Part shown: piece after piece, positions 1-64,000 of the stretch
How the letters are laid out: the number at the start of each line of letters is the position of its first letter
Numbering within the stretch: position 1 is the stretch's first letter
Assembly: GCF_004843725.1 (NCBI RefSeq)
Contig: NZ_CP039451.1
Location: 2,168,501 to 2,232,500 of the forward strand
DNA: 64,000 bases
Source: Psychroserpens sp. NJDZ02
GTDB lineage: Bacteria; Bacteroidota; Bacteroidia; Flavobacteriales; Flavobacteriaceae
Direction: 5' to 3'
Program-made: the position numbers and the translations under genes
The notes under the pieces: generated by a model
What the model was told of the DNA's origin: nothing
Seen by the model: the letters and a program-made list of their open reading frames with translations, nothing else
The model's database searches: none

Positions 1-20
1 TATTTTAGTAAATGGTATAA

Positions 21-1253
21 TTAAGAAACGGCTTTAAGTTTTTTAATAGTCGTCTTACTTAGTTTTTGTTCTGTATAAGCCTTTGTTACGTTAAGCTTTC
101 TTATGTCGCCGCCTGGTAACTCAAACATAGCATCTGTAAGTATCTCTTCACATAGACTTCTTAAACCACGTGCACCTAGTTTATACTCTATAGCTTTTGT
201 TACTATAAAATCCAAGGCGCCATCTGTGATACTTAACTCTATATCGTCCATTTTAAACAATTTTTTGTATTGTTTAATAATCGCGTTTTTAGGCTCAGTA
301 AGTATAGCTCTTAATGTTTTGCCATCTAAAGGATCCATGTAAGTTAAAACAGGTAGACGACCAATTATTTCAGGAATCAAACCAAAGTCTTTTAAATCTT
401 TTGGTATAATATATTGTAATAAATTGTCATGGTCTACAACATCTTCTTTTATAGAAGCACTGTATCCAACCGCTTGCATATTTAAACGTTTTGAAATCAC
501 ACGATCTATACCGTCAAAAGCACCACCAGCAATAAATAGGATGTTTTCTGTGTTAACTTCAATAAATTTTTGATCTGGATGTTTACGACCTCCTTTTGGC
601 GGAACATTAACAACTGTCCCTTCTAAAAGTTTAAGTAAAGCTTGTTGTACACCTTCTCCAGAAACGTCTCTTGTAATTGATGGGTTATCACTTTTACGAG
701 CAATTTTATCAATCTCGTCAATAAAAACAATACCTTTTTCTGCTTTTTCTAAACTGTAATCGGCAGCTTGTAATAGGCGCGTTAAAATACTTTCGACATC
801 CTCTCCAACATAACCAGCCTCTGTTAACACGGTTGCATCAACAATAGCTAAAGGAACATTTAACATTTTTGCAATGGTTTTAGCCATTAATGTTTTTCCT
901 GTTCCTGTTTGACCAACCATTATAATATTAGATTTTTGAATCTCAATATCGTCTGTAGTAGCTGGTTGTAATAAACGTTTGTAGTGGTTATAAACCGCAA
1001 CAGACATTACTTTTTTTGTGTATTCTTGACCAATAATATATTGATCTAAAAAAGCTTTTATTTTCTGAGGCTTCTTAAGCATCATCTCAGCAGAAAGGTC
1101 ATTAGAATCTTCTTCTTTAGATTCTTCTATAACAATTCCATGAGCTTGCTCTATACATCTATCACATATATGTGCATCTAAACCAGCTATTAATAAGCTG
1201 GTTTCTGGTTTTTTTCTACCACAAAATGAACATTCTAATTCTTCCTTTGCCAT
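21..1253 (-). CDS. clpX: ATP-dependent Clp protease ATP-binding subunit ClpX
   Basis: AAA+ unfoldase that recognises tagged or misfolded proteins, unfolds them and threads them into the ClpP chamber in the cytoplasm. Seen in the 410-residue product: N-terminal zinc-binding domain with Cys8, Cys11, Cys30 and Cys33; Walker A GQTGTGKT at 114-121; pore loop GYVG at 147-150; Walker B VFIDE at 176-180; an RKH loop (GGRKHPDQ); and a sensor-2 GARGLR near the C-terminus. The loop that contacts ClpP reads VGY where E. coli has IGF. It is the last gene of the minus-strand group tig-clpP-clpX, 73 bp after clpP, so it is probably transcribed with clpP. Length is normal for the family. Confidence 0.97.
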
Positions 1254-1326
1254 CTTCTTTAGTTAAAAGTGATAAGTTAAACGTTTTGATTTTTTCAAAA
1301 GGGTATTAACTCACTATAATATAGTT

Positions 1327-2001
1327 TTATTTACGAGCTAAAATTTCGTCAATCATTCCGTACTCCTTAGCTTTATCTGATTTCATCCAGTAGTCTCTAT
1401 CACTATCTGCGTATACTTTGTCGTAATCTTGACCAGAATGCTTACTAATAATTTTGTAAAGTTCTTCCTTTAAGATTAAAATCTCACGTGCAGTAATCTC
1501 TATATCACTTGCTTGTCCTTGTGCACCACCTAAAGGTTGGTGTATCATAACACGCGAGTGTGTTAAACCACTACGTTTTCCTTTTGCTCCAGCACATAAA
1601 AGTACTGCTCCCATTGAGGCAGCCATACCTGTACAAATTGTCGCCACATCAGGTTTAATAAATTGCATAGTATCATAAATACCTAATCCAGCGTAAACAC
1701 TTCCTCCAGGAGAGTTAATATACATTTGGATATCTTTATTAGCATCTACACTTTCTAAAAATAAAAGTTGTGCTTGTACAATATTTGCAATATTGTCGTT
1801 AATTCCTGTACCTAAAAAAAGTATGCGGTCCATCATTAATCTTGAAAACACATCAAGTTGAGATATGTTTAATTGACGCTCTTCTATAATATAAGGCGTC
1901 ATATCCTGAGGATACATGCTACTAATAATCTTATTGTAATATGTACTACTTATACCCTGATCTTTTATAGCGAATTTTTCGAATTCTTTTCCGTAATCCA
2001 T
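1327..2001 (-). CDS. clpP: ATP-dependent Clp protease proteolytic subunit ClpP
   Basis: Serine peptidase that forms the double-ring proteolytic chamber used by ClpX. I place the start at the ATG ending at 2001, giving 224 residues that begin MDYGKEFEKF. The open frame extends 20 codons upstream, but that extension runs through a terminator-like hairpin and looks non-coding. The catalytic triad is visible as Ser129 (in GMAASMGA), His154 (MIHQPLGG) and Asp203 (SDRDYW). The oxyanion segment NSPGGSV is at 96-102. The N-terminus is about 25 residues longer than E. coli ClpP, which fits a short propeptide or lineage-specific extension. clpX follows directly. Confidence 0.97.
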   Translation of the reverse strand: MDYGKEFEKFAIKDQGISSTYYNKIISSMYPQDMTPYIIEERQLNISQLDVFSRLMMDRILFLGTGINDNIANIVQAQLLFLESVDANKDIQMYINSPGGSVYAGLGIYDTMQFIKPDVATICTGMAASMGAVLLCAGAKGKRSGLTHSRVMIHQPLGGAQGQASDIEITAREILILKEELYKIISKHSGQDYDKVYADSDRDYWMKSDKAKEYGMIDEILARK

Positions 2002-2027
2002 AGTTTGCTTAATTGTTATTATAATTG

Positions 2028-2068
2028 AAAAAATTAGGCGTTGTTTAGTCTTGCTAAACAACGCCTAA
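2028..2068 (-). terminator. Intrinsic terminator/attenuator between tig and clpP
   Basis: A perfect 15-bp inverted repeat (2034-2048 and 2054-2068) with a 5-nt loop. Read on the minus strand it is followed at once by six T (2033-2028). This is a textbook rho-independent terminator lying after tig and 27 bp before the clpP start. It should end or reduce tig transcription before clpP-clpX, so clpPX needs read-through or its own promoter. Confidence 0.8.
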
Positions 2069-2141
2069 AGATAATGATTATTTTGTTAAACCTGTACTAA
2101 TACAATCTTATCAAAAAGATAAAAATGAAAAAGTGCCGGTC

Positions 2142-3470
2142 TTATTTATCACCATAAACTTCTTTTACAAAAGCTTCGTAAGACATTTCTTTAGTCTTGA
2201 TGTTTGCTTTTTCTTTGTAAAGGTCTAATAATTTTTGACTTACAACTTGCTCAGAAATACGTCTTACTTCATCTTGGTTACCTAATACACGTGCAGCAAT
2301 ATCGTCTAATTCTTTTTCAGAAGGATTTAATTGACCAAACTGTGCCATTTGCATTTTGATCATGCCTTTAGCGTTTGTTTTAACGTCTTCAAAGTCTACT
2401 TTAAGATCGTTGTCTTGCATTAACTTACCTTCAATTAACTGGTAACGTAAGCTTTTTTCTGATTTATTGTATTCTTCTTTAGCAGCCGCTTCATCTAATT
2501 GCTTTTCACCTGCTACTTGCATCCATTTTGTAAGGAACGCTTCAGGTAAATCAAACTTAGTATTATCAACTAAATATTCTGTAATATCATTTAATAATTT
2601 TTGGTCAGATTGTTGTACAAATTGCTTTTCAGCATCTTCTTTAATCTTCCCTTTCAATTCTGATACAGATTTCACGCCATCTTTACCAAATAATTTATCA
2701 AATAGCTCTTGGTCTAAATCTGCTGCTTCACGACTGTTGATACCTGTGATAGTAAAAGAGACTTCGATGTCTAAGCCATGTGCAGCGTCATGTTCTATTT
2801 TTAAAGCATTCATTAATTCATGATCGTCAGCATATAATCCTTTAGTTTTTAAAGTGATTACATCTCCAACTTTAGCGCCAATAAATAACTTTTCTGTAGC
2901 TTTTCCTTTAAATTGATCTAAAGTAATCGTTACAGTGTTATCTATTTCTTTTTCTTCATTTTTAAAAGTACCAGTGATTTCGCTGTCTTTTGTAACGTCC
3001 TCTTGAGGTGTAACTTTACCGTATTGTTTTTGGATACGCTCTATTTGTTCATCAATCATTTTATCATCAGCAATGATGTTATAATGCGTGATTGCTTTTT
3101 TGCTTTTTAACTCGACGTCAAATTTAGGAGAAAGACCTAATTCAAATTCAAAAGAAAAAGAATCTGCGTCCCAATTTATCTCATCTTGTTGCTTAGGTAA
3201 TGGTTGCCCTAAAACATCTAATTTTTCTTCAGTTAAATAGTTGCTTAATGCGCCTTGAAGTAATTTGTTTACTTCATCAGCTAATACAGATTGACCGTAT
3301 TGTTTTTTTACCATTCCCATTGGTACTTGACCTTTTCTAAATCCTGGAATGTTAGCTGTTTTTCTGTAGTCGACTAAGATTTTTTCTACTTTATCGTTGT
3401 AATCTTCTTTAACGATTTCTATTTTTACTACAGCATTTAATGCATCAATGTTTTCTCTTGTAATATTCAT
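2142..3470 (-). CDS. tig: Trigger factor (ribosome-associated chaperone, peptidyl-prolyl isomerase)
   Basis: Binds nascent chains at the ribosome exit tunnel. I use the ATG ending at 3470, which gives 442 residues beginning MNITRENIDA; the 7 extra upstream codons of the open frame look spurious. The N-terminal ribosome-binding domain carries the signature region IPGFRKGQVPMGMVKKQYG (residues about 43-61), the equivalent of the GFRxGKxP loop. The middle FKBP-like domain (about 150-240) is divergent and may have weak isomerase activity. The C-terminal helical chaperone domain runs from about 255 to the end. It is first in the tig-clpP-clpX group, with a good promoter upstream. Length is typical. 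Confidence 0.95.
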   Translation of the reverse strand: MNITRENIDALNAVVKIEIVKEDYNDKVEKILVDYRKTANIPGFRKGQVPMGMVKKQYGQSVLADEVNKLLQGALSNYLTEEKLDVLGQPLPKQQDEINWDADSFSFEFELGLSPKFDVELKSKKAITHYNIIADDKMIDEQIERIQKQYGKVTPQEDVTKDSEITGTFKNEEKEIDNTVTITLDQFKGKATEKLFIGAKVGDVITLKTKGLYADDHELMNALKIEHDAAHGLDIEVSFTITGINSREAADLDQELFDKLFGKDGVKSVSELKGKIKEDAEKQFVQQSDQKLLNDITEYLVDNTKFDLPEAFLTKWMQVAGEKQLDEAAAKEEYNKSEKSLRYQLIEGKLMQDNDLKVDFEDVKTNAKGMIKMQMAQFGQLNPSEKELDDIAARVLGNQDEVRRISEQVVSQKLLDLYKEKANIKTKEMSYEAFVKEVYGDK

Positions 3471-3533
3471 TATAAATGATATAAAGCCCAAAAATGGGCA
3501 TTAACACTAGTTTTTTTTAATTAAAAAGGTGTG

Positions 3534-3564
3534 CAAAAGTACTACTTTTTTACAGTATTACAAA
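3534..3564 (-). promoter_or_regulatory. Promoter of tig (-33/-7, Bacteroidetes type)
   Basis: On the minus strand a TTTG (3564-3561) is followed after 19 bp by TACTTTTG (3541-3534). This matches the Bacteroidetes primary-sigma consensus TTG-N19-TAnnTTTG exactly. It predicts a transcript start near 3527 and a leader of roughly 55 nt before the tig ATG. Confidence 0.65.
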
Positions 3565-3602
3565 GTTTTTAACGTGTTGTGTTACAGACCGATTTTTAGG
3601 TA

Positions 3603-3956
3603 TTAGTTGGATTTATTATCTGTCTTTAAAAACGATTGGAATACAGATTGAAGTATGGATAATAAAATACTAAATAGAATGGCAGTCCAAATACTTGATA
3701 CTGAAAAGCCAGAAATGAAGTTGTCTGCGAGTAAAATGATTAGCCCATTAACCACAAATAGAAACAATCCCAATGTTATTATAGTAATTGGAAACGTTAA
3801 AATAACTAAGATGGGTTTGACTAATAAATTTAAGATGGATATTACGGCAGCTACAATTATAGCTGTAGTGTAATTGTCAACAGCGACACCACTTAGGATG
3901 TTAGCTAGAAAAAAGATAGCGACTGCATTTAGGAGTAATCTTATTATTAAGTTCAT
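3603..3956 (-). CDS. Phage holin family 4 (PF04020-like) membrane protein
   Basis: Small inner-membrane protein of 117 residues made almost wholly of four hydrophobic segments (about 4-22, 28-48, 52-76 and 87-108) with a short charged tail (FLKTDNKSN). Composition and spacing fit the chromosomal family annotated as phage holin family 4, whose function is unknown. There are no phage genes nearby, so the family name should not be read as evidence of a prophage. It sits 23 bp upstream of, and on the same strand as, the 3' neighbour of an alpha/beta hydrolase and could be co-transcribed with it. Confidence 0.7.
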   Translation of the reverse strand: MNLIIRLLLNAVAIFFLANILSGVAVDNYTTAIIVAAVISILNLLVKPILVILTFPITIITLGLFLFVVNGLIILLADNFISGFSVSSIWTAILFSILLSILQSVFQSFLKTDNKSN

Positions 3957-3979
3957 GATTAAAGTTTTAATGTTAGACC

Positions 3980-4741
3980 TTAATTTACAAAATTTGTTAC
4001 AGCATTATAAAAATCTTCAGGGTTTTCTGCATGTAGCCAATGCCCCGCATTAGAAATAGTTGCAATTTGTGCTTTCGGAAAATGGTTTTTAATTAAGGTT
4101 TCGTCTTGATTGCCAATATATTCACTCTTGTCTCCTCTTAAAAACAGGGTGTCACCGTCAAATTTAGCATGCAAGGGAAGTGCTTCTCCAACTTCAGATA
4201 CATTTTCTGTTAAAACGTCTAGATTTATTCTTAAAGCTAGTTGTCCTTTTTCAATCCAATACAAGTTTTTTAATAAAAACTGTCGTGTTCCAAAATCAGA
4301 AACATAATTAGCTAATTGTTTATCCGCTTGACTTCTGCTTTTTAAAACTTCAAAATCTAAACTATTTAACCCTTCTAAAATGGCATCATGATGGACTGGG
4401 TAAAAACGTGGAGAAATATCGGCAACAATTAACTTACTTACTAGCTCAGGATATAAGGCTGCAAATAACATGGCTGTTTTTCCACCCATGGAATGCCCTA
4501 ATACTATGGCGTTTTTAATGTTGTGGTGCTCAAAATAGTGTTTTAAATCTTCAGCTAAAGTTTCGTAATAAAAGTTGTCGTCATGAAAACTGCGTCCATG
4601 ATTACGTTGGTCTACTAGATGGACCTGGAAATGTTCGGCAAATCGATTACCTAATGTTTTCCAGTTGTCACTCATGCCTAAAAAACCGTGAAGAATTACG
4701 AATGGTTGGCCTTCACCTATAATATTTGAATGTAACAACAT
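3980..4741 (-). CDS. Alpha/beta-fold hydrolase (YbfF-like esterase)
   Basis: Predicted cytoplasmic esterase or thioesterase of 253 residues with no signal peptide. Visible elements are the oxyanion His-Gly at 18-19 (LHGFLG), a conserved DQRNHGRS block at 44-51, the nucleophile elbow GHSMGG with Ser84, an acidic residue in RGDKSE, and the catalytic His in NAGHWLHAENP near residue 234. The DQRNHGRS block and overall length resemble E. coli YbfF and mammalian ABHD11. The natural substrate cannot be read from the sequence. It lies between pdxJ and the small membrane protein on the same strand, with short gaps. Confidence 0.85.
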   Translation of the reverse strand: MLLHSNIIGEGQPFVILHGFLGMSDNWKTLGNRFAEHFQVHLVDQRNHGRSFHDDNFYYETLAEDLKHYFEHHNIKNAIVLGHSMGGKTAMLFAALYPELVSKLIVADISPRFYPVHHDAILEGLNSLDFEVLKSRSQADKQLANYVSDFGTRQFLLKNLYWIEKGQLALRINLDVLTENVSEVGEALPLHAKFDGDTLFLRGDKSEYIGNQDETLIKNHFPKAQIATISNAGHWLHAENPEDFYNAVTNFVN

Positions 4742-4777
4742 TAATTTTGGATTAAGATTAATTGTTTTCTTATCTAA

Positions 4778-5491
4778 TTACTTCAGCTTGTTTTTGTACA
4801 TATTAACGACGTTTTCAATACCTAAATACAAACTTTCTGATATTAGCGCGTGACCTATCGATACTTCTAATAAGCCAGGCATATTTTGTTTAAAAAACTG
4901 GATATTATCTAAAGATAAATCGTGTCCTGCATTTATTCCTAGTCCTAAGCTATTTGCTAATTCTGCACATTTAGTATACTGTTCAATCGCTTTGTTGTTC
5001 CCTAAACTATATTGATGTGCAAAAGCTTCAGTATATAATTCAATTCTGTCTGTCCCCGTGGCTTTAGCGCCTTCTATTTGTGCTAAATCAGGATCTACAA
5101 ATATGGATGTTCTGATGCCTTTTTTCTGGAACTCGGCAATAACTTCAACTAAAAACGCTTTGTTTTTAATCGTGTCCCAACCTGCATTACTAGTTAAAGT
5201 GTCGATGCTATCAGGGACTAAAGTTACTTGTGTTGGTTGTAATTCTAAAACCATATCCATAAATTTAGGGATAGGATTACCTTCTATATTATACTCGGTA
5301 TGTACTATAGGTTTTAAATCGTAAGCATCTTGATAAGTAATATGGCGTTCGTCTGGTCGTGGATGTATAGTCACGCCTTCCGCTCCAAAACGTTGGACGT
5401 CTTTAGCAAATTGAACGACGTTAGGAGTGTTGCCACCACGAGAATTTCTTAAAGTAGCAATCTTATTGATATTTACGCTTAATTTTGTCAT
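4778..5491 (-). CDS. pdxJ: Pyridoxine 5'-phosphate synthase PdxJ
   Basis: Last step of the DXP-dependent vitamin B6 pathway: joins 1-deoxyxylulose 5-phosphate and 3-amino-2-oxopropyl phosphate to give pyridoxine 5'-phosphate. I start at the ATG ending at 5491 (237 residues, MTKLSVNINKIATLR), since the family begins with this strand; the open frame has 11 extra codons upstream. Family blocks seen are NINKIATLRNSRGGN, IHPRPDERHI, FVDPD, the glutamate/tyrosine stretch DRIELYTEAFA, and GINAGHDL near the C-terminus. Length is normal. It is divergent from the CBS-nadK pair, with 93 bp between. Confidence 0.96.
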   Translation of the reverse strand: MTKLSVNINKIATLRNSRGGNTPNVVQFAKDVQRFGAEGVTIHPRPDERHITYQDAYDLKPIVHTEYNIEGNPIPKFMDMVLELQPTQVTLVPDSIDTLTSNAGWDTIKNKAFLVEVIAEFQKKGIRTSIFVDPDLAQIEGAKATGTDRIELYTEAFAHQYSLGNNKAIEQYTKCAELANSLGLGINAGHDLSLDNIQFFKQNMPGLLEVSIGHALISESLYLGIENVVNMYKNKLK

Positions 5492-5513
5492 AACTATACT
5501 AGAATTTAAATCA

Positions 5514-5521
5514 CAAAAATA
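5514..5521 (-). promoter_or_regulatory. Candidate -7 element for pdxJ
   Basis: TATTTTTG on the minus strand, 22 bp upstream of the chosen pdxJ ATG, matches TAnnTTTG. I see no good TTG at the right distance upstream, so this is only a partial promoter match. Confidence 0.35.
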
Positions 5522-5584
5522 CAAAGTATAAGAGGCTTTTTGTTCTAATTTTTAATTAATTTGCAAAACTAAAGTTTTTATAAA

Positions 5585-6244
5585 ATGAATCTTCCAGATT
5601 ACGTAATAAACGATATAAAACCATTGCTTAACACAGGTTTGGTTAGTGATTTACAGTTGCTGTTTAATCAATTAACTTATTCTCATATTCCTATAAAAAA
5701 CGAGGATGGCGTCTACTTGGGGTGTATCTCGGAGAATGACGCGCATTGTTTTCAAAAAGTTGAGGTTATTTCGGATTGTGCGTATGCTACAGAAGGTTTT
5801 TTTGTAAGAGACGATACTAATTGGCTAGATGTTTTAGAGGCTTTTGCGCAAAACTCAGCTAATATTATGCCTGTTTTAGATGTAAATAGTAAATATTTAG
5901 GTTATTATGAACTTAATGATATTATTAGTTTGTTTAATGAAACACCATTTTTTGCCGAGAATGGAGCCGTTTTAATTATTGAAAAAGGATTGCCTGATTA
6001 TTCGTTTAGTGAAATTAGCCAAATAGTAGAAAGTAATGATGGTAAGTTGTATGGGGCTTTTATTTCTAAAATTGAAAATGATATTGCTCAGATTACATTA
6101 AAAATAGGGAATGTTGGTCTAAGCGAGATTATGCAAACCTTTAGACGTTATAGTTATAATATTGTTTCAGGACATGAAGAGGATAGTTATCTTGATGCTT
6201 TAAAAGAACGTTCTGATTATCTTAATAAATATCTAAACATGTAA
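5585..6244 (+). CDS. CBS domain-containing protein
   Basis: Protein of 219 residues with two CBS-like motifs in the first about 130 residues (IPIKNEDGVYLGCIS near 35-50 and IMPVLDVNSKYLGYYELNDI near 99-118). The C-terminal half resembles an ACT-like or other alpha/beta regulatory fold but I cannot assign it. CBS pairs usually bind adenine nucleotides such as AMP, ATP or NAD. Its stop overlaps the nadK start by one base (TAATG), so the two are translationally coupled. This makes a nucleotide- or NAD-sensing role next to NAD kinase attractive, but that is inference. This gene order is common in flavobacteria as far as I recall. Confidence 0.8.
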   Translation: MNLPDYVINDIKPLLNTGLVSDLQLLFNQLTYSHIPIKNEDGVYLGCISENDAHCFQKVEVISDCAYATEGFFVRDDTNWLDVLEAFAQNSANIMPVLDVNSKYLGYYELNDIISLFNETPFFAENGAVLIIEKGLPDYSFSEISQIVESNDGKLYGAFISKIENDIAQITLKIGNVGLSEIMQTFRRYSYNIVSGHEEDSYLDALKERSDYLNKYLNM

Positions 6245-7116
6245 TGATGAAGGTTGCTATTTTTAGTCAGTTTCAGAAAAAAAAGCCATTAGCATCACTA
6301 GAAGTGTTGCTGAATGTGTTAGAAAAAAAGAAAATAGAGGTTGTTATTGAAGCCGCTTTCTATAAAGGGGTGTCGTCAAGTATAAAGTCTGAATATAATA
6401 CGTTTTCAACGCTAGATAATAGTTGCGACTTTTTAGTTAGTATTGGAGGGGATGGTACTATTTTACGTGCGATAACTGTCGTTGGAGATTTAAATATTCC
6501 TATTGTTGGTATTAATACAGGTCGTCTAGGTTTTTTGGCTACCATACAAATTGAAGACATTGAAACGGCGATACATCGTATTTTAGAAAAAAAATATTCC
6601 ATTTCAGAACGTAGTTTGTTAACGATTGAAAGTTCTGAGGATAATGCCGAAATTAATACGTGCAATTTTGCTTTAAATGAAATCGCAGTTAGTAGAAAAA
6701 ATACAACGTCTATGATTACGGTTGAGACCGAATTGAATGGCGAGTATCTTACGTCGTATTGGAGTGATGGTTTGATTATATCAACACCAACAGGATCTAC
6801 AGGGTATTCTTTAAGTTGTGGAGGGCCAGTAATAACTCCTAATACAAATAGTTTAGTTTTAACGCCAATTGCACCGCATAATTTAAGTGCAAGACCATTG
6901 GTTATTGACGATTCTACCGTAATTACTTTAAAAGTAGATGGGAGAGAGAAAAAGCATTTAGTGTCGATGGACTCTAGAATTGCAACGCTTTCAAATAGAA
7001 CTACAATTACCATTAAAAAGGCACCTTTTACTATTAAAATGATCGTGTTAAACAACGAAACTTTTCTGGATACACTCCGAAAAAAATTACTTTGGGGAGA
7101 AGACAAACGTAATTAA
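6244..7116 (+). CDS. nadK: NAD kinase
   Basis: Phosphorylates NAD to NADP in the cytoplasm. The product has 290 residues from the first of two adjacent ATG codons (6244 or 6247). The diagnostic GGDGT motif is at 68-72 in SIGGDGTILRA, and the second conserved block SDGLIISTPTGSTGYSLSCGG is clear, followed by the PIAPHNLSARPLVI segment. Length is typical of bacterial NadK. The start codon overlaps the stop of the upstream CBS gene by one base, so the two form an operon; the next gene starts 98 bp further on with its own promoter. Confidence 0.97.
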   Translation: MMKVAIFSQFQKKKPLASLEVLLNVLEKKKIEVVIEAAFYKGVSSSIKSEYNTFSTLDNSCDFLVSIGGDGTILRAITVVGDLNIPIVGINTGRLGFLATIQIEDIETAIHRILEKKYSISERSLLTIESSEDNAEINTCNFALNEIAVSRKNTTSMITVETELNGEYLTSYWSDGLIISTPTGSTGYSLSCGGPVITPNTNSLVLTPIAPHNLSARPLVIDDSTVITLKVDGREKKHLVSMDSRIATLSNRTTITIKKAPFTIKMIVLNNETFLDTLRKKLLWGEDKRN

Positions 7117-7166
7117 ACAATAAATTGCTGTTAAATCTGTTTTTAAGTGTAACTATTTCAATCAAA

Positions 7167-7198
7167 TTGTTATAGACTAGTCTTATTTATTATATTTG
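7167..7198 (+). promoter_or_regulatory. Promoter of the DUF6089-uppS-bamA operon
   Basis: TTG at 7167-7169 and TATATTTG at 7191-7198, spaced by 21 bp. The -7 part is a perfect TAnnTTTG match and lies 16 bp before the ATG of the DUF6089 gene, giving a very short leader. Confidence 0.55.
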
Positions 7199-7214
7199 CA
7201 AACTTTGAAGATTT

Positions 7215-7904
7215 ATGAAGCAGTTAACCTTACTAATACTAACATTTTTTTGCATACAAAATAGTAGCGCACAAATCAACGAATTTGGGTTGTATTTGGG
7301 AGGTGCTAATTTTGTAGGAGATGTTGGAGCTACCGATTATATAGCTCCAAACCAATTAGCAATAGGTGCTATATATAAATGGAATAGGAGTCCAAGACAT
7401 TCTTACAGGGTTTCTTTAACGTTTGCAGAATTAGAAGGTATCGATAAAAATTCCGACGACCCAAGTAGGCAATTAAGAAGCTTAGAATTTAATAATCAAA
7501 TTATAGAATTATCGGCAGGTGTCGAATTTACTTTTTTTGACTTTGATTTACACGAGGGCGGGTTTGTGTCTACACCATATCTGTCTACAGGTATAAGTGC
7601 AACGCAACACGATGATTTTTACTATAATAGTTTAGGAGAGGTAGAGTCTAATGATGATACTAATATTGCTTTAGGGATTCCAATGATAATAGGCTTTAAA
7701 GCTTTAGTTAGTTCTAATATAATTCTAGCTTTAGAAGTAGGCGCACGTTATACTTTTTCTGATAATTTAGATGGAAGTTCGCCAGATGCAGAAGAATTAG
7801 CACAAAGAAGTTTCGGGAATTTAAATAATAATGATTGGTATATGTTTACAGGAGTAACCTTAACATATACATTTGGTAAAAACCCTTGTTATTGCGGATA
7901 TTAA
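7215..7904 (+). CDS. DUF6089 family outer-membrane beta-barrel protein
   Basis: Exported protein of 229 residues. A signal peptide is visible (MKQLTLLILTFFCIQNSSAQ, cleavage after AQ at 18-20). The remainder is rich in alternating hydrophobic/aromatic strands typical of an 8-stranded barrel (for example FGLYLGGANFVGDVG at the start and WYMFTGVTLTYTFG at the end) and finishes with PCYCGY. The sequence fits the DUF6089 family, which in flavobacteria lies immediately before uppS and bamA. Function is unknown; the setting suggests outer-membrane biogenesis. uppS begins one base after its stop. Confidence 0.75.
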   Translation: MKQLTLLILTFFCIQNSSAQINEFGLYLGGANFVGDVGATDYIAPNQLAIGAIYKWNRSPRHSYRVSLTFAELEGIDKNSDDPSRQLRSLEFNNQIIELSAGVEFTFFDFDLHEGGFVSTPYLSTGISATQHDDFYYNSLGEVESNDDTNIALGIPMIIGFKALVSSNIILALEVGARYTFSDNLDGSSPDAEELAQRSFGNLNNNDWYMFTGVTLTYTFGKNPCYCGY

Positions 7905-7905
7905 T

Positions 7906-8646
7906 TTGAAAACAGAAAATCACATACAAAAACAGAACCTGCCAAAGCATATCGCCATAATTATGGACGGTAATGGGAGATGGGCTAAAAAGCAAGGTAT
8001 GTTGCGTGCTTTTGGTCATGAGAATGGTACTAAATCTGTGCGCGAAACAGTGGAGGCTTGTGCCGAATTAGGTATAAAACATTTAACATTATATGCGTTT
8101 TCTACAGAGAATTGGAAACGTCCCAAATTAGAAGTGGATACTTTAATGAAGCTTTTAGTGTCTTCTCTTAAAAAAGAAATTAAAACACTTTTAGATAACA
8201 AAATCAAACTAAAAGCAATTGGTAATCTAGAGTCATTACCTAAAAAAGTTTATAAAGAATTACAAGAAGTTATTGAATTAACTAAGGATAATACACATAT
8301 GGATCTGACATTAGCACTTAGCTATGGGTCTAGAGAAGAGCTATTACATGCTGTTAAAGAAATCAGTATTAAAGTTAAAAATAATATAATTTCTGCAGAA
8401 AATATTGACGAATCGGTATTTAATGCACATCTTTACACGCAGAGTTTACCTGATGTTGATTTACTTATAAGGACAAGTGGAGAGCAGCGTATTAGTAATT
8501 TTTTGTTGTGGCAAATAGCTTATGCAGAATTATATTTTACACCAGTACTTTGGCCGGACTTTACAAAGAAACACTTAAATGAAGCGATTACAGAATATCA
8601 AAAAAGAGAACGACGATTTGGGAAAACAAGTGAACAACTTAGCTAA
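7906..8646 (+). CDS. uppS: Isoprenyl transferase (undecaprenyl diphosphate synthase)
   Basis: cis-Prenyltransferase making the C55 lipid carrier for peptidoglycan and O-antigen. There is no ATG before the conserved domain, so translation must start at a TTG. I choose 7906, which follows the previous stop by one base and gives 246 residues beginning with MKTENH; a further TTG at 7873 would overlap the DUF6089 gene. The catalytic Asp21 is in IIMDGNGRWAKKQG. Other family blocks are LTLYAFSTENWKRP, LALSYGSREEL, and DLLIRTSGEQRISNFLLWQ towards the C-terminus. It lies directly upstream of bamA in the same operon. Confidence 0.95.
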   Translation: MKTENHIQKQNLPKHIAIIMDGNGRWAKKQGMLRAFGHENGTKSVRETVEACAELGIKHLTLYAFSTENWKRPKLEVDTLMKLLVSSLKKEIKTLLDNKIKLKAIGNLESLPKKVYKELQEVIELTKDNTHMDLTLALSYGSREELLHAVKEISIKVKNNIISAENIDESVFNAHLYTQSLPDVDLLIRTSGEQRISNFLLWQIAYAELYFTPVLWPDFTKKHLNEAITEYQKRERRFGKTSEQLS

Positions 8647-11233
8647 ACAATTACCATTGAAAACAATATTAAATTACACTTTGTTTGTATTTGCATTTTT
8701 AAGTGCATTAACAATAACTGCTCAAGATTTAAGCTACGAAAACGGTAAAAAATATAATCTAGCAGAAATTACAGTTAAAGGGAATACTAGCTTTAGCGAA
8801 CAAACTATAGTTACGTATTCCGGTTTAAAAAAGGGAACGGAAATTATGATTCCTGGTGAAGAAATTAGTGATGCCATAAAAAAGCTATGGAAGTCTAATT
8901 TGTTTAGTGATATAGAAATGTATTTGCTAAAGGTTGAAGGGGATAGTGCTTTTTTAGAGATTAGATTATCTGACTTGCCGGAACTTAAAGAAATTGTAAT
9001 AACAGGTGTTAAAATAGGAAAACACGAAGCTATTTTAGAAGAAAATAAACTTTTAAAAGGGACGAAAGTTACAGAGAATTTAATTACCACTACAGAGAAT
9101 TACTTAGAAAGTAAGTACAAGAAAGATGGTTTTCTTAATGCTAAGGTAAATGTAAATACTATAGAAGTAGTTAATGATTCAATCGATAAATCTATTGTAA
9201 ACATGATAGTTGCTATTGATAAAGGTGAAAAGGTAAAGGTAAAAAATATAGATTTTGAAGGTAATACAGTTATAAGTGATAAAAACCTTAGAAAAGCTAT
9301 GAAAAACACTAAAAAGAAAAATCCTATTAGAGTTTTGAAGCGTTCAAAATTTATCGAAGCAGACTATAAAGAGGATCTTATAAGCATCGTAAATAAATAT
9401 AAAGAAGTTGGATACAGAGATGCGAGAGTTATTTCTGATTCCTTAATTGATAATAATGACAAAACAGTATCCCTTAAAATTAATGTTGAAGAAGGTGAAA
9501 AATACACGTTTGGTGAAGTATCCTTTATTGGTAATACTGTTTATGCTGATGAATACTTAAAAAGGAAATTACGAATTGAGAAGGGGGACACTTACAACGG
9601 GGTTGAACTTCAAAAGCGTATTGCTGATGATACAAAACCAGATGGAGATGACTTGACTAACCTTTATCAAAATAATGGTTATTTATTTTCTACAATAAAT
9701 CCTGTCGAAATTAACTCGGGTGGGAATGTGATCGACATGGAGATTAGAATTTCTGAAGGTAAGGCAGTCTATTTTGATAAAGTGTCAGTAGTAGGAAACC
9801 AAAAAACTAATGACCATGTAATTTACAGAGAGATTAGAACAAGACCGGGTGAATTATATAGTAAAGAAAATGTAGTTAGAACTATTAGAGAACTTAGTCA
9901 GTTAGGTTTCTTTGATGCAGAACAATTATCTCCAAATTTTAAAAATCCTAATCCAGAGGAAGGTACTATAGATATGGAATATGCTGTAGTAGAGTCTGGT
10001 TCTAGTCAAATCGAACTTCAAGGAGGTTATGGTGGCGGTGGATTTATTGGTACTTTGGGGCTTTCTTTTAATAACTTTTCGATAAAAGATTTATTCAAAA
10101 AAGAGGCTTATGATCCAATACCAAGTGGTGATGGTCAGAAGCTGGCATTACGTTTGCAGGCCAGTACTTATTTCCAAACGTATAGTTTTTCATTCTCAGA
10201 ACCTTGGTTAGGAGGTAAAAAACCAGTTCAGTTTTCAACGTCTATTTCACAAACAAAACAATTCTTGTATGATGCAACAACAGGGAATGCAGATAAAGAT
10301 AGTCGATTTAATATTACGGGGATCACATTTGGTCTAGCTAAACGTTTATCGGTTCCTGATGATTTCTTTACTTTATCTCAGGCTGTAAGTTTTCAACATT
10401 ATGATTTAAAAAATTACAATACAGGATTATTTACTTTTGGAGATGGTTATTCTAATAACTTATCATACACGTTAGGTTTGAGTAGAAATAATACATTTAA
10501 TGATCCAATTTTCCCAATGGGTGGATCCAGTTTTTCTGCGACAGCTAAATTTTCTTTACCATATTCTTTGTTTAACAGTACAGATTATGATGCGCTTAAA
10601 TCGGAAAGAGATATTAATGAAGATATTGCTAATGATGATAATGCAAACATAATTTTAAGAACAGAAGCCGCAAATAGAGTAAGTGAAATTGATCAAGAAC
10701 GTTATAAGTGGTTGGAGTTTTATAAAATTAAATTCAAAGGAGATTGGTATACCAAATTAGTGGGTAAACTTGTATTGCGTCCAAGTATAGAGTTTGGGTT
10801 TTTAGGAGCATATAATCAAGATAGAGGTGTGATTCCTTTTGAGCGTTTCTTTGTAGGTGGTGATGGATTGGGTAGTTATAGTTTAGATGGTAGAGAGGCT
10901 GTAGCCCTTCGTGGTTATGCAAATCAAGCACTCTCATCTTCAGATGGTGGTACTATTTATAATAAATTTTCTTTGGAATTACGTTACCCTATTACTTTAA
11001 AGCAATCTGCTAAGATCTATGCTTTAGGATTTTTAGAAGGTGGTGGGTCTTATGATAATTTTAATGACTATGATCCGTTTGCACTTAAGAGATCAGCTGG
11101 GTTTGGTTTAAGAATCTTTATGCCAGCATTTGGTTTATTAGGAATTGATTTTGGTCACGGGTTTGATCCACAACCAGGAGAAACGTCTAAACATGGTTGG
11201 GAAACTCACTTTATAATTGGTCAACAATTTTAA
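8630..11233 (+). CDS. bamA: Outer membrane protein assembly factor BamA
   Basis: Omp85-family insertase for outer-membrane barrels. The frame is open from an ATG at 8579, but that start would overlap the conserved uppS 3' end by 68 bp and places 17 odd residues before a signal peptide. I prefer GTG 8630; a TTG at 8657, just after the uppS stop, is equally plausible. The signal peptide LNYTLFVFAFLSALTITAQ is clear. Five POTRA-like repeats follow over roughly 30-420, each with the turn VKGNTSF, FEGNTVI, FIGNTVY or VVGNQKT, then a C-terminal barrel ending HFIIGQQF. The lipid-carrier/BamA/Skp order links this operon to envelope assembly. Confidence 0.93.
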   Translation: MNNLAKQLPLKTILNYTLFVFAFLSALTITAQDLSYENGKKYNLAEITVKGNTSFSEQTIVTYSGLKKGTEIMIPGEEISDAIKKLWKSNLFSDIEMYLLKVEGDSAFLEIRLSDLPELKEIVITGVKIGKHEAILEENKLLKGTKVTENLITTTENYLESKYKKDGFLNAKVNVNTIEVVNDSIDKSIVNMIVAIDKGEKVKVKNIDFEGNTVISDKNLRKAMKNTKKKNPIRVLKRSKFIEADYKEDLISIVNKYKEVGYRDARVISDSLIDNNDKTVSLKINVEEGEKYTFGEVSFIGNTVYADEYLKRKLRIEKGDTYNGVELQKRIADDTKPDGDDLTNLYQNNGYLFSTINPVEINSGGNVIDMEIRISEGKAVYFDKVSVVGNQKTNDHVIYREIRTRPGELYSKENVVRTIRELSQLGFFDAEQLSPNFKNPNPEEGTIDMEYAVVESGSSQIELQGGYGGGGFIGTLGLSFNNFSIKDLFKKEAYDPIPSGDGQKLALRLQASTYFQTYSFSFSEPWLGGKKPVQFSTSISQTKQFLYDATTGNADKDSRFNITGITFGLAKRLSVPDDFFTLSQAVSFQHYDLKNYNTGLFTFGDGYSNNLSYTLGLSRNNTFNDPIFPMGGSSFSATAKFSLPYSLFNSTDYDALKSERDINEDIANDDNANIILRTEAANRVSEIDQERYKWLEFYKIKFKGDWYTKLVGKLVLRPSIEFGFLGAYNQDRGVIPFERFFVGGDGLGSYSLDGREAVALRGYANQALSSSDGGTIYNKFSLELRYPITLKQSAKIYALGFLEGGGSYDNFNDYDPFALKRSAGFGLRIFMPAFGLLGIDFGHGFDPQPGETSKHGWETHFIIGQQF

Positions 11234-11463
11234 TTAATTATAGTTACATCTAATAAAACCATTAAATTACAGCCATAGTTTTTTTATTTTTTATTTTTGG
11301 CACGATATTTTCTAATAATATTATAAGGATTTGATTAGAGAATCAAAAATTTTTAGATTTAAATTCGTTATTTTGAAAAAATTAACTCAAAAAAAACATT
11401 TTTTTTATAATGTTTGTAATTAATTTGAGTTTATAATTGTGAAATAATTAAACAAAACCCAAA

Positions 11464-12306
11464 ATGAAAATTAAAGTTCTTATTATATTGGCTATGCTGA
11501 CGGTAGGTTTTACTGCTAGTGCCCAACGTGGGGTTAGGATTGGTTATATAGATACTGAGTATATTCTAGAAAATATTCCTGAATACACGGAAGCTACTAG
11601 TCAATTAGAAGGCAAAGTTCAAAAATGGAAATCCGAAATAGAAGGTCAGCTTAATGATTTAAAGGTAAAGCGTGAGTCGTTAAATCTTGAAAAGGCTTTA
11701 TTGACCAAAGAGTTAATTGAGGAGCGTGAAGAAGATCTTGTTTTTGAAGAAAAAGAGATATTAGATTATCAACAGAAGCGTTTTGGTCCTAATGGTGATT
11801 TAATGATTCAAAAAAGACAACTCATGCAACCTGTCCAAGATCAGATTTTTCAGGCTGTTCAGGATATTGCAACAGCAAAGAAATATGATTTCGTCTTTGA
11901 TAAGTCTGCAGATGTTGTGATGCTGTATTCAGCGGAACGTTTTGATATGAGTGAACTAATTATAAGAACAATATCAAGAGCGTCAAAACGTACGCAAGCA
12001 AATAATAGATCGGAACGAAAAAATGCCAAGGAAGAGGATGTGGTTGTTGAAATTAACGAAAGTAAGGAAGCACGTCAAAAGGCTATAGACGATAAATTAG
12101 CAGAGAGAGCAAAGGCTGCTGAATTAAGAAAAAAGACGGTATTGGATGAGAGAGAGGCTAAGAAAAAAGCAGCAGCAGAAGAAAGAGCTAAAGTCATAGA
12201 AGAACGAGCTAAAGCGAGGGAGGATAAATTAGAGGAAAGAAATGCTGGTAAGGAAGAAGACAATAAGTCTGTTGGACAACCAGGTGATGTAAATGAGGAA
12301 GAGTAA
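11464..12306 (+). CDS. OmpH/Skp family periplasmic chaperone with long charged C-terminal tail
   Basis: Likely periplasmic holdase for outer-membrane proteins, next to bamA. Signal peptide MKIKVLIILAMLTVGFTASAQ, then the family opening RIGYIDTEYILENIPEY, a coiled-coil arm over about 45-120 and the closing beta segment YDFVFDKSADVVMLYS near 140-157. The family usually ends soon after this. Here about 110 more residues follow, almost all Lys, Glu, Arg and Ala, predicted as a long helix or coiled coil. A second OmpH gene lies 163 bp downstream, so the two are tandem paralogues. Length is 280 residues, compared with about 170 for the neighbour. Confidence 0.85.
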   Translation: MKIKVLIILAMLTVGFTASAQRGVRIGYIDTEYILENIPEYTEATSQLEGKVQKWKSEIEGQLNDLKVKRESLNLEKALLTKELIEEREEDLVFEEKEILDYQQKRFGPNGDLMIQKRQLMQPVQDQIFQAVQDIATAKKYDFVFDKSADVVMLYSAERFDMSELIIRTISRASKRTQANNRSERKNAKEEDVVVEINESKEARQKAIDDKLAERAKAAELRKKTVLDEREAKKKAAAEERAKVIEERAKAREDKLEERNAGKEEDNKSVGQPGDVNEEE

Positions 12307-12469
12307 CCAAAAAGAAGAGGGTAACTTCTACAAGAGAAGATAAAAAAAAGGATAGCAGATAGCGAAGCGGGTAAAGTAGCGCTAGTTGCTAAAAAAAAAT
12401 ATAGAGGAAAAGACGAAGACAACTAAGACAATTACAAATAATTTATAACACACAAATACTATTAAAAAA

Positions 12470-12979
12470 ATGAAACAAATCAAAACACTTTTATTTGCTA
12501 CAGCCTTATTTATTGGAGCGACAAGTTTTACAAATGCTCAAACAAAATTAGCACATGTTGATACACAAAAACTAGTTGCATCAATGCCGGCAATGAAAGC
12601 TGCTAAAGCAGAAATGGAAAAGATGGGTAAGACTTTTGAAGCTGATATTAAAGAAATGATGACTGAATATCAATCTAAAGCAAAGGTATACGAAGCTGAA
12701 GCTGCGACTAAAACAAACGAGCAGAATCAATCTCGTGGAGAAGAATTACAAGGAATGCAACAAAGTATCCGTCAATATCAAACAGATGCGCAAACTCAAT
12801 TACAAAAAAAGGAGTTTGACTTATTAAAGCCGATAACTGATAAAGCTAAAGCTGCAATCTTGAAAGTAGGTGCAGCACAAGGGTTTAATTACGTTTTAGA
12901 TTCTTCTGAAGGATCTGGTGTAATTATGGCAGCTGGAAAAGACTTAATGACTGATGTACAAAAAGAATTAGGATTTTAA
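12470..12979 (+). CDS. OmpH/Skp family periplasmic chaperone
   Basis: Typical Skp-like protein of 169 residues. Signal peptide MKQIKTLLFATALFIGATSFTNAQ is followed by KLAHVDTQKLVASMPAM, an Ala/Lys/Glu/Gln-rich coiled-coil hairpin over about 42-130, and the closing segment GFNYVLDSSEGSGVIMAAG. It presumably trimerises and shields unfolded outer-membrane proteins on their way to BamA. It is the second of two paralogues; this one has the normal length and no tail. A strong terminator follows 25 bp after the stop. Confidence 0.9.
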   Translation: MKQIKTLLFATALFIGATSFTNAQTKLAHVDTQKLVASMPAMKAAKAEMEKMGKTFEADIKEMMTEYQSKAKVYEAEAATKTNEQNQSRGEELQGMQQSIRQYQTDAQTQLQKKEFDLLKPITDKAKAAILKVGAAQGFNYVLDSSEGSGVIMAAGKDLMTDVQKELGF

Positions 12980-13004
12980 TTAAAATTCCTTTCAAATTAA
13001 AATT

Positions 13005-13033
13005 AAGCTGTCTAACTTTAGACAGCTTTTTTT
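13005..13033 (+). terminator. Rho-independent terminator after the second ompH gene
   Basis: Stem AAGCTGTCTA / TAGACAGCTT with a 2-4 nt loop, followed by an uninterrupted T run to 13033. It ends the ompH transcript. Because the T run abuts an ATG at 13034, it argues for the later murI start at 13046. Confidence 0.85.
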
Positions 13034-13045
13034 ATGCTTAATTTT

Positions 13046-13825
13046 ATGAATAAACAACCCATAGGTATTTTTGATTCGGGAGTAGGTGGTACGTCCATAT
13101 GGAGGGCAATTCATGCTTTGATGCCTAAAGAAAATACTGTTTATCTTGCAGATAGTGCTAACGCACCTTATGGTCCAAAAGGGAAAGAGGCTATTTTAGC
13201 CCTTTCTATTAAAAATACGGAGTATTTACTTAATCACAACTGTAAGCTTATTGTTGTGGCTTGTAATACTGCTACAACGAATGCTATTGACTATCTGAGA
13301 CAACATTATGATGTGCCAATTATAGGTATAGAGCCAGCCATTAAGCCAGCTGCTTTAAAAACACAAACAAAGGTCATAGGTGTTTTGGCTACAAGAGGAA
13401 CTTTAAGTAGTGAATTGTTTTGTAATGCGACGCAATTATATAGTAATGGTATAAAGATTATAGAGCAAGAAGGAGAGGGGATAGTACAATTAATAGAAAG
13501 TGGTCGCATTAACTCTACTAAAATGACCGCTGTTCTTAGAGGTTATTTAGAACCAATGCTAGAAGCTAATATTGATTATTTGGTGTTGGGTTGTACGCAT
13601 TATCCTTATTTGATGACTCAATTGAAAAAAATATTGCCTAAACATGTTAAGATAATTGATTCTGGAGAGGCGGTAGCAAAACAGACGAAAGCTGTTTTGG
13701 AAAAGCATGCATTATTAAATACAGCTGAAGCTAATCCAATTTTACAGTTTTATTCTAATAGTAACCCATTAGTGATGTCAAGTTTGTTGGAAGATAAGTT
13801 TAAAGTTGACTATTTAAAATTTTAA
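13046..13825 (+). CDS. murI: Glutamate racemase
   Basis: Makes D-glutamate for peptidoglycan. I choose the ATG at 13046 (259 residues, MNKQPIGIFDSG), because an in-frame ATG at 13034 touches the T run of the preceding terminator. Key parts are the DSGVGG loop at 10-15, first catalytic Cys73 in VACNTAT, and second catalytic Cys in VLGCTHYPYL. Length and order are normal for the family. It follows the envelope genes bamA and ompH on the same strand but is separated from them by a terminator, so a separate promoter is needed. Confidence 0.95.
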   Translation: MNKQPIGIFDSGVGGTSIWRAIHALMPKENTVYLADSANAPYGPKGKEAILALSIKNTEYLLNHNCKLIVVACNTATTNAIDYLRQHYDVPIIGIEPAIKPAALKTQTKVIGVLATRGTLSSELFCNATQLYSNGIKIIEQEGEGIVQLIESGRINSTKMTAVLRGYLEPMLEANIDYLVLGCTHYPYLMTQLKKILPKHVKIIDSGEAVAKQTKAVLEKHALLNTAEANPILQFYSNSNPLVMSSLLEDKFKVDYLKF

Positions 13826-13995
13826 TCAAGAAGAGCAACTAAGTTTTTCGAATAAAAAAAAGGACGATTGCAATTATATAAAAATCAGTAGGTTAATAAA
13901 AGCGTTGAGCTTAACAACTCTGTAGTTAAGATAGAGTGTATTCTAATTAATGTAACAACCTTGATGATATTATAAATTTTTTGATTTAAGACAAC

Positions 13996-14032
13996 AAAAA
14001 AACCACGACATTTATAAATGCGTGGTTTTTTT
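13996..14032. terminator. Bidirectional terminator between murI and rpsU
   Basis: CCACG (14003-14007) pairs with CGTGG (14021-14025) around an inner palindrome CATTTATAAATG, flanked by A7 on the left and T7 on the right, so it can act on both strands. The 170 bp between murI and this element hold no gene I can support, only a weak 6-bp hairpin near 13910. Confidence 0.8.
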
Positions 14033-14050
14033 ATATAAAATAAAAAGTTA

Positions 14051-14245
14051 TTATATATTCTCTGCGTCTCTAAGACCTTGAATATAACTAGCTTTCTGAA
14101 TCTGACGTCTGTTCTTTACAGATGGTTTTGTAAAGTATTGCTTGTCTCTTAAGTTTTGCATAACTTTTACATTTCTGTGCTTACGTTTGTAACGTTTAAG
14201 TGCACGTTCTATGTTTTCACCTTCTTTAATTTCAATTCTTAACAT
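14051..14245 (-). CDS. rpsU: 30S ribosomal protein S21
   Basis: Small basic ribosomal protein of 64 residues. Recognisable from MLRIEIKEGENIERALKRYKRK at the start and the Lys/Arg-rich middle; length is exactly that expected for Bacteroidetes S21. It lies 103 bp downstream of rpoD on the same strand, a grouping (rpsU near rpoD) that recalls the macromolecular synthesis operon, although dnaG here is 44 kb away. In Bacteroidetes S21 has been linked to sequestration of the anti-Shine-Dalgarno sequence, which fits the near absence of Shine-Dalgarno motifs in this window. Confidence 0.96.
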   Translation of the reverse strand: MLRIEIKEGENIERALKRYKRKHRNVKVMQNLRDKQYFTKPSVKNRRQIQKASYIQGLRDAENI

Positions 14246-14348
14246 ATCTAAATTTTAAATCTGGTGCAAATATCAATTAAATTAAAATATAATTCAAATT
14301 AATAATGCACTTTTTTTTGTTATTTAATATACAAAGCAATATTTAGGT

Positions 14349-15212
14349 TTATCCTAAATATGTTTTTAGTATTTTACTCTTTGAAGTTTGACGTAAACGT
14401 CTGATTCCTTTTTCTCTAATTTGTCTTACACGTTCACGTGTTAAGTCAAATGTACGACCAATTTCGTCTAAAGTCATAGCTGGTTGATTACTTAATCCAA
14501 AATTAAGTCTAATCACGTCACTTTCTCTAGGTGTCAACGTTTCTAGTGCTCTGTCAATCTCTGTGTTTAAAGACTCACGCATTAAGTTATTATCCGGATT
14601 TGGAGACTCATTAGAGCTTACTAAATCATAAAGGCTATAATCTTCACCTTCCTTTAAAGGCGCATCCATAGAAACGTGTCTACTAGAAATTTTCATAGAC
14701 TGCTTAACATCACTAATTGTTAAGTCAAGCTCTTTTGCTATTTCTGATGCACTTGGAGGTCTTTGGTTGACTTGCTCAAGATGAGACGTTACTTTTCGGA
14801 TTTTATTAATAGATCCAATTTTGTTTAATGGTAATCTAACAATTCTAGATTGTTCTGCTAAAGCAGATAAAATTGCTTGTCTAATCCACCAAACGGCGTA
14901 AGATATAAATTTAAACCCTCTGGTTTCATCAAAACGTTTCGCAGCTTTAACTAATCCAGCGTTACCTTCATTTATTAAATCAGGCAAAGTTAAACCTTGA
15001 TTTTGGTATTGCTTTGCAACAGAGACCACAAAACGTAAGTTAGCAGTAGTCAATAAATCCAAAGATTTCTGACAACCTTCCCTTATTTTTTGGGCTAGTT
15101 CTACTTCCTCCTCAGCAGTAATCATGGGAAGTTTGCTTATATCTTGTAAGTATTTATCTAGTGATTTTGATTCACGGTTGGTAACTTGCTTGGTAATTTT
15201 TAATTGCCTCAT
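14349..15212 (-). CDS. rpoD: RNA polymerase primary sigma factor (sigma-70/SigA, short Bacteroidetes form)
   Basis: Housekeeping sigma factor of 287 residues, lacking the long region 1.1 and the non-conserved insert of E. coli RpoD, as usual for Bacteroidetes. Region 1.2 is at about 17-45 ([13 protein letters not shown]), region 2 includes [16 protein letters not shown] and the [15 protein letters not shown] block for -7 recognition and melting, region 3 follows, and region 4 has [23 protein letters not shown] for -33 recognition. This factor should read the TTG-N19-TAnnTTTG promoters seen in the window. No clear promoter could be fixed in the 152 bp upstream. Confidence 0.95.
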
Positions 15213-15364
15213 TCAGTCCAAATTGTTTTAAAGTTATACATACAATCTAATGTTTTTTTTGACATTTCCTAATTATTAACACTTTATTTTTAAAAAAGAG
15301 TTCAAACGATTAAAATTCATTAAAAAAAATCGTAACAACAATTAAATTTTGTTAAAGTTTTAAA

Positions 15365-18037
15365 TTATTCGTTTGTCTTCTTTTTTCCAAACAGACCATT
15401 AAGAGCATCCTTGACTTTGTCTTTAGGAGTATTGTCTTCTGTTTTGGTAGTGTCTTTTGGAGTGTTAGTATTGTTGATTATGCCTCCTAGCAGGTCTTTT
15501 ACACCATTATCGCTTTGTGTACTTGTACTGTCTTTAGTAGTGTTGCCCCCTAGAATATTACCTACGACATCAGTTAATTTGTCTTTCCCTTTATTTAAAA
15601 GTTTTTGTTTTTCAATTTCGACTAATTGAGTTGTTAAATTTTTTACACCGCTAGTTAAGTCTGTTGTTACATCTGGTTTTAAAGTGTTTCCAGAGATAGT
15701 AGCAGTAACAGGAATAGTAATTGTATTGACCGCAGGGTCATTAATTTTATTAATTAAAGTATTTATATCACTACCTAAGTATTTAGCTGGTACGTCTAAA
15801 ACAACTTGGTAATTCATGGTGTTGCTAAAGGTGTGTGATCCGCCTACTGTCATTTTTATATCTTTATATTTAATGTCAAAAGGCTTAACGGTGACTTGTC
15901 CATTATCAAAAGATAGCTTAGTACTCAAATCTTTTAAGTCTAGTTTGCTAAAATCTAAAAAGTTAAGTTTACTTTCTAACATAGAAAATAATTGTTCATT
16001 TTTAGGTTCAATTTTTGTGGTCATTAATTCCGCGAAAGCGTCTCCTGAAATACTATTTAATAGCGGTGTGAAATCTTCTCCTAAACTTCCTGATAGATTA
16101 ATAGTGCTATTAAATTTACCTTGTAAAACTTTAGTAAGTGGAGCTAACGCTTGTAATAAATTTAAATCTGTAAATGACTTGGCAATATCAAAATTTTGGG
16201 CGCCAACATTCATGTTAAAAGATGGTCTAGCTGTTTTTGTGTCTACTAGTCCTTCTAATGTTAGATTACCACTAAATATACTGGATGTTACGTTGTTTAG
16301 TTGCGCTTTTTCATCCGCTATTTTAAGTTGTCCTTTAACGTCTTTTAAAACTAGATTATCGTAATATACTGTTTTGGCATCAGCAACAATAGTACAGTCT
16401 AGAAAAGCAGGTATTTTTAAAGCGGTGGCTGGTTCTGCGCTTTGATTGATTGGGGCGTCACTCCCACCTTCAGCCATAAAATCACTTATCTTAAAGACAT
16501 TAGATTTTAGATTAAAGTTTCCGGTAAGTTTTTGGTCGCTTAATAAAAAACCAAGTAAGTTGTTGATCGTTCCAGTGGCATTTAAATCGGTGTCTCCTGT
16601 TTTTGCAATAAAATTGTCTAGCGTGATAGTACCAGGATTAAAGTTGACGGAAGCTTTAGTGATATTTAACGGATTAACAATATCTGCTGAAGAAAACACA
16701 AAATCGGACAAGGATATACTTCCGTTATTTTTTATACGGTCATAAGCATTGGTCTCAATTGCGTTCATGTCAAAACTAGTATTGATTTTTGCTTTTAAGA
16801 TTCCTTTTAGTTCGTTTTCTAACGCTATAGGATATGCTTTTGTAAGATTTCCTAAGTTTAAAACACCATCAATATTAGCATTAACTAACATGTTTTTTGT
16901 TAAATTTTTAATGGTAGCTGAACTTTTAAATTCGTCTTGGTCAATTTTAAAGTTTAGTGTATTAATATTTACATAAGTGTCATCTATATTACCGGTGTCG
17001 TTTTTTATTTGTGTATTAATGCTTATGTTTTCAACACGTTTAGGTAACTCTGCAAACTTAAAAGAGGCATTATTGGATAAAATATTTATATCTAAAGTTG
17101 GAATTGTAGTTTCTGTAACTTCTCCCTTAATAACACCGTTAATCTTGAAGCTACCCGTGGTATCAACATTGTCTAAATTTTTAGCGTATGCTTTAGGGAT
17201 TACAGCTAGAAAATCTTTAAAGGTAGAGCCAGGGTTTTCAAAGCTGATATCAATATTCTGACCAGCTTCAGTTAGTTGTATAAATCCTTTGAACTCTATG
17301 GGTAAGTCATTAATTAACGCTTTATTGTCCTTAAAAGTATACTTACTATTGGTTAAGTCTAAGTCTATTAACGCATCTAATTTTAAGCTGTTATTACTCA
17401 AATATTCTGTGCTATCAAGGCTAAAGGAAATATTAGCTTCGGTTTCTGTATCCAATTCCGAAACATCACCAGAGAATCTACCGTTTCCAGAATGATTTAA
17501 ATTGGCGATGTTAAATATGGTATTTGTACTTTGGTCTAAATAGTTAAAAGCACTGTTTTTGATACTATAGTTTTCGATGTCAAAAGCAAAACCTTTACTT
17601 TTAGTTGTTTCTGGAGCGGCGTTAGTGTCATTGGTTTTAGCGATGTCCCAATTTACTTGTCCTTCTGCATTCGTTTTTAGATTGATTTTAGCTTCATCAA
17701 TAGCTATAGTATTAACGATAATTGGATCTTCTGATGCATTTTTAAACAATTCTTTTATAGACATATCAAGCGACAGTAGCTTGACTTTTGCAAGCGTATC
17801 ATTTGCGAAGGGCGCTAAATTTGTTATCGCTAAGTTGTCTAATGTGACATTGGCTTGAGGAAAACTGCTTATAAAACTTAAATTGACATCGTCAAAAGTG
17901 ACTTTTGCGTTAACATTGTCATTGATGTAATTACGCACCATGTCCTTTATTTGACTTTGGAATATAAATGGGCTTGCAATTAATAAGGTTACAATTATTA
18001 GTAAAAATACACCTATGATTTTAAGTTTTTTCTTCAT
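15365..18037 (-). CDS. AsmA family protein
   Basis: Large envelope protein of 890 residues with one N-terminal membrane anchor (about 5-23) and a long periplasmic part. The N-terminal AsmA domain begins IKDMVRNYINDNVNAKVTFDDV with the typical LSFISSFPQANVTLDNLAI. Repeated beta-strand segments run through the middle, an AsmA C-terminal-like region lies at about 600-790, and the tail is low in complexity and rich in Thr, Asn, Asp and Lys. AsmA-like proteins are thought to bridge the envelope and move phospholipids or influence outer-membrane assembly. It is a single gene. Many long frames occur on the opposite strand because of its repetitive composition; I treat those as artefacts. Confidence 0.85.
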   Translation of the reverse strand: MKKKLKIIGVFLLIIVTLLIASPFIFQSQIKDMVRNYINDNVNAKVTFDDVNLSFISSFPQANVTLDNLAITNLAPFANDTLAKVKLLSLDMSIKELFKNASEDPIIVNTIAIDEAKINLKTNAEGQVNWDIAKTNDTNAAPETTKSKGFAFDIENYSIKNSAFNYLDQSTNTIFNIANLNHSGNGRFSGDVSELDTETEANISFSLDSTEYLSNNSLKLDALIDLDLTNSKYTFKDNKALINDLPIEFKGFIQLTEAGQNIDISFENPGSTFKDFLAVIPKAYAKNLDNVDTTGSFKINGVIKGEVTETTIPTLDINILSNNASFKFAELPKRVENISINTQIKNDTGNIDDTYVNINTLNFKIDQDEFKSSATIKNLTKNMLVNANIDGVLNLGNLTKAYPIALENELKGILKAKINTSFDMNAIETNAYDRIKNNGSISLSDFVFSSADIVNPLNITKASVNFNPGTITLDNFIAKTGDTDLNATGTINNLLGFLLSDQKLTGNFNLKSNVFKISDFMAEGGSDAPINQSAEPATALKIPAFLDCTIVADAKTVYYDNLVLKDVKGQLKIADEKAQLNNVTSSIFSGNLTLEGLVDTKTARPSFNMNVGAQNFDIAKSFTDLNLLQALAPLTKVLQGKFNSTINLSGSLGEDFTPLLNSISGDAFAELMTTKIEPKNEQLFSMLESKLNFLDFSKLDLKDLSTKLSFDNGQVTVKPFDIKYKDIKMTVGGSHTFSNTMNYQVVLDVPAKYLGSDINTLINKINDPAVNTITIPVTATISGNTLKPDVTTDLTSGVKNLTTQLVEIEKQKLLNKGKDKLTDVVGNILGGNTTKDSTSTQSDNGVKDLLGGIINNTNTPKDTTKTEDNTPKDKVKDALNGLFGKKKTNE

Positions 18038-18127
18038 AAAATATTGATTTTTTGGTACACTCTATTTACGAATTTTTTATATAAATAGTTGTTTATACAA
18101 AAGTATTTAATAAAAGTTTAGCATTTG

Positions 18128-18832
18128 TTAAAGTAGTTGTAATTCTTCGTTAGGCTTAAGTTTAAAGCGTTTCTTGAAAATATAAACACCTAAGTACAAA
18201 AAGGGTGTGTCTATTATAGCAATTAGGACTTTAAAGATAAAACCACTTATTAGTAAGCCTGTAAATCTATGCCATGGTATTTCTCCAAAAGAACAAAGTA
18301 GAATCAAGACGGAGAAGGTATCTACAAATTGTGATAAAAAGGTTGAAAAATTATTGCGTAACCATAAATGTTTACCTTTAGTGATGCGTTTCCAAAAATG
18401 ATATATCTGAATATCTACTAATTGAGCAAGAAGATAAGCCATCATGCTAGCAAATACCGCGATGATGGTGTTTCCAAACACATTGGTAAACAAGCTGTCG
18501 TTAACAGGAGACCAATTTGTTGCAGGTATAGAATTGGCTGTAAACACGATGAGGAGTGAAAATAGTGAAGCGAATATGCCTCCAATTACAATTTGATTTG
18601 CGCGTTTTTTACCATAAATTTCACTGATTAGATCTGTAATTAGAAAAGTGATTGGATAAGGGAGGATACCTACAGAAATCTCGAATAATTTAGAGCCAAA
18701 AATATTAATATCAAATGGATACCAATAAAAAAACTTTTGAAATATTAGATTGGAAACAACTAAAGAGGTTATAAAAAGCGCTCCTAGAAGGAAATAGATT
18801 TTTTGAGCAAGTAATTTGTCTTTTAAGGTCAT
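18128..18832 (-). CDS. Queuosine precursor transporter (YhhQ/QPTR family)
   Basis: Inner-membrane protein of 234 residues with about six hydrophobic segments. The family hallmarks are visible: ISVGILPYPITFLITDLISEIYGKKRA near 48-75, and QFVDTFSVLILLCSFG near 162-178 with the helix DTPFLYLGVYIFKK at the end. Members import preQ0/preQ1 or queuine for the tRNA modification queuosine. No queuosine synthesis gene is nearby, so the link is by homology only. It is divergent from folK-kinase, with 72 bp between. Confidence 0.88.
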   Translation of the reverse strand: MTLKDKLLAQKIYFLLGALFITSLVVSNLIFQKFFYWYPFDINIFGSKLFEISVGILPYPITFLITDLISEIYGKKRANQIVIGGIFASLFSLLIVFTANSIPATNWSPVNDSLFTNVFGNTIIAVFASMMAYLLAQLVDIQIYHFWKRITKGKHLWLRNNFSTFLSQFVDTFSVLILLCSFGEIPWHRFTGLLISGFIFKVLIAIIDTPFLYLGVYIFKKRFKLKPNEELQLL

Positions 18833-18904
18833 AAAAACTTATTAACAGATTTGATAAAGATAAGAACTAAGTGAATTTCTTTTAGTTATTTTGCTAAAGA
18901 AATT

Positions 18905-20041
18905 ATGACTGACCAAAAAACAGTATACATAGCATTAGGAAGTAATAAAGGCGATAAGTTTAAGAACTTACAAAACGCTGTAGACGCTGTGTTTACAGAG
19001 GTGGGTAATGTGGTTGGTATTGCTAAAGTTTTTCAAAGTAAGGCTTTTGGTTTTGAAGGGGAAGATTTTTTTAACACTTGTATCGCTGTAAGTACGGTGT
19101 TTAAGCCTAAGAAAGTTTTGAGTCTTTTACAGCAAATTGAAAAAAAGTTAGGACGTACGCCAAAGCAATCAGAAGGATATGAGTCTAGAGTTATAGATTT
19201 AGATATTATCTTTTTTGAAGATCAAATTGTTGATGACAAAAATTTAATAATTCCACATCCTGCAGCTCATAAGCGTCGTTTTGTTTTAGAGCCTTTGCAG
19301 CTAATAGCAGGAAGTGTAATGCATCCTATATTGCAGCGGTCTGTTCAAGATTTATTGTTGGTGTGTGAGGATAAAAGCGAATTAGAGGAAGTAAAGATTT
19401 GGTTAAAAAATCCAAATAAAAAATTTAGTTTTTCTAAGCATAATTATATTGCTATTGAAGGTAATATTGGAGCTGGTAAAACGAGTTTAACAACCCAGAT
19501 TTCTGAAGATTTTAATGCTAAATTGGTGTTAGAGCGTTTTGCAGATAATCCCTTTTTGCCAAAATTTTATAAAGAGCCGCAACGTTATGCGTTTACTTTG
19601 GAGATGTCATTCTTGGCAGATCGTTATCAGCAGATTACGGACGACTTAGGGCAGTTGGATTTGTTTAAGGATTTTATTGTCAGTGATTACGATGTTTTTA
19701 AATCCTTGATTTTTTCTAAAATCACGTTGCAACCGGACGAGTTTAAGTTGTACAGGAAGTTGTTTTATCTTATGTATAAAGACATTCCAAAGCCAGATTT
19801 ATATGTCTATTTGTATCAGAATACAGAGCGTTTACAAGCAAATATTAAAAAACGTGGACGTAAATATGAAAGTGAAATAGAAGACGATTATCTTGATAAA
19901 ATTAATGCGGGTTATTTAGAGTTCTTGAAAAGCCAAACGGATTTTAATATTAAGATTATTGATATTTCAGATAAAGACTTTGTTAAAAATAGGGCTGACT
20001 ATTTATGGTTGATGGAACAAATATGTGAGCATGACGCCTAG
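18905..20041 (+). CDS. folK: Fusion: HPPK (FolK) and deoxynucleoside kinase
   Basis: Two enzymes in one 378-residue chain. Residues 1 to about 160 are 6-hydroxymethyl-7,8-dihydropterin pyrophosphokinase (folate pathway), with YIALGSNKGDKFKNLQNA at the start and SRVIDLDIIFF at 94-104. Residues about 178-378 are a deoxyadenosine/deoxyguanosine-type kinase with P-loop GNIGAGKT at 186-193, the ERF catalytic segment, and RGRKYESEIEDDYL lid region. The linker around 160-177 is short. I recall this fusion being widespread in Bacteroidetes, so it is lineage-typical. Its stop overlaps the next start by 11 bp. Confidence 0.92.
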   Translation: MTDQKTVYIALGSNKGDKFKNLQNAVDAVFTEVGNVVGIAKVFQSKAFGFEGEDFFNTCIAVSTVFKPKKVLSLLQQIEKKLGRTPKQSEGYESRVIDLDIIFFEDQIVDDKNLIIPHPAAHKRRFVLEPLQLIAGSVMHPILQRSVQDLLLVCEDKSELEEVKIWLKNPNKKFSFSKHNYIAIEGNIGAGKTSLTTQISEDFNAKLVLERFADNPFLPKFYKEPQRYAFTLEMSFLADRYQQITDDLGQLDLFKDFIVSDYDVFKSLIFSKITLQPDEFKLYRKLFYLMYKDIPKPDLYVYLYQNTERLQANIKKRGRKYESEIEDDYLDKINAGYLEFLKSQTDFNIKIIDISDKDFVKNRADYLWLMEQICEHDA

Positions 20042-20510
20042 TATAATACAATCAAAAGCTATTTTAATTGTTGGTCTCAAGGATGTAATGTCTTTTATTA
20101 CTAATGCGCAAGGGACTGGAGCTTTAGCTAGGCAATTTATGCCCAAGAGACACCAGATTTCAAATAAAGTTGGTTCTGAAAAATTTTCTATTCAGATTTA
20201 TAATCAATTTGATTATAATAAAACATCTCCAAAAACGGAATATATAAAGTGGGTTGGTGTGGAAGTTTCTAGTTTTTTAAATGTGCCAGAAGGTTTGAAG
20301 ATATTAAAAATAGAGTCTGGTAAATATGCTGTGTTTAATTATAAGGGGAAGTCAGAGGGGTTTTTAAGTGCTTGGCAGTTTATACATGAAAATTGGTTGC
20401 CTAGCTCAGTATTTACGTTGGATGATAGGCCTCATTTTGAAAAGCTCCCTGAGGATTATCATCCTACAAATTTAGAAGTTGAAGAGGAGATTTGGGTGCC
20501 TATTGTTTAG
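20031..20510 (+). CDS. GyrI-like small-molecule-binding domain protein
   Basis: Stand-alone effector-binding protein of 159 residues from ATG 20031 (a GTG at 20025 would add two residues). The sequence runs from a basic N-terminus through KWVGVEVSSFLNVPEGLKILKIESGKYAVFNYKG to FIHENWLPSSVFTLDDRPHFEKLP and ends VEEEIWVPIV. That order (hydrophobic strand, GKYAVF turn, FIHENWLP helix, IWVPI end) is characteristic of GyrI-like/AraC-type effector-binding folds. There is no DNA-binding domain. It overlaps the folK-kinase gene by 11 bp and is therefore co-expressed. Ligand unknown. Confidence 0.7.
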   Translation: MTPSIIQSKAILIVGLKDVMSFITNAQGTGALARQFMPKRHQISNKVGSEKFSIQIYNQFDYNKTSPKTEYIKWVGVEVSSFLNVPEGLKILKIESGKYAVFNYKGKSEGFLSAWQFIHENWLPSSVFTLDDRPHFEKLPEDYHPTNLEVEEEIWVPIV

Positions 20511-20530
20511 TGTCTAAAATAAAAAAAAAA

Positions 20531-20563
20531 CCATCATAAATCAAGTGTTTATGATGGTTTTTT
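20531..20563. terminator. Rho-independent terminator between convergent genes
   Basis: Ten-bp stem CCATCATAAA / TTTATGATGG with a 7-nt loop, A run on the left and T6 on the right. It serves the plus-strand folK operon and, with the A run read as T, the minus-strand roadblock operon. Confidence 0.85.
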
Positions 20564-20617
20564 GTTAAATAGAAAGTGTTATTATATTACAAGTTTATTG
20601 TAATGCTAAAGTGATTT

Positions 20618-20992
20618 CTATAATTCGTTAACGATGTCTTTTTTGTACTTTTTAAGTAAGGCTCTAGTCATTCCTAAGTTTGCTTTGCTTGAATCAACAG
20701 CTAAATAGATAAAATATTCACCATTCTCAGCAACATCAATAATGTGGATTTGATCTGTAAGTGTAATTAAGATATCCTGGATTTTTGAATCTAAACCTAA
20801 TGCTTTAATAGCGCCTTGTTTAGCTTTAACAACTTCTAAGTTGTATGCAGAAGCCATTTCTGGATCAAAATCTGCTTTATCAGAGTGAGATACGTAGCAG
20901 ATACCTGTAGCTACTTCTGTTACTGTTACTGCAATGTATCCTGGTACATTAGCTTTGATTTCTGTGGTAAATTGTTCTAAAAAATTTGACAT
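20618..20992 (-). CDS. Roadblock/LC7-fold protein A
   Basis: Protein of 124 residues. It shows the roadblock/LC7 pattern: N-terminal helix FLEQFTTEIKANVPGYIAVTV leading into a first strand, a middle helix with Ala-rich MASAYNLEVVKAKQGAIKALG, strands ILITLTDQIHIIDV and YFIYLAVDSSKANLG, and a closing helix TRALLKKYKKDI. Roadblock proteins dimerise and commonly regulate small GTPases (MglB is the best-known bacterial case). No GTPase is adjacent. It is the downstream member of a pair, 21 bp after protein B on the same strand. The assignment comes from fold pattern, not from a database search. Confidence 0.6.
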   Translation of the reverse strand: MSNFLEQFTTEIKANVPGYIAVTVTEVATGICYVSHSDKADFDPEMASAYNLEVVKAKQGAIKALGLDSKIQDILITLTDQIHIIDVAENGEYFIYLAVDSSKANLGMTRALLKKYKKDIVNEL

Positions 20993-21013
20993 AGTTTTAT
21001 TTATTAATTTGAG

Positions 21014-21334
21014 TTATTTATTTTCTATAGAATTCATATACTTAAGAAGTAATCCGAATTTAGATAAATTGTCAGTGGTTACAAGTATGATAGAGTTTTC
21101 GTCTAGTCTATTTGCTATAAAAAGGTTTTCTTTCGATTTAGCTATTAATTGATCTAGATTGGTATCGGTCATGTCTTTAAGCAGGGCATCGCACATGGAG
21201 AAAGCAGACTCGGTCATTAATGCAAAGTTTTTTACATACTCTGTTTCAGTAGAGTTAATAATGGTGCCGTAGTTATCTACAATAATTACGATGTTGGCTC
21301 CTGTTTCAGCTTTAATTTGTTCTATATCAATCAT
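21014..21334 (-). CDS. Roadblock/LC7-fold protein B
   Basis: Protein of 106 residues, shorter and more divergent than its neighbour but with the same order of elements: helix IEQIKAETGANIVIIVDNYGTII, helix FALMTESAFSMCDALLKDM, strands ENLFIANRLDENSIILVTT and closing helix FGLLLKYMNSI. The GANIVIIVDNYGTIINST stretch is the usual start strand-turn-strand of roadblock domains. Together with protein A it could form a heterodimer. Its promoter must lie in the 281-bp intergenic region that also carries a 27-bp palindrome. Function unknown. Confidence 0.55.
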   Translation of the reverse strand: MIDIEQIKAETGANIVIIVDNYGTIINSTETEYVKNFALMTESAFSMCDALLKDMTDTNLDQLIAKSKENLFIANRLDENSIILVTTDNLSKFGLLLKYMNSIENK

Positions 21335-21421
21335 TAGTTCGAAGTGTTCTGGGTGGCAAATGTACTGTCTTTTTTGAAAACAGTTATATTTTTTGTGAGT
21401 AAATTGTAGGTTTTTAATATG

Positions 21422-21448
21422 AACCGATAAATATCATATTTATCGGTT
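21422..21448. repeat. 27-bp palindrome in the divergent intergenic region
   Basis: AACCGATAAATAT and its exact reverse complement are separated by a single C (21435). It lies between the divergent roadblock operon and acidic-protein gene, 88 bp from the first start and 168 bp from the second. No T run follows on either side, so an operator or recombination site fits better than a terminator. The rest of the 281-bp gap is AT-rich with no other element I can support. Confidence 0.6.
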
Positions 21449-21615
21449 TAAAGGTGTTCGTATGAATTAAGACATTGTTTTTTTATATTTTAAATAATAC
21501 TTAACGTGGTTAGTGGTGAAAATTTGCTTTTTGTCGAGTATAGTATTTTTTTAACTAATTTAATGATTACCGTTGTTTTTAAAAAGCATTATTTTGCTTC
21601 AAAGAATGATAAAAT

Positions 21616-22038
21616 ATGCGATTTAAAGAGATGACAGAGACGGTTTTAATTAAAGTTTTGAAACAGAAGAAGATAAAGTTTAATTCGTTTAGAGTTAACC
21701 CTGAGCAATATTTGGACGAAGAGAATGAGGCTATAGACGAAGAGAATGAGGCTATAGGAGATAACTTAATTGAAGAAGTGCTTCACATGTTAAAAGATGT
21801 TGATGGCGAACCGAGTATTCCAGCGACGGAAGAGCTTTTTGTTGAAAAAGAATCTGTTGTGCTAGAAGATGATGTGGAAATAGAGGAAGTAGAAAAAGAA
21901 GAAACGGCTTCAGCTGAAGAGGGTGAGGTTTTTGCAGAAGAATTAGATGTACAAGCGTCAAGTTCTCATTCTACGGATACAGCAGGTACTTATCAGAAGC
22001 GTATGAAAAGTGGTTTTTTTGGAAAACGAAGACGTTAA
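21616..22038 (+). CDS. Uncharacterised acidic protein with duplicated DEENEAI heptad
   Basis: I do not recognise this 140-residue protein. The first 33 residues look folded and basic (FKEMTETVLIKVLKQKKIKF). A very acidic, Glu/Asp/Val-rich middle (about 35-115) contains two exact copies of DEENEAI at 34-47, and the C-terminus is basic (KRMKSGFFGKRRR). There is no signal peptide or membrane segment. The acidic low-complexity part is probably disordered. It is transcribed divergently from the two roadblock genes across a 27-bp palindrome, so a shared control is possible. The ATG at 21616 has no alternative nearby. Confidence 0.6.
   Translation: MRFKEMTETVLIKVLKQKKIKFNSFRVNPEQYLDEENEAIDEENEAIGDNLIEEVLHMLKDVDGEPSIPATEELFVEKESVVLEDDVEIEEVEKEETASAEEGEVFAEELDVQASSSHSTDTAGTYQKRMKSGFFGKRRR
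21715..21756 (+). repeat. Exact 21-bp tandem duplication inside the acidic-protein gene
   Basis: Two identical 21-bp units (21715-21735 and 21736-21756), in frame, encode two DEENEAI heptads. The lack of any substitution between copies suggests a recent slippage event. Confidence 0.9.
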
Positions 22039-22130
22039 GAAAAAGAGGTGTCGTATTAACGATGTAAACCTGAGAAGGTGACTCAATTTTAGTATGGTTA
22101 TACTTTTTTTATAAAAACTAATTTGTGTAC

Positions 22131-22667
22131 TTATTCTGTTAAGGATAGCTTCGAAAAAACATCCCATACGACAACACCACAACTAACACTTATGTTTAGA
22201 GAATGTTTTGTTCCAAATTGAGGGATTTCAATAACAACATCACTTGCGTCTACCACGTCTTGAGTAACACCTTTTACTTCATTACCAAAAACTAAAGCAT
22301 ATTTTTTATTGTCTTCAACTTTAAAGTCGTTAAGCATTGTGGCATGTTCTGCTTGTTCAATGGCGCAAATGCTTATGTTTTCAGTTTGTAATTTTTTTAT
22401 TAAATCCATTGTATTCTCAACATGCTCCCAAGCAACAGTATCTGTACTTCCTAAAGCTGTTTTGTGGATGTCTTTGTGTGGAGGTGTAGCAGTGATGCCG
22501 CACAAATAAATTTTTTCAACTAAAAAGGCATCGCTAGTTCTAAAAACGCTACCAATATTATTTAAACTTCTAATGTTATCTAAAATAATAATTAAGGGTG
22601 TTTTTTTAGCCGATTTAAAGTCGTTAACACTTAATCTGTCTAGTTCGCTGTTCTTTAGTTTTCTCAT
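22131..22667 (-). CDS. SpoU/TrmH-family RNA 2'-O-methyltransferase
   Basis: SPOUT-class enzyme of 178 residues that would methylate ribose in tRNA or rRNA using S-adenosylmethionine. The three family motifs are visible: motif 1 NIRSLNNIGSVFRTSDAF (about 33-50), motif 2 YALVFGNEVKGV (about 124-135) and motif 3 IEIPQFGTKHSLNISVSCGV (about 147-166), which form the knot. There is no extra RNA-binding N-terminal domain as in RlmB, so a tRNA target such as that of TrmH is possible, but the target cannot be set from sequence. It is divergent from mutS. Confidence 0.88.
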   Translation of the reverse strand: MRKLKNSELDRLSVNDFKSAKKTPLIIILDNIRSLNNIGSVFRTSDAFLVEKIYLCGITATPPHKDIHKTALGSTDTVAWEHVENTMDLIKKLQTENISICAIEQAEHATMLNDFKVEDNKKYALVFGNEVKGVTQDVVDASDVVIEIPQFGTKHSLNISVSCGVVVWDVFSKLSLTE

Positions 22668-22766
22668 TACAATGATTGTGAATAATTTTCAATAACTAAA
22701 ATTGAATTGACTTCTATAAAAATCAATATTTAGTTACATTGCAAACTTACTAAAAACGTATATCCT

Positions 22767-25379
22767 TTGGCAACAAAAAGCAAAAAAGTCACGCCCTTAA
22801 TGAAGCAGTATAATGCGATCAAGGCTAAATATCCTGATGCGCTATTATTATTTAGAGTGGGAGACTTTTACGAAACCTTCGGCTCGGATGCAATAAAAGC
22901 AGCTGGAATATTAGGTATTACTCTTACAAAAAGAGGAGCAGGAAGTGAAAGTGAAATTGAATTAGCTGGTTTTCCGCACCACTCGATAAATACTTATTTA
23001 CCTAAATTGGTAAAAGCAGGAGAGCGTGTTGCTATTTGTGACCAATTGGAAGATCCAAAGCAAACTAAAAATATTGTAAAACGTGGGGTCACAGAATTGG
23101 TGACACCAGGAGTTGCTTTAAATGACGAAGTGCTTCAGTCTAAGACTAATAATTTTTTGTGCTCTGTGTATTTTGGAAAAGTTAATATCGGAATTTCATT
23201 TTTAGACATTTCAACTGGAGAGTTTTTGACTTCACAGGGTAATCAAGAATATATCGATAAATTACTTCAAAATTTTAGTCCAAGTGAGGTTTTGGTTGCT
23301 AAACCTAAACGTAATAAGTTTACTGAGTGTTTTGGTAAAGATTTTCACACGTTTAATTTAGAAGATTGGGTATATCAGCCTGATTATGCTAACGAAACGT
23401 TATTAAAACATTTTGATACTAAATCTTTAAAAGGATTTGGAATCGAAAATTTAAATGAAGGTATTATCGCATCGGGTTCGATACTGCATTATTTAGCAGA
23501 AACACAACATAATAAATTAGAGCATATTTCGTCTATTTCGCGTATTGCAGAAGATGATTATGTGTGGATGGACCGTTTTACTATCCGAAACTTAGAGCTT
23601 TATAATTCGACTAACAACAATGCGGTCACTTTATTAAATATCATTGATAAAACCATCTCTCCTATGGGAGGGCGTTTGTTAAAACGATGGTTGGCTTTGC
23701 CATTAAAACAGATAGATCAGATTAAGCAACGTCACGAAGTCGTATCTTATTTAAAAACAGATACTATTGTTTTGGGTAAAATTCAACATAATATAAAGTT
23801 GATTGGTGACTTAGAGCGCTTAATTTCTAAAATAGCAACTCAGAAGGTGAGTCCACGTGAGGTCATTCACCTTAAAAACTCTTTAGAAGCTATAATTCCT
23901 ATAAAAGAGTTTGCTTCTAATTGTGATAACGAGTCCTTGCAGGTTATTGGAGATAATTTGCAAAGTTGTAATGTGCTTCGTGAAAAAATAAAAGAAACAT
24001 TAAATGAAGAAGCACCAGTAAATATTTTAAAAGGAAGTTCTATTGCTGCTGGTTTTTCTGCCGAATTAGATGAGCTTAGAGCATTATCGACGTCAGGTAA
24101 GGATTATTTAGATCAAATGCTAAAGCGTGAAAGTGAGCGTACGGGAATCACGTCTCTTAAAATTGCATCTAACAATGTGTTTGGTTATTATATAGAAGTC
24201 AGAAATACGCATAAGGACAAGGTGCCTGAAGAATGGATACGAAAACAAACTTTAGTAAACGCAGAACGTTATATCACTGAAGAGTTAAAAGAATACGAAG
24301 CTAAAATTTTAGGTGCAGAAGAGCGCATTATGGCAATCGAGCAAAAGTTGTTTGCAGATTTGGTACAATGGATGAATCAGTATATTAAGCCAGTGCAACA
24401 AAATGCGTATTTAATTGCTAAAATTGATTGCTTGTGCGGTTTTGCACAGTTAGCGTCAGATAATAATTATGTGTATCCAAATTTAGACGAGTCGCATGAT
24501 TTGGATATTGTTGAGGGGCGTCATCCTGTTATTGAAAAACAATTACCAATAGGAGAGCCTTATATCGCTAATAATGTATTTTTAGATAGGGAAGCGCAAC
24601 AGGTTATTATGATTACAGGACCAAACATGTCTGGTAAGTCCGCTATTTTGCGTCAAACCGCTTTAATAGTACTGTTGGCTCAAATAGGAAGCTTTGTGCC
24701 CGCAAAAGAGGCTAGAATAGGTGTTGTAGATAAAATTTTTACACGTGTAGGGGCTAGTGATAATATATCGATGGGAGAATCTACATTTATGGTGGAGATG
24801 AATGAAACTGCATCGATTTTAAATAACATCTCTGATAGGAGTTTAGTTTTATTAGATGAAATAGGAAGAGGGACTAGTACTTATGATGGGATTTCTATTG
24901 CTTGGGCTATTAGTGAGTATTTACATGAGCACCCTGCGAAGCCTAAAACGTTATTTGCAACGCATTACCATGAGTTAAATGAAATGACAGAAACTTTTGA
25001 GCGTATTAAAAATTTCAATGTCTCCGTAAAAGAGTTAAAAGACAATGTGTTATTTCTGCGTAAGCTTGTAGAAGGTGGTAGCGAGCATAGTTTTGGTATA
25101 CATGTAGCAAAAATGGCAGGAATGCCACAACAAGTATTAAGACGCGCAAATCAGATCTTAAAAAAGCTAGAGAAGAGTCATTCTAGTGAAGAATTGACAG
25201 ATAAAGTTAAATCTATGCAAGATGAGATGCAATTAAGCTTCTTTAATTTAGACGATCCATTACTTGAAAACATCAAAGAAGAGATCATAGATATCGATAT
25301 TGACACATTAACACCAGTGGAAGCTTTAATGAAGCTAAATGAGATCAAACGTATGTTGGTGAAAAAGAAGCAAGTATAA
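22767..25379 (+). CDS. mutS: DNA mismatch repair protein MutS
   Basis: Mismatch-recognition ATPase of 870 residues. Translation starts at a TTG (22767), since the first in-frame ATG falls at codon 12 inside the conserved N-terminus. The mismatch-reading Phe34 and Glu36 are in [10 protein letters not shown]. Connector, lever and clamp regions follow, with [21 protein letters not shown] characteristic of MutS1. The ATPase has Walker A GPNMSGKS at 618-625, Walker [14 protein letters not shown], and the FATHYHEL sensor. The C-terminus ends with a helix-turn-helix and the [11 protein letters not shown] tail. It is a single gene; two tRNAs follow. Confidence 0.97.
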
Positions 25380-25474
25380 ATTATTTTAAAATTTTTTCAA
25401 AAAAAGCTTTGTACTTTGAATAAAAGTCCTAAATTTGCAACCGCAATACGATATTGCACGTTCATATAAAGACT

Positions 25475-25546
25475 GCGAAAGTAGCTCAGGGGTAGAGCAT
25501 CACCTTGCCAAGGTGGGGGTCGCGGGTTCAAATCCCGTCTTTCGCT
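25475..25546 (+). tRNA. tRNA-Gly (anticodon GCC)
   Basis: Seventy-two bases folding as a cloverleaf. Acceptor stem GCGAAAG pairs with CTTTCGC, the anticodon stem TCACC/GGTGG closes loop TTGCCAA with anticodon GCC, and the T arm is CGGGTTCAAATCCCG. The discriminator base is T, and CCA is not encoded. Confidence 0.96.
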
Positions 25547-25572
25547 CTGAGACTTTCTTAAAAATATACCAA

Positions 25573-25656
25573 GCTCGGGTGGTGGAATTGGTAGACACGT
25601 TGGACTTAAAATCCAATGTCCATTAGGACGTACGGGTTCAAGTCCCGTCCCGAGTA
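25573..25656 (+). tRNA. tRNA-Leu (anticodon UAA)
   Basis: Eighty-four bases with a class II long variable arm (about TGTCCATTAGGACG). Acceptor GCTCGGG pairs with CCCGAGT (first pair G-T). The anticodon stem TTGGA/TCCAA closes loop CTTAAAA with anticodon TAA. T arm is CGGGTTCAAGTCCCG and the discriminator is A. It lies 26 bp after tRNA-Gly, so the two are co-transcribed. Confidence 0.96.
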
Positions 25657-25659
25657 CTA

Positions 25660-25697
25660 AACCTCTTGTTAATCAAACGATTTTCAAGAGGTTTTTT
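25660..25697 (+). terminator. Terminator of the tRNA-Gly/tRNA-Leu transcript
   Basis: AACCTCTTG (25660-25668) pairs with CAAGAGGTT (25685-25693), followed by a T run. It begins three bases after the tRNA-Leu 3' end. Confidence 0.8.
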
Positions 25698-25763
25698 GCT
25701 TTATAAAAGTAGCCTCTCAATTATTTAGGGTGTGCGCTTTTAGATGAATTAAGTTTTGAATAC

Positions 25764-25799
25764 AAAAAAAACCTTATCAGATTTTGATAAGGTTTTTTT
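25764..25799. terminator. Bidirectional terminator downstream of the LEA-like lipoprotein gene
   Basis: ACCTTATCA (25771-25779) pairs with TGATAAGGT (25785-25793), flanked by an A8 run on the left and T7 on the right. It mainly ends the minus-strand lipoprotein transcript, 33 bp after its stop. Confidence 0.8.
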
Positions 25800-25832
25800 G
25801 TTTCGAAAAGAGTGTTTTTGTAAATAAGGTTT

Positions 25833-26288
25833 TTAATCCATTTCTCTTTTTACTCTTTGCTTTGTTTCTTCAACAGCAGCTCCTGTTTTTGAGGCAGCTT
25901 CTTTTGTTGCGTTTGCAGCATCAGTACCCATTTTTTTAGCACCATCCACTGCGTCTGTAGCTAATTGCTTAGCGCCCTCAGCTGTCTCTTTTACAGCATC
26001 ACCAGTAGCATTAGCAGCGTTCTCTAAAGCTTCACCTGTTGCGTTGGTTGCGTCTTTTACAGCATCACCAGTAGCGTTAGCAGCGTCCTCTAGAGCTTCA
26101 CCTGTTGCGTTAGCAGCATCTTTTGTGGCATCACCAGTAGTGTTGGCTGCATTTTCTAAAGCATCACCTGTCGCTTCAGCAGCGTTTTCTAAAGTGTCTT
26201 CAGTTTTGTCAGCATTGTCTTTTTCATCTCTACAAGATGTAAATAATACGGCAGCAACTAGGACTGCACTTAATAATAATTTTTTCAT
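25833..26288 (-). CDS. Lipoprotein with LEA-like 11-residue repeats
   Basis: Predicted outer-membrane lipoprotein of 151 residues. The signal peptide ends in lipobox LFTSC with Cys19, followed by a charged RDEKDNADKTED spacer. Seven 11-residue repeats occupy about 29-105, with the pattern TG(D/E)A(L/V)(E/K)(N/D)AANA, then weaker repeats of the same type and a basic end (KQRVKREMD). Eleven-mers of this kind form amphipathic helices in group 3 LEA proteins, which protect against desiccation, freezing or osmotic stress. A stress-protective or envelope-spacer role is inference. It is not recognisable as any named protein. Confidence 0.8.
   Translation of the reverse strand: MKKLLLSAVLVAAVLFTSCRDEKDNADKTEDTLENAAEATGDALENAANTTGDATKDAANATGEALEDAANATGDAVKDATNATGEALENAANATGDAVKETAEGAKQLATDAVDGAKKMGTDAANATKEAASKTGAAVEETKQRVKREMD
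25974..26204 (-). repeat. Seven imperfect 33-bp repeats (11-residue units) in the LEA-like gene
   Basis: The repeat units alternate between an ALENAANA-type and an AVKDAxNA-type, so the higher-order period is about 66 bp (22 residues). DNA identity between alternate units is high, suggesting expansion by duplication of 66-bp blocks. Confidence 0.8.
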
Positions 26289-26316
26289 TAGATTCTGTTT
26301 TAGTGTTATATTAATT

Positions 26317-26324
26317 CAAAATTA
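26317..26324 (-). promoter_or_regulatory. Candidate -7 element of the LEA-like lipoprotein gene
   Basis: TAATTTTG on the minus strand matches TAnnTTTG and lies 28 bp before the ATG. The upstream TTG (TTTTTTG) is only 12 bp away, shorter than consensus. Confidence 0.4.
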
Positions 26325-26680
26325 ACAAGTTAATTTCAAAAAACTATAGTAATTATAACAAAATTTTAACATTTTAGATAAAAAACAACTTATAGTACCT
26401 AAATTGTTAGTATTAATGTGCTTATGTCTTTTGTTTAAGGTTTTAATTTCTTTTTTTTTATGGAGCATTAAGGATTGTAAGCTTTTAATTGAAAGTGAAT
26501 TGTAAATAAAAGAACTCAGATATTCTTAATCTGTTTTATTAGTTTTGTGAATTTAGAATACGGTATGTTTTTTAATAAAAATGATGATTTTATGCGTTAG
26601 AAAACGTGTGTTATTATGAAATAATTAGTTTTAGATGCTATTTATTAAGTTTATTGTTTTAGTAGTGTACTAAAAAAAAC

Positions 26681-26709
26681 TATATTTGGTAAACCAGATT
26701 GGTAAACCA
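26681..26709 (+). promoter_or_regulatory. -7 element plus tandem TGGTAAACCA operator of alginate unit 1
   Basis: TATATTTG (26681-26688) is a perfect -7 element, and its last two bases start the first of two copies of TGGTAAACCA (26687-26696 and 26700-26709), spaced 13 bp start to start by GAT. Arms TGGT/ACCA suit a GntR/FadR-type dimer. The same arrangement occurs before the second PL6 gene and before susC. No TTG lies at the ideal 19 bp upstream. A bound repressor would cover the -7 element and start site. Confidence 0.75.
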
Positions 26710-26797
26710 GTTAAGGTTAGGGTTAAAAAAGCACACTATTTTTATCATATGTAGTTGCTCGTTTGTCACAGTGATAAGGCAACTTCTCGCAGTTACA

Positions 26798-26935
26798 ATG
26801 GAGGTAGAAGATGTTGGTGATAATAATGCGCCAGAAGAAACAGACTTGGGGTTAGATGTATGGAATTACTTGACAATTATAAATGCAGATGCTTTTTGTT
26901 ACGCTAAATACTATGATTTAGTTGTGACACATTAA
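26798..26935 (+). CDS. Doubtful small ORF in the leader of alginate unit 1
   Basis: Forty-five codons from an ATG at 26798, giving an acidic peptide that begins MEVEDVGDNNAPEE and ends AKYYDLVVTH. It lies within the predicted 5' leader, between the operator promoter and the first PL6 gene. The frame extends upstream to a TTG inside the operator, which is unlikely to be a start. I recognise no family. It could be a leader peptide, the remnant of a decayed gene or chance. Confidence 0.2.
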   Translation: MEVEDVGDNNAPEETDLGLDVWNYLTIINADAFCYAKYYDLVVTH

Positions 26936-27007
26936 AATAATAATAACCAGGTCTTTTAATAAAATAATAGACTTTTATCTTTTATAAAAACAACACTATT
27001 AATACTT

Positions 27008-29344
27008 ATGAAAAAAACAGTATATATTTTAGTTTTATCTCTTTTCCTTATCTCTTGTGGAAAAAAAACAATAACAACACAAGCTAGTGTTACTACGGTA
27101 TCTAATATAGAAGCATTAAATAGCGCTATTAAAGATGCTAAGCCTGGTGATAATATTGTGTTGGCTAATGGAACTTATAAGGATTTTGAAATAAAATTTA
27201 GAGGAAAAGGAACTGAAGACAATCCAATAACCTTAAAGGCGGAAACGGCAGGTAAAGTGTCCATTGAAGGACAGTCGTATTTGAAATTTGGAGGGGAATA
27301 CTTAGTGGTTGAAGGGTTGCATTTTAAAAATGGATTTTCACCATCTAGTGCTGTAATAGATTTTAAAATTAGTCATAAGGATGCGCCGGATGAAATCGCT
27401 GACCATTGTAAGGTGACTAATTGTGTTATTGAAGATTTTAATAAGCCTAAAAGGGATAATAGTGATTTATGGGTGCAATTTTGGGGAAGACATAATGAGT
27501 TGAGCAATAGTTATATTGCAGGTAAAACAAACAGAGGCCCAACAGTAAGAGTTAGTATAGAAGGTGTTGAAAGTATTAATAATTATCATCAAATTATTAA
27601 TAATCATTTTGGACCAAGACCTGTAAAAGGTGGGCCAAGCGGAGAAACTATTCAATTAGGTAATAGTTATACGTCTATGTCTCCAAGCCATACTATGGTT
27701 GCTAATAATTTATTTGAAGAATGTAATGGTGAAGTTGAGGTGATTTCTAGTAAAACTAATTTCAACGAGTTTAGAAATAATGTGTTTTATAAAAGTGAGG
27801 GGTCTTTAGTGACACGTCATGGTAATTACTGTAAAATCGATGGGAATTATTTTATAGGTGATGGTGTAAACGAGAATTATGGTGGGATTAGAATAATTAA
27901 CACAGGGCATTGGGTTACAAATAATTTCTTTTACAATTTAAAAGGGAAAAGCTTTAGAAGTCCTTTAGCGGTTATGAATGGAATTCCTAAATCACCATTA
28001 AACCGTTACAACCAAGTCACAGATGTGGTTGTTGCTTATAATACTTACGTTAATTGTAGTTCGCCTTGGCAATTTGGTGTGGGTACAAATATCGCGCAAG
28101 CGGATGTGTTACCAAAATCAGAAATTAGATCGGCTCGAGCAATTAGAACAACGGTTGCTAATAACGTTGTGTATAATGAAAAAGGGTTGGAAGCTATTGT
28201 TGTGGAAAACGATAAAGCAGACGGTGTAACATTTGTAAATAATGTAGTCGATAATAAAGGCGTGTCGTTTAATGATTTTGATGGTGGTATTATAGCGGCC
28301 TCTTTAGAGTTGAAAAAGTTAACGGATAATCTGTTTTTACCAATAGGAGTTCCTGAAGAAATAAAAGCTTATAAAGGTTTCGATTTTAATACGATTGAGA
28401 AAGACTTATTTGGAACGTCAAGAATAGATAATACCAGTATTGGTGCAGTAATCGGCACAGAGGTTGGTAGTCCTAATATTTTGGATAAATCTAAATACGG
28501 AACAACTTGGTATTCAAATGAAGCAGAAGTGAAAGCTCCAGTAACGCATGTTGTAAACGAAGCAGAGGATTTACAAGCTAAAATAAATGAAGCTAATAGT
28601 GGGGATATTATCGCTATAGCGGAAGGTAGTTATGCTTTTAAGAAGGCTTTAATAATTAATAAAGCAATTACAATACAATCTCAAGGAGAAAAGAAGGCTA
28701 AGTTAGTATATGTGGGACCGTCTGAGACACCATTGTTTTCATTGCAATCTAAAGGTAAATTAACAATTAATAATATTGTTTTAGAAGGGAATGAAAATAA
28801 TTATGCCTTTGCAAGTTTAAAAGAAAACATGGCTAACCACTTCGGTCTAACAGTTTCAAATACTGAAATTAGTGATTTTGACTATGTGTTAAAAGTGTAT
28901 AAAGAATCATTTTCAGAGCGTATTACTTTTGAGAATACGGCAATCACAAACTGTGAAAATGGATTAGAATTATCAGAGGAAACCAACGATAAAGGAGATT
29001 ATAATACAGAGTATTTAACCATTAATAACTGTCATTTTGATAATGTAAAAGCAAATGTGATTGATTATTATAGAGGGGGGTATGACGAGTCTACTATCGG
29101 CGGAAACCTTCTAATCACGAATAGTACTTTTATTAATTGTGGAGCTAAAGAAAAGAACAAAACATTATTGAATCATAACGGGATTGTAAATGTGAATATC
29201 ACTAAAAACACATTTAAAAACAACAAAGTACAGTTTGTCTCTACATTATGGGGAGCAAAAAATAATGTAGAGTCCGAAAACACTCTAGTTAATTCAGGGC
29301 AAATTAACACGGAAGAGAATTTGAAAATGAAATTGATGTATTAA
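27008..29344 (+). CDS. PL6-family alginate lyase, lipoprotein (first copy)
   Basis: Predicted surface or periplasmic alginate lyase of 778 residues. Lipobox LISC with Cys17. The N-terminal catalytic parallel beta-helix (about 28-400) is of the chondroitinase B/PL6 type, with the conserved segments NHFGPRPVKGGPSGETIQLG, EVEVISSKT (candidate base Lys249) and LVTRHGNYCKIDGNYFIGDG (candidate acid Arg270), and Glu213, Glu242 and Glu244 as likely calcium ligands. A second beta-helix of unknown role covers about 500-778. It starts unit 1 and is followed two bases later by a heparinase II/III-type lyase. It is a paralogue of the PL6 gene at 34897. Confidence 0.9.
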   Translation: MKKTVYILVLSLFLISCGKKTITTQASVTTVSNIEALNSAIKDAKPGDNIVLANGTYKDFEIKFRGKGTEDNPITLKAETAGKVSIEGQSYLKFGGEYLVVEGLHFKNGFSPSSAVIDFKISHKDAPDEIADHCKVTNCVIEDFNKPKRDNSDLWVQFWGRHNELSNSYIAGKTNRGPTVRVSIEGVESINNYHQIINNHFGPRPVKGGPSGETIQLGNSYTSMSPSHTMVANNLFEECNGEVEVISSKTNFNEFRNNVFYKSEGSLVTRHGNYCKIDGNYFIGDGVNENYGGIRIINTGHWVTNNFFYNLKGKSFRSPLAVMNGIPKSPLNRYNQVTDVVVAYNTYVNCSSPWQFGVGTNIAQADVLPKSEIRSARAIRTTVANNVVYNEKGLEAIVVENDKADGVTFVNNVVDNKGVSFNDFDGGIIAASLELKKLTDNLFLPIGVPEEIKAYKGFDFNTIEKDLFGTSRIDNTSIGAVIGTEVGSPNILDKSKYGTTWYSNEAEVKAPVTHVVNEAEDLQAKINEANSGDIIAIAEGSYAFKKALIINKAITIQSQGEKKAKLVYVGPSETPLFSLQSKGKLTINNIVLEGNENNYAFASLKENMANHFGLTVSNTEISDFDYVLKVYKESFSERITFENTAITNCENGLELSEETNDKGDYNTEYLTINNCHFDNVKANVIDYYRGGYDESTIGGNLLITNSTFINCGAKEKNKTLLNHNGIVNVNITKNTFKNNKVQFVSTLWGAKNNVESENTLVNSGQINTEENLKMKLMY

Positions 29345-29345
29345 T

Positions 29346-31568
29346 ATGAAGTCAATAACACTACTTTTTATAAGTTTATTAGGATGGTTTCAAACTGTTG
29401 AAGGGCAAACGATACCTTCTGATAAGGTTTTGTCTAATCAAGATTTAGCATCTTATTTAACAAGCACTGTTCAACAAGATTTAAAAACTAACGGAGCTAT
29501 TTCTGAAGCGGACTTAGCACGGTTTTTTAGAACAAAATTTACGGAACGTTATTTCTATAATTGGGAAACTAACGAGAAGCGATTTAAGGAATACACAGAG
29601 ATTTATCCTGAGGCCAAAATAAATCATACAGAACGCGCATTGGATCATTTGGCAAAATTTCCCGCGAAAGCGCAATGGGAATTGCCTTTTAATTATCAAA
29701 ACGGAGATCCAGTAAATGCTTATGCTTTGCGCCATTTGGCTAGGCAGCATAAAATGATAGATATTGGATACTATTATTTTTACCAGAATAAAGACGAGCA
29801 ATATCTTGATTATTTTACAGAACAATTAGCGTCTTTAAATACAGCCTTAGTCAATAAACAATATGAACGTATTGAAGATGGTAATGGCGTGTATGAGGCC
29901 TTTCGTTCTGGATACCGTATGATTAATTGGTTGCAATTACACAGTTTGTTTTTAGGACAGTCTGGCTACTCTGATGCGGAGCAATTAGTGACCATTGCAA
30001 CGTTTTTACAACATGCGCAACATTTATATGAGCATAATAAAACGTTTAAATCGGGTAATCATCAAACACGAGGATTGTCGGCTTTAGCAATGCTGTCTAT
30101 TGTATTGAGAGATTTTAAAGGTGCGGACGAGTGGTATAAGCATTCTATGACGCTTTTAGGAGAGCACTTAGATAAAGAAATTAATGATGATGGGTTTCAG
30201 TTTGAGCGCACAATCCATTATCATATGAGTGATATAGGGACTTATTTTTATGTGTACCAATTAGCTAAGAAAAGCAAATTACCAATAAACCCGGTATGGG
30301 AAAACAAATTAGAGTCGTTATTTACAACACTTACTAAAATTGCATTTCCCGATAAATCAGCGCCTGTGTTGTCTGACGATACAGATGCACCTTGGGCCGT
30401 AAAAAATGATATTTCTGGAGCAATGACTTTAGGGTATTTGCTTTTTGAAGATCCTGAGATGGGATACTTTGCAAAGAATAAATTAAGTACAAAGTTTTAT
30501 TGGGATGCTAGTGCAGTACAGTTAGAGAAATTAAAAAATATTAATTCTGTAGCACCAAAACACTTGTCTTTGTCTTTTCCAGACACGGGCTATTATATAA
30601 TGCGAGAAGGTTGGAATGCTAAGGATAATATGATGGTGATTTCGGCTGGATTAGATCCTTTAAAGCCTGATCATCAACATGGTGATATTTTGGGTGTTCA
30701 AGCAATGGCTAATGGTCAAGTTGTATTACCAAATTATCAAGTCCGTTATTCATTAAAAGATTTAGAGTTGTTTAAAAACTCCATGACTAAAAATGTAGCT
30801 TTAGTCGATAACGAATTGCTTGGTAAACAATATACAAGTAATAAAGGAGGTAGCGGATTTGGTAAGTTTAAACAATTGGCACAACCAAAAGTAATTGCTT
30901 TTGATACTAGTGATCATTTAGATGTTTTTGTAGGTAGTCATGATGGTTTTGAAAACATTGGTGTAGACTATAACAGACAAGTTATTACTATTAAAAATGA
31001 TTTCTGGATTGTTAAGGATAATTTTAAGTCGAAAGACAGTCACGAATACAAACAAGTTTGGCAAGGACATTACACGGAAGAAAATGGTGCCGATTTATTG
31101 CGGTCTTCTTTTGATGATGGTTCAGGGTTGGATATTTTTCAGTTGAATACAATAGATAAAGTAGAAACAGACGGCGCAAGAGGTAAAGAGTGGTCTGTGG
31201 TGTCAAAATCGAATGCAAAACAATTCAGCTTTATAACAATTGTTTATCCTTTTGAAACTTATGACAAACGTATAGATGAGGATGCTAAAGATAAACAGTT
31301 TAGCGGTTGGAAGCTTAATGCTTCAAAGTGGATTGCTGATAATAGTGACGCTGTTTCTTTAACTAAAGAGGGGGTTTCTATGTTCTTTTCAGTTAAAACA
31401 TTAGAATTTGGTGATACTAAAATTAAGTTTGAAGAAGTTGTGGATGTGTTAGTGAATACTGGGGCTGAAGGGTTGAGGTTACAATTGCTTAGTAAAAAGG
31501 AATGTAAAGCTGAAATTACTCAGAAAGGGGTAAAGCAAAAAATTAAGTGTTCAGTAAAAGCTAATTAA
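29346..31568 (+). CDS. Heparinase II/III-family polysaccharide lyase, probably alginate-active
   Basis: Exported protein of 740 residues; signal peptide MKSITLLFISLLGWFQTVEG. An N-terminal alpha/alpha toroid covers about 30-390, and a heparinase II/III-type beta domain follows. Likely active-site segments are FKSGNHQTRG (Asn238-His239), DDGFQFERTIHYHMSD (Glu287, Tyr292, His293) and KPDHQHGDIL (His pair near 445). This layout matches alginate lyases of the PL17/PL39 type, but the sequence differs clearly from the PL17 protein at 37248, so PL39 or another heparinase II/III subfamily is possible. Substrate is inferred from the locus. It begins two bases after the PL6 stop, so the genes are tightly coupled. 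Confidence 0.75.
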   Translation: MKSITLLFISLLGWFQTVEGQTIPSDKVLSNQDLASYLTSTVQQDLKTNGAISEADLARFFRTKFTERYFYNWETNEKRFKEYTEIYPEAKINHTERALDHLAKFPAKAQWELPFNYQNGDPVNAYALRHLARQHKMIDIGYYYFYQNKDEQYLDYFTEQLASLNTALVNKQYERIEDGNGVYEAFRSGYRMINWLQLHSLFLGQSGYSDAEQLVTIATFLQHAQHLYEHNKTFKSGNHQTRGLSALAMLSIVLRDFKGADEWYKHSMTLLGEHLDKEINDDGFQFERTIHYHMSDIGTYFYVYQLAKKSKLPINPVWENKLESLFTTLTKIAFPDKSAPVLSDDTDAPWAVKNDISGAMTLGYLLFEDPEMGYFAKNKLSTKFYWDASAVQLEKLKNINSVAPKHLSLSFPDTGYYIMREGWNAKDNMMVISAGLDPLKPDHQHGDILGVQAMANGQVVLPNYQVRYSLKDLELFKNSMTKNVALVDNELLGKQYTSNKGGSGFGKFKQLAQPKVIAFDTSDHLDVFVGSHDGFENIGVDYNRQVITIKNDFWIVKDNFKSKDSHEYKQVWQGHYTEENGADLLRSSFDDGSGLDIFQLNTIDKVETDGARGKEWSVVSKSNAKQFSFITIVYPFETYDKRIDEDAKDKQFSGWKLNASKWIADNSDAVSLTKEGVSMFFSVKTLEFGDTKIKFEEVVDVLVNTGAEGLRLQLLSKKECKAEITQKGVKQKIKCSVKAN

Positions 31569-31580
31569 AATACAAAGCGA

Positions 31581-33464
31581 TTGAAAAAAGTAATATTTGT
31601 TATAGGTGTTTCAGGTTGTGGAAAAAGCACTATTGGAAAGTTGTTGTCTGAAGCATTAGATATTCCTTTTTTTGATGGTGACGATTTTCATCCGGAAAGT
31701 AATATTACAAAAATGTCTAATGGACAAGCTTTGAATGATGCTGACAGACAAGGTTGGTTAGAGACTTTAAATAACTTAGCAAAAAAGCAGCTTAATAAAG
31801 GAAGTTGTGTAATCGTATGTTCTGCTTTAAAGCAAAAGTATCGCGATTTATTAAGTCTTACTATTGAAGACGATACGGCTTGGGTGCATTTAAACGGGGC
31901 TTTTGATCAGATATTAGAAAGAGTAAATAGTAGAGCGGATCATTTTATGCCTGCCGAATTACTACAATCGCAATTTGATACTTTAGAAATTCCTAAAAAT
32001 GCGATTCAAATAGATATCAGTGCGACACCAGAAAATATTATTAAAATAATAAAACAAGAATTAATGAATACCTCAGAGTTTGGATTATTTGGTTTGGGTA
32101 TCATGGGAAAAAGCCTGTGTAGAAATTTAGCTAATAACGGTTTTAAAATTTCGATGTTTAACAGGCATGTCGATAGTGTAGAGGTTGATGTTGCTAAAAA
32201 TTTTAAAGCACAATATACTGAGTTGGCGCAAGCGGAAGCTTTTGATGATATTTCAGCCTTTGTAAATTCTTTACAACAACCAAGACGGATTATGCTAATG
32301 GTTAATGCGGGTAAAACAATAGATTATGTTATTGAAGATTTATTGCCTCATTTAACAAAAAATGATATCATAATTGACGGAGGAAATTCAAACTATAAAA
32401 AAACAAAAGAACGTTACGATTATTTAAAGACTAAGGGGGTTAATTTTATTGGGACAGGGGTTTCTGGTGGAGAAGAAGGAGCTTTAAAAGGACCATCTAT
32501 AATGCCAAGTGGTGATAAAGAAGCTTATGATAAAGTGGCGCCTTTTTTGGAAACTATTGCAGCTAAAGATAAAAACGGTTTGCCTTGTTGTACGTATGTC
32601 GGCCCAGAAGGAAGCGGTCAGTTTATTAAAATGGTGCACAATGGTGTGGAGTATGTAGAAATGCAATTGCTAGCTGAGGTAACTACTATTTTGGAGGCTT
32701 TAGGACAAAGTCCGGATGTAGTTGCTAATACTTTGGAGTCTTGGGCTGACACAGCAGATAGTTATTTACTAGAAATAACAACAGCTATTTTTAAAAAGAA
32801 AGAAGGCGACGATTGGCTGGTAAAAAAGATATTAGATAAAGCAGGTAATAAGGGGACGGGTAACTGGACGACGATTGCATCTGCGGAACTAGGAGTGCCA
32901 AGTACTTTAATTGCTTCAGCGTTGTTTTCAAGATATATTTCGTTTTATAAAGAGGAGCGAATGGAATTAAGTAAACGATTTAATTACAATACTAAATCAG
33001 ATTTAAAAATCAGTACTGATGAGGTCTTGAAAGGATATCAGTTTGCAAGAATTATTAACCATTATCAAGGGTTTAAGTTAATAGCAGAAGCTTCAAGTAA
33101 ATTTGAATGGGATTTAAATCTTAGTGAAATTGCTAGAATTTGGACTAATGGTTGCATAATTAGATCTTCTCTAATGGAGGAATTAGTTAGTGTGTTTAAG
33201 GATACAGCTAACTTATTAACTAATACAGAATTAATAACAAAGATTGATGGTTACAGACCTGCAGCTAAAAAGGTAGTGTCGGAAGCTGTTCTTAGTGATA
33301 TTGCAACACCGGCTCTAAGTGAAGCTGTTCAGTTTTTGAACGGAATAACAACAGAATATGCTTCGGCAAATGTAATCCAAGCTCAACGTGATTATTTCGG
33401 GGCGCATACGTATCTAAGGTTAGACGATGCTTCAGGTAAGTCTCATCATACCAAATGGAACTAA
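31581..33464 (+). CDS. Fusion: gluconokinase (GntK) and 6-phosphogluconate dehydrogenase (Gnd)
   Basis: One 627-residue frame starting at TTG 31581. Residues 1-161 are a complete GntK-type gluconokinase: P-loop GVSGCGKST at 9-17, FFDGDDFHPESN at 30-41 and a C-terminal RADHFMPAELLQSQFDTLE. Residues 162-627 are a full decarboxylating 6PGDH: GLFGLGIMG nucleotide-binding loop, IIDGGNSNYK, SGGEEGALKGPSIMPSG, GSGQFIKMVHNGVEY with the catalytic Lys, and the QRDYFGAHTYLR end. The join GAA TTA ATG has an internal ATG at 32064. The fused product would convert gluconate through 6-phosphogluconate to ribulose 5-phosphate and NADPH. It lies 12 bp after the lyase gene. Confidence 0.88.
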   Translation: MKKVIFVIGVSGCGKSTIGKLLSEALDIPFFDGDDFHPESNITKMSNGQALNDADRQGWLETLNNLAKKQLNKGSCVIVCSALKQKYRDLLSLTIEDDTAWVHLNGAFDQILERVNSRADHFMPAELLQSQFDTLEIPKNAIQIDISATPENIIKIIKQELMNTSEFGLFGLGIMGKSLCRNLANNGFKISMFNRHVDSVEVDVAKNFKAQYTELAQAEAFDDISAFVNSLQQPRRIMLMVNAGKTIDYVIEDLLPHLTKNDIIIDGGNSNYKKTKERYDYLKTKGVNFIGTGVSGGEEGALKGPSIMPSGDKEAYDKVAPFLETIAAKDKNGLPCCTYVGPEGSGQFIKMVHNGVEYVEMQLLAEVTTILEALGQSPDVVANTLESWADTADSYLLEITTAIFKKKEGDDWLVKKILDKAGNKGTGNWTTIASAELGVPSTLIASALFSRYISFYKEERMELSKRFNYNTKSDLKISTDEVLKGYQFARIINHYQGFKLIAEASSKFEWDLNLSEIARIWTNGCIIRSSLMEELVSVFKDTANLLTNTELITKIDGYRPAAKKVVSEAVLSDIATPALSEAVQFLNGITTEYASANVIQAQRDYFGAHTYLRLDDASGKSHHTKWN

Positions 33465-33498
33465 TAAAACAAACTAATCTTAAAAACTAACACATATT

Positions 33499-34773
33499 AT
33501 GGATGTAACAACACCTAAAAATTCATTTTTCAAAAAGATTATAGCTATCGTATTAGGTTTTGGTCCTGGTATTTTTGCTATTGGGTATACTATAGGTACT
33601 GGAAGTGTTACTTCAATGATTGTTGCAGGAAGTAAATTTAATATGCAATTATTGTGGGTGTTGCTTTTAAGTTGTTTGTTTTCTGGAATATTAATGTTTG
33701 CTTACGGAAACTATGGTTTGATAACAGGAGAAACAGCACTCTATGGTTTTAAAAAACATTTAAAATATGGTAAAGCTTTAGCTATCTTAATTATAGTTGG
33801 TATTACGTTTGGACAATGGAATTCTTTGATGGGGATTTTAGGGATTTCATCTAATATTATTTTTGAAATATTAGCAGTCAATTTTGAGGGATTGGGTGCT
33901 TATAAATATGAAACAGTTTTAATAACGGCGATTATAATTATTATTACGTTTTACTTATTGATGCTAGTTGGGAAGTATACTTTTTTTGAAAAAATATTAG
34001 TCATTTTTGTGACGTTAATGGGGTTTTCATTTTTGTTATCCTTATGTTTTGTGCAACCGCTTCCCTTAGATGTTGTTAAAGGGTTGATACCTACGATTCC
34101 GGATGTTCCAGGAGGTAAAATGTTAGTTGCGGCATTTGTTGGGACTACTATGGCGTCTGCTACATTTTTATCAAGACCATTATTTGTTAAAGGTAAAGGT
34201 TGGGACATTAAAAACTTAGGGCAACAAAAAAGAGATTCTATCACCGCAGCAATTTTAATATTTATAATTAGTGCAACTATTATGGCTGTAGCAGCTGGAG
34301 CCTTGTTTTATCAAGGAAAAGAAGTTAACAGTGTATTGGATATGGCTAATACTTTAGAGCCAGTTGCTGGAAAATGGGCTGTTACTATATTTTTCTTCGG
34401 AGCGTTAAGTGCTGGTTTGTCGTCTATATTTCCATGCCTTTTAATAGCGCCTTTATTGCTTGCAGATTATCAATCAGGAGAGTTAGATACAAGTTCTAAA
34501 CAGTTTAGAGTTGTAACTTTTGTAGCGTGTTTGGTAGCTTTGATCGGGCCTGCTTTTGGAGCAAACCCTATTGAAATTCAGATTTTATCTCAAGTGTTTA
34601 ATGTATTTGTTTTACCTCTTGTGATTTTGGGTATTATAATAATGGTGAATAGTAAAAAGGTTATGGGGAATTATAAAACCAGTCTTTTTGTCAATATTGG
34701 GTTGTTTGCAGCGTTGCTTTTTGCTTGTGTCATTTCTTATAATGGTATTATAGCCTTAACAGAATACTTTTAA
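33499..34773 (+). CDS. Divergent Nramp-fold membrane transporter lacking metal-site motifs
   Basis: Inner-membrane protein of 424 residues with about eleven hydrophobic segments and the overall order of Nramp/SLC11 transporters (GFGPGIF opening, LeuT-type fold expected). True Nramps have DPGN in helix 1 and MPH in helix 6. Here helix 1 reads GYTIGTGSVTS (about 29-39) and helix 6 reads GTTMASATFLSRPLF, so both metal-binding motifs are absent. The substrate may therefore not be Mn or Fe. It lies 34 bp after the gluconokinase-6PGDH fusion in the alginate locus. A sugar-acid substrate such as gluconate or a uronate product is a reasonable guess, with no direct proof. Confidence 0.7.
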   Translation: MDVTTPKNSFFKKIIAIVLGFGPGIFAIGYTIGTGSVTSMIVAGSKFNMQLLWVLLLSCLFSGILMFAYGNYGLITGETALYGFKKHLKYGKALAILIIVGITFGQWNSLMGILGISSNIIFEILAVNFEGLGAYKYETVLITAIIIIITFYLLMLVGKYTFFEKILVIFVTLMGFSFLLSLCFVQPLPLDVVKGLIPTIPDVPGGKMLVAAFVGTTMASATFLSRPLFVKGKGWDIKNLGQQKRDSITAAILIFIISATIMAVAAGALFYQGKEVNSVLDMANTLEPVAGKWAVTIFFFGALSAGLSSIFPCLLIAPLLLADYQSGELDTSSKQFRVVTFVACLVALIGPAFGANPIEIQILSQVFNVFVLPLVILGIIIMVNSKKVMGNYKTSLFVNIGLFAALLFACVISYNGIIALTEYF

Positions 34774-34839
34774 AATAGGTTGACTTTTTTGTGCATGGTC
34801 AAAATAGCATAGATTAGAGTTAAATGTCAATAGATTATT

Positions 34840-34890
34840 TTGGTTAGCATTAAAAATGCTTGTATATTGGTAAACCAATTTGGTAAACCA
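34840..34890 (+). promoter_or_regulatory. Promoter and tandem TGGTAAACCA operator of alginate unit 2
   Basis: TTG (34840-34842), 20-bp spacer, then TATATTGG (34863-34870, one mismatch to TAnnTTTG). The operator copies are at 34868-34877 and 34881-34890, again 13 bp apart (spacer ATT). The second copy ends six bases before the ATG of the downstream PL6 gene, so the leader is extremely short and repressor binding would block both the start site and the ribosome-binding region. Confidence 0.75.
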
Positions 34891-34896
34891 ATTTTT

Positions 34897-37245
34897 ATGA
34901 AAAAACAACCACTATTTTCGCTTTTATTAATCGTCTGTTTATTTGTTTCAATTTCTTGTAAAGAAAAAGAGTCTGCTACTAATAGATTGTTAGTTAAAGA
35001 TGTAGCTGAGTTTAATACTGCTGTTAAAAAGGCAAGTCCAGGTGATATTATCACTTTAGCTAATGGTATTTGGAAAGATGCTGAATTGGTTTTTGAAGGT
35101 CACGGAACTACAGAAAAGCCTATTACTTTAACAGTAGAAACTAAAGGAGAGGTGACTCTAGAAGGGGCTTCAAATCTTCAATTGGCAGGAGAACATTTAA
35201 TTGTTAATGGTCTTGTTTTTAAAAATGGGTATACCCCAACAAATGCCGTTATTTCATTTAGAAAAAACAGAGAAGAATTAGCTAATAATACAAGATTAAC
35301 AGAGTGTGTTATTGATAATTTTAATAATCCAGAGCGTCAAGTGCAAGATTATTGGGTCACTATCTACGGAAAAAATAATCGCATAGATCACAATCATATT
35401 TCAGGTAAAAAGAATTTAGGGGTGACTATGATTGTCGGTTTGGATACAAAAGAAAGTGTACAAAACAATCATAAAATTGATCATAATTATTTCGGACCAC
35501 GTCCAACCTACGGAAACAATGGTGGCGAAACATTGCGTATTGGTACCAGTCATACGGCATTAGAAAATTCTAAAACGTTAGTAGAATCTAACTATTTTGA
35601 TAGAACTAACGGAGAACACGAAATTATCTCAAATAAATCGTGTCAAAATACTTTTAAATACAATACCTTTTTTGAATGTACAGGCACCTTAACGATGCGT
35701 CATGGAAATGAAACTTTGGTAGATGGGAATGTGTTTATAGGCAACGGAAAACCAAGTACTGGAGGTGTACGTATCATTAATGAATCACAAACTGTAATTA
35801 ATAATTACCATGTTGGATTAACGGGCTATCGTTTTAGAGGTGCTTTTGTAATGATGAATGGTGTGCCAAATTCGCCACCAAATCGTTACGTACCTGTTAT
35901 AGATTCTAAGCTAAATAATAACACGTTTGTAAATTGTGATCATATTCAATTAGGTGCAGGTAGTGATTCTGAAAGAAGTCAAGCGCCAAGAACGTCAGAG
36001 ATTTCAGGAAATATCTTTTATAATGACACTAAAGACGACACATTTACGGTGTATGATGATATTAGTGGCATTACATTTAAAGATAATCTTTTAGGTACAA
36101 ATGGTAAAACCAGTATTACTAGCGGCTTTGAAAACGCAGAAATAACATTAGTAAAAAACGAACAAGGATTTTTAATACCGACTTCGGATAAAATTAAATC
36201 TAAAGTTACTATAAGTCCAAATGTCGCAACCAAAGAAAATACAGGGACGACTTGGTACTCTAAGGCAGATACAAACATTGCTTTAAATTCTGGTAAAACA
36301 ATAAAAGTTAAAGCGGGTATTAATACACTGTATGAAATTGTTAAGGAGTCTGAAGCTGGCGATATAATAGAATTAGAAGAAGCTGGTATTTATCTAATTA
36401 CTAAAGCAGTTCAGATTAAGCACCCTTTAACTTTTAAAACTTCAGGAACAAAAAAAGCAACGATTTTATTTGAACGTATGATGGCTTTCGAAATTCAGAA
36501 TGGTGGAAGTTTATCTTTAGAGAATGTATCGTTTGATGGTACAAAATCACCGGATTACGCAGGTAATTCAGTGATAAGCACAAGTAAAAATTCTATGTTA
36601 GATAATTACAAATTGTTTATTGATAATTGCGAGTTTAAAGATATGGTGGTTAATCATTCTTTTGATGTCTTACGAGTGTCTAAAGGGACATTTGCAGATA
36701 CAATTAGTATTCAAAATTCTACTTTCAAAAATATATCAGGACATATTGCGGCATTAGACAAGGAAACTGATGACATTGGAGCTTATAATGTAGAATACAT
36801 GTTAATGAAAAACAATACGGTTAACGATATGCAAGGTGCTGCATTACGATTATACAGAGGCGGAAAAGACGAAAGTACATTCGGACCGTTTCTAGAAGTC
36901 GATCATAATGTCTTTAATAATGTAGGTTTTGGTAAGAAAAACAAATACAAAGCAGCAATGTCTTTATATGGTGTGCAAGTAAATGATATCCAGAATAATA
37001 ATTTTAATAATACTAAGGGTTTAAAAATGCACCTAGTTGTTGGAGAGCCCATTGTAAACGTAGTTAATAATAACTATTATAAGTCTGGTGAAATTGAAGT
37101 TACTGGAGACGAGAAATATAATGTAGAAAATCTTTATAGTATTGAGCCTGAGTTTAAGGAAGGAACATTTCAACTATTAGAGGAGTCTTCATTACGAGGG
37201 AAAGGGACAGATAAAAAAGAAATAGGAATTATTGCTAAAAACTAA
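34897..37245 (+). CDS. PL6-family alginate lyase, lipoprotein (second copy)
   Basis: Alginate lyase of 782 residues from ATG 34897; the frame is open from 34840, but that part is the promoter and operator. Lipobox SISC with Cys21. Catalytic beta-helix with NYFGPRPTYGNNGGETLRIG, EHEIISNKS (candidate base Lys247) and LTMRHGNETLVDGNVF (candidate acid Arg268), then a second beta-helix from about 500. Domain order equals that of the 27008 gene, but the sequences differ widely, so the duplication is old and the two may prefer different linkages (guluronate blocks or alternating blocks). It is followed after two bases by the PL17 gene. Confidence 0.9.
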   Translation: MKKQPLFSLLLIVCLFVSISCKEKESATNRLLVKDVAEFNTAVKKASPGDIITLANGIWKDAELVFEGHGTTEKPITLTVETKGEVTLEGASNLQLAGEHLIVNGLVFKNGYTPTNAVISFRKNREELANNTRLTECVIDNFNNPERQVQDYWVTIYGKNNRIDHNHISGKKNLGVTMIVGLDTKESVQNNHKIDHNYFGPRPTYGNNGGETLRIGTSHTALENSKTLVESNYFDRTNGEHEIISNKSCQNTFKYNTFFECTGTLTMRHGNETLVDGNVFIGNGKPSTGGVRIINESQTVINNYHVGLTGYRFRGAFVMMNGVPNSPPNRYVPVIDSKLNNNTFVNCDHIQLGAGSDSERSQAPRTSEISGNIFYNDTKDDTFTVYDDISGITFKDNLLGTNGKTSITSGFENAEITLVKNEQGFLIPTSDKIKSKVTISPNVATKENTGTTWYSKADTNIALNSGKTIKVKAGINTLYEIVKESEAGDIIELEEAGIYLITKAVQIKHPLTFKTSGTKKATILFERMMAFEIQNGGSLSLENVSFDGTKSPDYAGNSVISTSKNSMLDNYKLFIDNCEFKDMVVNHSFDVLRVSKGTFADTISIQNSTFKNISGHIAALDKETDDIGAYNVEYMLMKNNTVNDMQGAALRLYRGGKDESTFGPFLEVDHNVFNNVGFGKKNKYKAAMSLYGVQVNDIQNNNFNNTKGLKMHLVVGEPIVNVVNNNYYKSGEIEVTGDEKYNVENLYSIEPEFKEGTFQLLEESSLRGKGTDKKEIGIIAKN

Positions 37246-37247
37246 TC

Positions 37248-39536
37248 ATGACATTTAATAAAAACTTCATATTAAGATTTGCTTTAGTCGCGATTGTATT
37301 GACTGCGTTTTCTTGTAAAAAAGAAAATGCAGCGCATACAAATAGTAAAGCGGAAACGGCGACAACAATAAAAACAACAATGCATCCTAATTTGATTTTA
37401 ACTGCTCGAGGCGTTAAAGATATTAGAGCGCAATTAGGGAGTATTCCTATTTTTGATACAACCCTAAAAACGGTGCAAGAAGAAATAGATGCCGAGATTG
37501 CATTAGGTATTGAGACACCGATTCCATTAGATTATTCTGGAGGTTATACGCATGTACGTCATAAACGTAATATGGTTGTATTGCAAAAAGCGGGTGTGTT
37601 ATATCAAATTTTGGATGACGAAAAATATGCTAAGTATGTAAAGGATATGTTGATGCAATATGAGGCTATGTATAAAACATTACCACTGCATCCAAAAACT
37701 AGATCGTATGCAAGAGGTAAATTGTTTTGGCAGTGTTTAAACGATGCTAATTGGTTAGTGTACGTGAGTCAAGCTTATGATTGTGTTTATAATTATTTGT
37801 CCGAAGAAGAGCGTACTAAGCTAGAGACAAATTTGTTTAAGCCATTTGCAGATCATATTTCTGTAGATAGTCCACAGTTTTACCAAAGAGTGCATAACCA
37901 TAGTACTTGGGGTAATGCAGCAGTAGGTATGATTGGTTTGGTGATGGACGATCAAGAATTAATTGATCGTGCTCTGTACGGTATTAAAGATTTAAAATTA
38001 GATACTGAAGAAAAAGATGATGATGGCGGGTTTTTAAATAAAGATGGTAAAGCTGGTTTTTTAGCGAATATCGAAGAGCCATTTTCTCCAGATGGTTATT
38101 ATAATGAAGGGCCATATTATCAACGCTATGCAATGTATCCGTTTTTAGTTTTTGCTGAAGGATTACATAATGTTAAACCAGAATTAAAGATTTTTGAGTA
38201 TAAAAATGGGGTGTTATTAAAATCCATTAATGCGCTTTTGAACTTATCAGATGCAGATGGTGATTTTTTTCCGCTTAATGATGGTCAAAAAGGAATGTCT
38301 TACTATAATGATGCTTTAGTTACAGCAGTAGATATTTCATATCATTTTGGAAATCAGGATGCAGGATTATTAAGTGTAGCAGAGAAACAGGACAAAGTGT
38401 TATTGGACGACTCGGGGTTAGCAGTAGCGCTCGGGATTAAAAATGGCGAAACAATACCGTTTGATAAAAAATCGATTAATTTATCTGATGGGCCAAATGG
38501 AACACAAGGTGGTGTTGGTATTTTGAGAAATGAACCATTAGAGCTTGTTTTTAAATATGCAGCTCAAGGATCTAGCCATGGTCATTATGATAAGTTGTCA
38601 TATTCTTTATATGAAAATGGAGAAGAAGTTATTCAAGATTATGGTTTAGCACGTTTTGTAAATATTGAACAAAAAGGAGGCGGAAACTATCTAAAGGAAA
38701 ACAAGACCTGGGCAAAACAAACGATAGCTCATAATACAGTAACGCAAAATGAAGCGTCTCATTTTAACGGTAAATACGAAATAGGAAGTAAACACCATTC
38801 CGTATTACACTATTTTTCTTCAGACCATGCAGGTGTGCAAGTCGTAAGTGCAAAAGAAGTAAATGCTTATCCTGGGACAGAAATGCTTCGTACTATGGCG
38901 ATTATCAAAGATCCAGATTTCGAAAAACCATATGTGTTGGATATTATGAAAATTATATCCAATAAAGTCAATCAATATGATTTCCCATATTACTTTTTTG
39001 GTCAAGTATTAGCTGCAAATTTTGAATACAAAACACCAGAAACGTTGAAACCATTAGGAAGTAAAAATGGGTATCAACACTTATATGTGGAGGCGACTGC
39101 CAAAGCTTCGGACGTTAATAGTAAATTTTCGTGGTTAAATAATCGTAAGTTTTATACCTTAACCACGGTGACTAATGCTGAGGATGATTTGATGTTTACT
39201 AGAATAGGAGCAAACGATCCTGAGTTTAATTTACGTCGGGACCCTGCATTGTTATTAAGACGAAAAAACACTAAGAACACACTTTTTGTGTCTACTATAG
39301 AAGCACATGGTAGTTATAGTCCTGTTTCAGAATCTGCTGTAAATTCAAATAGTAATATAAAAGAATTGAAAGTTGTTTTAGATACTGAAGAATATACCGC
39401 AATTGCAATAACTGATATAAACAGTGTTACTAAACTTTTTATAACAGCAAATAAAAAGGCTTCAGAAGAAGCAAAGCATACTTTAAAAATCAATGGTGTT
39501 GAATACCAATGGAGTGGTGCTTATTACTTTGAATAA
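37248..39536 (+). CDS. PL17-family oligoalginate lyase, lipoprotein
   Basis: Exolytic lyase that turns alginate oligomers into unsaturated monomer, which opens to DEH. Lipobox FSC with Cys23. The alpha/alpha toroid covers about 45-390 and a heparinase II/III-type beta domain the rest of 762 residues. Active-site segments of the Alg17C type are QRVHNHSTWGNAAVGM (Asn217-His218), SPDGYYNEGPYYQRYAMYPF (Tyr near 284-291) and QGSSHGHYDKLSYSL (His445/His447). A probable periplasmic location fits the tethered lipoprotein. It sits between PL6 and KdgF, starting two bases after PL6 stops. Confidence 0.92.
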   Translation: MTFNKNFILRFALVAIVLTAFSCKKENAAHTNSKAETATTIKTTMHPNLILTARGVKDIRAQLGSIPIFDTTLKTVQEEIDAEIALGIETPIPLDYSGGYTHVRHKRNMVVLQKAGVLYQILDDEKYAKYVKDMLMQYEAMYKTLPLHPKTRSYARGKLFWQCLNDANWLVYVSQAYDCVYNYLSEEERTKLETNLFKPFADHISVDSPQFYQRVHNHSTWGNAAVGMIGLVMDDQELIDRALYGIKDLKLDTEEKDDDGGFLNKDGKAGFLANIEEPFSPDGYYNEGPYYQRYAMYPFLVFAEGLHNVKPELKIFEYKNGVLLKSINALLNLSDADGDFFPLNDGQKGMSYYNDALVTAVDISYHFGNQDAGLLSVAEKQDKVLLDDSGLAVALGIKNGETIPFDKKSINLSDGPNGTQGGVGILRNEPLELVFKYAAQGSSHGHYDKLSYSLYENGEEVIQDYGLARFVNIEQKGGGNYLKENKTWAKQTIAHNTVTQNEASHFNGKYEIGSKHHSVLHYFSSDHAGVQVVSAKEVNAYPGTEMLRTMAIIKDPDFEKPYVLDIMKIISNKVNQYDFPYYFFGQVLAANFEYKTPETLKPLGSKNGYQHLYVEATAKASDVNSKFSWLNNRKFYTLTTVTNAEDDLMFTRIGANDPEFNLRRDPALLLRRKNTKNTLFVSTIEAHGSYSPVSESAVNSNSNIKELKVVLDTEEYTAIAITDINSVTKLFITANKKASEEAKHTLKINGVEYQWSGAYYFE

Positions 39537-39560
39537 ATTAATCCTTAAATAAATAAAAAA

Positions 39561-39935
39561 ATGAATCGATCTAGTGAAAAATACGTCATTACAAAAGACA
39601 TGGAATGGGAAGTGCTTGGTGGTGGTGTGTCAAGAAAATTTTTAGGTTATGATAATCAAATTATGATGGTCAGAGTAAAATTTGACGAGGGCGCATTAGG
39701 TGCTCCGCATCAACATTTTCATACGCAAGCGACTTACTGTGTTTCGGGTAAATTTGAATTTGAAATTGATGGCGTAAAACAAATTGTAGAAGCGGGAGAT
39801 GGTGTATATATTGAGCCTAATTTATTGCACAGTGCTGTATGTTTAGAAGAAGGTGAGTTAATAGATACATTCAGTCCTGTAAGAGAAGATTTTTTAAGCG
39901 GAGCTGAGGTCTCTTATTTTGGAGATAAGAAGTAA
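39561..39935 (+). CDS. kdgF: KdgF-type cupin (unsaturated uronate ring-opening enzyme)
   Basis: Single-domain cupin of 124 residues. KdgF speeds the conversion of 4,5-unsaturated uronate monomers released by lyases into the open-chain keto form (DEH). The metal-binding pattern is visible as GAPHQHFHTQATY (His50, His52 and Gln56) and the later His90 in EPNLLHSAV. The ending TFSPVREDFLSG is typical of the KdgF group. There is no signal peptide, so it acts in the cytoplasm, or at least not as an exported protein. It is the last gene of unit 2, 24 bp after the PL17 gene. Confidence 0.88.
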   Translation: MNRSSEKYVITKDMEWEVLGGGVSRKFLGYDNQIMMVRVKFDEGALGAPHQHFHTQATYCVSGKFEFEIDGVKQIVEAGDGVYIEPNLLHSAVCLEEGELIDTFSPVREDFLSGAEVSYFGDKK

Positions 39936-40176
39936 AGTGAATTGACTGACTAGTGAGAAACGTTAAAATCGGTTTTATTTGACTCATAAGTTGAGTGAAA
40001 ATCCAAACTATTTTGCCAAAGAAAGCAATTAGTGTCAAGTAATAATTTTGATAAATTTGTTTAATCTTGTATATGAAGACTTTATAGAATAGTAATGAAA
40101 CACTTATTTTCTGTGTGATTCTTTACTATTTTAACTTAAACATGTGGTTTTTTAACATAGAAAAATCACGAAAACG

Positions 40177-40227
40177 TTGTAATTAACAAATATTTATATA
40201 TATTTGGTAAACCAATCTGGTAAACCA
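40177..40227 (+). promoter_or_regulatory. Promoter and tandem TGGTAAACCA operator of susCD (alginate unit 3)
   Basis: TTG (40177-40179), exactly 19 bp, then TATATTTG (40199-40206): a perfect Bacteroidetes promoter. The operator copies are at 40205-40214 and 40218-40227 (spacer ATC, 13-bp repeat), so the first copy overlaps the end of the -7 element. The susC ATG is about 200 nt downstream of the expected start site. Confidence 0.8.
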
Positions 40228-40256
40228 ATTATGTTTATTGGGTTAAAACCATAAAA

Positions 40257-40361
40257 AAAGGACAGATTAAAAAATCTATCCTTTAAAAAAAAACACTTCT
40301 TTGACGGGAAGTAATTATGTTAAAAACATAACATTACAAAAGTAACAAACAAATTGTTACT
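40257..40361 (+). other. Structured 5' leader of susC (run of hairpins)
   Basis: Successive inverted repeats: 40257-40284 (12-bp stem with one mismatch), 40295-40312 (5 bp), 40315-40331 (TTATGTT/AACATAA) and 40341-40361 (AGTAACAA/TTGTTACT). None is followed by a T run. They lie between the promoter and the susC ATG and could affect mRNA stability or translation. Confidence 0.5.
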
Positions 40362-40421
40362 CGCCTAACGTTTGTGTTTTTAGTGAAACTAAATTAATTA
40401 ACTAAAACTTAAAAATTAATT

Positions 40422-43400
40422 ATGAATTTAAAAGCTAAATCAGCACTATTTGCAATGCTCTTCATGTGTATTGCTGCTTTTGCTCAAGACGGTGTGACGA
40501 TTAAGGGAACAGTGGTTGATGTCGAGTACAGTATGCCATTGCCCAACGTTAATGTTATTGTTGTAGGAACGACTAATGGTGCAAGTACAGATTTTGATGG
40601 TCAATATCAAATAAAAGTGAAGTCTGGAGATGTTTTACAATTCTCATATATAGGGTACACGGCTCAAACAGTTGTAGTTGGTGATCAAAAGACAATTGAT
40701 GTATCCTTAAGTGTGGATGCTAATACTTTAGAAGAAGTTGTTGTTGTTGGATATGGTACACGAAAAAAATCACATCTTACAGGAGCAGTATCTAGCCTTG
40801 GTGGAGATGATGTTGCAGGTGTTCAGGCTACGCGAGTTGATGAAGCTTTAGCGGGTAAACTACCGGGGGTTTTAATTCAAAACCAAAATGGATCACCTGG
40901 TGCGGATCCTAAAATTCAAATTAGAGCGGCATCATCTATTTCTGGTAATTCTAGCCCGTTAATAGTTGTTGATGGTTTTCCTATTTCAGGTAGTTTAGCT
41001 ACTGTTAATCCAAATGATATTGAAAGTTTAGAGGTTTTAAAGGATGCGGCTTCTGCTGCTATTTATGGTTCTAGAGGTGCAAATGGTGTTATATTAATTA
41101 CAACCAAAAAAGGAAAGTCAGGTAAAGCGACTTTTAGTTATAATACTTACACAAGTACATCTAGTAAATACAGAAAAAATATTCTTAAGTCTGGTACAGA
41201 ATGGGCAGCTCACGCAAGAGAGGAAATTGCTGCAGGTAATTGGGCAGGTACGGTAGATACTGTTGATCCTGATTTTTTAGAGTATAGGCTAAGTGCTTAT
41301 GAAGATTCTCCAGGTTCAATTAGTCCAGAAGATTGGTTGTTTCGTGATGGTAATTCTATGAGTCATGATTTTAATATGAGTGGCGGGTCTGATGATGTAA
41401 GCTTTTTTGCTTCAATTGGGTATCAGAAAGTAGAAGGTGTTGTTATTACAGAAGGTTATGAGCGGTTAAATGCACGTTTAAATATTGATGCTAAGTTAGG
41501 AGATAAATTTAAGACAGGAGTAAGTTTTAATGGGTTTACATCTGATAGAGATATTTTAGGGCATGATATGAGGGATTTATTAAGGTCAACACCTGTAACA
41601 CCTATTTATCATACAGCAGAGTCTATTGCATTCGTGCAACAATTAGATTCACAAGCACAAGCTTTAGGTTTAGAAGCTTTTGATGATGGATATAGAGGGT
41701 CTGGTTACGAGGCAAATAGTATTTATACTTTGGAGCCAGGTATGGCGGCTCAAGATTGGCATTATGGAAGAAATAATAATGGTATTGGTGGTTCTGGTGA
41801 TGCTGGTCCTGCAGCAAAGCTTGATAATACAGAACGTTGGGAAAAAACATTTTTCGGGAATGTAAGTTCTTATTTACAATATAGTATTGTCGACGGTCTT
41901 GATTTAAAAACTGTTTTAGGTGGAGATCTTAAGGATACACAGTATTATGAGCATAGATTAATTGGTTATGATTCTAGAGCTAGGACGGCTCAAACATATA
42001 TGGATCAGACGGATTTAAAGGTGTCATCAGTGTTAAGTGAAACAACTTTAAGTTTTGCTAAAGAGTATGGTAAACATGACATTTCAGCAGTTGCGGGAAT
42101 AGAATTTCAAACAACAAAATATCAAGGGACAGCATTAGATGGTGTAAATGTACCTGATGGAGATGTGTTAAATTATAACTTATTTGATCCTGCGGATATA
42201 ACTGTAACAGAAAGAGATGAAACAAGAGCAAGAGAGAGTGTGTTTGGTAGAGTAAGTTATGCTTATGATGATCGTTACTTAGTATCTGCATCTGTAAGAA
42301 GGGATGGAGATTCTCGTTTTGGAGCGAATAAACAATATGCTACTTTTCCAGCATTTTCATTAGGATGGAATGTCCACAAAGAATCGTTTTTAGAAGAAAG
42401 TGAAACATTGAGTAAATTAAAATTAAGAATGAGTTATGGGTCTTTAGGAACGACTTCTTTTTTAGGATCTTATGATGCATTGAGTTTGTTGGATCCTTCA
42501 GCAACATTTTTTGGAACAGGTTTTTTAATACCTGATAATGTTGCAAATTTAGATTTGACTTGGCAAACTAATACTGAAACTAACTATGGTGTAGATTTCG
42601 GAGTTTTAAATAATCGTTTTACAATTGGTGTAGATTACTATACTTCAGATATTGAAGATATCCTTATTAATCAAAGTGTTTCGGAAGTGTTAGGGACGTC
42701 TTCTATTGTTCTTAATTCAGGTGATGTAAGAAGTTCTGGTTGGGAATTTGAATTAAATGCAAGAGTCATAAGTAATGATAATTTTAGTTGGAGTTTTGGA
42801 GCTAATTTATCTACTGTTGAAACAGAAATCACAGATTTAGGAGGACTTTCAGAATTACCTCAAACAATTTATGGAGTAAGTGGAAGAGGACCTGTATATA
42901 GAAACTATGTAGGAGGAGGAATTGGTGAGATGTGGGGATTAGAAACTATTGGTGAGGTTGAAATGACTTATTTGGCTGATGGTTCAAGAAGTCCAAATAA
43001 CCAATCTGGAGAATCTTATGTTGTAGATCAAAATGGAGATGGTGTAATTGATAACACTAGAACTGTTGAAGATGGGGGAGATTTAGTGAAAATTGGACAA
43101 AACACACCAGATTTTTATTGGGGTATGTCTCATAATTTCACCTATAAGGATTTTGATATGTCTTTACAGATTCAAGGTTCTCATGGAGCGGATGTTTATA
43201 ATGTAGATCCTTTATACTATGGTTCACAATGGGGAGGAAGATTAGTTGATAGCTTTGACGCTAATAATGACGGTATTGCTGATCATAATGGTGAGTTTTA
43301 CACACCAAACAGAAATCAAACAGATGCAAGTTTACAAGATGCTTCTTTTGTAGCATTAAAAAACTTAACTATTGGATATACACTTCAACAAGATGTTGTT

Positions 43401-43604
43401 GATAAAATAGGGTTAAGTTCTATTAGAGCTTATGTAGCGGCAACTAATTTATTGTATTTATGGGCGGATGATTATACTTCTTATAATCCTGAAGGAGTTA
43501 GTACTTCTGGTGGTGATTATTTAGGACCAACGACATACGGAACACAATTTGGAGCTAGTCCAATTGTTAGAAGTTTTACAGTAGGATTAAATGTTAATTT
43601 TTAA
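40422..43604 (+). CDS. SusC-type TonB-dependent outer-membrane receptor
   Basis: Oligosaccharide importer of 1060 residues, here presumably for alginate oligomers. Signal peptide MNLKAKSALFAMLFMCIAAFAQ, carboxypeptidase-D regulatory-like domain at about 25-98 (IKGTVVD through DVSLSVD), the SusC hallmark LEEVVVVGYGTRKK at 103-116, plug domain at about 117-230 with LAGKLPGVLI and SIYG-type SAAIYGSRGANGVILITTKKG, then a 22-strand barrel ending PIVRSFTVGLNVNF. It works with the SusD lipoprotein that begins 12 bp downstream and with TonB-ExbBD encoded elsewhere. Control by the operator upstream is inferred. Confidence 0.95.
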   Translation: MNLKAKSALFAMLFMCIAAFAQDGVTIKGTVVDVEYSMPLPNVNVIVVGTTNGASTDFDGQYQIKVKSGDVLQFSYIGYTAQTVVVGDQKTIDVSLSVDANTLEEVVVVGYGTRKKSHLTGAVSSLGGDDVAGVQATRVDEALAGKLPGVLIQNQNGSPGADPKIQIRAASSISGNSSPLIVVDGFPISGSLATVNPNDIESLEVLKDAASAAIYGSRGANGVILITTKKGKSGKATFSYNTYTSTSSKYRKNILKSGTEWAAHAREEIAAGNWAGTVDTVDPDFLEYRLSAYEDSPGSISPEDWLFRDGNSMSHDFNMSGGSDDVSFFASIGYQKVEGVVITEGYERLNARLNIDAKLGDKFKTGVSFNGFTSDRDILGHDMRDLLRSTPVTPIYHTAESIAFVQQLDSQAQALGLEAFDDGYRGSGYEANSIYTLEPGMAAQDWHYGRNNNGIGGSGDAGPAAKLDNTERWEKTFFGNVSSYLQYSIVDGLDLKTVLGGDLKDTQYYEHRLIGYDSRARTAQTYMDQTDLKVSSVLSETTLSFAKEYGKHDISAVAGIEFQTTKYQGTALDGVNVPDGDVLNYNLFDPADITVTERDETRARESVFGRVSYAYDDRYLVSASVRRDGDSRFGANKQYATFPAFSLGWNVHKESFLEESETLSKLKLRMSYGSLGTTSFLGSYDALSLLDPSATFFGTGFLIPDNVANLDLTWQTNTETNYGVDFGVLNNRFTIGVDYYTSDIEDILINQSVSEVLGTSSIVLNSGDVRSSGWEFELNARVISNDNFSWSFGANLSTVETEITDLGGLSELPQTIYGVSGRGPVYRNYVGGGIGEMWGLETIGEVEMTYLADGSRSPNNQSGESYVVDQNGDGVIDNTRTVEDGGDLVKIGQNTPDFYWGMSHNFTYKDFDMSLQIQGSHGADVYNVDPLYYGSQWGGRLVDSFDANNDGIADHNGEFYTPNRNQTDASLQDASFVALKNLTIGYTLQQDVVDKIGLSSIRAYVAATNLLYLWADDYTSYNPEGVSTSGGDYLGPTTYGTQFGASPIVRSFTVGLNVNF

Positions 43605-43616
43605 AAAAAAAATAAA

Positions 43617-44954
43617 ATGAAAAAAATATCTATATTACTAGGATCATTGCTTTTCATAACATCATGTTCGACGGATTTAGAACAATCTCCGTCTAATATT
43701 GCTAATTCAGATTCTTTATCAGATTTTGAAGGTGTTTTGAATGCTGCATATTATTATCAATTAGGTGCTGTAACACCAATTGCTGTTATGGGAGAGTTTA
43801 GATCGGATAATGCGGTAATGGACGAATCTCCATATACAGAATTTGATGAATATGATAATGGATTAACGGCTATGGAAGATCAGTTTTTTGGGCCGTTTTA
43901 TACCGCTATTTATAAATCAATATTGAGTGCTAATAATGTAATAGAAAATTCTTCTAATGATGTTCAAGTTGGTGAGGCTAAATTCTTGAGAGCTTTATCT
44001 TATTTTAAATTAGTCCAAGTTTTTGGAGATGTTACTGTTAATTTATTGGCAGCGCCAAGTTTAACTGATACATCTGTTTTGGTAAGACGACCTGCGGCAG
44101 AGGTATACAATAATGTTATTATTCCTGATTTAAATAGCGCTATGGCCTTGTTAGGCACAACTAGTGCTAATGGAAGAGCTTCTAGTTATGCGGCTCAGAG
44201 TTTATTAGGTAAGGTGTATGTGGCAATGGGCGATTTTATTAATGCTGAGCCGCATTTAGCGGCTGTTGTCAATGGAGCATCAGCAGCAGGAGTAAGTTTG
44301 AAAACTAATTTCGACGAAATTTTTGGAGCTCAAAATGAAGTAGAAAACTCTGAAATTATTTTTTCTACTCAAATAACAGGATCTGTTACAGATGAGTATT
44401 CATTTGGTTCGGATTTTTGGAATTGGTTTGTAGGAGATGATTCAAAAGCTGATTTACCAGTTGACCCTGATTTAGTAGCAGCATTTGATGCTAGTGATGC
44501 TAATGGTGGTGGTACCGATTTAAGAAGGGCTGTGACGCTTAGTGCAGATGGTTTAACTGCTGTAAAATTTCCTAAAGAAGGAGGCTTAGGTCCAGAGCAT
44601 GATTGGATAGAATTGAGATTGGCAGATTTAATTTTATTATATGCTGAAACATTGAATGAAAATGCGTCTCCTGCTTCTACCGTACTTCCTTTATTGGATG
44701 ATATAAGAACTAGAGCTGGTTTAAATAGCTTAACAGGAACAATCAGTTCTCAGGCTGATGTTAGGCAAGCTATTGCAGATGAAAGAAGATTAGAATTAGC
44801 ATTTGAAGGACATAGATGGTTTGATTTAGTTAGAACAAATACCGTGGATTCAGAAATGGGAGTTACCGTTAATAGTAATTATTATTTATTCCCTGTTCCT
44901 GTATCAGAAATATTAGCTACGGATGGTGTGATTACTCAAAATGCGGGTTATTAA
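43617..44954 (+). CDS. SusD/RagB-type glycan-binding lipoprotein
   Basis: Surface lipoprotein of 445 residues that caps the SusC barrel and binds the oligosaccharide. Lipobox FITSC with Cys17, then the N-terminal SusD segment QSPSNIANSDSLSDFEGVLNAAYY, TPR-like helices with GEAKFLRALSYFKLVQVFGDV, and the C-terminal RagB region with WIELRLADLILLYAETLNE and ADERRLELAFEGHRWFDLVRTN. Slightly shorter than Bacteroides SusD, as is common in flavobacterial alginate loci. It ends unit 3; a long inverted repeat follows. Confidence 0.94.
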   Translation: MKKISILLGSLLFITSCSTDLEQSPSNIANSDSLSDFEGVLNAAYYYQLGAVTPIAVMGEFRSDNAVMDESPYTEFDEYDNGLTAMEDQFFGPFYTAIYKSILSANNVIENSSNDVQVGEAKFLRALSYFKLVQVFGDVTVNLLAAPSLTDTSVLVRRPAAEVYNNVIIPDLNSAMALLGTTSANGRASSYAAQSLLGKVYVAMGDFINAEPHLAAVVNGASAAGVSLKTNFDEIFGAQNEVENSEIIFSTQITGSVTDEYSFGSDFWNWFVGDDSKADLPVDPDLVAAFDASDANGGGTDLRRAVTLSADGLTAVKFPKEGGLGPEHDWIELRLADLILLYAETLNENASPASTVLPLLDDIRTRAGLNSLTGTISSQADVRQAIADERRLELAFEGHRWFDLVRTNTVDSEMGVTVNSNYYLFPVPVSEILATDGVITQNAGY

Positions 44955-44963
44955 TACTTAGTG

Positions 44964-45041
44964 ATTTTCTTTCTTTATAAATCTTATTATTTATCCGTTT
45001 GGTTTAAATGTAATACTTATAAAGAAAGAAAATATTTTTTT
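44964..45041 (+). terminator. Long-armed inverted repeat and T run after susD
   Basis: A perfect 17-bp inverted repeat (44964-44980 and 45017-45033) with a 36-nt loop, followed by a T-rich tract to 45041. The position and T run suggest a terminator for susCD, but the loop is much longer than usual. Confidence 0.6.
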
Positions 45042-45314
45042 GATTAAATTAATAAAATTACGAAAACAGTTATATTATACAAGGTTTGTGTCAATGATAA
45101 AAAGTTGTATTACGATGTTTGTTAGTAGAAAATATAAGCATTGGAATCGATATTATTTTTAGAAACAAACAAAAGAAGTATAGTTTGTAATTTTAAAAGA
45201 GGTTGTAAATTTCAATGTAAAAAAAGGGTTATATACCTCTTTTTTAAAGATGAGATATTATGATCTAGGATCACATATTAATATTATTATGATTAGTCTT
45301 TTATTTAGGTTAAG

Positions 45315-45344
45315 CTTTACAAGTTCTGCACGTAACTTGTAAAG
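45315..45344. promoter_or_regulatory. Inverted repeat upstream of the GntR gene (possible operator)
   Basis: CTTTACAAGTT and AACTTGTAAAG, 11 bp each, separated by 8 bp. It lies 41 bp upstream of the -7 element and has no T run. It differs from the TGGTAAACCA operator, so if it is an operator it may be read by another protein. Confidence 0.4.
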
Positions 45345-45384
45345 TTTAGCTAAATAATTATATAATAGATCTGTTCATATTTAG

Positions 45385-45392
45385 TAAATTTG
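45385..45392 (+). promoter_or_regulatory. -7 element of the GntR regulator gene
   Basis: TAAATTTG is a perfect TAnnTTTG match 28 bp before the ATG. No TTG is present at 19 bp upstream, which fits a weak promoter. Confidence 0.45.
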
Positions 45393-45420
45393 AAGGTAGA
45401 ATAAATAAAATATTATTTAT

Positions 45421-46122
45421 ATGAAATTGGAAGTCCTTACAAAAAATGAAAACTTTAGCCTACAAAAGCAAATTATTGCTCAGATAAGAGATTTAATAAA
45501 TATCAAAAATCTTGAACCTGGAGATAAATTACCTGCTGAACGTGTGTTATCTGAAAAGTTTGAAGTATCAAGGAGTAATGTAAGGGAGGCTATTCAAAAA
45601 TTGGAATTTTACGGATTATTAAAATCTATTCCGCAAAGCGGAACTTTTGTAGCAAATATTGGAGTCATTGCTATGAATGGAATGATAGAAGATATCCTAA
45701 GATTAGAATCTCCAGAATTTAAAGATTTAGTCGAAACAAGAATTTTGCTAGAATTAAAAACAGTAAGGCTTGCAGCTTTACGACGTACAGAAGAAGATTT
45801 AGAAAAAATGAAATTAGCTTTAGACGCCTACAGTGATAAAGTTAAAAATAAAGAAAATGCAGTACAAGAAGATTTACTATTTCATTTAGCGATTGCAAAA
45901 GCTAGTGGTAATAGTACCATGAATACATTTATGTTAATAATCACTCCAGAGATTATTACAAATTTTGAAAAGTATCACGTATGTGATAAAAATTTATCTG
46001 GAGGGGCTATTGCAGAACATCAATTGATTTTTGATGCTATTAAAAATCAAAATCCAGTGGAAGCAAAACAAGCAATGAAAAATCACTTTAACGAATTGTA
46101 TAAATATTGTTACAATTTATAG
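45421..46122 (+). CDS. GntR-family transcriptional regulator, FadR/FCD subfamily
   Basis: DNA-binding regulator of 233 residues. Winged helix-turn-helix at about 12-78 with GDKLPAERVLSEKFEVSRSNVREAIQKLE and wing SIPQSGTFVANI. The C-terminal all-helical FCD domain at about 95-225 has the metal/ligand residues Asp151 and His155 (EDLLFHLAIAKASGN) and His200. FCD regulators of uronate and alginate pathways usually bind a sugar-acid intermediate such as KDG or DEH. The TGGT/ACCA arms of the three operators in the locus suit this subfamily, so it is the likely repressor. A GntR repressor (AusR) is reported for alginate genes in Zobellia. Confidence 0.92.
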   Translation: MKLEVLTKNENFSLQKQIIAQIRDLINIKNLEPGDKLPAERVLSEKFEVSRSNVREAIQKLEFYGLLKSIPQSGTFVANIGVIAMNGMIEDILRLESPEFKDLVETRILLELKTVRLAALRRTEEDLEKMKLALDAYSDKVKNKENAVQEDLLFHLAIAKASGNSTMNTFMLIITPEIITNFEKYHVCDKNLSGGAIAEHQLIFDAIKNQNPVEAKQAMKNHFNELYKYCYNL

Positions 46123-46261
46123 ATATATAGGAAATAATTTAAGGCAATACTTCTTTAAGTTATAATTATTCAAATTTATTACAAATCAGTCTAATGTGCT
46201 GGTATTTAGTTTGTTTCTAAATATCCTGTTAGATGTTTTATTTTAAAAATTAAAAAACCTT

Positions 46262-47887
46262 ATGAAAGTAAAAGGATTAAGATGGTGGGTAGTAGGGCTA
46301 GTGGCTTTGGCGGCGGTCATTAATTACATCGATAGACAAGCTTTTGGAGCACTATGGCCTGACATTGCTAAAGATTTATTTCCTGAAATGGACAAGGATG
46401 GACATAAGGTTATTTTTGGTACCATATCAACAGTCTTTATACTGTCTTATGCCGGAGGTCAGGCCCTTTTTGGTAAAATTTTTGACTGGATAGGTACTAG
46501 AATGGGGTTTGCTTTATCTATTGGTGTTTGGTCTGTGGCAACTATGGTTCACGCCTTAGCCCAAGGGATGTTAAGTTTTTCGATATTTAGATCAATATTA
46601 GGTGTTGCCGAAGCTGGAAATTGGCCTGGCGCAGCTAAAGCTAATGCAGAGTGGTTTCCAACAAAAGAGAGAGCGCTGGCTCAAGGTGTTTTTAATTCAG
46701 GAGCTGCTATTGGAGGTATTGTTGCTTATCCTGTTATTGGTTTATTATCTGCTTATTTAGAGTGGAAATCCATTTTTATTGTTGTAGGTATACTTGGGTT
46801 ATTATGGTTATTACCTTGGTTGTTCATTGTAAAATCAGGTCCAAAGACACATCCTTGGTTGTCTGACGATGAAAGAAAATATATCCTTTCTGGTCAAAAA
46901 AATCAAGATGTTGATGAAGATGGTAATTATGATGATGGATATGTGCCTGATACTGGACAGTTGCTTAAGCATAAAGAAAGTTGGGGAGTAATAATTGCTT
47001 CGGCAGCACTTGATCCTATCTGGTGGTTGTTTATTGTTTGGATTCCTATATATTTATCTGAGGTATTTGGTATGAATGTAAAAGAAATTGCATTTTCAGC
47101 TTGGGTTCCTTATGTAGGAGCAATGATTGGTGCATGGTATGGAGGTTTACTTGCTCAAAAAAAGCTAAATTTTGGATGGACTGTAGATAAGACCCGTAAG
47201 TATGTTATTACATTGGGATGTGTAATAATGATTCCATGTTTTATTCTATTAAAATACCCTGGTGCACCGCAAGTTTTAGGAGTTTTTGGAGTTCAAGAAG
47301 CTGCTGCTTTAACAATGGCTGATCCACAAGTTAAAAAGATAATGGATAATGAAGCATTCAAAGATTTAAAATCGGATAAAGATTTTATTGAAAGCATTGC
47401 TGGAAATAGTACTAATGAAATTAAATCTAATCCTAGATTTAAGAAAGCATATCAATCTGCTGTTTGGAAAACACCAAAAGCAGAAGCAGAAAAAGAAGAA
47501 CGTTTGTTGCCAAAATATGGACCACCGTCAGATTTTGGAATTGCGGCGCTTGCGTCTTTATCAGAAATTAATAAGGCTAGAAATACTGCAGCATTAATTG
47601 CAGTTATAATTATGGCAATATTATTATTTGGTTTTCAAGTGGCGATAGGTAATATTCAAACACTACCAAGCGATCTTTTTGGAGGTAAAATTGTGGGTAC
47701 TTTGTCTGGTTTTGCAGGTATGGCTGCCAAGTTAGGAGCAGCGGGATTAACACTTTTAGTAACATTTATTACAACAGGAGGTAATTATACACCTGCATTT
47801 TTAATAGGAGGCGCTTTAGCAATAGTTGCACTTTTAGCAGTTTGGCTATTATGTCCAAAAATAGAACCACTAAAACCAAGAAGTTAA
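46262..47887 (+). CDS. MFS transporter, hexuronate/ACS type, with a large cytoplasmic or periplasmic insertion
   Basis: Inner-membrane permease of 541 residues that probably imports unsaturated uronate monomer or DEH. The first half is ACS-like: NYIDRQAFGALWPDIAKD after helix 1, then DWIGTRMGFALS in the loop between helices 2 and 3, and EAGNWPGAAKANAEWFP. After the eighth helix there is an insertion of about 105 residues (332-440, charged, rich in Lys, Asp and Glu) before the last membrane helices; typical ACS permeases are about 430 residues. It starts unit 4, 64 bp before the DEH reductase gene. No TGGTAAACCA operator was found upstream. Confidence 0.85.
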   Translation: MKVKGLRWWVVGLVALAAVINYIDRQAFGALWPDIAKDLFPEMDKDGHKVIFGTISTVFILSYAGGQALFGKIFDWIGTRMGFALSIGVWSVATMVHALAQGMLSFSIFRSILGVAEAGNWPGAAKANAEWFPTKERALAQGVFNSGAAIGGIVAYPVIGLLSAYLEWKSIFIVVGILGLLWLLPWLFIVKSGPKTHPWLSDDERKYILSGQKNQDVDEDGNYDDGYVPDTGQLLKHKESWGVIIASAALDPIWWLFIVWIPIYLSEVFGMNVKEIAFSAWVPYVGAMIGAWYGGLLAQKKLNFGWTVDKTRKYVITLGCVIMIPCFILLKYPGAPQVLGVFGVQEAAALTMADPQVKKIMDNEAFKDLKSDKDFIESIAGNSTNEIKSNPRFKKAYQSAVWKTPKAEAEKEERLLPKYGPPSDFGIAALASLSEINKARNTAALIAVIIMAILLFGFQVAIGNIQTLPSDLFGGKIVGTLSGFAGMAAKLGAAGLTLLVTFITTGGNYTPAFLIGGALAIVALLAVWLLCPKIEPLKPRS

Positions 47888-47951
47888 TTAGACATTAATA
47901 ATTTAGATAATAATTGAATAAAGAATAAATTAAATTTAAACACATATAAAA

Positions 47952-48716
47952 ATGAGTAATACAACAGGAAAAGTTGCAATAGTAACAGGAGCAACAGGAG
48001 GTATCGGTTTTGAAGTAGCAAAAAGATTAGGTAAAGACGGATATACTGTAGTTTTAAATGGTATAGATGATAAGGCTGGAGCGGAGAAGCTTGAGGAGCT
48101 AAAATCTGAAGGAATTACAGCAGAATACTATGGTTTTGATGTAACAAATGAAGCAGAGGTAACGTCAAATATTCAGGCGATAGGTAATAAGTATGGTAGA
48201 ATTGATGTACTTGTAAACAATGCAGGTGGATTAGGTGGACGTTCTAGATTTGAAGAAATGACTACTGAGTTTTACAAAAACGTAATGGCGTTAAACTTGG
48301 ATTCTGTATTTTATGCATCAAGAGCAGCAATACCTTTTCTTAAATCAGGAGAGCACCCTTCAATAATTAATTACACATCTAATGCAGGATGGACTGCAGG
48401 AGGACCAGGAGCAGGTATTTACGGAACGTCTAAAGCAGGTGTGCACGCAATTACTAGAGCTTTAGCTAAAGATTTAGCTGAATATGGTATCAGAGTAAAT
48501 GCAGTATCTCCAGGGACTATTGACACGCCTTTTCATGCACAAATTAAAGCAACTAAACCAGAGGTTTTCGCTTCTTGGGCAAACAATATTATGTTAGGGA
48601 GATTAGGTCAACCAGAAGATGTTGCTGGAGTAATCTCATTCTTAGCAAGTAAGGATGCCTCTTTCATTACTGCGGAAACTATCCAGATTGGTGGTGGTCA
48701 AGCTTTAGGGATTTAA
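47952..48716 (+). CDS. SDR-family oxidoreductase, probable DEH reductase
   Basis: Short-chain dehydrogenase of 254 residues. Cofactor loop TGATGGIG at 12-19, NNAG at 89-92, and catalytic Ser143, Tyr157 and Lys161 (GIYGTSKAG). The PGTIDTPFH segment is typical. In alginate loci an SDR at this position reduces 4-deoxy-L-erythro-5-hexoseulose uronate (DEH) to 2-keto-3-deoxygluconate. There is no clear NADP-selecting Arg after the second strand (LNGIDD), so NADH use is possible. It follows the MFS gene and precedes kdgK, which fits this role. Confidence 0.85.
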   Translation: MSNTTGKVAIVTGATGGIGFEVAKRLGKDGYTVVLNGIDDKAGAEKLEELKSEGITAEYYGFDVTNEAEVTSNIQAIGNKYGRIDVLVNNAGGLGGRSRFEEMTTEFYKNVMALNLDSVFYASRAAIPFLKSGEHPSIINYTSNAGWTAGGPGAGIYGTSKAGVHAITRALAKDLAEYGIRVNAVSPGTIDTPFHAQIKATKPEVFASWANNIMLGRLGQPEDVAGVISFLASKDASFITAETIQIGGGQALGI

Positions 48717-48773
48717 TTAAATTTAAAGTAGAATATTTAGCCATTAGCTAAATTGTAAAGTAAATTTAAGTAT

Positions 48774-48867
48774 ACTAAATAGTTTTATTTTTAATAACGT
48801 CTTTTTTTTAACTTCAATAGTTTAATTTTAAAAAGATTTTAAAAAAAATAAAACTATTTAGTTTTTT
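48774..48867 (+). terminator. Long-armed inverted repeat between the SDR gene and kdgK
   Basis: A perfect 19-bp inverted repeat (48774-48792 and 48844-48862) with a 51-nt loop, then T6. Like the repeat after susD, it sits at the border of a transcription unit. It is 27 bp before the kdgK ATG, so it could act as terminator for the MFS-SDR unit or as an attenuator for kdgK-kdgA. Confidence 0.55.
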
Positions 48868-48893
48868 AATACAATAGTAATCTAATTTATAAA

Positions 48894-49916
48894 ATGAGTA
48901 AAATTGTCACTTTTGGAGAAATTATGTTAAGACTCTCTACAGAGCGTCATTTAAGATTTTCTCAAGCAAATAAATTTGCAGCTTCTTATGGAGGTGGAGA
49001 ATTTAATGTTGCAGTATCATTAGCAAATTATGGTATACCAGCTGAATTTGTTACCAGGCTACCTGATAACGAAATTGGTGCTTGTGCACTTAAAGAGATG
49101 CGTAAATTTAATGTAGAGTCTAAAAACGTAATCTATGGTGGAGACCGATTAGGTATCTACTATCTTGAAACAGGAGCAGGGACCCGTGGTAGTAATGTGG
49201 TTTATGATAGAGCACATAGTTCTATGTCTACTATTGAAAAAGGATCAATAGATTGGGAAAACGTTTTAAAGGGAGCAACATGGTTTCATTGGAGCGGTAT
49301 TACGCCTGCAATTTCTCAATCGGCTGCAGACGAATGTTTAGAAGCTATTAAAATGGCCCATAAATTAGGGATTACTATTTCTTCAGATTTAAATTATAGA
49401 TCTAAATTATGGCAGTACGGTAAAGAACCAAGTCAAATTATGCCCGAGCTTTTAAAGTATAGTAATATCATTTTAGGAGACATCGATACCGCATTTTTTA
49501 TGTTAGGAAAAGACAAGGTAAATCCTAATTATCAAAATGAAAAATCATTACCGTTTTTATATGATCAAATCTTTAAGTTGTGTCCTAATTTACATACTAT
49601 AGCTACGACATTAAGATATTCTGTTAGTGCTTCTCATCAACGTATCGGAGGTATCTTGTATGATGGAAAAACCGTTTATAATGCGGATGTAAAAGAAGTA
49701 ACACCAGTGGTTGATAGAGTAGGAAGTGGAGATGCATTTATGGGTGGGTTAATATATGGATTAGATAATAACGAAAATGATAAGCAAAGAGCTTTAAACA
49801 TTGCAGTAGCAGCTTGTTGCTTAAAGCACACCATTTCTGGTGATTGTAATTTAATAACACTTGATGATATCGAAAAGTTATTAAGCGGAGATTCTTCAGG
49901 TAAAGTTTCAAGATAA
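48894..49916 (+). CDS. kdgK: 2-Keto-3-deoxygluconate kinase (PfkB family)
   Basis: Phosphorylates KDG to KDPG. The 340-residue product shows the PfkB opening VTFGEIMLRLS and YGGGEFNVAVSLANYG, with the KDG-type substrate loop around RGSNVVYDRAHSS, and the C-terminal ATP/catalytic block VVDRVGSGDAFMGGLIYG whose Asp is the base. Length and motifs are normal. It is followed after ten bases by KDPG aldolase, so the two form one unit that finishes alginate breakdown. Confidence 0.95.
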   Translation: MSKIVTFGEIMLRLSTERHLRFSQANKFAASYGGGEFNVAVSLANYGIPAEFVTRLPDNEIGACALKEMRKFNVESKNVIYGGDRLGIYYLETGAGTRGSNVVYDRAHSSMSTIEKGSIDWENVLKGATWFHWSGITPAISQSAADECLEAIKMAHKLGITISSDLNYRSKLWQYGKEPSQIMPELLKYSNIILGDIDTAFFMLGKDKVNPNYQNEKSLPFLYDQIFKLCPNLHTIATTLRYSVSASHQRIGGILYDGKTVYNADVKEVTPVVDRVGSGDAFMGGLIYGLDNNENDKQRALNIAVAACCLKHTISGDCNLITLDDIEKLLSGDSSGKVSR

Positions 49917-49926
49917 AAAAAATAAA

Positions 49927-50592
49927 ATGGCAAATTTCACAAGAATAGAAGTAGCAGAAGTTATGAAACAAACAGGGTTAGTCCCTTTGTTTTATAATGA
50001 CGATATAGAAATTAGTAAAGCAGTTGTAAAAGCAGTTTATGATGGTGGCGCAAGATTATTAGAGTTTACAGCGCGTGGCGATTTTGCTCACGAAGTTTTT
50101 GACGCATTAAGTAAGTATGTTACAAAAGAGTTACCAGGAATGATACTTGGGGTTGGCTCTGTAACGGATGCAGCTTCTGCATCAAGATTTATGGCTTTAG
50201 GAGCTAATTTTATCGTTACGCCCGTGTTAAGAGAGGATATTGCTATCGTTTGTAATAGACGTAAAGTAATGTGGTCTCCTGGCTGCGGTACATTGACAGA
50301 AATTTGTCGTGCTGAAGAGTTAGGGTGTGAGATTGTAAAATTATTTCCAGGTGGAACATACGGTGCCGATTTTGTTAAAGCAATAAAAGGACCGCAACCT
50401 TGGACTAGTATTATGCCTACAGGTGGTGTTTCTCCAACGAGAGAAAATCTTGAGTCTTGGTTTAATGCAGGGGTTACCTGTGTTGGTATAGGATCTAAGC
50501 TGATTGCAAAAGAAAGTAATGGTACGTACGATTTAGGTAAAATTGAATCCACAACAAAAAGTACTTTAAAAATTATAGATTCGTTAAAATAA
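49927..50592 (+). CDS. kdgA: KDPG/KHG aldolase (Eda type)
   Basis: Class I aldolase of 221 residues splitting 2-keto-3-deoxy-6-phosphogluconate into pyruvate and glyceraldehyde 3-phosphate. The Schiff-base Lys138 is in CEIVKLFPG; Glu46 (LLEFTARG) is the catalytic acid/base equivalent, and GVGSVTDAASA and PTGGVSPTRENL are the phosphate-binding segments. It is a little longer at the N-terminus than E. coli Eda. A perfect terminator follows 25 bp downstream, closing the alginate locus. Confidence 0.95.
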   Translation: MANFTRIEVAEVMKQTGLVPLFYNDDIEISKAVVKAVYDGGARLLEFTARGDFAHEVFDALSKYVTKELPGMILGVGSVTDAASASRFMALGANFIVTPVLREDIAIVCNRRKVMWSPGCGTLTEICRAEELGCEIVKLFPGGTYGADFVKAIKGPQPWTSIMPTGGVSPTRENLESWFNAGVTCVGIGSKLIAKESNGTYDLGKIESTTKSTLKIIDSLK

Positions 50593-50617
50593 TACGTTAT
50601 TTAGCGCTATTAAATAT

Positions 50618-50650
50618 ATCCCTTCAATATTTTTTATTGAAGGGATTTTT
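50618..50650 (+). terminator. Rho-independent terminator closing the alginate locus
   Basis: Twelve-bp perfect stem ATCCCTTCAATA / TATTGAAGGGAT with a 5-nt T loop and four T after it. It separates the kdgK-kdgA unit from the DMT permease gene. Confidence 0.9.
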
Positions 50651-50658
50651 ACTTGAAA

Positions 50659-51498
50659 ATGAATTATAATAAGTCTATCATATTTATGATTGTAAGTGCA
50701 TTAGCTTTTGCACTTATGAATTTGTTGGTTAAATATTTAAATGGATTTGGTGTGTATCAAATTGTGTTTTTTAGAGCAATAGGTACTTTAGCCTTCACCA
50801 CGCCATTAATCTTAAAAAATAAAATTCCTTACTTTGGAAATAAGAAACAATTAATGATAATAAGGGCCATTGTAGGTGTGATCTCTTTGACCTGCTTCTT
50901 CCAGTCTCTAAATTATATTGCAGTTGGTACTGCCGTGTCTTTACGCTATACAGCGCCAATCTTTGCAGCTATTTTAGCCGTGTTTTTATTGAAAGAAAAA
51001 ATTAAGCTTTTACAATGGTTTTTATTTGCATTGGCCTTTTCAGGTGTTTTAATTATTAAAGGATTTGGTGAGGATATACATACTTTAGGGGTCGTTCTAA
51101 TCTTTATTTCTGCATTTTCCAATGGATTAGTTTTTGTTTTAATTAGAAAAATTGGAAAGGAAGAAAGTCCATTGGTTATTATCAATTACTTTATGCTAAC
51201 GGCTTTGATCTTTGGAGGTGTCATGAGTATTGGTGACTGGAAAACTCCTAGCCAATTAGAATGGCTAATATTGCTTAGTTTAGGTGTTTTTGGGTACGTT
51301 GGGCAATTATATATGACCAAAGCATTTCAAACAGGAAAAACAAGTATTGTTGCACCGTTTAAATACATCGAAGTAATCTTTACAATAATAGTAAGTACAT
51401 TTTGGTTTTTAGAAACCTATAGTGCCATGGTTTTATTAGGAATAGCAGTAATTATACTCGCTTTAATCAGTAACACATTGTATGCCGCTAAAAAGTAG
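50659..51498 (+). CDS. DMT-superfamily permease (EamA domains)
   Basis: Inner-membrane protein of 279 residues from ATG 50659 (a TTG at 50653 would add two residues). Ten hydrophobic helices arranged as two EamA repeats, the first opening FMIVSALAFALMNLLVKYL and the second around VLIFISAFSNGLVFVLIRKI. Substrates of this family range from amino acids and nucleotide sugars to metabolites for export, and cannot be chosen here. It starts eight bases after the alginate terminator and runs towards waaA, so it is probably a separate gene. Confidence 0.85.
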   Translation: MNYNKSIIFMIVSALAFALMNLLVKYLNGFGVYQIVFFRAIGTLAFTTPLILKNKIPYFGNKKQLMIIRAIVGVISLTCFFQSLNYIAVGTAVSLRYTAPIFAAILAVFLLKEKIKLLQWFLFALAFSGVLIIKGFGEDIHTLGVVLIFISAFSNGLVFVLIRKIGKEESPLVIINYFMLTALIFGGVMSIGDWKTPSQLEWLILLSLGVFGYVGQLYMTKAFQTGKTSIVAPFKYIEVIFTIIVSTFWFLETYSAMVLLGIAVIILALISNTLYAAKK

Positions 51499-51506
51499 TT
51501 CAAGAT

Positions 51507-52742
51507 TTATTGCTTTAAAAAATCAGTCACTTTAATTACCGCGCCTTTGTTATCATTTATAAAGTTAAGGTTTTTTAATCCTGTTGTTCTCCTATACTCT
51601 TTATCGGTAATAAGAAGGTTTAAATTAGAAGATAACTGGGCTTTATTAGCAACTGATAATACCCCGCCATTAGCAATCATGTCATAAGCCTCTGGAAATT
51701 TACTGTAGTTTTTTCCTATAATAATCGGAACTCCAAAAACAGCAGGTTCTAGAATGTTATGTAAACCTGTAGTTCCCATGGCGCCGCCAACATAAGCGAT
51801 GTTTGCATAACTATAAGCTTTGCTTAGTACGCCAATAGTGTCTAAAATAAAGACATCGTAATCTTGTAAATTCTGTCCTTCTTTTTTTGTGAATAACACA
51901 GTGGATTTATGTAATCCAGATTGTATGTTTTCAATCTGTTTAGACTTGATGTTGTGTGGTGCAATTATAAATTTAACAGGTAATCCTTCATAAGCATTAA
52001 TAAAATTAACTAAAATAGTCTCGTCCTCAGGCCATGAACTACCGATGACGATACATAATTTGTTATCCTTAAATTCATCTAAAAAAGGTAAATTATTATC
52101 AATTTCTAATTGATTAGAGACGCGGTCAAATCTAGTATCTCCAGAAACGGTTACGTTAGTATAGCCAATTGATTCTAATAGTGTTTTGGAGGGTTCGTTT
52201 TGTGTAAAAATGTGGTCAAAAGCAAATAAGGCATTTTTAGTTTGAGTCCCGTACCATTTAAAAAACGATTGTTCTTTTCTAAATACGGCGGATATTAATA
52301 TTGCTTTTAATCCTTTGGCTTTAATTTGATTCAAATAATTTGGCCAAATTTCATATTTTACAAAAACGGTTAATTCAGGATTAATTATATTTATAAAGCG
52401 TTTTGCATGTTGCTTACTATCCAAAGGTAAGTATACTACAACATCTGCAAAAGGGGCGCTTTTTCTAATTTCATAGCCGGAAGGCGAGAAAAAAGTCAGT
52501 ACAATTTTATGTTTAGGGTAGTCTTTTCTAAGTTCGGTAAATATGGGTAAACCTTGCTCGTACTCTCCTAAAGACGCACAATGAAACCATAAAGTCTGAT
52601 CGCCCTTATTTATCGATTGTTGTAATAGGTCAAAAGTTTTAGCGCGCCCAATTACTCCTAATTTAAGCTTGTTATTAAATAAACTTAAAAATTTTAAAGC
52701 TAATGCGGCTAGTTGTATGGCTATGTTATAAAGTAATTTCAC
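51507..52742 (-). CDS. waaA: 3-Deoxy-D-manno-octulosonic acid transferase
   Basis: Inner-membrane-linked GT30 glycosyltransferase adding Kdo to lipid A precursor. The 411-residue product has a hydrophobic N-terminus, the acceptor-binding WFHCASLGEYEQGLPI with the essential Glu, the KYEIWPN segment, IGSSWPEDE, and the nucleotide-binding TTGLHNILEPAVFGVPIIIGKN. Length is normal. It is convergent with the DMT permease gene and divergent from the DegT/StrS aminotransferase gene, with 120 bp between. Confidence 0.95.
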   Translation of the reverse strand: MKLLYNIAIQLAALALKFLSLFNNKLKLGVIGRAKTFDLLQQSINKGDQTLWFHCASLGEYEQGLPIFTELRKDYPKHKIVLTFFSPSGYEIRKSAPFADVVVYLPLDSKQHAKRFINIINPELTVFVKYEIWPNYLNQIKAKGLKAILISAVFRKEQSFFKWYGTQTKNALFAFDHIFTQNEPSKTLLESIGYTNVTVSGDTRFDRVSNQLEIDNNLPFLDEFKDNKLCIVIGSSWPEDETILVNFINAYEGLPVKFIIAPHNIKSKQIENIQSGLHKSTVLFTKKEGQNLQDYDVFILDTIGVLSKAYSYANIAYVGGAMGTTGLHNILEPAVFGVPIIIGKNYSKFPEAYDMIANGGVLSVANKAQLSSNLNLLITDKEYRRTTGLKNLNFINDNKGAVIKVTDFLKQ

Positions 52743-52787
52743 GGAGGTATTTTTGCTAAAATAAACAATTCATTGCTTAGCGTTTGG

Positions 52788-52795
52788 TATTTTTG
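52788..52795 (+). promoter_or_regulatory. Candidate -7 element of the aminotransferase-galE genes
   Basis: TATTTTTG matches TAnnTTTG. The nearest TTG (52773-52775) is 12 bp upstream, short of the consensus spacing. Confidence 0.35.
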
Positions 52796-52862
52796 TAAAT
52801 TCGATAATTATAAATTAAAAGTAAAACTAAGTTTCTAACATTAGTTTACCACATATAAAGCG

Positions 52863-54014
52863 ATGAAAAAAATACAAATGGTTGATCTTAAAGGTCAATA
52901 CGCAGCTATAAAAAATGTTGTAGATTCTTCTATTCAAGAAATTATAGACAACACCAGTTTTGTAAATGGACCTAAGGTGCATGAGTTTCAAAAAAACCTT
53001 GAAGATTATTTAGGTGTAAAACATGTAATCCCTTGTGCTAATGGTACAGACGCCTTGCAAATTGCAATGATGGGATTAGGTTTGGAACAAGGAGACGAGG
53101 TCATTACAGCCGATTTTACTTTTGCAGCAACTGTGGAGGTTATCGCATTACTTAAGTTAACACCCGTTTTAGTAGATGTTAATCCAGATGACTTTAATAT
53201 CAGTATAGAAGCTATAAAAAAAGCCATCACTCCAAAAACAAAAGCAATTGTCCCTGTTCATTTATTTGGGCAATCTGCAAATATGGAAGCTATTATGGAA
53301 ATTGCTAAAGCGCATAATTTGTTTGTTATTGAAGATAATGCGCAAGCCATTGGAGCAACTTATACATATAGCGATGGTAAAAAAGCCAAAGCAGGTACAA
53401 TAGGTCATGTGGCGTCAACGTCTTTTTTTCCTTCTAAAAATTTAGGATGTTATGGAGATGGAGGTGCTATTTTCACAAACGATGATACTTTAGCACATAC
53501 CATAAGAGGAATAGTAAATCACGGAATGTACGAACGTTACCACCACGATGTCGTTGGTGTAAACTCACGTTTGGATTCTATCCAAGCAGCAGTTTTAGAT
53601 GCAAAATTACCTAAATTAGATAGTTATAATAATGCCCGCCGTAATGCCGCAAGAAAGTACAGTGCAGCATTGGCAGACGTACCACAAATTACAACACCAA
53701 AGACGGTAAATAACTGCGAAGGTATTTGTGATACGTGCGATTGTCACGTATTTCATCAATATACTTTAAAAATTGAAAACACAGACAGAGATGCCTTAGT
53801 CAAGCATTTAAATGATAACGGAATTCCATGTGGTGTCTATTACCCGATCCCGTTACATTTACAAAAAGCATATAAAGACGAGCGTTATAACGAAGCTGAT
53901 TTTCCAGTAACAAACCAATTAGTAAAGCAGGTAATATCCTTACCAATGCATACCGAGTTGGATGACGAGCAAATTCAATTTATAACAACAACAATTAAAA
54001 ACTTTTTGGCCTAA
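52863..54014 (+). CDS. DegT/DnrJ/EryC1/StrS-family sugar aminotransferase
   Basis: PLP enzyme of 383 residues acting on a nucleotide-linked keto sugar, as in amino-sugar synthesis for polysaccharides. Opening MVDLKGQYAAIKNVVDSSI, PLP pocket with GTDALQIAM, ADFTFAATVEV, EDNAQAIGATY and SFFPSKNLGCYGDGGA, where Lys192 forms the Schiff base. An insert at 281-296 contains four Cys (285, 289, 292 and 294, pattern C-x3-C-x2-C-x-C). The gene precedes galE, so the pair may supply a UDP-amino sugar, but no other polysaccharide gene is present. Confidence 0.9.
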   Translation: MKKIQMVDLKGQYAAIKNVVDSSIQEIIDNTSFVNGPKVHEFQKNLEDYLGVKHVIPCANGTDALQIAMMGLGLEQGDEVITADFTFAATVEVIALLKLTPVLVDVNPDDFNISIEAIKKAITPKTKAIVPVHLFGQSANMEAIMEIAKAHNLFVIEDNAQAIGATYTYSDGKKAKAGTIGHVASTSFFPSKNLGCYGDGGAIFTNDDTLAHTIRGIVNHGMYERYHHDVVGVNSRLDSIQAAVLDAKLPKLDSYNNARRNAARKYSAALADVPQITTPKTVNNCEGICDTCDCHVFHQYTLKIENTDRDALVKHLNDNGIPCGVYYPIPLHLQKAYKDERYNEADFPVTNQLVKQVISLPMHTELDDEQIQFITTTIKNFLA

Positions 54015-54023
54015 ACTATTAGG

Positions 54024-54110
54024 ACGTTACCACAAGGGGCGGGCTATCCGCTAAAATCTTTTTTTGCCATATATGGCAGCAAAAAAAGGATACCGCTTCT
54101 ATCCCTAACG
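54024..54110. repeat. Palindromic intergenic repeat (REP-like), possibly dispersed
   Basis: An 87-bp element bounded by CGTTA and TAACG. It contains GGGCGGGCTATCCGC and, near the far end, ACCGCTTCTATCCC; a central stem CTTTTTTTGC / GCAAAAAAAGG closes on GCCATATATGGC. Its GC-rich ends contrast with the AT-rich surroundings. I recall closely similar palindromic elements dispersed between genes in Flavobacteriaceae; only one copy is in this window. Confidence 0.6.
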
Positions 54111-54123
54111 CGCAAAGCAACAG

Positions 54124-55137
54124 ATGAAAATACTAGTCACAGGAGGTTTAGGGTTTATAGGGTCGCACACCGTTGTCGAGCTTCAAAATAAAGGATACCA
54201 AGTGGTCATAATAGATAACCTCTCTAATGCATCATTAGATGTCTTGGAGGGGGTTTTTGCAATTACAGGTCGTGTCCCTATTTTTGAAAAATTAGATTTA
54301 AAGGATAAATCAGCAGTGCAAGCCTTTTTTAAAGTACATCAAGACATACAAGGTATCATCCATTTTGCAGCGAATAAAGCAGTAGGGGAAAGTGTAGTCA
54401 ATCCTTTGATGTATTATGAAAACAATATTAATACACTAGTATATGTATTACAGGAATTAACAAAGTTAAAGGTCTCTAACTTTATCTTTAGTTCTTCATG
54501 TACTGTTTATGGTCAGGCCGACATAATGCCAATAGCAGAAACTGCCCCAATAAAACCGGCAGAATCTCCATACGGCAATACAAAGCAGATTGGAGAGGAA
54601 ATCATACAAGACACTTGTAATATCAATGCTAAATTAAACAGTATTGCATTGCGTTATTTTAATCCTATCGGCGCACATGAATCTGCAAAAATAGGGGAGT
54701 TGCCAATAGGAGTGCCACAAAACTTAATACCCTATATAACACAGACAGCAATAGGTTTACGTGATCAATTATCAGTTTTTGGAAACGATTATCCAACGAT
54801 AGATGGTACTTGTGTTAGAGATTATATACACGTAGTAGATGTTGCTAAGGCGCATGTGGTGGCATTGCAACGTTTATTAGATCATAAAAATCAAACTAAT
54901 TTTGAGGTTTTTAATTTAGGGACAGGCACAGGAAGTACTGTTTTAGAAGTGATTAAAGCATTCGAAAAAGTATCTAATACCAAGCTGAATTATAAAATAG
55001 TAGATAGGCGCCCAGGCGATGTTGTTTCAGCGTTTGCTGATACGTCTAAAGCTAATTTAGAATTAGGTTGGAAAGCAGAACATACTTTAGAACAAGCGAT
55101 GTTATCGTCTTGGAAATGGCAAAAAGTGTTAAAATAG
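54124..55137 (+). CDS. galE: UDP-glucose 4-epimerase
   Basis: NAD-dependent epimerase of 337 residues that interconverts UDP-glucose and UDP-galactose. Rossmann loop GGLGFIGSH at 7-15, the SSSCTVYG segment at 123-130, and catalytic Tyr150 and Lys154 (SPYGNTK). RYFNPIGAHES and DYIHVVDVAKAH are characteristic. Length is typical. It follows the aminotransferase gene and a palindromic repeat on the same strand; co-transcription is possible but the palindrome may interrupt it. Confidence 0.93.
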   Translation: MKILVTGGLGFIGSHTVVELQNKGYQVVIIDNLSNASLDVLEGVFAITGRVPIFEKLDLKDKSAVQAFFKVHQDIQGIIHFAANKAVGESVVNPLMYYENNINTLVYVLQELTKLKVSNFIFSSSCTVYGQADIMPIAETAPIKPAESPYGNTKQIGEEIIQDTCNINAKLNSIALRYFNPIGAHESAKIGELPIGVPQNLIPYITQTAIGLRDQLSVFGNDYPTIDGTCVRDYIHVVDVAKAHVVALQRLLDHKNQTNFEVFNLGTGTGSTVLEVIKAFEKVSNTKLNYKIVDRRPGDVVSAFADTSKANLELGWKAEHTLEQAMLSSWKWQKVLK

Positions 55138-55306
55138 CATTAGTAAATCTTGAACAAGAGTACTCTTAAATTAGTAATCCTATAATTATAGTGCGATCTC
55201 ATTAATAGATTAATATTAATGTATTGATTAACACTATTTTAGTTTTTGTAATTCGTTATTGGTTGTTATTCTTGCTTCCTTTGCAGTCAATGCAAATGAT
55301 AAAATA

Positions 55307-55498
55307 ATGAAATTGATTACAGTAAAACGTCAGACAAGACAGGAAAACAGATTCGATCCTAAAATGGGACGACTTAATGCTAAAGTGACCTATATTAAAA
55401 AGCAAATACTGGGTATTCCAATTAAAACGCTTCATAAGTATCGCGAAACGTACTACGGAGAAGTTAAAGATTGTAGCGCATGTAATTTAGCTAGCTAA
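55307..55498 (+). CDS. Small basic protein, uncharacterised
   Basis: Sixty-three residues from ATG 55307 (MKLITVKRQTRQENRFDPKM). The frame is open from 55259 at a TTG, but that part looks like promoter sequence (a TTTGCA follows a TTG). The protein is rich in Lys and Arg, has a TYYGEVKDCSACNLAS end with two Cys in C-SA-C, and no signal peptide. I do not recognise the family, though the coding character and a good terminator directly after it support a real gene. It lies between galE and lspA. Confidence 0.6.
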   Translation: MKLITVKRQTRQENRFDPKMGRLNAKVTYIKKQILGIPIKTLHKYRETYYGEVKDCSACNLAS

Positions 55499-55504
55499 AT
55501 AATA

Positions 55505-55540
55505 AAAAAAAGCCTAGAAATAATTTCGAGGCTTTTTTTT
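55505..55540. terminator. Bidirectional terminator between the small protein and lspA
   Basis: AAGCCT pairs with AGGCTT around GAAAT/ATTTC with one mismatch, flanked by an A run on the left and T8 on the right. The lspA stop lies at its right edge, so the minus-strand transcript also ends here. Confidence 0.8.
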
Positions 55541-56022
55541 TATGCTTTTTTGGTTTTTAAACCACCTACAATTAAGCAGCCCATTCCAACCATAACCGAC
55601 ACATCCGCTAGATTAAAAATACCGGTCCTAAACACACCGCCTAAATCGATATGTAAAAAGTCGGTAACAGAACCATAAATAATACGGTCATATACATTGG
55701 CAATTCCACCACCAATGATACAACAAAAACCAACTAAGGTCATTGTATTCATGGTTTTGTCTTTAATAATATGTCTTAGTACTAAGCCTAATACAACTAT
55801 AGGTAAGACTAGAAGTAAGCCGATGCGTAAGGCAGGACTAAAATCACTACCCATACCTAAAAAGGCGCCTTTGTTTTCTACGTTATGAAGTGTAAAGTAT
55901 TGTCCAAAAATTTCTGTTTGAGTACCTGCAATGACATCTACTCTGACAATAAATTTAGACACTTGATCTAAAATAATATTCAGGACAATTAACCCTAAAA
56001 TAAGTATGTTTCTACTACTCAT
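55540..56022 (-). CDS. lspA: Signal peptidase II (lipoprotein signal peptidase)
   Basis: Inner-membrane aspartyl protease of 160 residues that cleaves lipoprotein signal peptides, which are abundant in this window. Four membrane helices; catalytic Asp112 in NVYDRI and Asp140 in FNLADV, plus the conserved ILDQVSKF at 17-24 and the NVENKGAFLG loop at 47-56. Its start overlaps the end of fabD by eight bases on the same strand, so the two are translationally linked. Confidence 0.95.
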   Translation of the reverse strand: MSSRNILILGLIVLNIILDQVSKFIVRVDVIAGTQTEIFGQYFTLHNVENKGAFLGMGSDFSPALRIGLLLVLPIVVLGLVLRHIIKDKTMNTMTLVGFCCIIGGGIANVYDRIIYGSVTDFLHIDLGGVFRTGIFNLADVSVMVGMGCLIVGGLKTKKA

Positions 56023-56914
56023 CGTCTTTAATTTGTAAAGTTGCAGATGCTGTTTGTGCCTCTCTATTTATTTTTTTAACCAAACCTTGAAGGACTTTTC
56101 CTGGGCCAACTTCTGTAAATAAAGTAGCGCCATCTTTTATCATTTGCTGTACGGATTGTGTCCAACGCACGGGCGCAGTCAATTGCGATATTAAATTTGC
56201 TTTAATTTCTGCTTCATCAGTAATTGCAGTAGCAGTTACATTTTGATAAATTGGACAATTTGGTTTACTAAAAGTAGTATTTTCAATAGCAGCTGCTAGT
56301 TCTTCTCTTGCAGGTTCCATCATTGGCGAGTGAAACGCGCCTCCAACAGGTAGCATTAAAGCACGCTTTGCGCCAGCGTCTTTCATAGCTTGGCAAGCAC
56401 GTTCTACAGCGCTAACTTCTCCAGAGATGACTAACTGACCAGGGCAATTATAATTTGCAGCAACAACAATACCGTCTATTTTATCACAGATAGCTTCAAC
56501 AAGATGGTCTTCAAGACCTAATACAGCTGCCATAGTACTTGGTTGCATTTCGCATGCTTTTTGCATGGCTTGCGCACGTTGCGATACTAGTTTAAGGCCA
56601 TCCTCAAAACTTAATGCGCCAGCAGCGACTAAAGCAGAAAATTCACCTAAACTATGTCCTGCAACCATTTCTGGTTTAAAACTATCACCTAATGTTTTTG
56701 CTAAAATAACAGAGTGTAAAAAGATAGCAGGTTGTGTTACCTTAGTTTCTTTTAATTGCTCAGCAGTACCTTCAAACATGATATCTGTAATGTTGAAACC
56801 TAAAATTTCGTTAGCATCTTCAAATAAATGTTGAGCTTCTGGTGAGTTTTCGTATAAATCAAGACCCATTCCTGTAAATTGGGCACCTTGACCTGGAAAT
56901 ATATATGCTTTCAT
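56015..56914 (-). CDS. fabD: Malonyl-CoA:ACP transacylase
   Basis: Loads malonate onto acyl carrier protein in fatty-acid synthesis. The 299-residue product has FPGQGAQ at 6-12, the nucleophile in GHSLGEFSA (Ser88), the Arg in SQRAQAM, and GGAFHSPMM with the active-site His. Length is normal. It overlaps lspA by eight bases. The 155 bp upstream contain no gene I can support. Confidence 0.96.
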   Translation of the reverse strand: MKAYIFPGQGAQFTGMGLDLYENSPEAQHLFEDANEILGFNITDIMFEGTAEQLKETKVTQPAIFLHSVILAKTLGDSFKPEMVAGHSLGEFSALVAAGALSFEDGLKLVSQRAQAMQKACEMQPSTMAAVLGLEDHLVEAICDKIDGIVVAANYNCPGQLVISGEVSAVERACQAMKDAGAKRALMLPVGGAFHSPMMEPAREELAAAIENTTFSKPNCPIYQNVTATAITDEAEIKANLISQLTAPVRWTQSVQQMIKDGATLFTEVGPGKVLQGLVKKINREAQTASATLQIKDDE

Positions 56915-57069
56915 TGCTTTCTTATTTAAGTAGCGAAAATAAGAATAAAATCTGTATAAGACGCAAGTCAGATCCTAAGATTTAGTCCTGTTTAGTATAG
57001 AATTCGGACGTTATTAGCTTTTCTTTGAGCTGTTTTCTTTAAATGGAATACGATGCTTTTTCTTGTGTT

Positions 57070-58626
57070 TTATAGATTGCCGGTCGCCGCTTCTGCACAA
57101 CGTTCGCCATCCATGGCAGCACTTATTATTCCACCAGCATACCCACCACCTTCTCCACAAGGAAATAGGTTTGTGATTTCAGGATGAGATAAAAGGTCTG
57201 TTCTTGGGATACTGACTGGCGATGAGGTGCGGGATTCTACACCAATAATATTAGCTTCTTCAGTATAGTACCCTTTCATTTTATCTCCAAAAGCTTTAAA
57301 GCCTTTTCTTAAAGAAGCTCCAATTAATTTAGGAAACAAACTATGTAGCGGAGCACTATTTAAACCAGGTTGATAAGACGTCTCATTTAAACTACTAGAT
57401 AATTTACCTTCAACAAAATCGGTCATGCGTTGTGCTGGAGCAACTTGGCTACGTCCACCAGCAGTAAAGGCCAGCTTCTCTAAGTCTTTCTGAAACTCTA
57501 AAGCCTTTAACGCGCCAAAATGTTCGTACTTTTTAAGATCACGATTGGCATCAATTTCTACAACAATCCCAGAATTGGCAAATTTGTTATTTCGCCTTGA
57601 AGGCGACATACCATTAACAACAACCTCACCATTGGCAGTTGCAGCTGGTACTATAAAACCTCCTGGACACATACAAAAACTGTAGACACCGCGTCCGTTA
57701 ACTTGTTGTACTAAACTATAAGAGGCTGCAGGTAATAAGTCTGGTCTTGGACCTTCGCAATGGTATTGTATTGAATCTATAATGTGTTGCGGATGCTCTG
57801 CTCTAACTCCCATTGCAAACGATTTTGCTTCAATAGCGATATGCTTATCGTGTAATAAGTTAAAAATATCTCTAGCAGAGTGACCAGTCGCTAAAATGAC
57901 CTTGTCAGTAATTAACTCGTCACCATTTTTAAGTTGTATAGCTTCAATTTTATTATTCTTAATTACAAAATCGGTAACACGGGTATTAAAATGGACTTCT
58001 CCGCCATATTTAATAATATTTTCTCTAATGTTTTGTACAACTTTAGGTAGCTTATTAGTTCCAATGTGTGGATGGGCATCGACTAAAATTTGATCTGTGG
58101 CACCATGGTAAACAAGGTTTTCAAAAATACGTCGGACATCACCACGTTTTAAGCTACGGGTGTATAATTTACCGTCACTATACGTTCCTGCTCCTCCTTC
58201 ACCGAAACAGTAGTTAGAGTCTTCATTTACAAAGTGATCTTGATTGATGGCTTTTAAATCACGTCGTCTGTCTTTTACATTAGCGCCACGTTCTAAAACT
58301 ATAGGTTTAAAACCTAATTCGATACAACGTAAAGCCGCCCACATACCAGCAGGACCAAATCCTATAATGTGGATGGGTTTGGCTTTAGAGACGTCTTTAT
58401 AATCAAAAGTGTAGTCTGAAGTTTCGGGTTTGGGCTCGTTAATAAAAACAGAGACCTTGTAATTAAATATGATTTTTGGTTTTCTGGCATCAATAGATTT
58501 TCGCAAGACCTTAATTCCGGAAATTTTGTCCCGTGACATAGAGAGCGATTCCGCAGATTTTTTAATTAAAATATCTGGAATCTCTTCTTCTTTTAAAGAA
58601 ACACGAAGTTGAATGTCTTTTACCAT
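57070..58626 (-). CDS. FAD-dependent oxidoreductase (COG2509-like)
   Basis: Flavoprotein of 518 residues. A short N-terminal region (1-85) precedes the FAD-binding Rossmann loop GFGPAGMWAALRCIELG at about 93-109, followed by the SNYCFGEGGAGTYSDGKLYTR block and the second dinucleotide segment VILATGHSARDIF. The end GEGGGYAGGIISAAMDG is typical of FAD-dependent dehydrogenases of this group. Substrate unknown. It contains Cys residues in YSFCMCPGG, as in related bacterial proteins. It is on the minus strand and alone, with 201 bp to dnaG on the other strand. Confidence 0.85.
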   Translation of the reverse strand: MVKDIQLRVSLKEEEIPDILIKKSAESLSMSRDKISGIKVLRKSIDARKPKIIFNYKVSVFINEPKPETSDYTFDYKDVSKAKPIHIIGFGPAGMWAALRCIELGFKPIVLERGANVKDRRRDLKAINQDHFVNEDSNYCFGEGGAGTYSDGKLYTRSLKRGDVRRIFENLVYHGATDQILVDAHPHIGTNKLPKVVQNIRENIIKYGGEVHFNTRVTDFVIKNNKIEAIQLKNGDELITDKVILATGHSARDIFNLLHDKHIAIEAKSFAMGVRAEHPQHIIDSIQYHCEGPRPDLLPAASYSLVQQVNGRGVYSFCMCPGGFIVPAATANGEVVVNGMSPSRRNNKFANSGIVVEIDANRDLKKYEHFGALKALEFQKDLEKLAFTAGGRSQVAPAQRMTDFVEGKLSSSLNETSYQPGLNSAPLHSLFPKLIGASLRKGFKAFGDKMKGYYTEEANIIGVESRTSSPVSIPRTDLLSHPEITNLFPCGEGGGYAGGIISAAMDGERCAEAATGNL

Positions 58627-58769
58627 GTTGCAAAATTAGTCAAATTTGAGCTAAAAGACATGACGTACTATTTATCTTGTTTAACATTTTTTTTATTTGC
58701 GACTTATTAGCGCATAGAATGTTATAAACTGGAGCTGTCTAAAGTGATTTAAAACTATAAGATTGAGTA

Positions 58770-58799
58770 TTGAAAAGGCTGTTATTTATATTACTTTTG
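58770..58799 (+). promoter_or_regulatory. Promoter of dnaG
   Basis: TTG (58770-58772), 19-bp spacer, TACTTTTG (58792-58799): a full match to the Bacteroidetes consensus. The start codon TTG lies at 58828, giving a leader of about 22 nt. Confidence 0.7.
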
Positions 58800-58827
58800 C
58801 AGTATAATCCTTCAATAATAAAAAACT

Positions 58828-60783
58828 TTGATTTCTAAATCTACCATTGACCAAGTATATGAATCCTCTAGACTAGAAGAGGTTATTGGTGATTTTGTTC
58901 AGCTAAAAAAGGCAGGGACTAATTTTAAAGGGTTGAGTCCTTTTTCTGACGAGCGTTCTCCAAGTTTTGTCGTATCACCTGTTAAGCAAATTTGGAAAGA
59001 TTTTTCTAGTGGAAAAGGAGGTAACGTGGTTGCCTTTTTAATGGAGCATGAACATTTTACTTATCCGGAAGCTATAAAGTATTTGGCTAAAAAGTATAAT
59101 ATTGAAATAGAAGAAACAGAACAGTCTGACGAACAAAAACAAGAACATGATAAACGCGAAAGCTTATATCTAGTGAGTGAGTTTGCGAGTAAGTATTTTC
59201 AGAATATTTTACATAATACAGATCAAGGTAAAGCAATTGGATTAAGTTATTTTAAAGAACGTGGTTTTACAACAGAAACCATAAAAAAGTTTGATTTAGG
59301 ATATAGTTTAGATCAATGGAGTGGGTTTACGGATGAGGCTTTAAAAAAGGGTTATAAATTAGAATTTTTAGAAGCCACAGGACTTACTATAGTTAAGGAA
59401 AGTAAACGTTTTGACCGTTTTAAGGGACGTGTGTTATTTCCGATACAAAGTATGAGCGGTCGTGTTTTGGGGTTTGGTGGTCGTATTTTAACTAACGATA
59501 AAAAAGCTGCAAAATATTTAAACAGTCCAGAAAGTGATTTGTACCATAAAAGTAAAGTGTTATATGGTATTTATAATGCTAAACAAAGTATAGCCAAAGA
59601 AGATAATTGTTATTTGGTCGAAGGCTATACGGATGTTATACAGTTTTATCAAACGGGAATAAAAAACGTAGTGTCCAGTTCTGGTACAGCGTTAAGTAGT
59701 GATCAAATTAGGTTAATTAACCGATTGACAAAAAATATTACCGTACTGTTTGATGGTGATGCTGCTGGTATGCGTGCTTCTTTAAGAGGGATTGATTTAA
59801 TTCTTGAACAAGGGATGAATGTCAAGGTTTGTACTTTTCCAGAAGGAGAAGATCCTGATAGTTTTGCAAAATCTAACACGTTAGAAGAGTTAACCAAGTA
59901 TCTAGAGGAGAATGCTCAGGATTTTATACAATTTAAAGCGTCTGTTTTATATGAAGGGGCAAAAAACGATCCTATAAAAAAGGCGGAAACGATTAGAGAT
60001 ATTGTTAACAGTATCGCTAAAATTCCGGATAGGATTAAAACAGAAATTTATATCCAAGAATGTGCTAGGATAATGGATATTAGCGAGGAAGTATTGTTCT
60101 CTACTTTGGCGCAAATTACTAACAAAGATCAAAAAGGTAGTTCTAACGGTCCAGAAATGCCTCAAGCATTTGAAGTTGTAAAAAACACGCCTACCGTTAA
60201 AAAAGTAGATGTTCAATATACGTTAGAGCGTAAGATTATTGAGATTTTATTGCTTTATGGAGATCAAACAGTGGATTTTGAAGATCTTATATTAAAAGAA
60301 AATGAGAAAGGCCAGTTAGAGTTAGAGCCAATTGTACAGCAATCTAAAGTGTTTGAAAAAGTGTTTTTGGATTTGCAGGAAGATGAAATGGAATTTTTAA
60401 ACCCGCTATTTAAAGATATTTATTTCGCAATAATTGAAACCTTAAATCAGAATCCAGAGTTTAAAATAGAATCGATCATAAATACGATACATCCTGATTT
60501 AGCTTCAGAGATTACTTCTATTTTAATGGAGGATGAGCGCTATGAATTATCCGATTGGGAGCGTAATAATATTTTTCCTAAAACTAAAAAGGATTCTGTA
60601 GCTCAGTTAGTAAGTGAAACAATCTTAACATTGCGTTGTTTTTTAATTGATCAAAAAGTGCTTAATTTTCAGCAACAAACACTTCAAAACAGAACAGAAG
60701 TAAATAGAGACGTCTTGGAAGAGGTCAAAGACTATTCTGGTTTGAAGATGTTATTAGCTAGAAAATTAAATAGAGCTTTATAA
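58828..60783 (+). CDS. dnaG: DNA primase DnaG without zinc ligands
   Basis: Synthesises RNA primers at the replication fork. The 651-residue product begins at TTG 58828. The N-terminal zinc-binding domain is present as a fold but its ligands are gone: GLSPFSDERSPSF has Ser37 and Ser40 in place of Cys and His, and IWKDFSSGKGG has Asp58 and Ser61 in place of both Cys. The catalytic TOPRIM core is intact with LVEGYTDV (Glu265) and LFDGDAAG (Asp309, Asp311), and RFKGRVLFPI before it. The C-terminal helicase-interaction domain is long and acidic. I recall the same loss in other Flavobacteriaceae. Confidence 0.95.
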   Translation: MISKSTIDQVYESSRLEEVIGDFVQLKKAGTNFKGLSPFSDERSPSFVVSPVKQIWKDFSSGKGGNVVAFLMEHEHFTYPEAIKYLAKKYNIEIEETEQSDEQKQEHDKRESLYLVSEFASKYFQNILHNTDQGKAIGLSYFKERGFTTETIKKFDLGYSLDQWSGFTDEALKKGYKLEFLEATGLTIVKESKRFDRFKGRVLFPIQSMSGRVLGFGGRILTNDKKAAKYLNSPESDLYHKSKVLYGIYNAKQSIAKEDNCYLVEGYTDVIQFYQTGIKNVVSSSGTALSSDQIRLINRLTKNITVLFDGDAAGMRASLRGIDLILEQGMNVKVCTFPEGEDPDSFAKSNTLEELTKYLEENAQDFIQFKASVLYEGAKNDPIKKAETIRDIVNSIAKIPDRIKTEIYIQECARIMDISEEVLFSTLAQITNKDQKGSSNGPEMPQAFEVVKNTPTVKKVDVQYTLERKIIEILLLYGDQTVDFEDLILKENEKGQLELEPIVQQSKVFEKVFLDLQEDEMEFLNPLFKDIYFAIIETLNQNPEFKIESIINTIHPDLASEITSILMEDERYELSDWERNNIFPKTKKDSVAQLVSETILTLRCFLIDQKVLNFQQQTLQNRTEVNRDVLEEVKDYSGLKMLLARKLNRAL

Positions 60784-61407
60784 TTCTAATCCCTTAGCCT
60801 GATTGACAAGGTCTATTAGATTGGTGACATTTAATTTTTTCATTAAACGCGCTCTATAAGTACTTACCGTTTTTTCGTTAATCTGTAGTTCTTTAGCAAT
60901 TTCCTTATTTCTTTTACCGTTAGATAGTAATTTTAAGACTTCAACTTCTCTAGTAGATAGTTTTTTGTAATATCCACCTTTTCCAGAAGTTTTATCTGAT
61001 GCTATTTTTCTAGAAAGACTAGGGCTTAGGTAAACACCTCCCAAGTGTACTTTCATAATTGCATCTTTTAAAGATAATAAATCAGTAGATTTTTGGACAT
61101 AACCATCAGCTCCAGCTTTTATAGCACTGACAGCATAGACATCTTCTTGCTGTGCGCTATAAATAATAACCTTTACTTCTGGGTTTTCCTTTTTAATACG
61201 TCTTAATACACTTATACCATTAAGTTTTGGTAAGTCTATTTCACAAAGTAAAATGTCGGTAGTGTACTGTTTTAAGGCATTAAAAATTGCTTCGCCATCA
61301 GAAACAGCTTCAATAATTTTAATATCACGCGAATTTGCAAATACCAATTCTAGCCCTTTTGTGACAATAGGGTGCTGGTCTGCAACCATTAGTTTAACCA
61401 TGGTCAA
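60778..61407 (-). CDS. NarL/LuxR-type response regulator with altered receiver
   Basis: DNA-binding regulator of 209 residues: receiver domain at 1-120 and a LuxR-type helix-turn-helix at 145-205 (LSTREVEVLKLLSNGKRNKEIAKELQ). The phospho-acceptor Asp is replaced by Glu56 (ILLCEIDLP), and the second residue of the usual acidic pair is Gln (ADQHP, Asp10-Gln11). The conserved Ser84 and Lys106 remain. Such a receiver is unlikely to be phosphorylated in the usual way and may be permanently active. The gene overlaps the end of dnaG by six bases tail to tail and lies next to nadE. ATG 61401 is an equally likely start. Confidence 0.85.
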   Translation of the reverse strand: MTMVKLMVADQHPIVTKGLELVFANSRDIKIIEAVSDGEAIFNALKQYTTDILLCEIDLPKLNGISVLRRIKKENPEVKVIIYSAQQEDVYAVSAIKAGADGYVQKSTDLLSLKDAIMKVHLGGVYLSPSLSRKIASDKTSGKGGYYKKLSTREVEVLKLLSNGKRNKEIAKELQINEKTVSTYRARLMKKLNVTNLIDLVNQAKGLEL

Positions 61408-61505
61408 TTAATTTTTAGGGTACTTTTTTTTAAATAAAAAAAGTACGAGTTATAGAAATAATAATAGCATGGTAAAGGTATGTAAAATTATAATAGTTAG
61501 GTGTT

Positions 61506-62294
61506 TTATATCAAATCTTTAGGTATCTCACAAACAGGTATAGGGTTCATTTTATGCAAATTGTTAGTGTTGTAACGTTTAAAAATATTAAAAACTTCTT
61601 TTTGTCTTCCAGAAAAATCAGCTTCCGTTTTGCCGTCTTCTTTCATTTTCATGGCCCATTCTAATTCAGGATAAGAGGCGCCAATCTGGTCTTCATCACT
61701 TCGTGCATCTCCAAATAGTCCATCACTTGGTGTTGCTTTTATTATAGATTCAGGAACTTTTAAGTAGTCCGCGATAGTATAAACTTCACTTTTAAGTAAA
61801 TCAGCAATTGGACTTAAATCTACGCCGCCATCTCCATATTTAGTATAAAAACCCACGCCAAAATCCTCTACTTTGTTTCCTGTTCCAGCGACTAATAATC
61901 CTAGTAATCCAGCATGATAATATAAGGTCGTCATACGTAAACGTGCACGAGTGTTAGCTAAAGCCATATCTACAATAGCTTGATTTCCATCTAGAGAGAC
62001 TTCAGTTTTAAATTCTTCAAAAACAGGCGTTAGGTCAGATATAATACCATCCACGTTAGCGTATCGTTTTTTAAGTTGCTCAATATGTTCTTGGCCTCTA
62101 GAGACATGACTAGCAGGTTGGTGTATTGGCATTTCGACACATAAGACCTTTAAGCCAGTTTCAGCGCAGAGTGTTGAGGTTACAGCACTATCAATTCCGC
62201 CAGAAATTCCAACAACAAAACCATTCACTTTTGCGTTAGTAGCATAATCTTTTAACCAATTTACAATATGTTTAACAACTTTTTCTGTTTGCAT
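61506..62294 (-). CDS. nadE: NAD synthetase
   Basis: Amidates nicotinic acid adenine dinucleotide to NAD. I start at ATG 62294 (262 residues, MQTEKVVKHI); two upstream codons are also open. The ATP-PPi loop SGGIDSAV is at 31-38. Other blocks are LVAGTGNKVEDFGVGFYTKYGDGGVDLSPIADL and KATPSDGLFG. There is no glutaminase domain, so ammonia is the likely donor. It is divergent from gldB with 91 bp between; I recall nadE next to gldBC in F. johnsoniae and relatives. Confidence 0.95.
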   Translation of the reverse strand: MQTEKVVKHIVNWLKDYATNAKVNGFVVGISGGIDSAVTSTLCAETGLKVLCVEMPIHQPASHVSRGQEHIEQLKKRYANVDGIISDLTPVFEEFKTEVSLDGNQAIVDMALANTRARLRMTTLYYHAGLLGLLVAGTGNKVEDFGVGFYTKYGDGGVDLSPIADLLKSEVYTIADYLKVPESIIKATPSDGLFGDARSDEDQIGASYPELEWAMKMKEDGKTEADFSGRQKEVFNIFKRYNTNNLHKMNPIPVCEIPKDLI

Positions 62295-62321
62295 AATCAA
62301 AGAATTTAAGACAAAGTATAG

Positions 62322-62329
62322 TACCTTTG
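62322..62329 (+). promoter_or_regulatory. Candidate -7 element of gldBC
   Basis: TACCTTTG matches TAnnTTTG, 56 bp before the gldB ATG. No TTG at 19 bp upstream, so the match is partial. Confidence 0.4.
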
Positions 62330-62385
62330 CCTAACAAAAATAAAGTAAACCCATTAGTAATAAAAATTAAGAGCGCTTAAGTTTT

Positions 62386-63348
62386 ATGAGAGTATCCATT
62401 TTAATTATATCAGTATTTTTCTTGTTGTTTTCTTGTCAAGATGATAACAAGGTAGCCGACGAGATTTCAAAAATTGATATGAATGTTGCTATAGAGCGTT
62501 TTGATATCGCTTTCGCGGAAGCTAAGCCTGATGATTTACCACAGTTACAAAACACTTTTCCATTTATGTTTCCGGCGCAATATGATGATGCGTTTTGGAT
62601 TAATAAAATGAAGGACACGTTGCAGCTGCAATTAAATAAAGAAACCCTAAAAAAATTCCCGGATTTAAAGACAGAAACAAAAGAAATAAAACAGTTGTTT
62701 CAGGCTTTAAAATATAATTTCCCAACGTTTAAAGCCCCTCGTGTAATTACAACAACTTCAGATGTTGATTATAGAAATAAGGTTATTGTAACGGATACAA
62801 TAGCTATTATAGAGTTAGATACTTATTTAGGAAAAGACCATTTTTTTTATGAAGGATTGCAAACATATATTGTAGCTAACATGCGGTCGGAACAGATTGT
62901 TGTGGATTTAGCAAATGCGTATGCGCAAAAATATGTGTTACATACAAAGCGTAAGAATTTGATGGAAGAAATGATTTATTTTGGAAAGCTATTGTATGTA
63001 AAAGATAAGATTATACCGTTTAAAACGGATGCTGAAAAAATAGGATATACGCAAGCGCAGTTAGATTGGGTAGAGGATAATCAAGAGCAAATGTGGCAAT
63101 ACTTTATAGGGAAAGATATATTATATAGTACGGACTCTAAGTTGCCTGGTCGATTTATCAATGACGCTCCTTTTTCTAAATTTTATTTAGCAGAAATTGA
63201 TAACGAATCTCCAGGGAAAGTAGGACAATTTATAGGTTGGCAGATTGTTAGAGCTTTTATGGAAAATAATGACACGACTTTAGGAGACTTAATCAATACA
63301 CCAGCGCAAACCATATTTAATAAAGCAAAATATAAACCAAGACAATAA
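62386..63348 (+). CDS. gldB: Gliding motility lipoprotein GldB
   Basis: Lipoprotein of 320 residues required for gliding in flavobacteria and linked to the type IX secretion and motility machinery. Lipobox LLFSC with Cys17. Family segments include KIDMNVAIERFDIAFAEA near 28-45, LDTYLGKDHFFYEG and the C-terminal FSKFYLAEIDNESPGKVGQFIGWQIVRAFM. Length is as expected. The stop overlaps the start of gldC (TAATGG), giving tight coupling. Confidence 0.92.
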   Translation: MRVSILIISVFFLLFSCQDDNKVADEISKIDMNVAIERFDIAFAEAKPDDLPQLQNTFPFMFPAQYDDAFWINKMKDTLQLQLNKETLKKFPDLKTETKEIKQLFQALKYNFPTFKAPRVITTTSDVDYRNKVIVTDTIAIIELDTYLGKDHFFYEGLQTYIVANMRSEQIVVDLANAYAQKYVLHTKRKNLMEEMIYFGKLLYVKDKIIPFKTDAEKIGYTQAQLDWVEDNQEQMWQYFIGKDILYSTDSKLPGRFINDAPFSKFYLAEIDNESPGKVGQFIGWQIVRAFMENNDTTLGDLINTPAQTIFNKAKYKPRQ

Positions 63349-63680
63349 TGGCTAATATGACCTCAGAAATAACACTTAAAGTTGAATTGGACGAAAATAG
63401 AGTTCCAGAAAAAATTAATTGGACTGCTCAAGATGGTGGTATAAAAAACGCGGAAGCGAAAGCAATGATGTTATCCGTTTGGGATAATGTAGCTCAAGAA
63501 TCTTTACGTATAGATTTATGGACTAAAGATATGCCTGTGGATGAGATGAAAATATTTTTTCATCAAACATTAGTTGCTATGAGTGATACATTTAACAGAG
63601 CGACACAGGATGAGAAAATGACTGCAACAATGAAAGATTTTTGCGACTATTTTGCTGAAAAATTAGAACTTAAGAAGTAA
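63348..63680 (+). CDS. gldC: Gliding motility protein GldC
   Basis: Cytoplasmic-looking protein of 110 residues that always follows gldB. Starts MANMTSEITLKVELDENRVPEKI and continues WTAQDGGIKNAEAKAMMLSVWD. No signal peptide or membrane segment is present. Exact biochemical role unknown; loss of gldBC affects gliding in F. johnsoniae. A terminator follows 35 bp after the stop. Confidence 0.93.
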   Translation: MANMTSEITLKVELDENRVPEKINWTAQDGGIKNAEAKAMMLSVWDNVAQESLRIDLWTKDMPVDEMKIFFHQTLVAMSDTFNRATQDEKMTATMKDFCDYFAEKLELKK

Positions 63681-63710
63681 TAGATTGCCTTTTATAATTA
63701 TATAAAACAA

Positions 63711-63741
63711 AAAAAACGCGAACCATTGGTTCGCGTTTTTT
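63711..63741. terminator. Bidirectional terminator between gldC and pruA
   Basis: AACGCGAACCA (63715-63725) pairs with TGGTTCGCGTT (63727-63737) around a minimal loop, with A6 to the left and T6 to the right. It serves both convergent genes. Confidence 0.9.
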
Positions 63742-63762
63742 AATATATAAATAGTTGTTTTA

Positions 63763-64000
63763 CTATTCTCCTAAAAAAGGATATCTGTAATCTACTGGAG
63801 TTACAAATGTTTCTTTAATCATTCTTGGAGATACCCAACGTTGTAAGTTTAAGATACTTCCTGCTTTATCATTTGTTCCAGAACCTCTTGCGCCTCCAAA
63901 TGGTTGTTGTCCTACAACAGCACCAGTTGGTTTGTCGTTGATGTAGAAGTTTCCAGCACAGTTTTCTAATGCTTTAGTTGCTTCGATAACAGCATATCTG
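63763..64000 (-). CDS. pruA: 1-Pyrroline-5-carboxylate dehydrogenase, C-terminal end (cut by window edge)
   Basis: Only the last 79 codons are in the window; the gene continues beyond 64000. The translated end includes NCAGNFYINDKPTGAVVGQQ, PFGGARGSGTNDKAG and a finish at DYRYPFLGE before TAG (63763-63765 on the plus strand). The NFYINDKPTGAVVGQQPFGGARGSGTNDK block is characteristic of P5C dehydrogenase (proline and glutamate metabolism). It is a partial gene, not a broken one. It runs towards gldC, with a shared terminator. Confidence 0.93.
   Translation of the reverse strand, partial: RYAVIEATKALENCAGNFYINDKPTGAVVGQQPFGGARGSGTNDKAGSILNLQRWVSPRMIKETFVTPVDYRYPFLGE

Follow-up and report, generated by a model that had tools for sequence, protein, structure and literature searches.

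The alginate locus of Psychroserpens sp. NJDZ02 carries tandem arrays of a 10-bp palindromic unit, which as a whole are very probably explained as operators of an AusR-type GntR/FCD repressor encoded in the same locus (the protein at 45421) and released by alginate products. This explanation rests on sequence, on the restriction of the arrays to alginate genes in this genome, on their fixed spacing and phase, and on the co-occurrence of the regulator; binding, repression, the inducer and cooperativity are what we infer from it. The stretch of DNA analysed here (64,000 nucleotides; the window) contains the following features of the locus:

26681..26709, plus strand: promoter/operator 1, before the PL6a operon; -7 box TATATTTG at 26681-26688 overlapping TGGTAAACCA at 26687-26696 and 26700-26709
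27008..29344, plus strand: PL6 alginate lyase homologue (PL6a), first gene under operator 1
29346..31568, plus strand: heparinase II/III-fold protein (domain match)
34863..34890, plus strand: promoter/operator 2, before PL6b-PL17; -7-like box TATATTGG at 34863-34870 overlapping units at 34868-34877 and 34881-34890
34897..37245, plus strand: PL6 alginate lyase homologue (PL6b), AlyGC-like, first gene under operator 2
37248..39536, plus strand: PL17 alginate lyase homologue, below the NCBIfam oligoalginate lyase cut-off
40199..40227, plus strand: promoter/operator 3, before susC; -7 box TATATTTG at 40199-40206 overlapping units at 40205-40214 and 40218-40227
40422..43604, plus strand: SusC-like TonB-dependent transporter, under operator 3
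43617..44954, plus strand: SusD-like protein
45421..46122, plus strand: AusR-type regulator, 233 aa
46262..50592, plus strand: MFS transporter, SDR (candidate DEH reductase), PfkB kinase (candidate KDG kinase) and KDPG aldolase

Predicted operator arrays in the genome

The 4.32-Mb genome contains three exact doubles of the form TGGTAAACCA-N3-TGGTAAACCA, each within the alginate locus. In the window, TGGTAAACCA was found with 0 mismatches at 26687, 26700, 34868, 34881, 40205 and 40218, always on the plus strand, and at no further position. An earlier note on this DNA had described exact 13-bp pairs at these sites, with spacers GAT, ATT and ATC and no further double copy in the window, and on all of these points it was borne out; its term 'three-copy' is right for the number of places and wrong for the copy number, which is two at each place. 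When up to one mismatch was allowed, the window gave 21 matches to TGGTAAACCA (exact ones included), whereas 100 shuffles averaged 4.95 and never exceeded 10. Single TGGTNNACCA sites are at background level, since the genome has 99 of them and 94 matches to the reversed control pattern. Pairs of TGGTNNACCA at 13 bp amount to five exact cases in the genome, compared with approximately 0.002 expected by arithmetic for 99 random sites. Lone TGGTATACCA palindromes (10745 and 49031) were rejected, as single sites occur at background level.

The exact 13-bp arrays of the genome are confined to alginate genes, namely the three in the locus and a triple array upstream of an unlinked PL7 alginate lyase:

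G000:C1:3881307-3881344, 1.65 Mb past the window end: triple array

This fourth array is outside the window and so was beyond the view of the earlier reader. A genome scan for the double motif had been set beforehand as the refuting test of an alginate regulon; with all exact arrays at alginate genes, the claim was not refuted. Looser arrays lie at 4223009 (3 mismatches) and 1899714 (2 mismatches to a looser pattern). The nearest mismatched array outside alginate genes, at 3365271 (2 mismatches), was dropped as an operator because it lies within an ORF.

Position of the arrays in the promoters

Every array of the genome overlaps a -7 box, and the coordinates of boxes and genes agree with the earlier claim that the arrays lie on or just after a -7 element, ahead of PL6, PL6 and susC. 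The PL6b ATG at 34897 is 6 bases past the operator 2 array. Inspection by eye revealed a possible -33 element of the operator 3 promoter (TTG at 40177-40179). Transcription starts were estimated by letting the -7 box occupy -12 to -5, which places the susC sense start at approximately 40211 and gives a leader of approximately 211 nt.

The same arrangement was found in the loci of 80 relatives, where TAnnTTTG begins 6 bases before unit 1 in 93 of 101 arrays and TAnnTTGG lies at -5 in six; the two arrays with neither box are both from Cellulophaga. Distances between pairs in these loci were 13 bp (n = 111), 26 bp (n = 25) and 39 bp (n = 2), with no others up to 175. Among spacers of 0-12 bases in 60 of the 103 genomes with AusR, 148 of 149 pairs had 3 bases (reversed control: 1). 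A SusC match follows 74 of the 101 arrays of the relatives, the remainder being mainly before PL17, PL7, MFS or secreted proteins.

FadR is capable of both activation and repression, so that the array could in principle be an activator site at which AusR activates instead of repressing. We give this reading almost no credence: there is nothing direct for it, 99 of 101 arrays have their unit 1 overlapping the -7 box, which is a repressor position, and AusR is described as a repressor in those parts of the published work available to us. Under repression by AusR, one dimer would bind each 10-bp TGGTNNACCA unit, with units stacked at exactly 13 bp. Unit 1 would overlap the -7 box (estimated -6 to +4) and unit 2 would lie in the initially transcribed region (approximately +8 to +17), so that bound repressor would block RNA polymerase. 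Alginate breakdown products in the cytoplasm would make the repressor let go, and four promoters would fire together, those of the PL6a operon, PL6b-PL17, susCD and, through the triple array, the unlinked PL7 lyase. The strict spacing fits cooperative binding, as far as sequence can suggest it. The protein at 45421 does not have the extension of approximately 32 residues before the helix-turn-helix that marks the NanR type, and this lack of NanR's 32-residue N-terminal extension counts against cooperativity.

The probable regulator and its co-occurrence with the arrays

The protein at 45421 consists of an N-terminal GntR winged helix (PF00392, residues 14-77) and a C-terminal FCD domain (PF07729, residues 102-224), both above Pfam cut-offs, as is characteristic of the FadR subfamily. 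The TKGT/ACMA palindrome of this subfamily, with GT and AC 3 or 2 nt apart, is present in TGGTNNACCA with a GT-AC distance of 2. Two features that define AusR are also found: the alginate locus includes a gene for a GntR-family regulator, with SusCD, lyases and a KDG-type pathway next to it, and the operators occur in single, double and triple copies (three doubles and one triple here; singles at ausR of relatives). The genes at 46262..50592, which probably form the monomer pathway, have no double array of their own in the window.

We surveyed 397 genomes of the family, with E <= 1e-40 as the threshold for an AusR homologue. A homologue was present in 103 genomes and an exact array in 98: both were found in 97, the array only in 1, AusR only in 6 and neither in 293, with 0 exact arrays for the reversed-pattern control in the rows of that survey output. 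The six AusR-only genomes each have 2-6 one-mismatch arrays (control: 0 or 1). Such arrays were found in 2 of 60 AusR-negative genomes tested (of 294) and likewise in 2 for the reversed control, which corresponds to background. In G154, the sole genome to have an exact array and no AusR homologue, the array shows the unusual spacer AAG and is taken as chance. A sample of the class beyond the family yielded a single array (G480), with an AusR homologue (52% identity) approximately 310 bp away; four class genomes whose homologues are more distant (47-50%) had no exact array. Given the co-occurrence over 397 genomes and the FadR-subfamily-type motif, the earlier proposal that the GntR/FCD protein at 45421 is the ligand of the arrays is supported as a prediction from sequence.

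Co-occurrence may reflect joint travel of the locus and would then fit any regulator in it, which counts against the AusR explanation. Another DNA-binding protein, for example a second FadR-type regulator encoded elsewhere, might thus recognise the arrays, with ausR merely travelling along. Linked genes are inseparable by co-occurrence, and TGGT/ACCA arms are shared by many FadR-subfamily regulators. Moreover, the 90 bp preceding the start of the window's ausR contain no TGGTNNACCA, whereas most of the 80 relatives, 46 in all, have a single unit 21-40 bp before ausR; this missing operator counts against AusR as well. We nevertheless consider recognition by another protein very unlikely. The unit before ausR in the 46 relatives is what autoregulation would predict, and an exact array is present in 97 of 103 AusR genomes, with one-mismatch arrays in the remaining 6, compared with an exact array in 1 of 294 others. 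Among the locus genes scanned (20 of 48 listed ORFs), no other transcription-factor family was found, and the behaviour published for AusR, in the parts accessible to us, agrees with recognition by the 45421 protein.

A candidate antisense RNA in the susC leader

In many marine Flavobacteriaceae, two stacked controls probably act on the alginate susC promoter, a -7-locked AusR array and a convergent antisense RNA gene, which together would give a switch-like response. The candidate RNA gene comprises:

40253..40332, minus strand: candidate antisense small RNA of approximately 80 nt within the leader of susC, with 40332 as its estimated start
40337..40344, minus strand: its -7 box TACTTTTG (of 51 aligned rows, all 51 have TA..TT and 40 the full TAnnTTTG)

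By its sequence, this minus-strand module looks like a DonS-like antisense RNA, with a C-rich hairpin at 40312-40295, a terminator stem at 40284-40257 and a U-run to approximately 40253. From the estimated start, the predicted length is 80 nt in the window and 72-102 nt (median 90) over 51 rows. Strong matches to a model of the module were obtained in 83 of 103 AusR genomes and in 0 of 294 others. Covariation shuffles gave 0/500, which is no probability because the shuffles keep column make-up and ignore relatedness; of five measures, further pair types were reached by 106/500. Rfam gave no match above gathering score at 40253-40332 and reported two tRNAs and Flavo-1 only for the window, and literature searches found no earlier report of the candidate.

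The module could also belong to the sense susC leader, as a structured element or attenuator, or be a mere two-way terminator, a reading that we regard as possible but rather unlikely. The stem is almost symmetrical, with 3-6 T at the end of the plus strand; weaker plus-strand model matches account for 15 of 71 hits, and the first hairpin pairs alike on both strands (333 vs 330 of 356 cells). The module is also absent from the susC leaders of 22 of 74 relatives, and a clear -33 element was not seen by eye on the minus strand. However, cells of the terminator pair in 555 of 561 cases on the minus strand vs 509 of 561 on the plus strand, and at one position 39 of 51 rows show a U-G pair on the minus strand, which reads as C-A on the plus strand. 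The stem is stabler on the minus strand in 44 rows, on the plus strand in 5 and equal in 2, and the minus U-run measures 6-8 in 42 of 51 rows, compared with a plus run of 4-5 in 44 of 51. Finally, the minus-strand TA..TT is fixed in every row amid varying flanking bases. If the module is an antisense RNA, it would be made freely as long as AusR sits on the operator, and would mop up leaky susC message. Once alginate frees the promoter, sense transcription would cross the antisense promoter and shut the antisense RNA off, and repressor and RNA together could produce a sharp, switch-like response.

Significance and comparison with known systems

The operator grammar (unit, 13-bp pitch and fixed -7 offset) is strict enough to list marine flavobacterial alginate regulons from DNA alone, and regulons so listed take in unlinked lyases and array-controlled secreted proteins of unknown function. 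The antisense candidate, if true, would add a second, RNA-level control of alginate uptake and would represent DonS-type control as a conserved family for a single polysaccharide in alginate-degrading marine bacteria.

AusR of Zobellia galactanivorans is reportedly the subject of Dudek et al. 2020 (Nucleic Acids Res 48:7786). In the accessible parts of the literature, AusR is an alginate repressor with single, double or triple operators, whose binding is stopped by alginate products (PMC8286568, PMC8073546, PMC7874173). The array system fits this already known kind by description, both having a GntR-family regulator of an alginate system and multi-copy operators; the loci of the 80 relatives include no Zobellia record. 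Among the matches listed, searches for AusR as a whole word returned papers nearly all unrelated by title, and searches for the motif letters returned primers and text judged unrelated by title.

NanR of Escherichia coli binds direct GGTATA repeats, with cooperativity via a 32-residue N-terminal extension, according to the part of the source available (PMC8012715). Common to both are the FadR-type GntR family and closely repeated sites of fixed spacing, with dimer packing seen for NanR and predicted here. Unlike in NanR, as far as the same source allows comparison, the units here are palindromic and the helix-turn-helix starts from residue 14, aligned to residue 32 of NanR 6on4. FadR-subfamily operators have TKGT/ACMA boxes, accompanied at 7-12 nt from the centre of the site by weaker additional ones, and the table of that paper, in the portion available, holds no Bacteroidetes regulator of the subfamily (PMC4494728). 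Our arrays share these boxes, with the next half-site approximately 10 nt from the centre by arithmetic; unlike the extra half-sites there described, the additional box here amounts to a complete operator, the second or third of its array.

DonS-type antisense RNAs of Bacteroides susC genes were reportedly treated by Cao et al. 2016. The DonS family, in the sections available, consists of RNAs of 78-128 nt opposite susC 5' regions, with DonS-type regulation described in gut Bacteroides (PMC7366714). Our candidate is similarly a predicted short RNA (approximately 80 nt) opposite the 5' region of a susC homologue; unlike DonS as there described, it would form one sequence family, tied to one substrate, across genera, adjoining a repressor operator.

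Probable operator arrays and the alginate locus

An earlier note had described six TGGTAAACCA sites in the window, grouped as three pairs whose copies start 13 bp apart, and had seen no further double copy. All six sites are perfect and lie where they had been placed, and neither another double copy nor a seventh perfect TGGTAAACCA occurs in the window; the arrays as observed there are a sound finding. The arrays and the genes they precede are as follows.

26681-26709 (+): operator 1, double array; then PL6 homologue, heparinase II/III-fold protein, gluconokinase/6-phosphogluconate dehydrogenase fusion, Nramp-type transporter
34863-34890 (+): operator 2, double array; then AlyGC-like PL6, PL17 homologue
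40199-40227 (+): operator 3, double array; then susC, susD
After susD: GntR/FCD regulator (ausR, 45421-46122, +; the 45421 protein), MFS transporter, SDR, PfkB kinase, KDPG aldolase
Genome 3881307-3881344, outside the window: triple array TTGGTAAACCAATCTGGTGTACCAGATTGGTTTACCAA

The heparinase II/III-fold protein, the kinase/dehydrogenase fusion and the Nramp-type metal transporter (29346-34773) are unusual partners in an alginate operon.

The window (2168501-2232500) belongs to a single contig of 4,319,537 bases. Single TGGTNNACCA sites are uninformative in this genome, because 99 were found vs 94 for the reversed control. Pairs of TGGTNNACCA at 13 bp were observed five times vs a calculated expectation of about 0.002; the window supplies three of them and the one triple array the other two. 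On the minus strand the triple array carries TATATTTG at the usual offset, and 27 bases after the array stands the ATG (L088:9280) of a gene whose protein has PL7 alginate lyase and CBM6 domains. Abundance of the double motif away from alginate genes, a possibility raised by the earlier note, was not seen in this genome scan: every exact array adjoins an alginate gene, since three lie in the locus of the window and the triple precedes PL7. The operator grammar is exact in this genome, and the triple array stands at an unlinked lyase.

Spacing and targets in relatives

The best 80 of 370 regulator relatives in named genomes were collected with their flanks (loci with L-numbers; 1.56 Mb). The nearest named relative of the regulator among these 80 is from Olleya namhaensis (90% identity; the window's own species was possibly left out of the scan). 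Pairs of TGGTNNACCA less than 176 bp apart were spaced by 13 bp (n = 111), 26 bp (n = 25) or 39 bp (n = 2), and no other distance below 176 bp occurred in the 1.56 Mb of these best 80 of 370 loci. Counted by perfect units, i.e. 10-bp palindromes, the 101 arrays are 84 double, 16 triple and one quadruple; eight arrays skip one position, where the intervening unit is present with one mismatch. A whole-genome search of 60 of the 103 genomes with an AusR homologue, allowing spacers of 0-12 bases, returned 149 pairs, 148 of them with three bases (reversed control: 1). The constant pitch argues for dimer-dimer contacts, or contacts through DNA, and fits the possible cooperativity that the earlier note suggested. 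The quadruple array, four perfect units at 13-bp pitch before susC (L028:4240-4288), exceeds the triple reported for AusR by one.

A SusC match lies downstream of 74 of the 101 arrays. Where no neighbour of an array was obvious, a script retrieved 13 ORFs downstream of 14 arrays; Pfam searches on ten of these ORFs identified four PL7 lyases and six proteins with a Por secretion-tail domain alone. The latter (306-411 aa), each immediately downstream of an AusR array in one of six relatives, may be unrecognised alginate-active or alginate-binding proteins:

L028:172-1407, Por secretion-tail domain only
L031:15585-16733, Por secretion-tail domain only
L053:18949-19875, Por secretion-tail domain only
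L056:19035-19973, Por secretion-tail domain only
L059:319-1428, Por secretion-tail domain only
L067:19040-19960, Por secretion-tail domain only

Position relative to the promoter

In 93 of the 101 arrays of the best 80 of 370 relatives, the -7 box TAnnTTTG starts six bases 5' of unit 1; in six, TAnnTTGG stands at five bases, as in operator 2 of the window, and two arrays, both from Cellulophaga, have neither form. An alignment of 84 arrays made TT(G/T) visible 22 bases 5' of the box. When the -7 box is placed at -12 to -5 from the transcription start, following PMC9723704, unit 1 is estimated to cover roughly -6 to +4, with unit 2 at roughly +8 to +17; the arrangement is that of a repressor. 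The box of operator 2 (34863-34870), TATATTGG, is one base nearer the array than usual, a shift also present in the PL17 promoters of five relatives. In F. psychrophilum a related motif, TAnnTTGY (SM5), has been attributed to a sigma factor that is likely an alternative one.

Co-occurrence of arrays and AusR

With homologues defined as matches to the 45421 protein at E <= 1e-40, 103 of 397 genomes of the family encode AusR, 98 contain an exact array and 97 have both (Fisher p = 4e-84, a statistic that ignores kinship). The six AusR-only genomes carry 2-6 one-mismatch arrays each (reversed control 0 or 1), with the unit TGGAAAACCA in five of the six. Among 60 of the 294 AusR-negative genomes, one-mismatch arrays were found in two, which is background (reversed control also 2). 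The sole array-only genome has the spacer AAG, uncommon elsewhere (4/116). A class-wide set of 295 genomes contained the array in three cases: in the genome of the window, in a second member of its family and in one genome from a different family. In the last of these an AusR homologue (52% identity) is nearby. The exact array was absent from four further class genomes with AusR homologues of 47-50% identity.

A single unit precedes the ausR start by 21-40 bp in 46 of the best 80 relatives (TGGTTAACCA in 44 of them; a 47th match, at -71 in L057, was left out), and five relatives have a second, one-mismatch unit 13 bp further upstream. No AusR unit was found before ausR of the window (45330-45420), and autoregulation looks to have been lost or moved in this lineage. 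The 45421 protein carries Pfam GntR and FCD domains, and the motif matches the FadR-subfamily consensus, with a GT-AC distance of 2 that some groups share. On this evidence, the arrays are very probably AusR operators, and the regulon is of a known kind.

A conserved minus-strand element in the susC leader

Reading of the susC leader revealed a conserved minus-strand block between operator and susC start (40253-40344). Among the relatives, 74 susC leaders lie downstream of an array, and a terminator pattern detects the block in 49 of them. One more leader is recovered by a looser pattern and two more (L014 and L031) by a covariance model. By patterns and model together the element is absent from 22 of the 74, and 19 of these 22 leaders are shorter than 140 nt.

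In an alignment of 51 sequences (the window and 50 relatives), a minus-strand box (TA..TT in 51/51 rows, full TAnnTTTG in 40/51, flanking bases variable) is followed by a hairpin with a C-rich loop and then by a stem with a U-run. Of 561 terminator cells, 555 form standard pairs when read on the minus strand, compared with 509 on the plus strand, with 48 vs 2 G-U pairs; the more stable terminator stem is on the minus strand in 44 rows, on the plus strand in five and equal in two. The first hairpin showed no strand preference (333 vs 330 of 356 cells). RNAalifold reported double changes at four stem pairs. The covariation score was 0.122; shuffles gave 0.088 (sd 0.006), and sliding gave no more than 0.060. 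Further pair types, one of five covariation measures, did not stand apart from the shuffles. In the window the predicted RNA would run on the minus strand from 40332 to 40253, about 80 nt; the lengths predicted across the 51 rows range over 72-102 nt. No Rfam family matched at this candidate antisense RNA. Elsewhere in the window, Flavo-1 RNA (RF01705) scores 52.0 bits vs a gathering score of 42 (54033-54123, minus strand).

On the minus strand, the covariance model matched 55 of the best 80 relatives' loci and the window, including five loci outside the training set (L014, L029, L031, L052, L055), with no match in L088 or L089; 15 weaker matches fell on the plus strand. The genome of the window has one match. 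At E <= 1e-6 matches occur in 83 of the 397 family genomes, i.e. 83 of the 103 with AusR and 0 of the 294 without, a test that is not fully independent because some of the family genomes, as identical scores show, evidently share their species with training loci. Looser thresholds bring chance matches, with 20 AusR-negative genomes at E <= 0.001 and 38 at E <= 0.01. The matches at E <= 1e-6 number 85; all share a contig with ausR and run on the strand opposite to it (85/85), and 84 are no more than 20 kb away. Linkage to the locus explains the co-occurrence of element and AusR without need of a function.

Comparison with known systems

AusR is a GntR repressor governing alginate use in Zobellia galactanivorans, with operators reported as single, double or triple copies, according to PMC8286568, PMC8073546 and PMC7874173. 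NanR, a well-studied relative that binds as multiple dimers, uses a 32-residue N-terminal extension (PMC8012715), whereas the 45421 protein lacks this extension. Among the titles listed by literature searches, none pointed to a report of an antisense RNA at alginate loci, supplementary files and most subscription papers being outside their scope. What may be new is the predicted antisense RNA gene adjacent to the operator of susC, and we consider it reasonably probable that the alginate susC promoter is under two controls, an AusR operator array and an antisense RNA gene. In Bacteroides, DonS-type antisense RNAs of 78-128 nt lie opposite susC genes and lower their expression (PMC7366714), and in B. 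fragilis they occur at 15 loci (PMC9723704). The predicted RNA of the window would resemble them in size, at about 80 nt, and in its place on the minus strand of the susC leader.
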